The notes under the pieces: model-generated
Database searches by the model: none
The model's input: only the letters and a program-made list of their open reading frames with translations
Told to the model about the DNA's origin: nothing
NCBI GenBank assembly: GCA_947561715.1
Contig: OX387204.1
Coordinates: 11,103,001-11,167,000 of the forward strand
Direction of reading: 5' to 3'
Length of the DNA stretch: 64,000 nt
Source of the DNA: Ascidia mentula
Lineage: Eukaryota; Chordata; Ascidiacea; Phlebobranchia; Ascidiidae
Position numbers and translations under genes: made by a program
Shown: positions 1 through 64,000 of the stretch, one piece after another
Layout of the letters: each line of letters begins with the position of its first letter
How positions within the stretch are numbered: position 1 is the first letter of the stretch

Positions 1-1185
1 TTCCCAATCTCCTTACTTGAACTTCGGAACAGACCAGATCCAATCCTTGAGGCAACCTTGTCCAAGGCCGTAAATTTTTTAAAAGACAAATACCCCCCCA
101 AAAAAAAATTAACAGACCCCACAGAATTTTATCAAAGTTAGTTATTGCCTAATATAATATTATGTTGTGTAATTCTCCCTCTTTTGTATATGCTCTCTTC
201 CAAATCATCAAGTTATGTTGTGTAATTATCCTTCATCATTCGCGCTTGCTTCTTGTGTTATCCTATTTTTGCATGCGTTGCCTTTGTTTCATTATCTCGC
301 TTTGGTACACGCCGGGCATCTACTAAATGCCCTTGAATAAAAAAAAAATATATATATATATATCATAAATATATTATATCATGTATATAAAAAGTAACAA
401 CGAATTATGTTGTGTGTTATTTTTTAAAAAATATCAGAAATAGCACACGATGACAGGACAGAAAAAGATAAGCTGCTTATCGGATAGATATGTACATAGG
501 TTGGTATATCGAAAATAAAAGTTCAAATACAATTTTTAAAATTTAACGTTGCAAAATTTGACTAGAAAAAGATCATCTGGCAACCCTGCTGAAGCAATCA
601 CGGTGATTTTTGTGGTAACCGGCCACGATACTGTGACTGCTGGTTGTTGTTTGGTGTGGCGTCCCTGACTTCACTAGCAACAGTGTGAGAAAATCAAATA
701 TTTACGGATACATTCAACAACGCCAGTAGTAATTGCGAAAGTTTCTCCCAAACATTTAAGTATCCAAGGGCGTCTAGCGAAGTATTTCGTACTGGCACTA
801 TTAGGGTTTCTTACCAGAAATCATAATCATTTTCTGTAAGTAAATAGAAAAGTACATAAAGTGCCCTGTTAGGGCAGTAGCTAGCAAAAATAGTAGCCTA
901 TATATATAATTGTTTCATTTTGGTAGCCTACTGTATGTTAGATTTGTCAAGCAATTTGTTTTTTATATGCTTCATTATCATCAAATAAAACAAAATAGCA
1001 AATAAGAGAGGTAAAAGTTGTTTCTAATCCTCTCATATCAGCACAATACATAAACCACTGCAATTCAACAAATATATATCTTGTCTATGTGTAATAACCA
1101 ACCATAACAAAAACCTTTGGTATTGTATGCAAGAAATTAATTGGTGAAATACCTAATGGTCAAAATTATGTGTCATATCATGCAG
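1..1185. other. 5' flank and probable untranslated leader of the kinesin gene
   Basis: No coding exon is seen here. A TA-rich microsatellite lies at about 350-363. Bases 578-588 read TGGCAACCCTG, identical to the right terminus of the MITE that ends at 52238, so a hAT-like relic probably ends here. The stretch of about 600-835 is less AT-rich and finishes in a good donor (tttct then gtaagt at 836), so it may be a noncoding first exon joined to the acceptor at 1185. That join is inference. Confidence 0.4.
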
Positions 1186-1199
1186 ATACTTTTGTTAAA

Positions 1200-4100
1200 A
1201 TGACCGATTTTCCCTTGCCTGGCAGTACAGAAAGTTTGCAGACACCCCTTCAGCTGGTAAGTTTTATTTAATTTCTTCAAAACATCAAATAAAAAATTTA
1301 AGGTGACAGATAAGCTAAGTGTCTGTATTACAACACCACAAAAACACGAAGTAGGCTGTGGCACTCAGCTTTAGGCTGCATGATTTATGCAAAACAAGAG
1401 TATATTTTGTATTGCAAAATTCTATTTTTCCAAGTAATTAACTCATTTTAAATTATCAATTGTAACTTGTAGAAATTTGATACATCCAATAAACTCGACA
1501 AAAGCTATGATGAAGAAACTAGAGATGACAATCAGTCTATTCCTACTTTAAAGGAATCATCAAAATTTAACAGGCTAAAACAGCTTGGGTCGAAAGTAAG
1601 TTTAAGTAGAAACAAAGTTGAGCCACTAAATGGAGAGAAGAGACCATCATCTGCACCTATTTCTTCTGCTGTTGTGGAATCTTCTGGATTAATGAGACCT
1701 AAAACTGCAATGGATAGACCCACAAATTACATGGATCTGAAGTCCTTGAACCCAACAGGTTTTTTATTTTTCTTTGCAGTTAACCTGAAATATAGTATAT
1801 CCAGAGGGAGTCAAAGGGTCTCCACACTGTATTTATTTTATTGTAAGCCACAGCTTCTAAATGTTTTTCCTACCATTTGGGCTACTAAAAGTTAAGGGTG
1901 GCTTTTTTTTCAACATTTTGACGTGAAACATCAACATAGTTTTATTGTCCAACATAGTTAAGGTTTACAGCCCAAATCACAATTTTGAAAGACAGAACAA
2001 TGTTTGTTTTCTTTTCATCAGAACAATGTTTGTATTCTTTTCATCAAGATTAGCTTATAGTCAAGTAATTACAGTACCTTTAAAACTTTTGACTCCAAGA
2101 AATAAGTATTAGCTGTGTCATTTCATTATAATACAGTCACTCTGTGTAACCCACAATTTTCGTATATGATCTCAAAATGTTTGTTACTTCATCCCCTATG
2201 TAATTTGTAACACTCAAATAGGTGGTACAATTCAAATTTGTTTTAATTTTTGGAATCACTGCAGTAGAAAAACATAGAGGCAGAATTTAATTACACCAAA
2301 AATAAGACAAGCGTTTTCGATATATCTTAAATATGACTCTTAAATGGTCACTCAGCACTCGGAAGGGGCCAAAATTCAAAAATTTTAGGTTTGATTTTTG
2401 TCCTACAATAATTTAGTTTCTAACAAGAAAAATTATAGACATTTTATTTTGGTGTTATAATTCCAAGCTATACCTTCATTTTTACAAAATGCTAGAAAAA
2501 ATTTGTACTTCTTTTTTAATTTAGATTTTTGTATTATATATATTTTTGGTGAACAAACTGTTGTTACGTGTGCATTTTACTTAACATTATGTTTTCAGTA
2601 GAACAAAAACCAGTGTATGTTCTCCCTAAGGTGTAATTTTTGTAATTTATTCTTGTGAGTTTTGCTTCTTTAATTTGATTTTTGTTTCATTGCTGACAGC
2701 TATTGTTTTCCACCACTTCACATCAAATCCGCATGTTTATTTTTATCAAAAAAATACTTTCCATTTGCAACAATAATGTGAACATAAACAGTAATTTAAC
2801 AAAGTAAAGTGGGTAAAGTATACTGCAAATTAAACAAAACTATTAAAAACACATACAACTGAAGATCAACATTTGGCTGATAAAACATGTGGATGTGGAT
2901 GCATAAACTCCATACAAATATTGTTTTCTCTTGGATTGATTTCTATCACTGTGCCTAGCCACCAATGTCCATCATAAATTGCAACAATTTTCATAATATT
3001 AAAGTCAAGTGTTTGTTCTGTATAAAAATGTGAATTGAAGTAAAAAGAACCTACTAGTTCTTCATCTTCTGCAGTCTGTTTATATAAAATACAACCTACA
3101 GCAGTTGCAATAAAAACATGAAAACTTGAATCGTGGTTTCACGATGTAACACTATGAAAGAATCTTTCTGGTAAATTTTATTTCTTCTAATGCGATAAAG
3201 TAAAATTTAGATTCCTTCACATCTGATTGACAGTTTGTAAATATATCTATGGCAGTTAAAATTTGGTTTGATACGGTCCGAGTTAAACTTTCATGGTTTA
3301 TTTTATGCTTGATTGGCCCAAATAATCCATCGAGGTGACTTCCCATGACTTGTTGCGAAGAAGTTCTAGTTTGTATTTAGGCTAAAGTCTTTATTATAAT
3401 AAGTAACATTCAACATTCTGAGAATAAAGAGACTGGACCATATTATTTTTAACATTGCCATGTTTCATATTGACAATGGTATGGGTCAGTCTTGTTATTC
3501 TTAGAATTATGAGCAAATCCGTAAACAGTGTTCCGAACATTCAACAGATTTTGAAGTTTTTATGTTAGCCAGCACATCCATCTGAAAAATGCTCTATGGT
3601 TTGAATTGCAGGATGGTGAGTTTTCTAATATTTATATTAATAACACTGAAGTTTGTGAACAAAGGCAGTTTTATGGTTCAAGTCATCTAAGAAAAAATGC
3701 CATAGATTTACATTCTGTCATACCCACTTGATTAGAAAAGAAGATAATAATTGAATGAATTGTGCATTTCATTTTGTTTGAATGAACTTAAAAAACTTAC
3801 TACGTTCTGTTGTCCAAGATTGGGGCTTAAGTAATAAAACTTGGATTTTTTCAGCATATGATACTTAGTTTAAGTTTTGTTTGAGTTCATCCGAAAATCT
3901 TGAGAAGAACTAGATACTGTGTCCAGAACAACTATTTGCAGGAGTTGATAGACCAATAACAGAAAAAGCTGATTCCAGATTTTTACAGTTATTTTGTTTT
4001 GGGCCTGTAATTTTTTTTGACTAGTAAAAGTCCTTTCAAAGCAAAAAATTGGGGAATTCCAAAAAAATATTTGGACCCTCCCTTTAGATATCCTGGATAT

Positions 4101-7100
4101 TTTGGCCTGTTTGTTGTTTATGTTGAGAATGAAAAGAAAGAGGAAAAATATTATTTTGTGTCAGGGAAGTGTTGAGAATAGAGAGTTGGTTTTCTTTTTC
4201 TAAATTGTCAGATACAAAAGACACATTCATTTCTTCACTGTTTGTAGAAGTAGGTTCATGTGTGGAGTTGGCAAATAAAAAGCAGGAAACACAAAGTTTT
4301 TCTCCTGGAACAGTATACACGGAATTCTTTATAAGATAACCTATTTAGCTAATGAACAGATTGGAAAGTGTGTTTTTGCGCTGAGGATTTTTTTAGGTAA
4401 TCGTTAATTGCGACGATCGAAACGTTTTCGTATGTTATTGCATTAGCAAATGTTTATTGCCAGATTATCGGTAAATTTTCGTAAAAGTTTTTTTCCAATC
4501 TGGGCTAATGATAATGATATTCCCTTTGTTGCGTTGGGTTTCCTTCTCTGTTGGTGTGCATTAAAAACATTGCTACATTATTTTTTTTAAGAAAAACGTT
4601 CTTAAATAAACCTCATAGTGGTGCAGGCATTCCTGACACAGATTAAAACTTGTTATTCCAGCCCTCCACATTATCATTCCTAATTCTTCCTTGCTAAGAC
4701 CGAACATATTAGTGTGTCCTTTCTTTCTAACATACCACTCTCTGTGGCAAGGATTCTCTGCCTTTTTGTTTTTTTGTACAATTCTCCATAATTATATAAC
4801 TAGCACCAGTATGTTTGCAAATGATTGTTTACAAAGAAATGCTTGTTAGTTATGATGTCATTATGACATTATTACCTTATAATCAGCTTTGTATGCACTT
4901 TATAGTTGAGGTGGTAGTTAAGATGAAATAACATCTTTAAATTAACTTCAGAGAAGTTTTTTTAATTCAATTTAAAAAAAGAAGTACAAAAATAAACTAT
5001 CCAGCATTTTGTTATAATAAGGATATAGCTTGAAATTGTAACACCAAAATAAAATTTTAAGAAACATGAGTTATTGTGGGAAAAACAGATTTTGGTGGAA
5101 TTAATTTCTATCTTTACATTTTTTGTTGGTTGTTGCTCAAGGAACTTTTTTATATGGTGGTGTGTTACAAAAAAAAATTTGACTGTACTCTAATGGAATG
5201 ACTGAGCACACACACATGTGTACATATCGCCAATACATATAAGACAGATTTTGTTTCTATTCTTTCTTAACTACCTATACACAATATTAATCAAATCCTT
5301 TTTTGGTCAGATATATTCAAGATCTATCTAACTAAGTAAAAGACTAGAGTGCATGTAATACAGTAAAAACACTGAGTTTTTGGTAGCATAACACAATTAC
5401 CCTTTTATGTGGTAATTAGCTCAGTCTATTTTATAAGGCTTGATGACTAGTAAAAGTCCTTTTAAAGCAAAAAAATTGGGAATTCCCAAAAAATATTTGG
5501 ACCCTCCCTTTAGATATCTTGGATATGCCATAGTAGTAGCAATAAATTTGTCACAGCATTGAGTCCTAAATGTGACAAGCAGTGACTTTCTTGAGATTTA
5601 TTGCATTTTTATTGCAAAGTTGATTTGTTTAACATGCATACTCTTGACCATTTTTGACAATTGTTGTAGGACAACATACTTTAGTTAAGTACTGTATTTA
5701 AAAAAATGCAGTCTCTAATGCGCTTCTACAAATTTGGGTGAAATGATGGTAATCCATTTTGTGCAAACCTTTTTCTCTTTGGTGTTTATTTGCAACTTTG
5801 TTGAAAATGTTAGTGCATGGTCCGGTGTAAATTGTCAAATAATATTGCCAGAGTGATCCTTTACACAAACAAAACATAATAAATAGAAATGAAATAATTC
5901 AACATTTGCTCTACTCTTCTTATTCACAAGAATGAACTTAAATCAACAACCAGCACAAGTAGCACAGAAAATTGTGTAGAATATCACAATGGAAGTTGAC
6001 TTCCTAACTAGGAACCATTGAATTAAGTTGATATTATTTATTCATAGTTTATCAAATTTAGTTACCGTATAAACTTTTTTCCACCACTAAAAACATGTCA
6101 ACATATTTCTTTTATAATTTAAACAGAATCATTTCATTCATTGAAGCAAGTTGATGATATTGGTTTGTTTTCCAATGAAAACAATTCAGATGTAAAGCCG
6201 ACGGATGTGTTAAATGAAACAGCTTATATTCCTTATGAATATGCTCATGCAATGATTAGTCGCATTGTTGATGATATGAAAGAAATGAAACTTCATCATG
6301 TATCAGTTGTTTCCAAAATTGAAAGTCAATATCAGTCAATAGAGCATGAAACGCAGGTATAAAATTTTTTTCCAGATAGATGTGCAGCTTGAATGAACGA
6401 AATCATCAATAGCTTAGTTTATGATAAGCAATGTGGAGCCAATAATATGAAATTGTGTATAAGCTGCAGACAGATGGCCACTGTTTCGACCTAAAAGGTC
6501 TCATCAGTTATAGTCACACCAGCTGCACTGATGAGACCTTTTAGGTCGAAACAGTGGCCATCTGTCTGCAGCTTATACACAGCTTAGTTTATGTTTGGTA
6601 CTGTAGTATAAACATTCTTTGTCCACTTTTGAGCACATGACCCATTGGTTCGCCTGACAATTTTTTAATAATTTCTGTCACATGAGTCGAAAAGTTTGTC
6701 TATACCTGGTTGTTTAGTTTTATTTCCATTATCAAATGCTTTCTTTCAGGCACAATTTGAAACTTTTCTTCAAAAATTGCAAACAAAAAACAAATCAAAA
6801 ATTAGATCTTTGCTTCACATTGTTGATGTCCTCAAAGGCCGCCTTGCATCTTCTGATGAAAATCTGGATACTATTGACGTGAGTTTTCTAAACAAGCCTG
6901 TGTAAAATGTCCAGCTTTGCCACATTTATAAGAGGAAGTTTACAAGTATTAGGAATTCATGATATCATGACTATTGTAAAACCAAGTTCTATGATATAGT
7001 TGCAAAAATTTATATGTATAATATATGTATGTACATAGGCACCTATGCCTGGAAGGGTGACAGGTTGTCCTTTCCAAAAAAATTATGTTGTCACAATATA

Positions 7101-10100
7101 GCCGCCCACCCTCAAAATATGAAAACAAGGCGCATATATATATATATGATGCTGGTAAACTGTTTACCAGCATTATGATCAACAGCATTCTAGCTCCGGC
7201 TTTTTTATTTACTACTTAACACCATATATTTTGCACCCATATGCATATATTCTTTGTACCAATATAAAAAATACTATCAAAAAAGAATCTGATGATGCCT
7301 AAGTAGCTGAAATCAATTTTTCGAGTATTACTAATTAACTGGCTGACATTAATCTGAAGCATTTTGTTTCACACAATAAATTACCTATCTTAATATATTG
7401 TTGTCACTGGTATCAAGACACTCTGCTAGAATTAAGGAACTAGTCTTAAATTTCAAATACAAGGTTTTTTCGGTGATTGTCGCATTTACCCATCAAATGT
7501 AGCTAAAATACATTTATACTGTTGACTCGATTTAATTTTATCAATGCAGGATCTATTTCATTTTATTTCTCTGCTTCAAACACATTTGACATGATTTGTT
7601 AAAGAACAAATTGCCTGGCTTTAATTGTATCAATGTATCAAAAACATTTAACCATACAATGTGCAAGAAGTATAGCCACAAAATGTTTATTAATGCTGAT
7701 ACTTACAGTAATAAAACTTTTTTTAACATGTGGTGATTTGGTACTTACACAACTTGTGGCATAATTTGTACTAACACAACTTGGGGCATTATAACTATAC
7801 AGGCACCACAATCAAAATTCAACTGAAAATATGAGCATCACTGATTACAAAAAAAGCATAAATATTTTTTTTCTACCAATCTAGCAATTGTTTTCTTAAT
7901 GTATTAGTCAATTAAACATGGAAGAAGGTACAACTGATTTATCACAGAGAGTTAGCTGCATAGTTGGTCATGAATTATTGTTTGTCATTTTCTAATGCAG
8001 TGTTTTACCTCTCCATGTTTTACCCAATTTTCTGTTTTTTTTCGTCTAAAACTGTACTTGCTGTAAATATCAGCAACCAATTTATCTCAACTGCATTTGC
8101 TTTAATTTTGTTGATCTGAAACATTTTGCATAATTTTTGCTAACTGCCATTTCCAAGATGTGAAAAGTAATGGCTGTTTATTCTTGCAGGATCTTAAACG
8201 AAAAAACTTGCAGCTGCTTTATGACAAAAATATAATTTTGAAAGCTCAAAAGGAAACTGTTCAAGGTGCAGTTATTGTCCCTGCTGTTGAAATTGAAAAA
8301 GGTTGTTATAAATATGTTTGGTTAATATTCATATTTAATTATTATCAGTATATCTGGTATCAATGTTTAATATAATTTTTTTTTGTGTAAATGCAAGTAA
8401 AAAGTAGGTAATAAAGCAGTTTTTTGTTATTTTTAATTTTTTTTGTACAAGTGTTTTATTCAACAAAAAAGTTCTCTTTAACATAGCTTAATGCTATGTT
8501 GTTTCTGAACATTTTAACTGTGACACCTCTCTTTACTGTTTGTCCATTGTGTGTCATTCAGCTGGTTACTTTTTCCAAAGGTCATTTTGTTTCATAATAA
8601 TAATGCTCTTGATATCAATCACGTCAACTGATGATGGCATAAGTTCTTGCCAAACGTTTTTCAAACATGACAAGGTTAACAACAGTATGGGCCAGTCTTT
8701 TTATTGTCAGAATTCATTTCCTGCTTTGGCAATTATTTGCAAATATTATTTTTTTAAAGAAACCCCTTTGAGGGTCAAAGACTACTCTGTACTATTCATT
8801 AGTTTTTAAATAAACAAAAAAAATTATTGTTTGTCATATAAATTGTCATGTGGAATTAGTTTATCTGGCAAATACCATAGTTCGCAGATATTTCATTGAT
8901 TATTCAATGCAAAAAGTCCTAAGATTGGTCAGAATCATAGGCGGGGAACATGGGTATACCTATGCCACATAATATACATATCTAGACAAAACAAAGAATT
9001 TATGTTATGTTTAAAAACTTTATTTTAGTTTATTTTTAATTGTACAGGGTACTCGAGTCAAGACCATAATGAAGAAAAGGTAAGATTATGTAAAATGAAA
9101 CAAAGTACAGTATTTGTTAAATTTATATAAATATTGCAGATTAAAGATGATCTCGAAGAAACAGAGAAAACACAAACAATACATCCTGGTATATATTTAC
9201 ATTACTGTTACAGTTTTATACTAATACAGAGTTTAGAAGTGTGCAATGTTTATTTTTACAACTTTTAAAAGTATTAAAATATATTTTTTTTAAATGTAGA
9301 AATAAAGTTGGGAGTTGAAGCTACCATCACAAGGGACAAAAATGTGGGTGAATATTACTTGGCATAAATATTTGTACCATAAGGGATCTATACATCGACT
9401 GTATTTTGCTAATATCCTATTCAAAAATTGCTTTACTAGCTGTCTATCACTTAAACAAGCTTAAACCACACATTGTGCACGATTTGTATTACCACATTTT
9501 TAAGTTAAATGTTGAACCACAAAAAACCTTCTAAAACTTTAACATGTCGGGTTCTATAAAAAATACTATGTATACAAGACAACTTTTCAGAAATCAGGTG
9601 AAAATTTAAATACCCAATCACAGAATATTCCATTAGTTACCTGAGGTTTACTTGAAAGCACACAATTTTCAGGCCAGCAAGTCTTTTGAAGATTTACACT
9701 TACCACAAGAGTCTTATGTGTCAGGTGAGAGTTTTATTTTCTATCTTTATTAAATTAATTAAAAAGCCACTGGAAAAAAATTTTGCCCTTAAAGCTCATC
9801 TAAAGATGGGGTTTTGAAGGTATCTAATGTTTTAATTTAGTTGTTATTTTTGTTGTTATTTATCACCATGCCTTACAGTCATTTTACAGTTTTCAAGTAA
9901 GAACATTGTACATATAATACATGGTTTAAACCAAACATTACTCTTATGGGTATGCAGATACTGACTTTGAACTGCTCAATGTCACAAAGGAAACCTTGGA
10001 GGAGATTGAAATAGACAGTTTTGATATGGTAAATATATTTCCACAGTGGTCTTTAAACTTTTATGATAAAATGTCTACAATATTTGCACAAAATAAACTA

Positions 10101-13100
10101 AACAAAATAACCACATGGGTTCGGAAAATGCTTCAATCCATTTGTTTTTAGTTAATCAAAATGCTGTTTTATTTTTAATGAAAAACAACTTATTAAAAGC
10201 TTATTTGGCCTAAAAATACTGATGGTTTGAAATAAAAAAGAAAACCAAATAAGTTATAAAAAAACCTGGAATTGGTGTAAAAGTTTATGGTACTTTTTTC
10301 TAATTAGCAAATTTAGTGTTGTGCCAAATTTGGACAGATTTCACAATGGCATTTCTGTAGATGTTTTTTGTTTTATACCAGTTTTGTGACCAATTTGTAA
10401 TGTTTTGAACATTTTTTTACCAAGAATCCGATACAAATTCTTCAAAATAATGGCCTGCTTAATGTTTAAGCCTGAACTTCATTTTAGGAAGACACTGTTG
10501 AAGACAGCGCAGTGAATTCTCAACATAAACAAAAACATTTTATTGTGAATGAAGGTAAATTGTTTTATACAAGGTGATTTGTAATCTGATAATGAGTTGA
10601 TTTAAAATATGTACAATAGAATCTGCTTATTGTAAACCCTGCTACTATACCATGATGGTTACAAAAACAGAACACTGACATAAAACTATTTAGCAACAAA
10701 TGGCATAAAACATAAAATTGAGTTCTTTATAAAAGAGCAGACTTTTTCTTTAGTGCTAAAACTTTTGTTTCAACAGATTTTATCTTTTAACAAACTTAAA
10801 ATTATATTTTTAACAATTTTTTTGTGTTCTAATGCATCATGTGTCAAGTGACAATAACTTTCTTTTAAATGTATGTTCAACGAGGGTGAACAGATTATAC
10901 CTATTTATTATTTAACTGTCAAACAATGAGAGCTTTTGTGAATGTTTTTGTTACCAAATAATGCAATTCTATTTTTTGCAGAAATTTTTTATGATTATTT
11001 TTGTTTTTAGAGAGTGACACAGATCAGTCAGAACAACTTCATGTAAGTGTAGGATGTACTGTTGATTTAACAAATACTTGTAAATGGCTAATATCAATTC
11101 CATTTTTTTTTGCTGTGATATTTAATACATGTGTGGTGTTTGTAGTTTGTATTTGGAAGGGAAAGTGTTTTATATTCAATAAAAATAGGAATAAGTATAT
11201 TTTTTGTATAAAACCTTGTTGCAAGATAATCACTGTATAGTTTGTACACTTTAAAGGACATTGAAGAAAAACCAGTATCACCTGTTTTGGATGAAGCTTC
11301 AGGTTTCTACTGTTGTGTTGTATTATATTTTTTCATGTAACATTTTCTGCATTTTTTATGCTAATTTCGTTGTTTTTATTATTTTTTTTTGCTTTTGAAG
11401 GCGATGAAGAAATATTGGTGCAAAACTCCACAGAAAAAAGCTTACAAGTAAAAACTAGGTTTTGGTTTCACAACGTGTATTCATTATTGTTAGATATATG
11501 TTTGGGTTTAGAAAACCACATTATTTTTTCTATCTTACGAAATGGTTTGATACCAGCCATACATTGATCAGGTTTGGTGCTTCTTTCAACTCATGTTGTT
11601 TACTCGAAAACTTAGCTAACAACATGCAAACTTTTTGCAGTTTTTCTGTAAAATCTCTACAATAGGCTGATATTGTATGTATATTGCACCTAACTTTGCA
11701 TCTTTATTAGAGAGGCCCTACAAAAACAAAAAGTATGGACAAGCAGGAAACACAACTTCAAATTCAAAAAAGTCGAGTCATGGTATGGATAATTGGATAT
11801 GCACGTTGTTTATTGTGACAATAACACGTCTTAATGCGTTTTAAATAACCCATTTGGTTAAGTTTAAGAGATATAGCGAAAATTTAAATATTCTGAGCAG
11901 ATGTTGTACCCCTGTTTAACTCAGCGTTTGCAATCTGATTTAAATTGAACTGCTGGCACAAAGGCGTGGTTCTCGTTACGTAGTGGGCGAAGAAGAATGC
12001 TTACAAGGCGTTCCACGCATGGCTTGCCCTGGGGCATGGCCGATACAGTTAGACCCACGTATCGAGCGCGTTGTAAACAATTCTTTAATTACTACACATC
12101 TAATTGTTGGACACATTCTAACTTGCTTTGTTTTCTAACATACACAACAAATCATAGGAAAAAAATTTTAAACAACTAGTTTTGTGTATCCCCATTCTTT
12201 TGCAGTTGGTCAAATTAAAGAAGCAAAATGATGAATATTTGAAACAAATCAAAAATCTCGAACGCCAGTTAAAGTCAGCCGGCGGTTCCGGGGACGTCAC
12301 ATCTCCTTCTGTCGACAAAGATAAAAAGAAAATGGAAAAAAAAATTAAGGTAGATTATGCAAAACCCGCAACAACAGACAGCGCAAATATTGATTTCTCC
12401 CTTCCGCTCAAAGCAAATTCTTTCCGTAAATTCCGTCAAGGTTTAAAGCATGTCATGTTTCAGTCGCTATCGGTCAACGCCGCCGCATAACATTGCTTGG
12501 TACTAAATTGCTGAGAACCGGCCGGCGCTGGTACGGAACACATTTTGCCTGAAGCATCACAGACTGACACCGGGTTGATTTTAGCTAAAGGCGAAAACAA
12601 TTACTTTTCAACGGACAGTATATCCTTCCGGGAAGAGGTGTTGGCGTGTCTCACGTCTCACTTATTACCGGGCACTTAGCAAAGGAAGGCGATGACTTAA
12701 TTTTGGGCTAAATTTCTTTTGTACATAAGCTCCTTGATTAAACTCCTTTTTATTGTTTCGGTGATACCCAAATTATTTGCTTGTTGTTCTCCTTTTTTAA
12801 TTAATTTCATCAATTGTGGTGCAAGTACCATCAAACAACCACAATACAAAATTTTGCATTAACTGTTTATTCACTCACTCGTGTTTAATTGTTTGGGGTA
12901 AAAATGCAAAAACTGTCGTGAATTATTGTCCATGCTAATATATGGCTCTGTTTGATTTAGGATTTGGAAAAAAAGCTTGAAAATGAAGTTCAAAAGCTCG
13001 AAAAAAACAAAAAAAATGCTTTGGAGTTACAAAACAAGCTCCAGTCTTCAACTAAGGAATTTGCTGACATGAAAAAATTGCTAACAATCCAAGAACAAGA

Positions 13101-16100
13101 AGTACAAACTAAAAAGTATACTCGTTAAAATATTAAAAAAAACAATGTTTTTAGTGTACCAAACTTAAAGAGTCTGTTGGTGCTGGAGCTATTGCGTTGC
13201 AACAACTCCCAGAACTGCAAAAAGAAATAAAAGATTTGGTAGTTCAAAACAAAACTTTGACAGAAAATTACAACTCTGAGAGAAACCTAAGAAAAAAATA
13301 CTACAACATGGTTGAAGATATGAAAGGTTTTTTTACGGTGTTAAAGTGTATTATAAATTTAGTAAGATTTTCTATAACAGGTAAAATCCGTGTCTATTGT
13401 CGTGTACGTCCGTTAAGTTCAACAGAGAAACAAAACAACAACAGGAATATTGTGTTTTCGCCTGACGAATATACAATTAAAGTCGCACAATCGAAGGGTG
13501 ATATGAAAGAATTTCAGTTCGACCAAATATTTACTGAAGACAATACACAGGAAGACGTTTTTGAAAATACCTATAGGTACATATTACTTGTTTTGTTTGT
13601 CCTGGCGTTATTTTTTTGTTACGTTTATTCAAATTTTGTTTGCAAATACAGTTTGGTCCAATCAGCTGTTGATGGCTACAACGTTTGTGTTTTTGCGTAC
13701 GGTCAAACTGGATCCGGAAAAACTTACACGATGATTGGAGATAAAGAACAAAAAACTCCTGGATTGGCTTCAAGGGCTTTCAATCGAATATTTGAGCTAG
13801 TGGAAAAGAACCAACAAAAGTTTCAATTCCAGGTTCCCAATTGTCTTTTTTAATACGTGGTTGACAAATGCGAAAGTCGGCAAACCCTTCACGCGATACG
13901 ACTTCTAAACCTGGCGATAAACAGGGTTATCGCGCCATCACACAATGTAGCAAGAAGAAAGAGACAGTAGGTCGTGAATGCCCGATAATAGCTAGTAAAC
14001 TATGGGTTCTAGTTGCGGAGTAGCACAGCACCCTCTAAACGAGGCACAAATCGCCTGAGGCCAGGTCGCCGCAGCAGATATAAGGCAGTGCAGTGCAGCT
14101 CTTAGTCATTCCTCATCGACGGTTGTGAGCGCTTCATCTAGAAAGAACAGGATAACATCACTGAGAAAACAACGAATAAAGGTAATTTGTTAAAAATGAT
14201 TTAAAATCTTGCTGAAACTGTTGTTAGCATTATATGAAAAGGTTTTCTCTTATATGTAAGCATTCTGTGCGTTAGGGTTTCAGATCATTGTTGAAAAGTT
14301 ACCAAACGTTGTAATACTTTTTCACAGCGAATCAGACCAGAATGAAGACGTTTTTGTGTGTATTGAGTTTGGCCTGCGTAGCCGTAGCAATGCCTTCCTA
14401 CCGCCCCCAAAGGGCCCCGGAAGAGCTGAATGAAGAGGAAATCACATTTCTTGCGGATTTAGCACAAAACCTTCAAACATACGAATCAAGAACTCGTAAT
14501 ATTACCGAAGAACCAACAGACTTAAGAAAAGGCAGAGGTTTGTCGTTGTTTTATGTTCCATAGTTATTGCCCAAATTCATAGTGGAAACTTTTTACCGCT
14601 GTGCGTGAATAAATCTATATAATTTGAAAGCATGTCATTTTTACTAAGAACATAACAAACTTTTCTAAATGCGTTTATTTAATCAATATTCCCACATACG
14701 TTAAAAATTGCTAAATAGCCTGTAAATATAGATTTAGCAAGAAAGCTGGCTTATCTGCATGAAAATCATCCAATTTCTATCTTTGTACTTGATTGTCATT
14801 GTTATTTTCGTTTTGTTTTAGCTTGCATCACTGAGTCAGATTGTGAGGAGTGGGAGTTTTGTGCCGACACTGCTGATTATGTTCGAATTATCACTGAAGA
14901 ATATCATCACGAGTACGAAGCTGATAGACTCAAGACTAAGGCCAACATCAGAGGAAGAGAATGCTCAATTACTCCACACAATTTCATGAAAAGACTTGAC
15001 TCCAAAAACGTGGTCAAGCTGTTCAATGAATCCGTCGAAGAAATCAGATCTATTTTGGATAATTTCCAAATTGATACCGAACTTCCGATGGTGTTGGATG
15101 TTAAATTCGTTGACATTACTGAACCAGTTCTCCGAACAACAGGTTAGTTGCTGGCTGGTTGTGGTGCCCTATTTATTGTTTCCAATAATAATCACATTTC
15201 GTGTTGTTTCAGCTCAAGATTCCTACAGCCAGTTCATGAACCTGTTCCTTATCTTGGCTCTACGTGGTGACTCTGGAACAAACGACCGAACAAATCTTTT
15301 GCTTCTTCTTTCCATGTTTTCCCAGCAACAGCAGTCAATAACTGGCACTGGCGCTGGCTCGATGAACCTTCTTTCCAATCCTTTCCTTCTCTACTCCTTG
15401 CTGGATTCTGGGTCATCCGGCATTTCCTCAAACATTTTGCTCTACTCTTTCTTATTAAATCCCACTGGTTTAACCACAACACCAACAGTTTCCAGTGATC
15501 TCCCAGTCGGCTCAAACTTTTTCAGCAATCCACTTATGTTGTACAGCTTGCTTCAAAATTCTGGTGGGTCCAACGACAACAACCTTTTGTTGCTTATGTT
15601 TTTGTCAGGCGGAATCGGAGGAATTGGAGGAGCTGGTGCTGGAGCTGGTGGCGGCCTTGAGAGCATTTTGCCACTTCTTTTGCTTTCTAACTCCTCTTTG
15701 GGCGGAGGCAGCAGCGACCTCAGCAGTATCCTGCCACTCTTGCTCCTTGGAGGTGGTGGTCTTGGTGGTGGCCTTGGTGGTGGCCTTGGTGGTGTTCCCG
15801 GTCAAGCTGGAGGAATTAACCAACTTCTACCATTGCTTCTGCTTCAACCAGATATTTTGGGAGGTTCAGGCAGCGACAACAATCTTCTTCCGTTGCTCCT
15901 TCTTTCCGGAGGAGGATTAGGTGGTGCTGGAGCTGGTGGCGGCCTTGAGAGCATTTTGCCACTTCTTTTGCTTTCCAACTCTTCTTTGGGCGGAGGCAGC
16001 AGCGACCTCAGTAGTATCCTGCCACTCTTGCTCCTTGGAGGTGGTGGTCTTGGTGGTGGCCTTGGTGGTGTTCCCGGTCAAGCTGGAGGAATAAGCCAAC

Positions 16101-19100
16101 TTCTACCATTGCTTCTCCTTCAACCAGATATTTTGGGAGGTTCAGGCGGCGACAACAGTCTTCTTCCGTTGCTCCTTCTTTCCGGAGGAGGATTAGGTGG
16201 TGCTGGTGCTGGAGCTGGTGGCGGCCTTGAGAGCATTTTGCCACTTCTTTTGCTTTCCAACTCTTCTTTGGGCGGAGGCAGCAGCGACCTCAGCAGTATC
16301 CTGCCACTCTTGCTCCTTGGAGGTGGTGGTCTTGGTGGTGGTCTTGGTGGTGGCCTTGGTGGTGTTCCCGGTCAAGCTGGAGGAATTAACCAACTTCTTC
16401 CCCTTCTTTTGTTGGGCAACTCCAGTTTAGGTGGAGGATTGGGTGGCGACAATAATCTCCTTCTTCTCATGTTGCTCTCATCACAAGGAGCAGCAGGGGG
16501 CGTGCCTGGCGCTAGCGGTGGACTTGAGAGTATTTTGCCTTTATTGCTTCTTTCCAACTCATCTCTTGGAGGAATTGGAGGAAGTGGTGGAAGTAGCCTG
16601 AGCAACATTCTGCCTCTGCTACTGCTTTCTGGAGGAGGACTTGGGTCACAGATTGATCCCGCCACCGGCCTACCTATACAGTCACGTAAGTGTAGTTCAT
16701 TTTATTTTATTTGTTCACCGAAGTCAAACACGTAAACTGATTTTGTTTATGTTTTCAGTGTGTTTAAAACTGATTTATTTTACAGCGATTTCGAGTCTGT
16801 TGCCACTTCTACTCATCAACCAGTCCGGCTCCAACGACAACACGCTGTTGTTGTTTATTTTAATGTTCTCCCAACAGCTTCCTCAAACCGCCGGTTCACC
16901 AACTATTTTTGGATAGTCTTTTTGAATTGCCAACTTTTCCCATTGTTGTTCCTTGCTAAACGCAAGTAACATTTTTTAAATTTTTGAATGAAGTTCGCTC
17001 CACGTACGACAAAACAAGAAGTAATTTATGTGTTTTGACCCGAATGATATCGTTGCGTGCCGCCGAAACCCAGACCACTATAAGGTACGATGCACAGCTG
17101 TTCGTTGGTCAGCAAAGCGGAGGGATACGGCTTTCACGAATGTGTGTTTTTGTGAACGATGATATACGACGCCGTTCATTTTCTTGTTGGTTGTTTTTTC
17201 ATATTTGATTGGAATAAAATAAATCTATTTTGCAATACAATGTTGTAGTCCATTTCCGAAAATGCAAAAAGCATGACCCGGAAAGGCATGTGTTCAGAGA
17301 AGAGGCATAGCATATGCGAGATAAGTAGAGCTCGGAAATTTAAGTGGGCACTCTTTATGCTCAACTATCCAAAAACCTGCAACGCTGCCTTGTTGTGTTA
17401 CTCTGGATCACATATATGGGCAAACTGCGGCCGGCGGTCCAAATCTCTTGGGTCTTTAAATTTGGCCCGCAAGAGTCTGTCATGTATTAGGTGTCACTCA
17501 GAAATTTGTTCATGTTGTTCTTTTATGCAATTTTTTCGAACATTTTTTTACTTTTCGGTTTTAGTATTTTAATGTTTATTTTTGTGAAAGGTTAGTACAT
17601 AAACTATAGTGTAAACACGCTTTGTACACTTTAACAAACTTGTTCCATTGGCCCGCCTGTCGTTTTTGTAATAATTATTGGTCCGTGAGTCGAAAAGCAT
17701 GCCCACCCCGAATCTAATTTTTTGCTATTCTTATAAAGATATATTAATAAGACTTTTTTAATCAGATATCGTGTTACATGCTGGAGTTATACAACGAAAA
17801 ACTGATCGATTTACTATCGAAAACTCCGAAAGCGGATGTTCGTCTTGACATAAAAAAGGTGCTTTGTAAAGAATACCTGTATACCGATCTAAGTTTCCAA
17901 CAATCAAGGCTAAAACATTTTTTTAGGATAACAAAGGCATGGTGTTCGTGCAAGGCTGTGCAGTAGAAAAGGCTCAGTCGTCGGATGACTTGTATCGTAT
18001 ATTTCTCCGGGGTTCAGAAAGTCGGCACATTGCATCCACAAGTATGACCAGTTTGATATATGTTACTGAAACGTTTCAAAATGAAATATAAGTAAGGTAT
18101 AGCAACATACCTTTTAAGCGTATATTCTCACGACCCCATTGAAGCCTGATCAAATCACGCACACATATGTTGTGTGGTGCTGTGTTGTATTTTTTGCGCT
18201 GTCTGCTCAATCGTGTGTACCACAACTACATACTCAACCTATACATATGAAAACGAAATACTTTCAAACCAAAATTGACACATCAACAAACTACAATTGG
18301 GTCAGGCGAAAATAATAATTCAGCGACATATCTCTTAAAGTATCAGGTATATTTTACAATTTAAGCACAATGCAGTTACACACCAAAACAGGTTTAAAGA
18401 GAACTGTATAGGCCTATATATTGCTTGTATCAAGATATATCTTATTTAAACTATTTGGTTTGACATCAACGTATGATTTTGGTGTTACAGACATGAACAG
18501 CGAAAGTTCTCGTTCTCATTTAATCGTTGGCGTCATATTGGAAAGCACTAATCTTGCAACTGGAGCGGTAACACGTGGAAAGCTAAGTCTGGTAGATTTG
18601 GCTGGAAGTGAAAGAGTTGGTAAAACAGGTGCCACTGCCACACAACTAAAGGTAGGTATGATGATGAACAAAAGAAGGTATCCTGTGGTGATAGCGTTTT
18701 CTTTGCTTACGTTTACTTTAATTAGATACTTTGATTTTGTTCTGAGTTGCTAGACTTTATAAGGTTGGCAACCCATTTTCCAAACTCGGAGCCGCGAAAC
18801 CTATTTCAAATTGAAAACCGCCTGAAGGCGTCGAACTGAATTTCACGTGCTAAAACATTAAAGGAGTCTAAACAGACGGTAGTCGGTATACTGCTACCAA
18901 ATGTACACAAATTAGGCTTCAGCATACGTTTCTACCACCGAAAGCATAATACCTCTTAAAAAATGTACGTCCGCACCAAAAGTTTCCAGCGTTATTTATT
19001 TATTAAACAACATATTGACACAGAACAGAGAGATAGATAGAATAGCTGCATGTAGCTCTATGATTGCCGACCTCTGCGCCGGACTAATTATTTCGGCCTA

Positions 19101-19658
19101 TTTGTTTGAAAATGTTTTCCATTTTTCTAGGAAGCGAATTCCATCAACAAATCACTTTCTGCACTTGGAGATGTGATTTCAGCATTGTCCAGTGAACAAG
19201 GATTTATTCCGTACAGAAATAACAAACTTACCATGTTAATGCAGGTATATTGTTGTCGTTTTTGTCTGTTTCAGTGAAGGTTACTTTTTTAAATACTATT
19301 AAATTAAACTAATTTTAAGGATTCTCTCGGCGGAAACGCTAAAACACTCATGTTCGTTAACATATCTCCGGCTGATTACAATTCTGCTGAAAGCATAATT
19401 TCTCTGACGTAAGTACAATGTTTTTCAACATTACTGCTCCTGTGTGTGATAGGTTAATATAAATGACGTTCATTTTGTTGTGACCATAGTACTTATTAAC
19501 ATACTGAAACTCAATGTCATTTGCACAGTTACGCGGCTAGAGTCAAGCTTATTACAAATGACGCAAGTAAGAATGCTGAAAGTCGTGAAGTTGTCCGCTT
19601 GAAACAAATCATTGCCAAGCTTAAATCTGGCGAGTCTGTTGACGATGCGGAAGCTTAA
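1200..19658 (+). CDS. C-terminal-motor kinesin (kinesin-14, kinesin-C/KCBP type), whole gene
   Basis: Microtubule motor, expected to be minus-end directed and cytoplasmic. 26 coding exons were traced, all with matching phases, giving 953 residues: 1200-1256, 1473-1758, 6127-6356, 6750-6878, 8190-8301, 9048-9079, 9140-9188, 9300-9343, 9673-9724, 9958-10028, 10488-10554, 11011-11042, 11257-11302, 11401-11447, 11711-11782, 12206-12349, 12961-13101, 13155-13326, 13381-13576, 13652-13832, 17766-17858, 17927-18041, 18491-18651, 19131-19244, 19320-19408, 19529-19658. Start MTDFPLPG follows an acceptor at 1185. Residues 1-440 are polar and acidic and made of many tiny exons; about 443-595 are Lys/Glu/Gln-rich, likely coiled coil; the motor begins near 596. 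Small exons could have been missed in the N-terminal half. The 3.9-kb intron after 13832 holds another gene. Poly(A) signal at 19721. Confidence 0.93.
2115..5210 (-). mobile_element. Old DNA transposon with imperfect inverted arms in kinesin intron 2
   Basis: The outer parts of this interval match each other in inverted orientation. About 2115-2250 and 2280-2500 pair with about 4990-5210; one matching block is TTTTATTTTGGTGTTA at 2445 against its complement near 5045. On the minus strand, about 2880-3350 keeps protein-like pieces, including one with a YDGHWW start and an FMHPHPH stretch. I associate that domain with transposon-derived proteins of unknown function in animals. There is no continuous frame. 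Family not identified; the arms are diverged, so the insertion is old. Confidence 0.4.
4019..4100 (+). repeat. 82-bp direct repeat, copy 1
   Basis: Begins gactagtaaaagtccttt. It is near-identical to 5445-5526 in the same orientation, 1426 bp downstream. This copy lies inside the old transposon and the other outside it, so the pair is probably two copies of a dispersed repeat or a local duplication. Confidence 0.85.
5445..5526 (+). repeat. 82-bp direct repeat, copy 2
   Basis: Same sequence as 4019-4100 apart from a few substitutions and the length of two A runs. It lies in the same intron and is not coding. Confidence 0.85.
6455..6580. repeat. Long perfect hairpin (foldback insertion) in a kinesin intron
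   Basis: The left arm starts GTGTATAAGCTGCAGACAGA and the right arm is its exact complement, ending TCTGCAGCTTATACAC. Arms are about 53 bp with a 20-bp loop. The tract is flanked by the direct 13-mer AGCTTAGTTTATG at 6411-6423 and 6581-6593, as expected of an insertion with target duplication. Arm identity implies a recent insertion or repair-driven homogenisation. Confidence 0.9.
7149..7173. repeat. 25-bp perfect palindrome beside a TA microsatellite
   Basis: ATGCTGGTAAAC and its complement are separated by one base, directly after a short (TA)n run at about 7133-7147. It lies in an intron of the kinesin gene. It could be a small foldback relic; no function is indicated. Confidence 0.8.
12350..12716 (+). 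other. Coding-like, GC-richer stretch in a kinesin intron
   Basis: The exon at 12206-12349 can be read straight past its donor for 46 more codons, to 12490, without a stop. A second open stretch in another frame (about 12535-12679, containing [10 protein letters not shown] and [10 protein letters not shown]) follows. Codon-like composition and GC are above the flanking introns. The next exon in good phase begins at 12961. This may be an alternative 3' exon giving a motor-less form, or a decayed inserted gene piece. I do not recognise the peptide. Confidence 0.35.
13381..19658 (+). CDS. Motor domain and tail exons of the kinesin
   Basis: The motor starts at [11 protein letters not shown], the kinesin-14 neck/motor junction. 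The P-loop is GQTGSGKT (exon 13652-13832), switch I is SSRSH (exon 18491-18651) and switch II is LVDLAGSE in the same exon; all ATPase residues I can check are intact. After the last helix the protein continues with SKN...[10 protein letters not shown] and an acidic end (DDAEA). This resembles the regulatory neck-mimic tail of plant KCBP and of sea-urchin kinesin-C, which bind calmodulin or Ca-sensor proteins; most other kinesin-14s stop at the motor. Assignment to that subfamily rests on recalled family sequence, so it is likely but not proven. No MyTH4-FERM region is visible upstream. Confidence 0.9.
14077..14085 (+). promoter_or_regulatory. TATA box of the nested repeat-protein gene
   Basis: GATATAAGG lies in a locally GC-rich stretch within the kinesin intron. 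A start site about 25-30 bp downstream (near 14105) would give a noncoding first exon ending at 14181 (aaag then gtaatt), spliced to 14328 just ahead of the ATG at 14342. This supports an independent promoter for the nested gene. Confidence 0.65.
14342..16916 (+). CDS. Secreted protein with Gly/Leu repeats, nested in a kinesin intron
   Basis: Not assigned to a known family. Coding exons 14342-14537, 14822-15142, 15213-16685 and 16786-16916 join in phase to give 706 residues. The N-terminus [20 protein letters not shown] is a clear signal peptide. Residues about 66-175 form a small acidic domain with Cys spacing [13 protein letters not shown]; a faint likeness to Dickkopf-type Cys pairs is not enough to call. 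From about residue 190 the chain is hydrophobic and low in charge: blocks of LLPLLLL alternate with Gly-rich linkers and SNSSLGG, in three long repeats. Such composition suggests a self-assembling extracellular, tunic, mucus or eggshell material; that is inference. The gene is on the same strand as the host kinesin, with its own TATA box and poly(A) signal. Confidence 0.9.
15649..16440 (+). repeat. Three tandem ~290-bp coding repeats
   Basis: Units start near 15649, 15940 and 16222. Each encodes [20 protein letters not shown], a second [12 protein letters not shown] block, a VPGQAGG linker and an [14 protein letters not shown] block, about 95 residues in all. The copies are nearly identical at the DNA level, with whole-codon length changes in the Gly linkers, which points to recent unequal exchange under selection for frame. 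More diverged partial units flank them on both sides. Confidence 0.9.
17213..17223 (+). terminator. Poly(A) signal of the nested gene
   Basis: AATAAAATAAA contains two overlapping AATAAA hexamers about 300 bp after the stop at 16916, and well before the next kinesin exon at 17766. The nested transcript can therefore end inside the host intron. Confidence 0.7.
17230..17765 (+). other. Rest of the host intron
   Basis: Between the nested gene's poly(A) signal and the kinesin acceptor at 17765 I see no coding, RNA or repeat structure that I can support. Confidence 0.5.
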
Positions 19659-19720
19659 ATGCATTACTGTACACGTTTATTCGTTCCCTTATAATTATTG
19701 TAAAGCACACATCAACTCTG

Positions 19721-19726
19721 AATAAA
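19721..19726 (+). terminator. Poly(A) signal of the kinesin gene
   Basis: AATAAA 63 bp after the kinesin stop. The tropomyosin gene ends about 600 bp further on, from the opposite strand; a likely minus-strand signal for it (AATAAA read on the minus strand) is near 20057. Confidence 0.7.
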
Positions 19727-20343
19727 AAATGTCACTGTTTTTTGTCCTGAAATTGTTCACTGTGCTTTTTTACGACACTTTGTACACGTTTACCAATCGA
19801 TTCGTGCGTTGTTTATTAAAAAGACATTTTAGTTGGGTAATGCAAGACTTAATATCTGTTTACAAATCTCCAATTCCTTGCAATGTCATGTCCATATCTT
19901 CACAGATTGCTTTAATCTTGCACTTTTCGGAATAAAGTCCATCTGAGATTTTAAACATAAAAAACATTTATTTTTATTTCAATAAAATATTACTTTGCTT
20001 ATGATGGTTAAATAATGCAAGGCACAAAAGAATAAGTAAGTTAATAATCGAACAGTTTTATTATTTTCTCGAATGTCAATTTTTTGTCCTGGCGCTGTTT
20101 TAAAATAGTTACACTTTTAGCACTTTACTTTCTCACAAGAAGCTGTTATGCTCTGTGTTCACTGTGCATGTATTTTACAACGTACGAACACAGTTACGTC
20201 ATTTTATCACATACGTTTTAACACTGCGAATAACAAGCTTACTTTGTCACTTAATAAAACACAAAAAAATCAGCAAGTATTGGACATGCAACAAGCAATT
20301 ACAGTGTGGTGTTGATGACAGTGATGGAGGTGAAATTAAGACA

Positions 20344-22183
<1,840 letters not shown>

Positions 22184-22204
22184 TCATGCGTGATCTATTT
22201 TCAG

Positions 22205-22266
22205 GAGTGACGACACACGCAAGCGATAATCTAAATGAGTGACATGTGACGCGGCGGGCAGCTGCA
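22205..22266 (-). promoter_or_regulatory. Possible muscle enhancer: E-boxes and CRE-like half sites
   Basis: About 60-120 bp upstream of the TATA box lie CAGCTG (22259-22264), CATGTG (22243-22248) and two TGACG half sites (about 22208 and 22247). Myogenic E-boxes together with CRE-like sites are typical of tunicate muscle promoters. Clustering is seen; function is inferred. Confidence 0.35.
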
Positions 22267-22399
22267 TGTTGCCCCATGGAGTACACCAGATGTCGTTGCG
22301 CTGACGTTTAACATTCTCCAGATGAAGACGATGAAATGACAACACAACAGTACCAGGCGAATAAAGCATTACATTTTTGTCAAGACTTTTTATTGTTAT

Positions 22400-25300
22400 T
22401 AATTATGTGGAAATTTAATCACGGTATCGAGCACAGTTTATTGAACCATTTGGCACCTTTATGTGATCCAAATATATCTTATCTGATAAGACTATGAATG
22501 GTGATTACCTTTGTCGTAGTAAAATGTAATTGAACTTCGATTTGTAGTTTTTTACTTTATCACGCACCATAGACTGCTACATTTGTGTTGCAATGTTTCT
22601 ATGTATAAAAAAACAGTAGTTGGCTTGTTTTATTGCATAGGCCTAGCCTGTATAAGTTACAGTATGTTAGATTGCACTGTATGTACCAATTTGGAGTGTT
22701 GGCTAATGACACGCTTGACTGTATTAAAACAAATCACTTTTTTGGTGCGATACTTTTCTCTACGATTTGCACGGTCTTTTCGGAAAAAAAACATGTTAAT
22801 TTATGGAAAAGTTTATTGAATATATGTTAAGAAAGGTATGTATATGTTACAATTGATTACTGATGCTGCCAGGCATATTAGCCTATTAATACAAAGAGGC
22901 TCTCAAAATAACATACTTCCGTTAGCATTTCAAAAGCCCATTAGCTAAAAAAATCATATCCACAAAAGTCCAAGTAGGTGAAAAAATGTTAAATTTTGAA
23001 GCTGCCAATCAAAAATTATGACGAATGTAGGTTTCTAAATTTATAAATGCCGAACGTGGTGATATCATAAAAATATATGCGTCTTCTGTGGCTCCAGCGA
23101 ATGTTGTCTCTTCTGGTGTTATTTTGACACGCGAGTATTGCCTATTATTTATTTTCCCAATAGCTACCACAGTGTAGGTTAAATCGCTTTATTGTGTATG
23201 GCTGCAAGGTTTGGAGAATTCGATCAGAATAAGCAGCCGCCATATCTATAACCAGTCAATTCCTGTTGGAGACTCGATCATACGCTGGTGTGCTGAGACA
23301 GCAACCGCCAGACAGAGGTACTATTCTTCCAAGCTGCTATATCTGTCTAAGCTGCAGCTGTATCTATTCAAATGACTTTTAAAAAGTAGATTTTGCGGTA
23401 CAAAGCAAAATAAAAATACCACTTAAGATTTATAGTGGGTTGTTTATTGGCTTGTTTGAATAAATCAGGATCATTATCATTAATATGAGAAAATTAAAAA
23501 AAAAACTGGTTTAGATTATTTGTTAGACCACTTTGGCAGTCATGTATTAATTTGAATCATACCCATTGGTAAACTGCCACCATTTACTCAAATCAATTCA
23601 AATTAAATGCAAATAATAGTGCACCTTTTGTTGGTAGGCCTATTTTCCAGCAAACCCGATTTGCGTTTTGGACGTAGAATATTTGGGCGAATAAATTGTT
23701 ATCTTGCACACATAGTGTAAAAAAAGGACGTCATTCTCTTTGTACTACATGTTCAAGTAATGACAAGATTTTTTGAAGATGCTCGCAATTTTTTGCGGTA
23801 TCCATAAAGTCAGGAGAATATAAATCTGCTTGTGTCTTTGTTACTACGATAAAATACTAAATAATGGGGCACGACAAACAGGATAGGCTACAACAAAAAT
23901 GATATAAAAGTTATTATAAAGTAACCGCAGGGCCTTCATGCGATGAAATTTCTCCATATATGAGACAATTAGTTAGAGATCACTTTGGATTTTAGAGACA
24001 TCTCGTGGAGCCTGGAAGTAATGTAGTTTATTCTAAACATGCCGAAAATGTGTTTGTCGTGTAGTAGGGCAGTGATTCATAATTTTTTAGGTCATGGCAC
24101 ACTTGAATCCTGTGGAATCGTTTGCGACACACAAAAATTTAAAGTCGGTTTTAATAGCGTCTTTTTAGAGAGGAGCGACAGTGTTCCATTATTTTCCTCT
24201 GGACCGCACACTTTTTCGTTATCATCCGATAGAAGTTACTTAAATTTGAAGGTACTTAGTTTTTTTGCCATCAAAACATTGAGCGAAGCGCGTTTAAATA
24301 GCTTTGGGTTTCTTGTGTATTTATCGCGATATAACGTAAAACTACGATAGGGTTGCCAGACATCCGGATTTTGGAGCTAAAATCTGCGTCAGGGGGAAAT
24401 GGCAAAAAGTGCCAATGTGTCAGGAGTTTTGAACATGGCAGAACCACTAAAGGCAGGTAAATTAACGTAACATTCCGCAGTTGGGGCGCCAGAAACTCTG
24501 AAAAATTCGTTAACCAAAGTCAAGGTCAATGTTTCAAATTTTGGGACCTGAAAGTTGTCAAGGTGATTGATATAACTCTGTCCGGTATTGTGCTTTGACA
24601 GTCATGGTAATCCTAAACTATGCCGATGTAATTTTGGAATTTCAAAAAAATATTGCCACCTCAACATTTTGCTAAAAATAATATTTTGTTACATCTTTAC
24701 TCATTTCGCTGTAGCTTACCTTCTGTATTCTTTAAATTACAGTAGCCTAAATCAGTCAGTGAAAAGATGGCGGCATCATTGATCAATAGGTGGCAATAAA
24801 TTGGCCTAATTTATAGAGGTGCTTCAAAAATGTGCTCCCCTTTTACTTAATCCTAAATACGACACTGGTTTCAACTTAAACTATGTTTAAACAACACTAC
24901 TGTAGTCACACTTGAAACATTTCTAACCAACGGTGTGTGTCACATTAGTTATGCGTGTCGAGTGTTGTGTACACATACTTTATAAGTTGCAATGACTTGC
25001 ACCTAAAATGAAAGAACAAATATGGATTGAAAATTCGTTTTTTGAATGAGCAAATGTAGTTTGTAAAGCACGAATTCTCGCACACCTAGTTTCCGAGCTG
25101 TCAAAGTTCATTTAAATGTGAAAATATAAAAGTTACAAAAGCTAAAAGCAACATTTTTAGAATTAAAATAAAAAAACAGCATTTTGTCTTAAAAAGTGAT
25201 TTCAAAAAGAAAACTACCTAAATCAACAACAATAGTAAATTAATACACAACAAAATTCAAACAGCAATGACACAATGTAATAAACATTATGTGGTGTAAT

Positions 25301-25440
25301 GTATTTTTATCATACGCTACCTAAATAAAAAAGACACAAAGCAATAGTGGCAAAAATAATCCAGTAACAAGTGCATAAAATAGAAAAAAAATTAATCCTT
25401 CTTAAATCATTGAAATGTTATCTCATAATGTTTAAAATAC
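22400..25440. other. Intergenic, no gene recognised
   Basis: AT-rich, with short chance frames only. The 103-codon plus-strand frame at 24039-24350 has no recognisable motif. A piece at about 24350 (GGGTTGCCAGACATCCGGAT) resembles DNA-transposon termini but I could not find its partner. Confidence 0.5.
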
Positions 25441-25472
25441 ATTTCTAGTTTTATTGACAAATCTTCATACAT

Positions 25473-27821
25473 TTAAAATTTTAAGCCCCTCCATTTTGAC
25501 TTAAAATTTTGCGTGGAGTTTTCTCTTAATAGTTTATGTGTTGATAGTCCAACACTGAAAGAAGAAGTTGGTTCCAACTGTAAATCATGTGATTGATTCA
25601 CATTGCTGTGTATTTTTTCTGTTAAAAGGCTTCCAATCGAGTTCTCAAACAATGGGTCATTGTACAATGATTTCAACTCCGGTTCGGGTTTCAAAAAATT
25701 GTCGTCTTGCTTTTCACATAGTATGGCATCAATGTCACCTGAAACAGGTACCCACTCTGGAGGTGGTTCTATTTGTCTCCCTGTAATTGTCAGGTCAATA
25801 TCCCCTACATCAATAAGAAGATTATCCACTTGTTTCTCCCCATCTATTTGTTCCAGGTTAAGTGTGGTATAGTCTGTGCCACAGTTTTCAAATAATATTC
25901 CATCATTATCTGATTCTTCCCACATTATTGTATTATCAAGTGCATTTTCTTGACTAGCATTGCTGCAAACAAACTTGTTTTCATTGTTCAGATCTTCAAC
26001 ACCTTTATTCTGTACAATTGGGTTTGTAGACAGTATGGGTCCAGGTACAACTTCCAAATTAGTCAGTGGATTACTTGAAATTACTCCAGTAGTACGTTTT
26101 ATAGCAGTTGATGTTGGTGTTGGAATTTGTTCCTCATTTAGGCCAAAAACATCAGCAAAAACAGAATTCCAATTGTAATCACCTTTTAATGATCCTAGTT
26201 CAGGAGCTTGCTCTTGAAGTAGGTTTTTTTTGCTTTTCTTTTGCATATCTACAACTTTTTGACAGTTGCAAGCCTTCACATTTTTTTTGCAATTGATTAC
26301 TTTTTGGGGACTTTGCTGTTTTCTCTTTCTTCCTGATATTGTTAAAAACATGCTTTGCTTTGCATGTTCCACATCGTGGGGCTGTGATGCATCCAAGGAT
26401 TGAATGGATTCTGTAAATGCCAAATCACATAGAACACATAAAACATCATTTTACCTTCCATATCATGGCACTTATTTCTACAGTTATAATATTAACAAAC
26501 CTAATTTTATATTTACTGTTAAAATGACATTAAAAATGCTATGAATAAAACACATAAATCACTGCTTTACTACATATTTTTGATGTAAAGTGTGATTTAT
26601 TTTATTAGAAGCCACTCTAAGTGTAGCATGATTTTTCAAAAATTTTGTGTTGTATATTCAAAAATAAATTATGATACCTTTTTGACATTGTGTCGTGATT
26701 TCTGATGGGTTTATTTGCCAAAACGATGTATTACATGGCTGCTTCTTTTTTCGCTGCACTTTGGAGAAGCATTTGCTTTTCTCCAATATTTCTTCCACAG
26801 ATATCTAGAGGCATGTGTAATTTTTAATTTAATCATATACAACAAAAATTGTAATGTCATCACCGAAGTAATGTGAAAACACATCACAGTTTGAACATAC
26901 CTGGCACAGATCATCAGCATAACGGTAGTAAATGAAGTTGTCTTTGATCCATTTACATATTGAAGAAGATGTCATCCTACTACGTTTTGACTTTTGCAAT
27001 GCCATGTATATCAAGGAAATGAATGTAAATGGTGGCTTAACCAAAGCATTGGTTTTGTAGTCAACTGTCCCTTTATAGACGTCTTTTCTCATGTTGCTGG
27101 AAGAACTAAATGTATATGGTTTTGCTGCATCAGACAACAATGGGCCAATGCAGCTTTCTATTGGAAGTTTTGCATCATCTTCTACAATATGTTCGGCACT
27201 CAACATCGTGTTGCTGTTTACACAACAAGCCTTTTTCTTATTAGCTGCACACGCAAGTAACTGAGTTGGATATGAAACAGTCTGCCTCTTTACAAGAGGC
27301 TGATTTGATTTGGAAGAAGTGCATAAGTTAAAATCATTTAAATTGTGTTGATTATTGAAGTACAACTCTTCCTTAGGTGCAAAAAATGGTGTGCAGTTAA
27401 AATTTGTGTTTTGACTTGGTGACTTTGGAGCACAAAGCTTGCTGCAAGAAGCATTCTTTTGCAAAACAGGTCTTTGATGTGCAATTCGAAGAGATGCTTT
27501 TTCCTTTCCATTTACGTCACAGCATTGTCTGGAATCGATTGGGGGGTTAATATTGACATTGAGATTCCACAACCATTGCAAACTGGTCAAACTGTCATCA
27601 AGATGATCTCTACTGCAATTACCCTGTATAAACATAAAAGAACAAGAGCAACTAAAATGATATAAGCCCAGGCCTACATCACAAAAAATATGTTTATTGG
27701 AAACAAACATTTCCATTTAGCCTACCTGTTTTGGATAATGGTTGGAGAGTTCTTGAATGTTTTGCTGAATTTGTGCTTGGATTTGTCTTTTGGTAGAAAA
27801 TTTCCCACTGTTTCTCAACAT
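25473..27821 (-). CDS. FoxJ1-like forkhead protein with altered recognition helix
   Basis: Four exons in phase: 27821-27726, 27623-26901, 26804-26678, 26410-25473, giving 627 residues. Near the N-terminus DDSLTSLQWLWNLN matches the FoxJ1 motif DDSLTSLQWLQEF. The forkhead begins VKPPFTFISLIYMALQ, continues CKWIKDNFIYYRYADD (FoxJ1-like) and ends KCFSKV...FWQINP. Between these, where forkhead proteins have Q-NSIRHNLS, this protein has Q-ISVEEILE: the Asn, Arg and His that touch DNA bases are gone and two Glu are present. The alignment is ungapped and the splice phases around it agree, so this is not an obvious frame error. The long acidic C-terminus (SDNDGILFEN, PPPEWVPVSGDID) could be an activation region, and a basic GRKRKQQ stretch could direct nuclear entry. 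Known FoxJ1 drives motile-cilium genes; this paralogue may have lost or changed DNA binding. Confidence 0.88.
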
Positions 27822-27829
27822 GTTTTTCT

Positions 27830-28800
27830 TTTATAAATACATCATGCCAATTGCTATGTCAAAAGGTTTACCAATCTAAAATGGAATGTTAAGTAAATGG
27901 GGTGAAAGTAAACAATATTAGACAACTAACTAGCGAAGTGAATATAATAACAATTACCTACCTAAGTCAAATGCATTTTTTCAATGCATGAACAAAGAAG
28001 TAGGCCTAATTAGGTATAGTTTTTTAAACTCATACATTCAAACGAAAAAAACACAAATAAAGAAGACATGTTGCCATCACTGACATGTGCGTTATGACAT
28101 CAAGAATATGTAGCACATTATCTAAAAACTTCCTGGAAAGCCGTTTTAAGGTCAATCTACGAGTTAGGGTTTAGTAAACTAGTGCTGATGGAACAAGATT
28201 TCTTTCTTCAGGGCGTCACTAAATACCATGGTGATAACAACATCAATGTTTATGTTGGCATAGAAATCGTGTTTTTTGTCCAACTGGTGTAACTCTTGAG
28301 AGACGATATTTCTCTGGACGTTTGATTCGTTAAGTCAAATGTTTATTTTAGGGTTTACATCGCCTTTTGGATGCATTGTCTGCAATCCTTCAAAACTAGA
28401 TTTGTGAAAACCGATACTATTTGAATAAGGCGACAATGCTAAAATGAGCAATACACGCAATCTAATATGTTGCTCTGTTTTGCAAATGTCTTGCAGACCG
28501 ACTCAAAACTATGGTAAGCGAATTTTATTTCCGATTTTGTTGTTGGTATATTATTGGTTAACTGTGCTGATTGATGTATGATTTCTTGACGAAAAGCCGT
28601 GAACTATAGGGCTACGTTATCTGTATGCATTTGTGACCGTCATTGTCAAGTGATTGTGAAAGTGTGCTGAATTCACACGTTTTCGGAGTTTTGTAAGGCA
28701 GTTCTGCTATTAATGAAAATAACCAGTTACTGGGTATAGTCCCAATGTAAAGATATCTTCTGCATAAGGAATGGTCAACCACCGACCCGTGGTCGTTAAT
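27830..28800. other. Intergenic, possible small 5' exon
   Basis: No clear gene. At 28497-28513 a short segment sits between a good acceptor (cttgcag) and donor (gtaagc) and ends in ATG. It could be a 5' exon of the downstream plus-strand gene, since joining it to the acceptor before 30298 keeps the BTBD19 frame open. Support is weak. Confidence 0.3.
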
Positions 28801-28802
28801 TA

Positions 28803-29140
28803 TTTCCACATTATTTTAAAAGATTTTATTTGCCCTGGTGACATCTCGGTTACCATCACAAATTGAAGATCTATGTCTAAAAACACAGGAGAATTCCCGT
28901 CTGAATCACAAGAGTTGATTGATGTAATTGATGCTGTGAAACCTGTACGCAGACCGGTGCACCGTCTCCCAATGGCTCGGTACGGACTTTCAAAAGCACA
29001 GCGAATGCACGTGCTCGCCGAAATGCTGATGCCACCGCTTTAAGATTTCAACAGCTTAGGCGAAAATGTGCTTTAAAATCAAGAATGTTCGATCTTGAGC
29101 CCAGGACGATGTGGAATTGGCTGAATTCGCTGCGGACAGC
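28803..29140 (+). mobile_element. BEL/Pao leader and gag-start fragment
   Basis: This fragment is closely similar to 36363-36700, the 5' part of the large BEL/Pao copy in this window, in the same orientation. It covers the untranslated leader (TTTGCCCTGGTGACAT, with a possible tRNA primer site starting TGG) and the beginning of the gag region. The rest of the element is absent, so it is a truncated fossil of the same family. Confidence 0.85.
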
Positions 29141-29149
29141 TGTTAGACC

Positions 29150-30297
29150 TACGTTATATTTCTGTTGATAACACATCAAAATAGTAGCTAGAAAGCATTT
29201 TCGTGCTAATCATGAGAATCATGCTGATCATCAGGTATGGTTCGTTTCGAAATATCCCTAAAAAGTAGTCCAACGAATGAAAAGGGAGGAATGTTTTCTT
29301 TTGGAAAGCCAATTAACAGAACTGAAAGTTTATCAGATAATGGAATAATTGTGTGGGTATCACGATCGGATCCAGAAACTTTCTCACTTTTAGAAAGTAT
29401 TGTGATACAATGATGGCGATTTAATAAACATAAATCTATTTCTAGACAACTCTTTTGTCTGCAACTACAGCGCTCTTTTTACTGTTTTGACATGTCGTCC
29501 TTAGTCACCAGCTGCACAGTTTGCACTGTCTGAAAGTTCACTGATAATTATTGGCTTGTTTGATTCTTAACAATAGAAAAAAAGTGAGAAAACAACAAAA
29601 ATTAGACTATATAAGAATTCAAAACATGATTAACATATCACAACATTTATTGACTAACTAGAAAAAGGCGCACGCTGAATGCGCAGAATAGGAAAATCCA
29701 TGAAAATTGCACGCGGTCGAAAGAGCGAACAAAATGGATACATAAATGTTTGGCACAATTGTAGGCAATATCGTTTCACTTTAAGTAATATTAGCGGTCG
29801 AAAGAGCGAACAAAATGGATACATAAATGTTTGGCACAATTGTAGGCAATATCGTTTCACTTTAAGTAATATTAGTCCGAAAACCTACTTAAGTTTTGCA
29901 GTCTGTTCAATCAGGAAAAAAACAACAATCTCCAATCTCCCTGGTAGTCGACTTGTGACAAAGCTTCCTTTCACATCCATTTGTTATTTGATAATAATCT
30001 CAGGTTGTTTTGTGCTATGTGAGTATAAATGATGTCATTATGTTGTTTAAATCTTTCCATTTCATTGACAATCTACAGAACAGTGATAAAACCACTAGTC
30101 TGTAAAGTGTGGATTGGAGAACGTACTTGACTTTGACATAAGTTTCATACTTTAATTGCGGACAAGTTGGCCAAAGCTGCTCGTTACAATAGGAAATACC
30201 TTAGGCTTTAAAACCAGATGGGCTAGTTTTAGAGCGTTGCCTCAGGACATTTATATTTCGTCCTAACCTATTCAACTTGTGATCATAAGACGTACAG
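29150..30297. other. Upstream region of BTBD19
   Basis: No gene recognised apart from the 81-bp tandem duplication listed separately. An acceptor-like cgtacag ends at about 30297 and a second (ctgcacag) at 30317, just before the BTBD19 start; either could take a 5' exon or a trans-spliced leader. Confidence 0.4.
29713..29874 (+). repeat. 81-bp tandem duplication
   Basis: Two identical copies (29713-29793, 29794-29874) beginning GCGGTCGAAAGAGCGAACAA. The period is a multiple of three, so the plus strand stays open across both copies within a 117-codon frame. I see no splice or start context that makes it a gene. Confidence 0.9.
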
Positions 30298-30339
30298 TTT
30301 ATGTCACTGCACAGGATTGTTCTTAAAAACGTAGCTAAG

Positions 30340-31218
30340 ATGGAAGAAAGATTGGTACGAGGCGATCAGACGTCTTTTTACAGCCTAATGAGAAAGCGCT
30401 GCATTAACCACAAAGACTATAGCGATGTAATGTTTTTGGTTGGGCCACAAAGACAACTTATATATGCTCATAGATGCATTCTCGCAGCTCGATCAGAGGC
30501 TTTTCGTTCGATGTTTTCACAGCAGCCTATCCATGCAGTGGCTGGAAGAGACGCGCCTCATTCCCTTCCAGACGTGCGACCAGAAGTGTTTCTCACAGCA
30601 TTGGATTACATTTACAGCAACTGCTGCACGCTAACACAAGATCTTGCACCAGATGTGATGTCACTTGCCATTGAATATGGTTTAGATGGTTTAAAACGAC
30701 TTTCCTTGCGGTATTTGATGGATGGATTATGTGACGAGACAGCATGTGATGTACTGCAAGCTGCTGTTACCCATGCTCAACCAGACATGCTGCAAAAATC
30801 GCTTGAATTTATAGCTCTTAATGCGCTAAACGTTGTGAGATCTGATCGTTTTCAAGAACTTTCAGGTGAAGCTTTGGGAGCAGTTTTAAGAGGGGACTCG
30901 CTTGAAGCGGACGAAATGGATGTGTTAAGCGCTGTAAGACGCTGGTGCCGCAGTAACTCAATGCTTTCCAATAGGCACATAAAAGAACTAGCACCATCGG
31001 TGATGCCTCTCATTAGACTGCCGTTGTTATCACCTGAAGAACTAAAAAAAGTTGAGGAAGAAAACAAGAAAGATGGAATGATACCAATGGAGCAATTGGC
31101 AGCTGCATGGCGGTTTCACGCATTGAAGGAGAATACTCCACACTCTTATAGCACATGCCTTCGGGCAGGCACAAAACACCGACCTCATCACTCTTATTTG
31201 CCAAAAGAAAAGAAATAG
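30340..31218 (+). CDS. BTBD19: BTB/POZ domain-containing protein 19 orthologue
   Basis: A single coding exon of 292 residues from MEERLVRG, close to the 291 residues of human BTBD19. The BTB/POZ fold runs from about residue 15 to 115 (YSDVMFLVG, IYAHRCILAARSEAF), followed by a BACK-like helical region (about 130-250, with AVRRWCR and IPMEQLAAAW). The C-terminal RAGTKHRPHHSYL matches the human end. No Kelch repeats are present. BTB-BACK proteins usually dimerise and many act with cullin-3; the role of BTBD19 is not established. An in-frame ATG at 30301 would add 13 residues that the human protein lacks, so 30340 is preferred. Poly(A) signal AATAAA at 31265. Confidence 0.95.
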   Translation: MEERLVRGDQTSFYSLMRKRCINHKDYSDVMFLVGPQRQLIYAHRCILAARSEAFRSMFSQQPIHAVAGRDAPHSLPDVRPEVFLTALDYIYSNCCTLTQDLAPDVMSLAIEYGLDGLKRLSLRYLMDGLCDETACDVLQAAVTHAQPDMLQKSLEFIALNALNVVRSDRFQELSGEALGAVLRGDSLEADEMDVLSAVRRWCRSNSMLSNRHIKELAPSVMPLIRLPLLSPEELKKVEEENKKDGMIPMEQLAAAWRFHALKENTPHSYSTCLRAGTKHRPHHSYLPKEKK

Positions 31219-31289
31219 TTGAAAGCCATGTGAAGGTAATACATGCTTACGATGCTGGAGAAGTAATAAAAAAATACACACGATAAACT

Positions 31290-32365
31290 GATTTTTATTT
31301 CGTCCAGGCAGTCACGCCATCCACTGCAATCACTCCTTAATTCAACCAATGTTGTCCAACAGCATACAAAAGTAACTTTTCCAAATTCTTAAATATTTTC
31401 TATTTGTTGTAAACACAAAGCATTAAATTGTCCAGCATTGATCATGCTTTTTTGTTTTGCATATCGTTTCATGGCAATAACCTGCAATAAAAGTGTAATA
31501 ACGTTTTTGAGATATGATCGTATAAAGGCAAAAAATGTACAATGTTAAATTTAACATTTATTTGACTACAGTATGAAAAATGCAAAACTTTATTTGGCCA
31601 TGTTAAAATGCTAAATGGGACGTAGTACTTGTAATGTAATGAGGGTACGCAAAACCTCTTTTGGTAGGCTATTACGTGTGGTATTGTGTTGTACAAAACA
31701 TTTAATACTTACAGTCTTAAGGCCTTTGAAATGCATACGTTCTCACAACATTTTACTTCTGATTGTCGATAAACTCCAGTCGAGCTTGGCATCTGTCAAA
31801 CATCAGGCATCAGTTAGGTTTGCAGCAAAAATTGTCTTAACCTCATGACACGCAAAGCACACACGGATTCCAGCACAAACGAAATACGTTCTTACAAATT
31901 TTCTTAACATTTTTAGTGTAATAAGGCCGCAAATGCGAAACCTCAAGTGTGTATGGCGCTGCATAAAACAATGTAAGTTGTTGCAAAAAACTCAAAGAAA
32001 ACAAAACACACGCAGGAACACAGCAAAACTATTTTAAAGTGCATATGACACGGTCATGGCAACTTTGCGTAAAACTAAAGGTACATCTACAACATATATC
32101 AACAAACAAACAAGTTTTTCGGTTCTACGTCACTAAAAAATGTAGAAACGAAAAGTAGCGACGACCAAAATTGTCAACCTTTTTCGCTGTAGCAAGTTTG
32201 ACGCCACACGACGCAATCGCGTCAAAAAATGCATTGTTTACATTGTAGAAGGTGCCTTATATTGCAGATACCGAATAGTTTCAAGCATAGGAGAAACACT
32301 AATTTACGGAATAAGGAACCTAAGGAATCTAAGGAAACTCACACTAATTTATGGAGCTAAGGAAC
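31290..32365. other. Intergenic between BTBD19 and the minisatellite
   Basis: No gene, RNA or element that I can support. Short degenerate pieces of the minisatellite motif (ctaaggaatctaagg) appear from about 32310 onward. Confidence 0.5.
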
Positions 32366-32369
32366 GGAA

Positions 32370-35300
32370 ATAGTCTAAGGAAAATACAAAGGGCTTACGG
32401 AACTGGCCAGGGGCATCTAAGGAAAATATATACAGCTTGCCGAACTGGCCTATGGCGTCTAAGGAAAATACATACTGCTTACGGAACTGGCCAAGAGCGA
32501 CTAAGGAAAATACAAAGGGCTTACGGAACTGGCCAGGGGCATCTAAGGAAAATATATACAGCTTGCCGAACTGGCCTATGGCGTCTAAGGAAAATACATA
32601 GAGCTTACGGAACTGGCTAAGAGCGTCTAAGGAAAATATATAGAGCTTACGAAACGGGCCAAGGGCGTCTAAGGAAAATATATGGGGCTTTCGGAACTGA
32701 CCAAGGGCGTCTAAGGAAAGTAGATAGAGCTTACGGAACTGGCTAAGAGCGTCTAAGGAAAATATATAGAGCTCACGAAACTGGCCAAGGGCGTTTAAGG
32801 AAAATATATCGAGCTTACGAAACTGACCAAGGGCGTCTAGGGAAAGTAGATAGAGCTTACGGAACTGGCTAAGAGCGTCCAAGGAAAACATATCGAGCTC
32901 ACGAAACTGGCCTATGGCGTCTAAGGAAAATATATAGAGCTTACGAAACTGGCCAAGGGCGTCTAAGGAAAATATATAGAGCTTACGAAACTGGCCAAGG
33001 GCGTCCAAGGAAAATATATAGGGCTTACGAAACTGGCCTATGGCGTCTAAGGAAAATATATAGAGCTTACGGAACTGGCAAAGGGCGTCTAAGGAAAATA
33101 TATAGAGCTCACGAAACTGGCCTATGGAGTCTAAGGAAAATATATAGAGCTTACGAAACTGGCCAAGGGCGTGTAAGGAAAATACATAGAGCTTACGAAA
33201 CTGGCCAAGGGCGTCCAAGGAAAATATATAGGGCTTACGAAACTGGCCTATGGCGTCTAAGGAAAATATATAGAGCTTACGGAACTGGCAAAGGGCGTCT
33301 AAGGAAAATATATAGAGCTCACGAAACTGGCCAAGGGCGTCTAAGGAAAATATATAGAGCTTACGAAACTGACCAAGGGCGTCTAAGGAAAATATATAGA
33401 GCTCACGAAACTGGCCTATGGAGTCTAAGGAAAATATATAGAGCTCACGAAACTGGCCAAGGGCGTTTAAGGAAAATATATCGAGCTTACGAAACTGACC
33501 AAGGGCGTCTAGGGAAAGTAGATAGAGCTTACGGAACTGGCTAAGAGCGTCTAAGGAAAACATATCGAGCTCACGAAACTGGCCTATGGCGTCTAAGGAA
33601 AATATATAGAGCTTACGAAACTGGCCAAGGGCGTCTAAGGAAAATATATAGAGCTTACGAAACTGGCCAAGGGCGTCCAAGGAAAATATATAGGGCTTAC
33701 GAAACTGGCCTATGGCGTCTAAGGAAAATATATAGAGCTTACGGAACTGGCAAAGGGCGTCTAAGGAAAATATATAGAGCTCACGAAACTGGCCTATGGA
33801 GTCTAAGGAAAATATATAGAGCTTACGAAACTGGCCAAGGGCGTGTAAGGAAAATACATAGAGCTTACGAAACTGGCCAAGGGCGTCCAAGGAAAATATA
33901 TAGGGCTTACGATACTGGCCTATGGCGTCTAAGGAAAATATATAGAGCTTACGGAACTGGCAAAGGGCGTCTAAGGAAAATATATAGAGCTTACGAAACT
34001 GGCCAAGGGCGTCCAAGGAAAATATATAGGGCTTACGAAACTGGCCTATGGCGTCTAAGGAAAATATATAGAGCTTACGGAACTGGCAAAGGGCGTCTAA
34101 GGAAAATATATAGAGCTCACGAAACTGGCCTATGGAGTCTAAGGAAAATATATAGAGCTTACGAAACTGGCCAAGGGCGTGTAAGGAAAATACATAGAGC
34201 TTACGAAACTGGCCAAGGGCGTCCAAGGAAAATATATAGGGCTTACGAAACTGGCCTATGGCGTCTAAGGAAAATATATAGAGCTTACGGAACTGGCAAA
34301 GGGCGTCTAAGGAAAATATATAGAGCTCACGAAACTGGCCAAGGGCGTCTAAGGAAAATATATAGAGCTCACGAAACTGGCCTATGGAGTCTAAGGAAAA
34401 TATATAGAGCTCACGAAACTGGCCTATGGAGTCTAAGGAAAATATATAGAGCTTACGAAACTGGCCAAGGGCGTCTAAGGAAAATACATAGAGCTTACGA
34501 AACTGGCCAAGGGCGTCTAAGGAAAATACATAGAGCTTACGAAACTGGCCAAGGGCGTCCAAGGAAAATATATAGGGCTTACGGAACTGGCCAAGGGCGT
34601 CTAAGGAAAACATATAGGGCTTACGGAACGGGCCAAGGGCGTCTAAGAAAAGTAGATAGAGCTTACGGAACTGGCTGAGAGCGTCTAAGGAATATAAATA
34701 GAGCTAACGAAACTGGCCAAGGGCGTCTAAGGAAAATATGTAGAGCTTACGAAACTGACCAAGGGCGTCTAAGGAAAAATATAGAGCTTACGAAACTGAC
34801 CAAGGGCGTCTAAGGAAAATACATAGAGCTTACGAAACTGGACAAGGGCGTCCAAGGAAAATATATAGGGCTCACGGAACTGGCCAAGGGCGTCTAAGGA
34901 AAACATATAGGGCTTACGGAACGGGCCAAGGGCGTCTAAGAAAAATATATAGAGCTTACGAAACTGACCAAGGGCGTCTAAGGAAAAATATAGAGCTTAC
35001 GAAACTGGCCTATGGCGTCTAAGGAAAATATATAGAGCTTACGGAACTGTGGCTAAGGGCGTCTAAGGAAAATATATAGAGCTTACGAAACTGACCAAGG
35101 GCGTCTAAGGAAAGTAGATAGAGCTTACGGAACTGGAAAAAGGCGTCTAAGGAAAATATATAGAGCTTACGGAACGGGCCAAGGGCGTCTAAGGAAAACA
35201 TATAGGGCTTACGGAACGGGCCAAGGGCGTCTAAGGAAAATATATAGAGCTTACGGAACTGACTAAGGGCGTCTAAGGAAAATATATAGAGCTTACGGAA

Positions 35301-35465
35301 CGGGCCAAGGGCATCTAAGGAAACTATATAGAGCTTACGGAACTGACCAAGGGCGTCTAAGGAAAATATATAGGGCTTACGGAACGGGCCTACGGCGTCT
35401 AAGGAAAATATGTAGAGCTTACGGAACGGGCCAAAGGCATCTGAGGAAAATATATAGAGCTTACG
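32370..35465. repeat. 42-bp minisatellite, about 74 units, with higher-order repeats
   Basis: The unit contains CTAAGGAAAATATATAGAGC followed by TTACGAAACTGGCCAAGGGC plus GT, 42 bp. Units vary at a few fixed positions (TTACG/CTCACG, CCAAGGGC/CCTATGGC, GACC/GGCC). Variant blocks recur 672 bp apart (for example gggcgttt at 32789 and 33461), which is 16 units, so a higher-order unit has been duplicated. Since 42 is a multiple of three, the minus strand is open for 754 codons (34613-32349) with the period FSLDALGQFRKLYI. I treat that frame as a by-product of the period: no splice, promoter or flanking domain supports a gene. Confidence 0.95.
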
Positions 35466-35477
35466 TTACCTCAAAAG

Positions 35478-35900
35478 TAGTGATGCACCGAAAGTTCGGT
35501 TTGCCGAATTTATTCGGCCGAAACCTAGGTTTCAATAATTATTCGGTTTCGGCCGAATATTTTTGCAAAATTTTTACTGCCAAAACCGAAACTTTTTTAC
35601 TACATGCGACATTGGTACGCAAAGTTTAGTAAATAGTTTAGAATCATAGTTCAAACTGTACTGGTGTGTTTTATTCGTTAGTTGTCATCGAAATCAACTT
35701 TAAGCAGTTGGTAGTGCCAATAAAAGGTTGTATAATAGGATCAGATGCATTCCAGCAAATGTTTTGTTTAAATTTATTGCGATTTTAAAGAGATGGATAA
35801 CAAAATTAGTTTCGGTTGATTCGGCCGAATTTATTCATCAACTTTTACCGAATATTCGGTTTCGACCGAATAAAAAAAATGCTGTTTCGGTGCATCACTA
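35478..35900. mobile_element. hAT-type MITE, 423 bp, with perfect 8-bp target duplication
   Basis: The left end TAGTGATGCACCGAAA and right end TTTCGGTGCATCACTA are exact inverted repeats. Both are flanked by CTCAAAAG (35470-35477 and 35901-35908), an 8-bp duplication characteristic of hAT transposition. The interior is rich in TTCGGCCGAA-like palindromes and has no transposase. The intact ends and duplication indicate a fairly recent insertion next to the end of the minisatellite. Confidence 0.92.
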
Positions 35901-35908
35901 CTCAAAAG

Positions 35909-36362
35909 GTCAGGACAAGGTTTTACATCAACAAAAATATGTCACTGTGACTTCAGAAACCATAGGCTTATTTGTCCCTGATTGTCAGAAGACAGAAGGG
36001 TATAGCAGCAACGACATTACTCTGTACTTCGATACGACGGGTGTTACGACAATAAGCTTCCCAGTACAAAATAATTATTTCCCGCCACTACATACAGTGA
36101 TTTTGTTGTCGACGTCTTGTGACGAAATAAGCACCTAATATCTTACGATCCCCACGTTTCAGCCGGTGTAATGTTGAGTCTGGTAAAATAAGCCTGTATG
36201 TGCTTTTAATATTCTTTTTGAACAGGTGTGGTCAAAATCTTTTAAAATCGCAACATAGGAATTTATTTTGGGACTACCGGAATAAACGTGAATATTTAAA
36301 ACTTGACCGACCTTATGCAACCAGTTGAAGAACTGTAAGGTGGAATTGAGAAAGGGCTTGAA
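35909..36362. other. Unassigned DNA upstream of the BEL/Pao leader
   Basis: No repeat shared with the 3' side of the retroelement was found by eye, so I cannot call a 5' LTR here. A short plus-strand frame continues through it without recognisable motifs. Confidence 0.4.
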
Positions 36363-39300
36363 TTCCACATTATTTTAAAAGATTTTATTTGCCCTGGTGA
36401 CATTTCGGTTACCATCACAAATTGAAGATCTATGTCTAAAGACACAGGAGAAGTCCCGTCCGCATCACAAGAGCTGTTTGATGTAATTGATGCTGTGAAA
36501 CCTGTACAAACCGGTGTACCGTCTTCCACCACATGCACCGTCTCCCACTTTCAAAAGCACAGCGAGTGCACGTGCCGCCGCTTTAAGACTTCAACAGCTT
36601 AAGCGAAGATGTGCTTTAAAATCAAGAATGTTGGATCTTCAGCTCGAGCTCTCTAAAGCCCAAGACGATGTGGAATTGGCTGAATTCGCTGCGGACACAG
36701 TAAGTGAATTCGACTCATGCGTATCTACGCAAGGATGGGACCTCACCCCAGTTATGAAGCAAGAGCCCATCTGTTTGAACACGCCAAAACTCCTGAACCA
36801 CACAAACTGGGAAAAACATCCACGAAGGAAAGCGACTTTTTGAGTCAACCAGACTCCAGAGTACATGAACATGATTTGACACCATCTGATAGACCGTCAT
36901 TGATGGACAGCAGTAAAATGATGAATGTGAACTCGACAGACAAGCCACTTGCGGCAGGCAAGTTACAAGCTCCAGTCGAGCCTTCCAGTGCCCTCCCAGC
37001 GAAGGATTTGGTCCAGCGGTTGCCACCAGCGCAGATGCCACTGGGGCCGGCACATTTAAGACGAGTCCTCTCAACCGAGCGTTGGGACCACATAAAATAC
37101 GTCCACAGGCGACTACCTCAGATTTGTTCGTATTTGCTGAAACCGTGAAGCAAGGTTTTAACTTACCCAAACTGACGTTAGAGAAATATGACGGAGATCC
37201 TCTTAATAATCACAAGTTCATGAACGATTTTGATCGACAAGGCTTATCTATCTGACGTCGATAAGTTGGGATACCTCTGTGAATTTTGCGTTGAAGACGC
37301 CCTGACTAACATTTTGGAATGCAAAAGCATGCCTCCCGAATTAGGATACAGGGAGGCATTGGATATACTCCACAGGAGACATGGGAGATTAGATCTTGTT
37401 GTTAGAGCACATATGGACAGATTGACCTGTCGGCCGCCACTTAAAGACAACGACTTCGGGGGTTTGCGTTCTTTTCGAGCACAGGCTTCTGAGAGTTATG
37501 AGCTGTTCAGTCAGTGGAACTGTCAGTACACATTTGATTTGCCACAAAACATTGAGGCCGTTGTACAACGTTTGCCACAAAACGCGATCAGACGATTTAT
37601 CACAAAGTCATCCGAACTCCGTTTGCGAAATCGGCCAGTGACTTTTCAAACCTTGTTGGATCTTCTTGAGCTGTTGGCAGAGGATAATCGTTCGCCAATG
37701 ATGAGGTTTGTTTCCGTCGACGAATGTAAGTCAAAAGGTCAAGCGAGCATGAAAGGAAAGCCGCCCGAGCGAGTTGCAGCTACCTACTCAACGGTTACCA
37801 ACGGTGTCTCAGCGGAGACTTCTGTGGATCACGACTCCCTCCGACCCACTCAAACCTGCCCCGATTGCGAAGCCTTTCATTTTTTGTGGAAATGCGAGGT
37901 CTTCAAGAAACGGTCGCTCAAAGAACGCCACGCATTGGTACGTCGTAACAAGTTGTGTTACAATTGCTTTCGTCCCGACCATTTCGCGTCTGAGTGCACA
38001 TTGAATCAGGTGTGTCGACTAGAGGATTGTGGAAAAAGGCACCACACACTACTACATTGGACACATCCTATTGGTCCATCGGTTCAACGCACAAGTTCAC
38101 CGGTGAAAGGTCATGGGGCCGGCGTGTCTGGAACGTCTGCTGCCACGCTACGAGCGCTATTGGCACATCCGCGACCTTGAATTGCCTGTAATTGATTGTC
38201 CAGATATTGACTTGCTTGTTGCAGCCGATGTGTACGAGGCGCACGAACAACGCGATATTGTGCGTGGCACACGAAGCGACCCCGTTGCTATACGCACTGG
38301 GTAGAGTTGGTGCTTGTTTGGCCCAGGAAGAGAACATTCCAGCCAGAAAGCCTGTATCAACTTCATGCATTCAGACACGGAACTAAATCGCCATTTGGAT
38401 CAACTATACAGTGATGAGTTTCAGGAGAAAGGCCATCAAGGCCCGGGACTGTCACTTGATGACAAACGCGCTATTTCCTGTGGATGGACATTTACTAGAT
38501 TGGGTTACCTTGGAAGTCGCCCGAACCGAAGCAGCCATACAATAGAAATTTGGCAGAGCGACTTGCTACATCTAAAGCGGCGTTTGGAGAAAGATACCAA
38601 GTTTTTTGAAAAGTACAAAGAAAAAATAGAGGATTACTTAAAACAAGGGTTTGCGCGGAGAATACCCACGGACTGTTTGCCATGTACAGAGCAAACATGG
38701 TACATACCACATCATGCTGCGGGTAGCAAATTTCGAATTGTTTTCGACTGTGCTGCTTGCCACAAAAGAATCCTCTTTGAACGACAAGGTGTTACAAGGG
38801 CCAGACCTTACCAATAGTATTGTGGGAGTGCTGATACGTTTTCGCCAGGAGGTTGTTGCCTTTGCGGCCGACATCAAGTGAAGGTTGTTCCAAAGGACTG
38901 TGATTCACTATGATTTCTATGGTGGCCTGATAGCGATTTAAAACGCTCCCCTGTGGACTACCAAATGCTTGTGCATTTGTTTGGTGCACCTCTTCGCCGA
39001 GTTCTGCAAGCTTTGCGCTAAGAAAAGCAGCGTTGGATAAGAAGGACTTGTTTTCGACACCAGTTGTTGAGACTGTTTTAAAGAATTTTTATGTAGACGA
39101 CTATCTTAAGTCAGTGCCAACAGTTGCCCTGGCCACTGAGCTTATTAAGGATGTAAGTGCCATTTTGCGTGAGGGAGGATTTCATCTAACGAAATTTCTC
39201 AGCAACTCATCTGTTGTGCTTGAATCTGTACACCAGGACGACCGCTCGGTGTTGAACTTGGATTTATCGAACTTGCCGTTGGAAAGAGCATTGGGTGTTC

Positions 39301-42300
39301 AGTGGGACATGGCCAACGACTGTTTTGGAATTCGTGTTAACATAAAGGAAAAGCCATATACTCGCCGTGGTATGTTGTCAATGATCAGTCAGGTCTATGA
39401 CCCGCTGGGGTTTATTCAACCGTTGGTTCTTCCCATGAAAAGACTGATGCACAGAATCTGTGCAACCAACAACGTGGTTGGGACGACCCACTTCCTTCCC
39501 CAAAGTGTGGTCGGGCATTGGAATGTCTGGTTGGACCATGTGCATTTGTTAAAAGACGCGACAATTCCGCGTTGCTTCAAACCGCCTGGCACTGTTATCG
39601 TATTGACTGAACTTTACTGCTTTGGTGATGCCTGCGAGGCCAGGTATGGCGCCGTTTGTTATCTACGTTTTGAGGACTCAAGCGGGAATATACACTGTGG
39701 TAGGAAAATCACGAGTGACCCTTCTAAAGCCGGTCACGATACCTCGACTGGAATTAGTGGCCGCAGTAACTGCTGTCAAATTGCGGACAATGATTATTCA
39801 TGAATTGGACTATGACGTAGACAATGTGTGGTTTTGGTCTGATTCCACCACGGTGTTGCACTACATGAACAATTCTTCACGCTGCTTTCAGACCTTTGTT
39901 GCGAATTGACTCGCTGTTATTCACGAACACTCGATACCGTCGCAGTGGCGACATGTGGGAAGTAAAGATAATCCCGCTGACATTGCTTCGCGCGGGATGA
40001 TGTCCAGCCAATGTGAAAAGGCTAGAACGTGGTTTAGGGGCCCAGAATTCCTGTGAAAAGGTCGGAAATTTTGGCCAGATCAACCGCATGTCCCTTCCCG
40101 TGCTAAATGCATATCTCGACTTAAAAGCACACACTGTTTGTGCTGTGAATGTGACCGTTAAGCAAATGCCTTTACAGAGCCTGTTGAAACATTTCTCCTC
40201 ATGGGTTACCTTACAAAAATCAGTTGCCTGGTTAGGGGAGACCGGGGATACCTCGGACACGGGGATACCTCGGACCAGGCGTTTTACGTCACAATTAGGT
40301 ATTGTTAAGACACTTTTACAAAAGCTTTATGTCTCCATCAAACGTTAACAGGAACGTTGTAATTAAATCATGTCTGCTTAAAAAGTTATAATCGAAAAAG
40401 TCGATTTATCAGTGAACCAAGTTTTTCAATTTGTATGTGGAAGGTTATATATCAGTCACAGTTAATGAAAATGCAGTAAGTTTTGGTTGATTGCATATTC
40501 AAATATGTATTCTTGGATAGGCCAATGATGATTTTGTGTTACCTTTAAAAATACGGCCATAGTTTAGGAATTTCTATGTCGTCACGTGGTCGGGGATACT
40601 TCGGACATCATGGCAAAAAATCGCGAAAAGGCAACAATTTTTGAGTTTTATGAAAAATTATCGGTCATAGTAGAGAATAAACAGAGGCTGGATGAAATGA
40701 TTGAATTTTGGCAGTAAGAAAAAGTCCCAAAGATAAAAAATCTTTTGTTGACTCTAAAATCTATGATATCCGTGCTGCCGTTAAACGTACACGATTTACC
40801 CAAAGCATGAATGTGTGGAAGGGTCGAAACGATAAGTGGCCACGCCCCGATTCCTGAAAGCTTGAATGATATTTTATGCGCTAATGCCCCAATGCTGATA
40901 TTGCGTCAAGTATGATTTCAGTTATTTGTTAAATAAATAAAAAAACGTCTGTTAAAACTTGCTGTCCGAGACATCCCCAGTGACGTCCGATGTTACCCCG
41001 GTACCGGGGTGACTTCGGACATTTGAGACCTGTTTAAAAAATGGGCTGAATAAACATTTTTAGTGAGCTAAAACGAACGAAAAACCTTTTGTTTTTTGAG
41101 CAATGCTTTACTACTTACAACAAAATAAAATTTAAGAATGTGGTTCATAATTTAAAAAAAATATGAGCAATTTTCCCCAAACCGTCCGAGCTATCCCCGG
41201 TCTCCCCTAACCCGCTTCAGGAATTGTCTGCTGTGGAAATACGGACGAAGGGAAGCTGCAGTTTTCACTGAAACCCCGAAATTTTGTTCGGTGGGTCTAA
41301 CAGTTCAAGAGTTGGATCTGGCCACGAGAAATATTCTGCAATTGGTGCAACAAGAAGCTTTTCCTGCTGATCTAGCCAATCTGGTGAACTGTAAAATTTT
41401 TGAAGAAGGAATTAAACACCATTGTGCAACGAGCTATGCGTCGTCGCTGTGCAAGCTCTACCCTTTTTGTGTCGTCAACGGAATAATTCATATTGGAGGA
41501 AGGTTACGTAAATCAGACTTCGATTTACAACAGAAACATCAGGTAATTCTGCCCCATCGCCACCATGTAACGGATTTAATCATAGATTACTATCACCGCT
41601 CCGAAGGACATAGCGGAACTCTACATGTGCTCGCGTCAGTACGCGTCGTGCGTCAGTGTACGAGCTGCAAACTGCGGCACGCCAAGACAGAGTCGCAAAT
41701 CATGGGTGCCTTACCAAAACAACGGATTACCCCTGGAAACCCGCCATTCACTAACGTTGGTGTTGACAACATGGGGCCTTTTCTGGTAAAGGTGGGAAGG
41801 AGCCAAGTAAAACGTTATGGTTGTGTTTTCACGTGCATGTGCACGAGGGCTGTACATATAGAGGTCGCTCACTCGCTAGACACTTCCTCGTTCATCAACG
41901 CTTTTCGAAGGTTTTCGAGTCGAAGAGGTTCGCCTTCTGACGTGTTCAGCGACAACGGCACTAACTTTGTCGGGGCGGAACGTGAGCTTGGTAATGGTAT
42001 TACCAATTGTAATCAAACTCACATACCCAATTATCTGAGCCAGAAAAGAACCAATTGGCATTTCAATCCCCCGCTTGCAAGTCACCAGGGTGGAATATGG
42101 GAGCGTGTCATTCGTTCCATACGCCGCGTTCTTCAAGCGGATGCGGGCAATACTTCGTTGTACGACGAGTCTTTGTGTACCTTTCTTGCAGAAGTTGAAC
42201 GAATACTGAATAACCGACCAATCGCCGCCGTTGGGGACGATGTTCGGGACCTACGTGCATGCTCTCACTCCCAACAACTTGTTACTTGGTAAGATGGACT

Positions 42301-42482
42301 GTTCGCTCCCCCCAGACGAATTTGCGACGACCGACGGCTACCGGAAATCATGGCGTACAGTCCAGTGGTTGGCCGGCATGATTTGGAAGAGATGGCTACG
42401 GGACTACCTTCCAACGTTGCTGCGCCACGAATGGGTCCGACACTCCGCAAACTTTGGAGTGGGCGACCTGGTTTTGGTCTAG
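36363..42482 (+). mobile_element. BEL/Pao retroelement, broken
   Basis: A fossil retroelement of the BEL/Pao family. Parts in order: leader with a possible primer site (about 36396), gag region (about 36430-38180) with zinc-knuckle Cys/His motifs near 37960-38060, protease to reverse transcriptase (about 38180-39600), RNase H (about 39600-39910) and integrase (about 41290-42480) with a recognisable catalytic core. A 973-bp DNA element is inserted between the RNase H and integrase parts. I estimate at least half a dozen breaks, so it cannot act as it stands. No LTR pair was recognised. Protein-level similarity is still strong, suggesting moderate age; the 28.8-kb fragment belongs to the same family. 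Confidence 0.92.
40235..41207. mobile_element. 973-bp DNA element with TA duplication, inserted in the BEL/Pao copy
   Basis: The left end GGGGAGACCGGGGATACCTC and right end (GGTCTCCCC, reading back as GGGGAGACCGGGGATAGCTC) are inverted repeats of about 24-28 bp. TA flanks both ends (40233-40234, 41208-41209), as in Tc1/mariner-type insertions. The motif GGGGATA..TCGGAC recurs inside (about 40259, 40592, 41010), so subterminal repeats are present. No transposase is seen; it looks nonautonomous. It is younger than its BEL/Pao host. Confidence 0.88.
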
Positions 42483-43100
42483 GACTGTGACCCATGAAGA
42501 TCTACTATAGTACTATTCAAAGAGAGAAAAAAATGATTGCAGCTGCATTGGACTAAATACAGCAAGGATCTGAGGAGCCTCCAGGAGGATCTTATGTCCT
42601 ATAGGATAGCAAAAAAACAGTCCCAAGCAAACTTCCAAAGCAACTTTCCTGTAACAATTTATTTTGCTATTGCGTAGAAAAGGGTTGGGGCCAGCATTAA
42701 ATTGCAAATTGGATGATGTTTTTGCGATTCATTTTTTCGCAAAACCAACTTACATTATTTTCAGCCTATTTAGCTAAAATAATGTCCGACCAGGGGGCGA
42801 AATGCCCCCTGGGGGGCGCCTTAAGCAACTATCCTGCAACTAATTTTGACCTGATTGCGTAGACAAGAGGCGGGCCTAACATAAAATCACAAATTAAGGT
42901 AGGCCTATTCAATTTTGAGCTACATCCCCTTGAACATTTTGATGGTTTTTCAACTAACTTTTTCACAGCACCCAAATTTGACCCCAATGTATCAGCGGTT
43001 GCCTTGTGACGTAACTAAGTTTCTCTGTGACAGAGGACTAGGAGTACATTCCCCGCGGGCAAAACTTGTTTAATAGAAATACTGATATGCGGTCTTAAAT
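42483..43100. other. Unassigned DNA after the BEL/Pao copy
   Basis: No gene. Two similar segments starting near 42640 and 42828 (both with gcaac...ttttgac/ttttgc...attgcgtag) suggest an old local duplication. No match to the element's 5' flank was seen. Confidence 0.4.
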
Positions 43101-43129
43101 GACCACGACGTTCGCCTCTGAAGCAGAAA

Positions 43130-45060
43130 TTCAGTATTTTGAAGTCCATGTTTGCAACGACTCTCCCTGAATTTTCTCGGCACAAACAAAATTTGCGCCA
43201 TTGTCACTGAAGATGTGCTTCAGTGCTCCGCTTCTCCCAATGAAATGACGAAGGGCAGCTATAAACGAAACAGTAGATAGACTGTGGGCAACCTCCAGAT
43301 GAGCGGCACGGATTGTAAGGCAGGTGAATAGAACATGGGTTAACTTGTACACGGAACGACTGCAGTCAGTCTTTTTCAATCGGGAATTTCTACTTAATGC
43401 AGGGAGAAATGAAGCAGAGCCTTTCCGCTGCTCGTACTTGACAAGTTCCTACTATAGGCGATCTTCAACTCAGGCAAGCCAATGTTAGTTAACAGGACAA
43501 CTAATGATTTCCTTCAATGCATCAAAAGTATCTTAAATCTCATACACCAGATCATGACTTTCTTTAATGTAGGCATGAGTAACGTTCAATGTTTCGATCC
43601 ATGGTGCTTCGGTTGATGTACTTCAACAGTACAGGAGGCCGCAGCCTTTCCCATCGGATTTAATTCCTGAGGAAGATCGGGAGCATTTGGCGGGTGCGAC
43701 AGCCAGTTGGATTCAGGCTCCAGAAGAAACATTGGGCCTTTTAACCAGCGACTCGATTTGACAAGGGCTTCGGCGGGTAGACCTCTTGAGGCATTATTGG
43801 CGGAATTCAATTTCGTAGGAATGTGATTCCAATCCTAATATCGGTCAGTCGCTCGATCTCGGCCAGGCGATTGCTGGCGACAAATACTGGAAACCGTTTG
43901 GTTGCATTTCGAATACTTAACAGAACAGCAGTGGAATAACTCCAGAAAACCGAACTTTCAATGGTCAAGTCCAGTTCCATTCTCATGGGGCTATCCATCC
44001 TCGCATCGAGCACAGCAGCCGTAAGCTCCAGTCGAGGGGTCGTCTTCGTGTTCAACAGGGCAAGTCGGGATTTTCCAATCAGGAAAGAACATTACTGTTC
44101 TGCGATTGTCTTCGGTGCGAAGATATGACACGGCTCCATACGCATACTTAGATGCACCAGCGAAATGATGCAGTTGGTACTTACAGTGGCGGTTTCAGCT
44201 TCGAGGACTTGAAGCAACGTCGAATGAGAACATTGCTAAAGTTAGACAACTCAGCAAGCCACCTCTTCCAGTTATCGGAAAATCGACTCAGGAATGTCGT
44301 TGTCCTAATTTATTTCCGATTTGTACAAGTCCTGCAGCAATAGCTCGGCCCTCAAAATCACGGGAGATACAAAACCTATAGGGTGCTGGTAAAGTGAACT
44401 GACAGCTGAAAGAATTCCTCTACGCGTGTGTGGCCTGCTTGGAAGTTCGACCTTAAACCGAAATGCGCATTCGGTTACAAACCAATGAACCCCAAGGACT
44501 CAATCGCAGTATCTACATCCTTGACAGATGCGAGGCAGTCATCCAAGTAGAAATTGCGCCTCAGAATGTTTTTAACCTGTGGATCAAAGTTTTTACCAAA
44601 TGAATCTGCGGTCTGCTTTAGGCAGAAGGTGGCGCATCTCGGATAGGACGTCGCGCCAAACAGGTGCACTTTCATCCGATGAGGTGTGCATGTCATATCT
44701 CCATCGGGCCACCAAAGAAATCGGAGTGAATCGCGATCACGGGGTTCCACTCAAACCTGGTGGAATATTGCCTCGATGCCAGCAATCAAGGCAACTGACT
44801 GACAGCGAAATCGGGTTAACACGCCAACTAAACAGTTTACAAAATCGGACCTTTCATGAGTGTGTCGTTCAGCGAGACGCCTCTGCTTCGGGCAGCACAA
44901 TCGAAGACCACACGAAGCTTGTCAGGCTTATGTGGATTAAACACCGGGTGATACGTCAGGTAACAGACGCGATTGTTTGTCACGACCTTGTTGTCGGAAA
45001 TTTCTTCAGCGTACCCTTTGATATGTCCGTTTGCATAGTGTCTACATATCCTTTTCGCAG
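43130..45060 (-). mobile_element. Second BEL/Pao relic, older, opposite strand
   Basis: Minus-strand fossil pieces in the order reverse transcriptase (about 45060-44475), RNase H (about 44055-43807) and integrase core (about 43379-43131). Recognisable motifs include YLDDCL in the reverse transcriptase and SDNGANF in the integrase. It differs from the 36-42 kb copy, so it is another family or subfamily. It is strongly decayed, with many breaks and missing stretches; no LTRs seen. Confidence 0.85.
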
Positions 45061-45109
45061 AACGTCGTCGTTGGACAATCGTCTTTTTAAACTGATATCG
45101 CGCTTTTCC

Positions 45110-45690
45110 GCCATCTAGCGGCTGATTGGCAACTTCTCGATTCCAGGTCGGGCAGTTAAACGATTTTTTTTTCGGTACGATCTAGTTCCATTTTTTGTTG
45201 CTTTTTTACCAAAATATTGACTAATCCGTGGTCTGGGATGGATCTTTCGTAAAATCACGAATAATCGGCCATTTAAACGGTTCATTTTTCCACAAATACA
45301 GCTTGAATTTTGTGCTCCATTTTCACCATAATTTTCAGCAGCACCTATCACCAAGTTACTACCTGAATAAAATAGCCCAAAACCCCACTAAAACTGCCCC
45401 CAAACACCTGGACATTCGCCATGACAACAGCACACACATGTGCGCTCATTCAACCGAAAAATTTACCCCTATGCATTACTGGTTTGCTCTGTGGCATGCT
45501 GTTTCCTTTGTGACAGAGGTCAACACGGTGGGCATTTCTCACCACCGAATCTTATTTTCATAGAAATACCAATTTGCCTCCTTCAGATAACGGACATGCG
45601 AATTGCTTTTTGCAGACGAACCAAGTGCGGGACCAAAAAGTAACCAGCCAAGAGATGTCTTTACGGCACAATTAAGAATAGCCGCTGAAT
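45110..45690. other. Intergenic, no gene recognised
   Basis: A plus-strand chance frame (45228-45563) carries no known motif. The 3' untranslated region and poly(A) signal of the transporter gene (AATAAA on the minus strand near 45731) border it. Confidence 0.4.
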
Positions 45691-46002
45691 TTATTTGATG
45701 TACAATGGTTCACAGTTTCTTTCCTTTATATTTATTTGCTTTGGATTGCTGACCACTCATTAGGCTCTATATTTATATTTATCAATTGCCTTAAACATGG
45801 AAATGAGATTTGGAATATACAACTGCACGAAAATATCACCCACAACCACATAAAAAACAAATACAGAAAAATTTATAATATTGGTAAGAGCCTATGATTT
45901 AGCAGGCAAACATTAACTAAAATTACTTCCACAATGGTATGTCAAACATTAAGTTGGCAAAAACAGTAAAATTGTCAAGAGCAAATCTGCATGCACAAAG
46001 TA

Positions 46003-49000
46003 CTACTCCTCGTTTACACATTCTTCATCTTGTATCAGAGAGTCATTAACCATGTTATTGCTATGACGTATTCCATAACCGAAGTACATAATGAAACCTA
46101 ACAATAGCAAATCACACATTAGCCAAGAGAAAATGATGATATGGCATTAAAGGAGCAACAGAATGACAAGAAACACGCATACAAATAAATAACTTTCTCG
46201 AACTTACCAAATACCATCCATATACCAAATCTCACCCATGTCATTGTTGGAAGTTTTAACATCAAGTAAATATTAAACATCATGCTAAACATTGGAACAA
46301 GGGGGACCAATGGTGTCTAAACAAGCTTTTTGTCAAGAATTTTATATTCAGAATAAGTTACAAAAATTACCTGAAAGGAGAGTTTAGTGGAACTTTTTGG
46401 CTGCCTTCCAATTACAAACACTGAAAGCAATAAAAACATTGCCAATATCACCAGCAGGAAAATTCCCCACCATTTTTCGAGGTTTCCATCACCCCAGACA
46501 AGAAGTATTGCCAACAAGATCATAACGACCACTAAAATGTGTTTTTAGCATAATAATATGTCATAAGGTAACAAGACCCATAAGAAAACTCAAGCATTAA
46601 AGTAACGAGTGTTTTAGTACAAAAAACAGGGCATATTTTCATCTTACACTTATATTCTTTAACAAGTTAGTTCATTGGAACATTACTCCTTCCAAAATTT
46701 CATTTGACAAAAAATAATGGAAAATAATGTATATGTTTTAGGACTAAACCACATTCCACTGATTCTTTTAGCCCCGTGACATTAAACATTAGACAATTAG
46801 TGTTTGTATAGGGATCGTTGACAGAGAGGTAGAAGCTGTGTGCCTGGTGTATCGGGTATTAGTCTACAATTGTATGGCACCTGACAAAGAGGAAACAATG
46901 TTAACAAGCATGTTTGTTGATTGTGTTGGTATTTCCATCTTTGGACTAAAAATATTCTTCCAGGAATAGTTTTGAAATGAAGCAAACTCCTTTGATTCCT
47001 CTGAAGAACATTTGTTAAGTTTTCCATATTAGGTTGAAATGGACATTTTTACCCAGTGATAATTTTTCTTTATCTGGACGAAATCTCAGTAATAACACAG
47101 AGCATGCCACTAACGTGTAAGCCATTAATGTGCCAATAGACATCATGTTTACTAAGTCATCAAGGTCAAACAACAATGCCATTAAAGCTGCAATAATAAT
47201 GTTGTTGAAGAAGCATTTCACAACTCAAACATAAGTATACACCACACCTGAAAAAACTCCTGATAAAATAGTAGCAATTACAGGAACATGTGAGTTTGGG
47301 GATACCTTGGAGAACTGTGTAAATATGAGTCCATCACGGGCCATTGCAAATACTATTCTTGGCATCCCAACAGCTGCACCTAAGACGCTAATAGTTTGAA
47401 GAAAAATACAGTGTCATAGCCATTTCGCTGAAAAGTATTGTGTAAAGTTCAATTATTACCATTAATCAATGATGTCATTGCAGCATTCACCAAGGCATTG
47501 CAGCATGCAATTGTCTGAAAACCACGTTATGGTTTAAATCATAATTTTTTTTTGGCAATGTAATCAACAAAATCAAAGTATCACATGAAATGATAAAATC
47601 ACAAACATAAAACGTGTTGAAAAAGCAGCAATACATTTTTTAATTTATACCTGGCAATTAAAGCGCAAATGGAACCAACTGCTATCGGTTTGGATGCCCA
47701 ACCTAAATTTACATAAATAAAAGCATTCGGCAGAGGAGCATTTTCATTCAACAAATAGTATGGTTGCATTAATGTTAATGCAGAGGAAACAGAAACATAA
47801 GCCAGTAAGCAAATGACCAGTGTAATAACTATGGACCTCGGTATATTTTTTGATGGATTTTTGGCTTCTTCGCCTGCAAAACATTGAGAGACTTAAATAA
47901 TACCTTTATTGGTGAAAATATATAAGAAATACAATGATCCAATCCTTTATAACAAGTTTTATTTTACTTTGTACAGGTAGCCAGGCAAAACAAAATCTTT
48001 AGGCTAAAAAAAAAAATCTTTAGGCCTTGCAGCATCATTACTGATGCTGCAAGGCATGCTGCTTGTAGTTAAGTATCCTAATAACCAGGAGATACACAAT
48101 TTCAGGCATGGTTAGCCAGTGTGAGTATCTGTGTAGGATTTCGGAAAAGTCAGCAATCATTTAATGCACTGGATTTCAACCTTGCAGTTGCTAAGGTCTT
48201 GATGGGGTCACAAAGTAGTGACGAAATCGTCAAACAAAAACTTTGTTATGGAAAGAAAAGGTTTGATCGGTTTTGCTGCAACCAGGTGACAGTAGCAGGA
48301 CAAGTAGCGGACCCAGACAGTTGCATTGTTGAACAGAAAATGTATCCATTGATATAATAAAGTGAGTATTGCCATAGAAAAACAATGCAAATGAATAAGC
48401 CAATCTGACACTTACAGTCCTACATGCATTTTTTCATTAAAAACCATCTAGTTAGTTTTGTGCAACGATAAGATAGACCTTGTTAAACACGGAACTATTT
48501 AGAAGTTACCCTGGCCTTAATATGTGTCTATATGTTTTCAGAGGTATATAGTAGTGTTAACCATTATGTATGAAAAAAGTGATCGATAGGAATTAGGAAG
48601 TCACAGGTTGTACAAAAATTAAAAACACTGATTTGATGGTTTTCCATCAAAGTTACAACATGACTTTAAAGCTGTGTTAAAATAGTGATATTTTTCACAT
48701 TATCAAAACAATCTCAGGCTTGAAACATTAAAATTGTGTCCACTTACCAACACAAGCTATTGTATCAAAGCCAACAAATGCATAAAAACAAGAAGCTGCA
48801 CCTTCCATCATCTTTGAAACACCATATGGCATAAAACCACCATTTCCATGTCCATTCACCTCATTAGGTTTCAAATGCCAATTGTTAATATCAGCTGTAA
48901 CAAATAAGACACTATAAGAAAACAGATAAGCAAACATTTTTTAAACAAAACAAACACAATCATAAAAAAATGTAAAGGTCCATCGCAAAAAAAACATCAT

Positions 49001-51569
49001 CCACATGAATTTAATACCAAACTAATCTGTATGTAGCTACCAAATTTACCATTAATAAATCCTGTAATACTGCAAAAGCAAAGAACAACTACATTGATAG
49101 CAGTCAAAACAGTGATAAGAATGCTTGACACTTTCATTCCAATGGACAGCAACACTGTAAAAATAAAATGATTAAGAAAATTGCACTGATAATTTCAAAC
49201 AATATTAGCAAATAAACAAAATAATACCTGTAATAACTAAAATGAGACCAACAGCAAGAAAGTCAGGGTAGGTAGCAAATCCCGCTATATTCATGGGCAT
49301 TGCTGCCCTTGAAGCATTTGCAATGATGCCACCAGTCAGTGCATCAACATTTGCACTCCAAGCCCGTGCAACACTTGATACACCTGAAACAGTACAACAA
49401 CAAAATATTAAAATGGTTATAACTTACTTTAATCAATAATTAAAAAAATTACTACTTTATTTGCTACATGAATTTCACAAAAGATCTTGACAAGTACACA
49501 AAGATATGTTTTGAAAGTCCAAGTGTTGGGTGGTAAACCAAAAAAGATAAATGTTCATTGGAAAATACTGTATTCTGGCCACTTTAAGTTAAGCAACAAA
49601 AGCTATACAATTTTAGCATGCAACCAACTGCAGGCATAAAAAATTAACATGGTATTAATGGTAGTTGGTCTTGTTTACTTTCATCAACTAAAAAAGAACG
49701 CATGAGTAAAGAATACAATTTTCCTTTATGATTCTGTATTATGATTTTAAAGAAATCTGAAAATTAGATAAATTGCATGACCTTTAATTTGGTGGTGATA
49801 AATCCGACAAGGGGGTGTCGAAAAAAACATATTGGCAAAAGACAGAAAAGGCTTGCATTTAACATTGTTAGAAGTTAAATTAAAGTTAAAAAACAACTTA
49901 AAAAAAGGACACTATAGCTAACACGGCTTTAAAACAGAACATCCCACAAGAACATTTCATAGAAATGAGGACAATAATATAAGGCATTGATCAAAACAAA
50001 GACAGCATGACATTCATGCCAAAACACAATGTACTATATACCACATGTTTAATGAAAAATTGAATTGTAATCCTGTTATACTAAACAAAATAATACTTAA
50101 CCAGCATTACCTATGATATACTCCAGTATAAGATTCCAACCAATAACAAATCCACAAAACTGACCCACAGTAACATAGCTGTAGATGTATGCAGATCCTG
50201 CTTTGGGAACCCTGGCTCCAAATTCAGCATAACATAAACCTAAACGATAAACAAACCACACCATGGTATACACCAATATTTTTTTAAGGTTTTGATGTCA
50301 TGCCATATGGTTATTATACACTTAGCACCATAGGTGAAGAGTTTTGTACAATGTCAGTGGTGCAGTCAGAGAAAAAGCTAATTGCAGAAGGTCATTTGTA
50401 CCATAACGTACAGGTTTTTAGTGCCTTTATAAGTTGCAGCTTAAAAACTAGACAGCATTACCATGTTTAATTTTGGTCCTACCTGCCAACAGAGATGCAA
50501 ATGCAGCAACAGAAAATGATAGTATGATTGATGGTCCAGCATCATTTTTTGCCACAGATCCAGCAAGAACATAAACTCCTGCTCCCAAAGTACTTCCAAC
50601 TCCTTTAAAGTAACATTTTTTAACCAGTTGAAAGGTAAAACACCAAATCAACACAGCAGACACTATCCTTTGAAAAATTATTCATTACAAAAAGTTGTGG
50701 TAAAGGTTAATATCACAACTGGCCATAAATATTGGGTTTAGGAGGCCTTTTAGGAGGATTTTAAGCAATAGAAAAAATGTAAGGGGAAGGGGGAATCAAC
50801 TTTTCACTGTCAGACTGTATCATAGGCTACATTGAATAGGCATCTACAGCCGTCGCATTCGTCACCATAGAAATGTGAGTGTTGTAACAATGGAAAACTT
50901 ATAAGAAAGCTGACATTGCAAAAAACAGCAAGGCGCCATCACATTGCCTCCAGGGCCTATCCCCATGGTATCCTTGTTTGAGTGAAAGTTCCTCATATTT
51001 TGATTACTCTTTTATTTGCATAAATTATTAAATTAGGAATAAAAACTGCAACCAACAAGGCCTTATTCATAGATTTTGTGTTGTATCTTAATTGTATGGG
51101 CTTGTTTTGAAAACAATGTCAAGTAGTGAATTGTTGGTCAGTTTTCTTGACCAGTAAATACCCCATTTAACTGCTAAGCTCACATAGCTCAGTTGGTAGA
51201 AAGTAGTGTCTGGTTAATCCAGGTAGGTTTTAACCTTACCAGGAGCATCTTTGCTCCGATTTGTTGGTTTAAGTAACCAAGCCAGTTTGGCTGTGAAGCC
51301 AGTAAACCTATTCTGAGTTTTTACAGAAATTTCTACCATGCAAACCAAATCATGTGCATTTGGCACAAAAAAAGAACTATGCAGATAAACAATAAACAAA
51401 AGAAATGGAATACATATATTTTTGCAGTAGCCCACTTACCTATAGAAACTAAATTCCATAATGATAGGTTCCGTGCAAGGTCTGAACTTTCAATATTGTC
51501 CATAGACATTTGTTTCTTACTTGCAAGTTGATTTGCCAAGCGTTTTACATCACAATTTTTGCAGCACAT
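46003..51569 (-). CDS. SLC7A: Cationic amino-acid transporter (SLC7 CAT subfamily)
   Basis: Plasma-membrane carrier for arginine, lysine and ornithine by family. Thirteen minus-strand exons, all in phase: 51569-51440, 50602-50483, 50239-50111, 49383-49228, 49154-49050, 48894-48748, 47873-47651, 47387-47248, 47187-47053, 47000-46881, 46531-46371, 46316-46208, 46097-46003, giving 589 residues. CAT signatures: [15 protein letters not shown] (TM1), [20 protein letters not shown] including the conserved Glu, [47 protein letters not shown] and the end YFGYGIRHS. About 14 membrane segments are expected; the C-terminal tail is short and acidic. Slightly shorter than the roughly 620-660 residues of vertebrate CATs. 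Which of SLC7A1-4 it matches best cannot be told here. DNA transposons crowd its upstream side. Confidence 0.95.
48025..48054. repeat. 30-bp perfect hairpin in a transporter intron
   Basis: CCTTGCAGCATCA, loop TTAC, then the exact complement. A related sequence, ttactgatgctgccaggcat, occurs near 22857, so this may be the end of a dispersed element rather than a local structure. Confidence 0.75.
51178..51246 (+). pseudogene. tRNA-like sequence, decayed
   Basis: GCTCACATAGCTCAGTTGGT carries a perfect A box (TAGCTCAGTTGG). An anticodon-like stem (CTGG/CCAG) follows, and the tract ends GGAGC, which could pair with the first bases. The B box is poor (GGTTTTAACCTT instead of GGTTCGANTCC) and the anticodon loop is short. 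It is a tRNA pseudogene or the head of a tRNA-derived SINE, in the first intron of the transporter gene and antisense to it. Confidence 0.45.
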
Positions 51570-51683
51570 TTTGACACATATAACCTACATACGTTTTGAA
51601 AGTTCTTTCAAAAAGTGATTTAAAATTAAGCTACATTTATAGGTTTGTTATTTTTCAGTGGAAACCAACTAAATGTACTTGAG

Positions 51684-52238
51684 CAGGGCTGCCAGATGGT
51701 CAAAACACTTGACGGCCAATTTTTTTTTCTCTCACGGCCAAAATTCGGCCAAATCACGTTTTTGATTTTTTTTTCTCTTACGGCCAAAATTCGGCCAAAT
51801 CACGTTAAAAGTTTGATGATTTCTATAGAAACGACTATATAGCCGGAAATAAATTCGTAAATTGTATGTTTAAAACACTGTTATCTATATGCTTATCAGT
51901 GGTTTCAAACCCGGTTATGTTGCTAAAGCATTACGATTGCAGCATAATTCTTTACAAACTCAGTCAAGATTAGTTTATGACGTAACAATTTTTCGGAGAC
52001 ATATTTATGACAACACAATCGTCCACAAATCTATTGATAACCTGAAACCAGCAATGCCTTTTGTGGATTTATATAGTACCAGGTGACATTCGGCCAAATT
52101 CGGCCAAATTCGGCCAAATTCGGCCAAATTCGGCCAAATATCTGCCTTACGGCCAAACGATTTTTTCGCGGCCAGGCCGATTTTCAAACGGCCAAATTTC
52201 TGGAATTTGGCCGTGAAGACGGCCAAATGGCAACCCTG
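51684..52238. mobile_element. hAT-type MITE, 555 bp, upstream of the transporter
   Basis: Ends CAGGGCTGCCA and TGGCAACCCTG are inverted repeats with one mismatch, flanked by TACTTGAG (51676-51683, 52239-52246), a perfect 8-bp duplication. CAGGG-type ends and 8-bp duplications mark hAT elements. The interior repeats TTCGGCCAAA, five times in tandem at about 52090-52140 and again elsewhere. There is no transposase. It lies just over 100 bp upstream of the transporter ATG. Confidence 0.92.
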
Positions 52239-52278
52239 TACTTGAGCTTTCATTCATTGTTCCGACTTAGCCAGTTAA

Positions 52279-53153
52279 CAAAAGTTTGAACGCGGGTTAC
52301 TCGGCCACCTTACGAGGTAGCGGCATCATTTTTTCACACGATACAGATCATAGGCTGACCTTCCAACGATACCAAAATTATTAAAAAAAAATATATTCAT
52401 ATTCGGTTATTAATATCATATGCGTATTATGACATAAGTCGCGAAAACAAAATTCGCTTCGCTAAATTTTAAAGCATAACATTTTACGCGCTAAACCCTT
52501 TCAAACGATGTAAAAACATTTTCGCTTGGGCTTGTGCAGAAAAATGAATTTATATTTTTGAAACAAGAAAAAATATCGATTTTTCCTTAATAACTTTTTT
52601 TATCGTTATGGCCCAAGTTTCAATTTACAACCATACGAAAGCTCAAAAATCAAGCTTTCCAAAAATATTAAAGATGTCTAAAAACACATTGAGCTGCCGC
52701 TGTACGAGCTGAATACACTTCAACCCTACACCCCCATTGCAAACACGGTTTAGGGGTGCTCTAGTGCATACTTTCGCCGATAAATGTTGCTACAAAGCGA
52801 GTCGCAAGCTTTTCTTTTGCACAAACAACCTTATACCATCCCACTATCGAATGAAATCAAAGTTGAATCAATTCAGTCGGAGATGCTATGCTAAATCCAA
52901 CGATTACTTACTCCAACCCGACCGCCGCCCGCCGCTCTTTTAAGCCGTCAAGCCATATGTATGCGCGTCACGTACTTTCGCCGATAAATGTTGCTACAAA
53001 CCGAGTCCCGAGCTTTACTTTTGCACAAACAACCTTATACCATCTCATTATCGAATGAAATCAAAGTTGAATCAATTCAGTCGGAGATGCTATGCTAAAT
53101 CCAACGATTACTTACTCCAACCCGACCGATTACTATGAAAACTAACATTATTA
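52279..53153. repeat. Left terminal inverted repeat of the TTAA transposon
   Basis: Matches 56560-57436 in inverted orientation. It contains an internal direct repeat of about 155 bp with a 205-bp period: copies start at 52772 and 52977 (ttcgccgataaatgttgcta) and end in tactccaacccgaccg. The last codons and stop of the transposase frame (53095) lie within this arm. Confidence 0.9.
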
Positions 53154-55060
53154 CATGTATTTTATCATTTAACAAATCCCAACTGGTTTTAGCTTGATTT
53201 GCGTCTTTTGAATTATAAAGTAAAGTCATGTGAAACAAAATTTCCTCAATTTCCTTTATACCCTCTGCGGCTACTAATAAACCAACGATAAACATCGATT
53301 CGGCGCGTCGCTTTTTGACTAACCCGCATAATTGCTTCAAATTTTTCATTATATGACTATTACATAAATGTAGGAACGGCTTCTGATTTAACTGCCTGTC
53401 ACTTGCTTTGCCCGATACGACCGCGTAACACCGTTCTATATAAGCGTGGAAGTCCTCAACCATATACTCGACTAAAATTGAACGAATAAGCGCCATTGAA
53501 CTATCGCACATTTTGAGTTTAACGTTCGTTTTACCGACGTATTTATTTTCGTTGCTTTTATAGAGTTTCAAAAATTGCGAAATAGATGCGATATTATGGC
53601 GGTTTGTCACATACGTTGCGACAGCCAACGGCGCTTCCCCTTTGTTCGGGTTTCTTACAACTATTTCGTAAACGTAAAAATGCGCATCGTTACCTCGGTT
53701 TTTAATCACGCTGCCGGTTGCGTCTATGTACATTATGTCACGTTTAGTGCGTTCGTGGAAAATCTGTAACGTCTCTTGCGACCACAGCATGATACTGGGA
53801 GTCGAAGTTACATGCTGCAACGTTCCGCCCAACTTTCCTTTCACCGCAACGCCGTCGACCTTTTGTTCTTTCTGCATATTCGCAAGCGCTTCTAATTCCT
53901 GTTTGGACGGGACGCCTATCCTAATCGCCGCGTTTCGAGCCTTTTTTAACACCTCCTTGGATGGCGCGTCATCCCTATTTCCTGATTCTAAGACGTCGGG
54001 TTCAACTTCTTCGAGCATTTCAACATGTGTCCAGCGGGGGCATCGATTCGTTACACGTTGTTTAACTTTTTCCAATCTTAATCCTTTTAAATGGGTGGAT
54101 TTTGTTGTTCCGGTTGGATGAACAGGAATTGATGAATAGTTTACTGTAAAATTTTTTTTATCCAAACAAACCAAGTCAATGGACACAGGGACAAGTCCCG
54201 AATGTGCACCGAAATTTGCTGTGAAAAAAGCGACCCGTGTTTTGCTTGACATACCATCTTTGCTCCTTTGCCGCGAAAGAACAGTACGGATTACTGTCCT
54301 TCAATGCGCGTCGAATGATTTCCGGCCATTCCTTTCCTGTACAATATCTACCTTTAATACCTTCACTAATATAATTAAACTCGTCTGTAGTTAAAGTAAA
54401 ACTTGCTTGGAGACCAATGCGCGTCGCGTTTAAACTCGATAAACTCATCAACATCGCACTCGCCGCATTCTTCGCGCACATCAGTCAAACCTGTTACCTG
54501 TTCGTTTATACCTTCCGATTTGTTCAAACATTCCACAACATCAACCAAATCCTCATCACACACATCAGCAACATCCACGTTATTTTGACCCCCATCACTC
54601 TCGTCGCCCCTAATAGCGCACCGGATTACTTCTTTACCCTCTTCAAAAATCTCGCATTCGTTCGCGCAGTGTTTTACAATTTCATCCCGGTTGCGCTCCC
54701 AAGTTGATTTAAGTGACCGGATCTTGTTTCGAATATAAAGTTTATTGTGTTTTCCTTGATATATTGAACAGTAAAGCGTGTGCCAGTTATCGTTATTATT
54801 TGGGTCAAAAGTGTGAAATTGTTTTAAAGCGTCAATTATCTTTGCGATCATTAAACCAAGATTGTCATCGGCACTAGAGTCGACTACATTAAATTCGACA
54901 TTGGATGGACTAGCAGCGCATAAAGGTTCTTCGGCGTTATCATTTTCAACAACATTACAACTACATGATGATTCGCGAAGAGACGTTGTTATCTCAATTC
55001 TATTGCGTTCCCAAAATCTTTAAAGTTTACGAACTTTGTTACGACGTTCTGCGTTTGACA
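53095..55060 (-). pseudogene. DDE-like transposase of the TTAA element, frame-disrupted
   Basis: Read on the minus strand. A start is possible at MSNAERRNKVRK (about 55060), with a stop just after it near 55021. A helical N-terminal region follows (54851-54375, KIRSLKSTWERNRDE), then a short FxxSKFRCTFGTC segment in another frame (54481-54176), and the main frame 54252-53095. The main frame contains YIDATGSV (first catalytic Asp candidate), MCDSSMALIRSI (second) and LCNSHIMKNLKQL (CxxH, MULE-like), an arrangement of RNase H-fold transposases. Frame changes near 54380 and 54190 look like decay, though tiny introns or assembly errors are possible. I could not name the superfamily. Confidence 0.7.
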
Positions 55061-55172
55061 TTCTTCTTTTAGAAAAAAAAAACTGACCAAAGCATGCCAC
55101 GACGAGAGGGTGTGAGGGTCAAATGTTGAGAACGTAGTTATTGCTCTTACAATATATATATTGTTAACTTAC

Positions 55173-56302
55173 CTTGTTTCTTCTTTTCCTTACAAGACGT
55201 TGGCGAGACGGTCTCGTGGGGAATTTCCCGTCGAGCGCATTTCATCGGTGGTGACGCGATGTTCTTGTTGTCGGGAATTTCCCTTCGAGCGCACTTCATC
55301 TGCGGTGACGCGGTCTTCTTGGCGTTAGGACTCGTCTTCTTCTTCCTCTTCATACACTTCTTCAGTGGGGTGTTGGTCATCTCGGTGTCCTCTGGTGTTG
55401 GGTTAGTCATCTCGATGTCCTCTGGTGTTGGGTTGGGCTGGAACTCTAACCGTACATATGACGGTTTGTCAACCTAGCAAATACAAATGTAGTTTGTTTA
55501 ACTGCAAGTTATGCTACGATACAGTGGGTTATGATATATTATATAATAATTTACCTGCTGCGTCCTTTCCTGAACAATATCGAGAAATGTTGGCCTTGAT
55601 TCCACTGGTTCCATCTGCTCAATGGACTCCCAGTGTAACATAATGTCGTTATTGTTATAGTTTTGTTGTAAACACATGTGTACTCACCAACAGTGGACCC
55701 GGCGTTATCGCTGTTCCCGCATTTAATTCGGGGAAATCCTGGATAGAAGCCTTGACCGCCACCTCCCGTGATTGGACAGTCCTTTCCACGTGTGTCAGCA
55801 GAAGTTGTAGCCCTTCATCTGAAAGATGGATCCCATCGTTACTAAGTAACTGCGATGGGATGCCACCCTCGATAAACCGAAGTTCCACTTCTTCTGCTGA
55901 CTTCCTCAACTCTTTGTTAAGGGATGTAACCAAACGTGGCTTCTTGGTCGAAGGCAATATTCCAGTGTGAAAAATCCTGTATTGCATGCCAGATGGCACC
56001 ACCAGGCATGCTTAAAGCTGCAAAATCAAAAGAAAAAGAATTAGATGGTTTTACTTCACAAGGCAAAACGCATTGCTGTCGGAAAATATACAGCAACCGT
56101 TTCCGGCTGCTTTTGACGGGAACCCGCCACATTGTCTGCTTCCCAGATATCCCAAGGCCATACTTCTCCACTCTTGTAGACTGCAAAAAAAGTAAACGAA
56201 GTTTAATTTATATACATTAACAATAAACAATGCTCGAAAAAGAGTTCTTACCTTTGGCTTGGTAGAAACATTCAACCAGTTTCGAATAGTCGACTTCTCC
56301 AT
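55173..56302 (-). CDS. Spliced SGNH-hydrolase-like accessory gene within the transposon
   Basis: Five minus-strand exons join in phase: 56302-56252, 56180-56060, 56010-55688, 55626-55555, 55473-55173 (about 289 residues, open at the 3' end; reading on past the last donor stops at 55147). The middle exon encodes LVVVPSGMQYRIFHTGILP, LNKELRK and SNDGIHLSDEGLQLLL. This is the C-terminal half of an SGNH/GDSL esterase with the D-x-x-H catalytic pair (codons at 55826-55837). The usual GDS serine block is not visible in the first two exons, so activity is doubtful. The tail has two PTPEDxEMTN repeats and two MKCARREIP repeats in a Lys-rich, nuclear-looking context. It lies upstream of and parallel to the transposase. 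Confidence 0.62.
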
Positions 56303-56559
56303 AGCTTATTTCGTAACAATGTATATCGTAGCTTCGCCGTTTGCAATTGGTTTCTCAATGAGAATGAAAGACTTTCTGTTTGTGTTTGCTTATATTGAGG
56401 AATCCATAATCAATCAATTTATGCTTATCAGATATCCCCCGCCTAATGGGGTCCAACGCAAAAATAATGTTGCGAAAACAACTGATAATAACATTCCTTT
56501 GTAGTAATGAACTATAAAAACGAATGTTGCAAACACAATTTTATATAATATGAACATCT

Positions 56560-57436
56560 AATAATGTTAGTTTTCATAGTAATCGGTCGGGTTGGAGTAA
56601 GTAATCGTTGGATTTAGCATAGCATCTCCGACTGAATTGATTCAACTTTGATTTCATTCGATAGTGGGATGGTATAAGGTTGTTTGTACAAAAGAAAAGC
56701 TCGGGACTCGGTTTGTAGCAACATTTATCGGCGAAAGTACGTGACGCCCATACATATGGCTTGGCGGCTTAAAAGAGCGGCGGGCGACGGTCGGGTTGGA
56801 GTAAGTAATCGTTGGATTTAGCATAGCATCTCCGACTGAATTGATTTAACTTTGATTTCATTCGATAGTGGGGTGGTATAAGGTTGTTTGTGCAAAAGAA
56901 AAGCTCGGGACTCGCTTTGTAGCAATATTTATCGGCGAAAGTATGCACCAGAGCACCCCTAAACCGTGTTTACAATGGGGTGTGTAGGGTTGAAGTGTAT
57001 TCGGCTCGTACAGCGGCAACTCAATGTGTTTTTAGACATCTTTAACATTTTTGGAAAGCTTGATTTTTGAGCTTTCGTATGGTTGTAAATTGAAACTTGG
57101 GCCATAACGATAAAAAAAGTTATTAAGGAAAAATCGATATTTTTTCATGTTTCAAAAATATAAATTCATTTTTCTGCACAAGCCCAAGCGAATGTTTCAA
57201 AAGTTTTGATATCGTTTGAAAGGGTTTAGCGCGTAGAATGTTATGTTTTAAAATTTAGCGAAGCGAATCTCGTTTTCGCGACTTATGTCATAATACGCAT
57301 ATGATATTAATAACCGAATATGAATATGTTTAATAATTTTGATATCGTTGGAAAGGTCAGCCTATGATCTGTATCGTGTGAAAAAATGATGCCGCTACCT
57401 CGTAAGGTGGCCGAGTAACCCGCGTTCAAACTTTTG
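56560..57436. repeat. Right terminal inverted repeat of the TTAA transposon
   Basis: Inverted copy of 52279-53153 with only scattered substitutions and one small indel region near 57190. It has the same internal duplicated block, with the GC-rich joint gagcggcgggcg between the two copies near 56780. Confidence 0.9.
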
Positions 57437-57440
57437 TTAA

Positions 57441-58635
57441 CTGGCGTTTTTTTTTGTCAACTAACATCCCTCTGGTGAATGACTGTATTAAAAGCACTTT
57501 TGATAAAATACTGCTGCTACATGCTAACATCTTGTACATATTTACTCTTACATATATTGACTACTAAAATTTCATGTTATTATGATAATTGTTTTTTGAT
57601 ATAACAGATGTTCACTAATCACACATGAATCATTGAAAATTTGCTATAAATATCATAAAAAATAAGGAACAATTTTTTTTTTACATAAACTTGAAACATT
57701 CTTCGCCAGTAGTGAGCATTAAAACAATCCTAAAACACTTAGTGCACTATTTACTGTTTGTTTAAAAAGACACTTCAAACTGCAAATGAGCACCGATGCA
57801 CATGATGCAATTTCAACCCATTACGTCATGTGATTCTCGTTCATTCTTGCTACATCTTCAACGGAGACAATCCGTGCAATATGCAAAATATTCTTTGAAA
57901 TCCGAAACGGCGAAGTCATTATTCAAAACCCCTCTAATAACAAATCAAGTCATTTGTGTTTTGCACTATCAAGTTTAACGACCTCATTTTCTTGTTTCGT
58001 TCGCTAATTGATTTATTGTGTCCTTGTGACTGATCGTTACATCTTTTTGCAAATTGTTTTTTGGTTGGAAATTGCTTCTTGATTTTCCGTATTTCGCAAA
58101 AAGCGTGTGCCGTTATTTTATTTGTCGTTTTGATTTTAATTAAAAACGTTATTACGGCTTGATGTTGCTTGGCAGTTTATGTAGTTATATGCACCAATTG
58201 CACCAATAATAGGATTACACGGAAGAACAATAAACACCAGAAATAAAATGCAATGGGCGCCGGTTAACCCATAAGACAAAACGGTTGTCTAACAAATCGT
58301 GTTTTGCTATCACTGTAGCCTGCTGTTGTCTGGTGTCCAATATTGCTATTATACATCGCAATGAGTCGAGAAAATTTCTGGATCCGCTCTCGCCTAATCG
58401 TCGTTGCATCCTATGTGTAGATTCTCGGTAGTAGCGCTGCTGTGAACTGCTATCATGACCACGTTATTGCAAGTGCGTAACAATGCGCCATGTGCGTTAT
58501 GGCCTTTGTTTTAAAATCTGTATGCCAAGCTTGCAATTTGTTTGTGACTGTGGAGTGGAGAGCCAGCTTAGTTGGCGCATTTTTTTTTTAGAACTACTGT
58601 TTATGATATAGAAATTATGTTGCAGGGAGAAACAT
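57441..58635. other. Intergenic, no gene recognised
   Basis: Short chance frames only (plus 57796-57978; minus 58409-58215). AT-rich, without structure I can name. Confidence 0.45.
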
Positions 58636-58639
58636 ATTT

Positions 58640-59660
58640 TGTCGCTTCTGCATTTTCTGTCCCTTAATCTGTAGCATCAATCGTTTCACAGTTGTCGTGA
58701 TGTTCTGGACCTTTCGTAAAACGTTCTTCAGCATGGTTGTCGCGGGTGGTAAGCTGAAGTGGTCTGTCGGACCTTGGAAGCAAGTCCTTATCTGTAAAAT
58801 CGTCCGGATTCAAGGGGCATATTCCACAGCATCAAAATCCTGATAAAATATTAGTCCGTGTAAACGCAATATCAAAGGCCATTTTGGCGATGGCAGGTAC
58901 GTTGTAGATATTAAAACTAGTGGAAGGATGTTCAAGCATCCAATTTACAAGTGCGTTTCTATAAAAGCGTTTGAAAGGATCAAACACTGTTAGATCCACA
59001 TTGGCTGAGACGTGTGCGGATAAAATGTGACAGGGCCCACTCCATTTTCTTTTGCCAGTTCTGCGACTACAAGGATATATCCCAACCCAAGTCAAGGAAA
59101 AAATGAACTACAGCCCCGCTGATAACAAAAAAAACGTCCACAAAGTTTTCACACAACCTGCACTACAGAATAAGCAAAACTACCTTTTATTCTGGAAGTG
59201 TATTCTGTCTAAGATATAGGAAAAGCTCTGACAACTCTAAAAATTACTAAATGGCAATGATGGGGCAGTGTCTTTAACTTGTTGTAGTAACAGTTGGCAC
59301 TATATTTTGTAGGGTAAGCAGGACTAACATTTGATGTTGTTGAACAAGTTTAGTGACGTTGCTATAGTTTGTATGACGAAATATTGAAGGTGCGTCAACT
59401 ATACACACTGTCTCCACAGGTTTTGTGTTGTGCAAATCACATTATAAAAATACCTCGAGACTTGGGTCTCAGACCGAACTTACGTCCAAGAACAGACCAT
59501 CGGTGACAAGTCCTACAGCCATCGTTGTGTCAGACTGAGACTTTCTCGATAGTGTTGATGTTGGGTCTTCGGCGAAGGAAGCCTCTCAATGCAACATCCA
59601 TTCGCGTCCCTTCACCTTAATTATCGTTTTTTGATTACCCACCATTAAATCACCAAAACA
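58640..59660 (-). mobile_element. Decayed Tigger/pogo-type transposase relic
   Basis: On the minus strand 59095-58832 encodes FDPFKRFYRNALVNWMLEHP followed by an FNIYNVPAIAKMAF-like stretch, the hallmark of the DDE_1 transposase C-terminal part (Tigger/jerky/CENP-B relatives). Upstream, about 59060-59000 resembles the NGV...PHTS block, and 59640-59520 resembles the W..GFLRRRPN segment with LRGFLRRRPNI. Downstream, 58790-58640 resembles the NPDDFTD...LLP segment. Frames are interrupted and blocks are missing between these parts. No inverted termini were found. Confidence 0.72.
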
Positions 59661-59699
59661 TTGTTCTGACAGCCAGAAATCAAAAAGTTGATTTCTGAA

Positions 59700-62600
59700 A
59701 GAAAACAAAATTATTATTTTAAACTGTTTAGGCGACAGTTTTTGTTGGATTTAATTCTTTAGGCGCGTAGAGCGTTACTTAATATAAGCCGCTTGTTTTT
59801 CTGTGACAACGACGTAGATAACAAGATCTTCGTCTCAAAAAACAACTTAGCCTAAACTTATGGTCTCCAGTGTTGCTATTTGGGACTGCCTAAACACTAA
59901 AGATTCGGATTCGGTCGACTCCAAATACCTTCAGTCACTATTCTATCGAATCTAGATACTGTGATTGGCGTCATAAATTATTAAATTGGTCGAAAGACTT
60001 TGTGTAATAATCCTAACGATAAAATGCACGATTCCAAGCACCGTTGTTTAGATTTGATTCAAGCTCATTGCACATGGGATTCGTGTCAATATTCGGATTC
60101 GGCCAAATATTAAAATATCCGTGCTATTGGGTCGAATCCGCATACATTCGAATTTAGGTTTATATTTTCCGTTTGCGTCTGTTACGAGAGTCTCTTGCAG
60201 CTGCATTCAATGTTCTTTTTCTACTATTCATTTCATTGTGTATTTCTAAGTGTGGCGTTCATGTGCGACGTTCGTTGAAAGTTACATAAAGTAAGTTGCA
60301 ATACCCGCCCTCATTAAGGCAGCACTTTAAGGTGCAGCTATAACAGCGAAACCCGGTTTATAAAAACAATAACATGTAAATATAGCAGTAACAGAGAGTC
60401 CTTGCGTGCTCGCCAAATGTAAAGAAATTTAGGTAACTGTCTGATCTGCCCTGCCCCGACGCAAAGAGACCAATATTAACACTTTATACACTCTTTCACA
60501 ACTGTCTAAATATCGAAGGTCTAAATTTATCGGGAAGCAGAATAACCATCTGTTTAGGGCATCAAGGGAAGGGGGACAACATATTTATGATTCATACGCT
60601 TTTGGGTAGGGGTAGCAAATTGGTGGGGATTATTTCGACCTTCCAACGCACGTGAAACATAATAAGCGTCACTATACGTTTTCAATAAACTTGCAAAACT
60701 TATACAGCAACAGCCAAGTGCACTATAACTTTATAAATGTTTCTTATTTATTTACAGTAGCTGTTTGGCTAGACAAGAAACGGCTGACAACCATGCACTA
60801 TTTTAGTTGTTTTGCAACTTTGCGACGACTCACAAGTTAAACGATAATCGCGTTGATTTTTTTCGCTGTTATGATATTAGCGCTATAGTGACCTCACACG
60901 GCAGAAATTTTGTCCGTTTTGCGACTCTGAAAACACGAGCAATTTAACGTCGTTTTATTAATTGCCCCTTGCGCTATGAAAGCAAAAGCAAATGATCGCC
61001 TACTTTGATATATCCTTGCATGTGTATTATAACTTTTATGAGTTGTGTATTGCATTAAAATAACATTAAGCCTAATAGTTGTAACTGCAGGAAGTTCGAG
61101 TTTTCTTTATTCTTTCTATATATACGTTCTGATCCTTCGACATTGATGCTTAAGTCCGAGTGTTCACAGTACAGGCATCTTAATATGTGCGATTAGACAA
61201 CACCGCTTTGGTTTTAAACGTACGATCACGATCATGAAAGGACCTTCACATTTCAACGATTACCACGGGTCTTACACGTGTGAGAGTCAATCATCCAACT
61301 ACGACCTCCATACGAGTACAACGGAGTTGATCAGGTAAACACATCAGAAGACAATCAGAGATAAGTCAAAGCGACTTGGGCTAGACAAGAAACAGTAACG
61401 TGTCAGATATTCGTATGGTAATTTGTGAAGTTTTATTACTAGTCCTCGCGCGATTGTTAATTATGTATTAAACTGATCGATTGACTTTGGGTTTGTTAGT
61501 AGCCTTTTTTCAGGAGTCAGATTTACGTCAGTGTTATACTTCTGTAGACGTTTTTAATTAACGTTCCTACATGTTTATGCCTTGTCTATGGAGCCATAAC
61601 AGCGGGATAAAGAGCCACATGTAACTATAAAACCATATCGGGAAATATATTTTGTAGCGAACCCAGAGTGTCGGCCAAAAAAACCCAAAAAAACACAACC
61701 GCAACTTTGGTTCTTAGACCGTTGGCCTCTGATTTAAACTAAAAGACTTTCGCACCCTGTCTGATAGGCAAGGGTAAATCTGGGAGTGGGCGATGTCATA
61801 ATATAACTAAAAGTAGTCATATAAAAGAAGTCTAGCAAGCAAATCAAAACATTTTTATTACGCACATGAACAATAAACATGAATAATAAAATGGCATGGG
61901 CACCAATAAATCAATATGTCAACCCCTGTATTTTTAAAGGATGAGTAAACCGAATGCAGTGTTAATTAACTCTTGGGTAGAAAAAATTCTCTAATATTCT
62001 TTCAAAAAGCTAAAAAAATTGCTTATTTAACTTGTTCATTCTGACCAGTTTGGCGCGCTTTGTCAAGTTAACCTTTAACCCTGGCGGGAAAATTAAACAT
62101 TATTCAGCAGTTTTAAAAGACGACGCACTGCAGCGACTTCTGTTAAAACGCGTACAATAAGAAACACCGCCGTGTAGCTGACTCTATAAACTGCCAAGCA
62201 AACTTCAATCAAAAAATAACTTTTGCAAAATGTAATTAAAATCAATGTCAGCGAAACAATCAACAAATTAACGTTTTGTCTTGCAATGCAACGCGCAAAA
62301 CAAATTAAAGTACGTTATCTCTTCCCGATTATTTACCGTTCCAGTCTAACAGACTTTAAATAACATTTTATGTCACACTGAATTACGCGATTAGCCAAAT
62401 TGGAAGTAAAGCTGCCACCAAAAATGTGCTACGGGCTTTACAGCTAAAGGTTAGACAGCTGTACAAATGACATTGAGCGATAACTCAACTCTTGGATTTG
62501 CTATTTGATGTCTGTCAAGTTTTGCCATCTTAATAAAAGATTGTTTATATCTGATTGGTGTCAGATCGATACGGAGTATTCTGAATAAAAAACACGCATT

Positions 62601-64000
62601 TACAACACCTAACCACTAAAATTCGCACAAATTTCTATTTTACACCGACTAATATGTGGATCGAGTTTGGCGAAAACTTCGCGACCTGCTGGGGTTTATA
62701 GTGAAGGGTCGCAGTTGGTTTGTCGAAAGATATTGCAGGAATTGCATCACCGCGAGCCCAACATCAAACCTGCCCAGAAAATCCCGGTGAGACAACGTAC
62801 TGCCTGCAGGTCCTGTCCGAACCAAACCGAGATCTGTGATAGTCGATGAGACCAAAAACCATGATCTGAGACCAAACACGTGAGCTCAGACCGAAAATGA
62901 TGATCCGGGAGACCGAAAACTATGATCCATTTATTTGTGGAAAGAGTCGTAAATATATAGGGCGATATCAAAGACGAGGCAGAAACAAAGAGATAATTGC
63001 TGCGATTACGCGACAAAGAAGACTTACATGAAGTAGCGCAAGTTGAAAGACGTAACGCAAGTGAGATAACTAGCTATGGCGTCAGAAAGACGGGTGTAAA
63101 TGTAAAAGAGTAGAAAGACCAAGTTTAAAACAAAATATCAATAAATATTCAAATTACGACAAGCCAAAATCCCTACAATAGAGATCAGTGGGTGTAGCAG
63201 TATTTTCCATAGAATTAGTAGTAGCTTAGCGCCAAAATCCGGCATTTCAGTCGAAACAAAACCTCGTGGTGCGCTTTTGTGCGCTGAAGTTGCCGCGGTT
63301 TCTGGGTTTACTGACTGAGGAAAGGGTTACCATGTACCACTTACCAGATTGGCCCATTCAAGGCCAAATTTCGCTAATCTGGCCTTTTCGGACATAGTTT
63401 GGCCTTACAAAATTGTGTTTGTTTTTATTCTGGTCTTTTCAAATATTGTACATAACGTATATTTGATATTTTTGCTATATATGTGGTCGTAACAGCAAAG
63501 CATACTATTTGTGTAGTCGGAAATGTACGAACCCTTTTTTGAACGCATTTTACATCATTGAATATCATGGAAAGCTTTCAATTTGACCTTTATTTTCAGA
63601 AAACTTCTCTTATTGGCCTTTTTTTCTGAAAATTTAGCTTGAACCTTCATTGTAGTCTGGGAACCTTGCTGCTATGAGGAAGTGTTGGGTTTTGAGTAAT
63701 CATATTTGTTTGGAGTCAAAAAATCCTTGAAATGTACATAATACAATCCTTGCTTGTTTGAAAGCAAAAAAATGCAATGTATGTAGGCTAATTCGATTAT
63801 TGCTGAAATAAAATGTTTTCTGGTAGCTGACCTTTAAAATAGTTTTGTTGTAGAGTAGTGTTTACTTGTGTGTAATCATCCACAAGTATAACAACGCTTT
63901 TTTTAACACAAGCTTTGTAAATGTTTGTAACACATCTTTGTTACCTGAAAAATGTAAAAAAAAGCACTGATGGTCCAGATTGTAAAGTTTGTTTTATGCG
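59700..64000. other. Gene-poor end of the window
   Basis: No gene that I can support. Pieces rich in ATTCGGATTCGG near 59905 and 60090 and ggccaaatt/ggcctttt near 63350-63620 look like MITE relics related in style to the hAT types above. A 60-codon plus-strand frame at 62667-62849 ends in a Cys-rich CRSCPNQTEIC that could be the tail of a transposase. Bases 62845-62935 contain four degenerate copies of gagaccgaaaactatgatc. Confidence 0.4.

What the first reader, a model, noticed from the sequence alone, without database searches (positions are those of the whole stretch)
26678..27016. FoxJ1 paralogue whose DNA-recognition helix has lost Asn, Arg and His
The forkhead aligns to FoxJ1 without gaps, but the helix-3 motif NSIRHNLS is replaced by ISVEEILE. 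The three base- and backbone-contacting residues are gone and two acidic residues replace Arg-His. Flanking blocks (YYRYADD, KCFSKV, FWQINP) and splice phases are intact and the N-terminal FoxJ1 motif is kept, so the gene looks maintained. It could be a dimer-free competitor for co-factors, a factor with new specificity, or a protein tethered by partners. The change begins exactly at an exon junction, so exon replacement is also possible.
Basis: partly seen in the sequence, partly recalled or inferred. Interest (0 to 1): 0.78.

Follow-up and report, generated by a model that had tools for sequence, protein, structure and literature searches.

The report
FoxJ1 without its DNA-reading helix
In this animal genome the only recognisable FoxJ1 gene, normally the master switch for motile cilia, encodes a protein whose DNA-reading helix has lost the residues that touch DNA while the gene stays intact, so it may act through partner proteins instead of by reading DNA itself.

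Summary
The minus-strand gene at 25473-27821 has four exons and an open frame of 627 codons. Its forkhead aligns to other Fox domains without gaps, but NSIRHNLS is replaced by ISVEEILE. 'Paralogue' is not supported: the protein has FoxJ1 landmarks in FoxJ1 order, and six searches of the animal's own 196-Mb assembly showed no other FoxJ1. Arg and His are kept in 25 of 25 other recognition helices read from this genome, Asn in 23, Asp in 2. Damage goes beyond helix 3: the Trp before it, on the preceding exon, and GKG of wing 1 are lost too, and loss is not significantly concentrated in helix 3. The frame has no stop, where base-by-base neutral change as deep as in helix 3 would leave about 30. 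I favour a maintained FoxJ1 that no longer reads forkhead sites and is held at cilia genes by partners, RFX above all; in Xenopus Foxj1 already sits at promoters poor in Fox motifs with help from Rfx2 (PMC5245798, passages). Loss of binding and tethering are inferred. No relative or transcript was available; slow decay remains a serious rival.

The parts
27726..27821 (-). Exon 1 (ATG at 27821; 32 codons), proposed
   Evidence: Open frame, GT donor, phase 0 to exon 2; start codon inferred
26901..27623 (-). Exon 2: FoxJ1 N-terminal motif LDDSLTSLQWLW and first half of the forkhead (VKPPFTF...YYRYADDLCQ)
   Evidence: part before the forkhead (exon 1 and most of exon 2) scores 78 against recalled human FOXJ1, best of 1000 shuffles 48; forkhead half alone 47.2 bits in Pfam
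26805..26900 (-). Intron 2, 96 nt, GT...AG, at the WQ|NS position of the forkhead
   Evidence: L020/L023, L029/L019 and L026 of this genome have an intron at the same place
26781..26804 (-). Helix 3 (recognition helix) octet ISVEEILE in place of NSIRHNLS
26678..26804 (-). Exon 3: helix 3, KCFSKVQRKKKQPCNTSFWQINP (wing 1 GKG lost), SEITTQCQK
25473..26410 (-). Exon 4: basic GRKRKQ (possible nuclear-localisation signal, inferred), LKGDYNW...F, DIDLTITGRQI, stop codon
   Evidence: same landmarks and order as recalled human FOXJ1; only one match in the genome
26761..26786 (-). Inverted repeat TTGGAGAA-10 nt-TTCTCCAA from the end of helix 3 into KCFSK; possible trace of a template switch
   Evidence: found at this place in 0.5% of codon shuffles, but chosen after the fact; 43% of shuffles have at least one such repeat somewhere in the coding sequence

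Best explanation
This is the single FoxJ1 orthologue found in the animal, probably a tunicate. It is a maintained gene whose forkhead keeps enough of its core to be recognised but no longer reads a forkhead site: Asn, Arg and His of helix 3 are replaced by Ile, Glu, Glu, and wing 1 is altered. I propose that it works as a co-regulator of cilia genes without reading DNA: it enters the nucleus, is held at promoters by RFX factors bound to X-boxes (and possibly by other partners that meet the now acidic helix face), and acts through its conserved N- and C-terminal motifs. Shown: anatomy, orthology (against recalled FoxJ1), no other FoxJ1 among the matches in the assembly, loss of the contact residues, open frame, RFX domains present. 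Inferred: loss of DNA binding, tethering, a role in cilia.
For: Gene model and FoxJ1 landmarks (blastp to recalled human FOXJ1 E 4e-27; N-terminal part reached by 0 of 1000 shuffles, C-terminal part by 1 of 1000). Tree of 25 forkheads puts it with recalled FOXJ1, support 98/81 with helix 3 masked (bootstrap not settled), 94/83 unmasked. No other FoxJ1 by Pfam forkhead, FoxJ1-type forkhead, forkhead half, exons 1+2, exon 3 or exon 4. R and H in 25 of 25 other helices read, N in 23, D in 2. In the octet S, V/I and L are kept; N, R, H, N, S are changed. No stop in 627 codons against about 30 simulated. Five RFX-domain matches at four places. [quoted passage not shown] sites with an Rfx motif and no forkhead motif lose Foxj1 drastically without Rfx2; the authors mention Foxj1 possibly dispensing with Fox motifs entirely. 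PMC7062188, passages: core contact residues of helix 3 strictly conserved even across Fox members of different specificity. PMC6009666, passages: the Asn165-adenine contact is a conserved feature.
Against: No orthologue, transcript, structure or binding data. The forkhead branch is very long (1.84-2.38), which also fits decay. Near-invariant positions are kept 2 of 7 in helix 3 and 13 of 26 outside; the difference is not significant (Fisher p 0.41; 0.21 if only positions shared with recalled FOXJ1 are used), so loss is not shown to be aimed at the DNA face. The stop-codon argument assumes base-by-base change; the octet is as far from NS[IV]RHNLS codons as random codons are (13 changes; 80% of 300 nulls as near or nearer), so it could have come in one event. 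Wing 1 keeps QRKKKQ, so some DNA affinity may remain. The main model of PMC5245798 has Foxj1 bound directly at enhancers. X-box scan not usable: 132 sites against 3 for the reversed pattern, but of 15 loci read several were repeat copies and I recognised no cilia gene. X-box-like sites in the window are at chance level (15 against 13.4 expected). Motile-cilia genes were not tested (tektin search did not complete).
Confidence: 0.42

Rival explanations
1. Relaxed constraint: cilia genes of this lineage no longer need FoxJ1's forkhead, and the domain decays while other parts linger.
For: Long branch, 1.84-2.38 against a median end branch of 0.23-0.26; losses spread over the domain, 13 of 26 near-invariant positions outside helix 3 also changed, no significant concentration in helix 3.
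Against: No stop or frameshift in 627 codons; FoxJ1 motifs on both sides of the forkhead kept.
Confidence: 0.27
2. Interfering protein: it takes RFX or other FoxJ1 partners away and damps cilia genes, another Fox (FoxJ2/3 type at C69) doing the activating.
For: A FoxJ2/3-type gene with a normal helix is present (grouping with recalled FOXJ2 is weakly supported); partner-side motifs kept.
Against: With no active FoxJ1 found there is nothing obvious to compete with; no expression data.
Confidence: 0.1
3. New DNA specificity: the altered helix reads another sequence.
For: Forkhead profile and basic wing residues kept.
Against: Three glutamates in the octet, two of them in place of Arg and His; Fox members of different specificity keep the contacts; wing 1 GKG lost.
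Confidence: 0.08
4. Artefact: a normal helix 3 exists in an alternative exon or in sequence missing from or wrong in the assembly.
For: Intron 2 acceptor poor in pyrimidines; one assembly of unknown completeness; the genome tool scores only best candidates; the genome-wide forkhead searches did not list the window's own exon 3.
Against: No NSIRHNLS-like peptide at 6 of 8 in 22001-31000; the separate second-half forkhead exons listed were read and each lies beside a first half of its own; exon 3 continues in register through KCFSKV and FWQINP.
Confidence: 0.12

Closest known systems
FoxJ1 (vertebrate FOXJ1), forkhead transcription factor
   Same: Landmarks in the same order: LDDSLTSLQWL, TN..VKPP, forkhead, KRKQ, LKG..W..F, D.DLTI.GR.I (human sequence recalled)
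   Different: Helix 3 ISVEEILE; Trp before it is Cys; wing 1 GKG lost; no counterpart of the basic stretch after the domain
Rfx2-stabilised Foxj1 at promoters (Xenopus, PMC5245798, passages)
   Same: A way for FoxJ1 to act at cilia promoters without a forkhead motif there
   Different: There Foxj1 is thought to bind enhancers directly; here direct reading is predicted lost
Fox proteins with the alternative FHL specificity (FOXN1, PMC7062188, passages)
   Same: Forkheads that depart from the usual DNA reading
   Different: They keep Asn, Arg, His of helix 3; this protein does not

Membership tests
FoxJ1 orthology group | Forkhead closest to FoxJ1 | tested here: met
   98/81 with helix 3 masked (bootstrap not settled), 94/83 unmasked; long branch; reference recalled
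FoxJ1 orthology group | N-terminal LDDSLTSLQWL and C-terminal LKG..W / DLTI.GR motifs | tested here: met
   shuffles 0 of 1000 and 1 of 1000; against recalled human FOXJ1
FoxJ1 orthology group | No second FoxJ1 in the genome | tested here: met
   best candidates only, assembly completeness unknown
Sequence-specific forkhead transcription factor | N..RH contact residues of helix 3 | tested here: not met
   I..EE in place of N..RH
Sequence-specific forkhead transcription factor | Forkhead domain by sequence profile | tested here: met
   PF00250 74.4 bits; 71.7 bits in the full protein
Sequence-specific forkhead transcription factor | DNA binding in vitro | not testable with these tools
   Needs protein
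RFX-tethered cofactor | Contact with RFX at X-box promoters | not testable with these tools
   RFX domains present; contact not tested
Tunicate origin | GH6 domain in an animal genome (recalled marker; PMC10334666, search listing, concerns a horizontally transferred GH6 in Ciona) | tested here: inconclusive
   Two partial matches over cut-off, 32.0 and 27.8 bits, 0 in 14 control genomes; supportive only

The most novel reading that the evidence does not exclude
A whole animal lineage runs its motile-cilia programme with a FoxJ1 that cannot read DNA: the master regulator has become a pure co-activator steered by RFX, its former recognition helix rebuilt into an acidic protein-binding face.
Probability: 0.28. 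Interest if true: 0.85.

Novelty: new variant of a known kind. Interest (0 to 1): 0.62.

Why it matters
FoxJ1 is treated as the conserved DNA-binding master regulator of motile cilia. A natural FoxJ1 without the contact residues, the only one found in its genome, would let one test directly how much of FoxJ1's work needs its own DNA reading and how much is delivered by RFX, a question that the Xenopus data leave open (PMC5245798, passages).

Tried and rejected
Compensating frameshifts as origin of ISVEEILE: the gapped path from NS[IV]RHNLS codons is no better than for random codons (69% of 300 nulls as good); not supported. The same call shows the octet no nearer to ancestral codons than random ones, which leaves one-step replacement of that stretch open. 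Template switch through the inverted repeat: 0.5% of shuffles at that place, but post hoc; left as a hint. Hidden normal exon in 22001-31000: none at 6 of 8. Alternative in-phase acceptor inside exon 3 (TTGGAG|AAAAGC) would remove the octet and not restore the motif; no pyrimidine tract before it, thought unlikely. Concentration of loss in helix 3: not significant. X-boxes in the genome (15 loci read): several in repeats, no cilia gene recognised; not used as support. Scan of bacterial and archaeal genomes for stray relatives: 11 stretches matched a pattern, none confirmed; viral contigs were not scanned. Literature: searches (20 of 269 listed; 25 of 25; 10 of 136; 0; 12 of 15) listed no title or abstract start that describes a FoxJ1 without contact residues or a tunicate FoxJ1 sequence. 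PMC5526266 and PMC4077281 were looked at by passages; no FoxJ1 helix of a tunicate in the passages shown. The Styela clava survey (PMC8122590, passages) names FoxB, FoxK, FoxL and FoxS as not found, not FoxJ. Structure prediction was not run: the spliced protein cannot be read letter for letter from the DNA, which that tool requires.

Dropped rows: one search used 19 other Fox rows of this genome and left out L011, L014, L025, L026, L027, L028; one search used 25 rows and left out L014, L025, L027, L028. The count of 25 helices covers L001-L017, L019, L022, L023, L030, L026 and L074-L076; the splice of L026 is my reading.

Full report
What is there. On the minus strand a four-exon gene runs from 27821 to 25473 (exons 27821-27726, 27623-26901, 26804-26678, 26410-25473) and encodes 627 amino acids without a stop. 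All three introns are GT-AG and join in frame; exons and start are predicted, not confirmed by RNA. The forkhead lies in exons 2 and 3 and scores 74.4 bits against Pfam PF00250. It aligns without gaps to FOXA2 and to the chain of 1VTN. In the helix-3 octet the usual NSIRHNLS reads ISVEEILE. Exon 3 alone finds the forkhead profile in the right register (24.0 bits, E 4e-5, below Pfam's cut-off of 27) and solved forkheads weakly (best E 0.022).

Which Fox it is. The protein carries FoxJ1 landmarks in FoxJ1 order: LDDSLTSLQWLW near the N-terminus, TNALVKPP, the forkhead, GRKRKQ, ELGSLKGDYNWNSVF and DIDLTITGRQI. Against human FOXJ1 (recalled) the part before the forkhead scores 78 where the best of 1000 shuffles reaches 48; the part from GRKRKQ on scores 62, reached by one of 1000. 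A maximum-likelihood tree of 25 forkheads, three of them recalled human ones, joins it to FOXJ1 with 98/81 support when helix 3 is masked (bootstrap not settled) and 94/83 when it is not, on a long branch of 1.84 and 2.38 changes per site.

Not a paralogue, as far as can be seen. The window lies in an assembly of 195.8 Mb in 79 contigs. Searches of it with the Pfam forkhead (34 matches), the exon-2 forkhead half (18), exon 3 with ten residues of exon 4 (1), a FoxJ1-type forkhead (27), exon 4 (1) and exons 1 and 2 (15) showed no other FoxJ1. Limits: only best candidates are scored, completeness is unknown, and the forkhead searches did not list the window's own exon 3, so an equally divergent second half could be missed; exons 2 and 4 would still be expected to show. 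Two partial GH6 matches agree with a tunicate but do not prove it.

How unusual the change is. In 25 other recognition helices that I read from the same genome Arg and His are present in 25 of 25, Asn in 23 and Asp in 2. Even a very divergent Fox on the same contig (C72:1388294) reads NAVRHQLC. The literature seen says that the core contacts of helix 3 are strictly conserved even between Fox proteins of different specificity (PMC7062188, passages) and that the Asn contact is a conserved feature (PMC6009666, passages). Against 19 other Fox rows the protein keeps 7 of 14 near-invariant positions before helix 3, 2 of 7 in it and 6 of 12 after it. Lost are, among others, the Trp just before helix 3, which is on exon 2, and GKG of wing 1. 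The change is therefore not confined to one exon. Loss in helix 3 is not significantly higher than outside (Fisher p 0.41, or 0.21 for positions shared with recalled FOXJ1). Within the octet the kept residues are S, V and L and the changed ones N, R, H, N and S; three of these became Glu and the charge without His goes from +1 to -3. That the kept ones face the core is from recalled structure.

Is the gene alive. If change as deep as in helix 3 (at least 13 of 36 bases) had run neutrally and base by base through the coding sequence, about 30 stops would be expected, never under 14 in 500 simulations; there are none. This speaks against an old pseudogene. It is weaker if helix 3 changed in one event: the octet is no nearer to ancestral codons than random codons are. 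Expression is not shown, and decay of the domain inside a live gene remains possible.

How it may work. I favour a FoxJ1 that has given up direct reading and is held at cilia genes by RFX. [quoted passage not shown] the authors' main model keeps Foxj1 on enhancers, but they mention that it might dispense with Fox motifs (PMC5245798, passages). Five RFX-domain matches at four places are present in this genome. The contact is untested. A search for X-boxes gave nothing usable, X-box-like sites in the window are at chance level, and the tektin search did not complete.

Origin. A compensating double frameshift is not supported. An inverted repeat at 26761-26786 could reflect a template switch, but was noticed after the fact.

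Verdict. The mechanism is inferred; relatives and transcripts decide.

Noticed in passing
L026 (G000:C72:1388294-1388434): Very divergent Fox gene on the same contig: KPPLPYNQLIYLAFQQ...HQTWQ, next exon (my reading) begins NAVRHQLCCCKDYE; keeps N, R, H; family not settled; longest branch in the tree.
   Followed up: partly
window 32349-35465: Long tandem-repeat stretch open on both strands (FSLDALGQFRKLYI-type repeats, 784 aa on the minus strand).
   Followed up: no
window 36499-42292: Pieces like a retroelement polyprotein: DUF1759 and zinc knuckle at 37224-38180, no Pfam match for 41156-42292; a similar-looking fragment near 28900-29100, on the 5' side of the FoxJ1 gene.
   Followed up: no
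window 30343-31218: Open frame with BTB and BACK domains next to FoxJ1.
   Followed up: no
window 13155-18753: Kinesin motor exons (Pfam for 13155-13853; later ones by eye) whose span holds a 581-aa Leu/Gly/Ser-rich repetitive open frame at 14990-16735.
   Followed up: no
window 29714-29875: Direct tandem duplication of about 80 bases between the FoxJ1 and BTB genes.
   Followed up: no
G000 genome: GTTRCCATGGYAAC occurs 132 times against 3 for the reversed pattern; at least some sites lie in repeated elements.
   Followed up: partly
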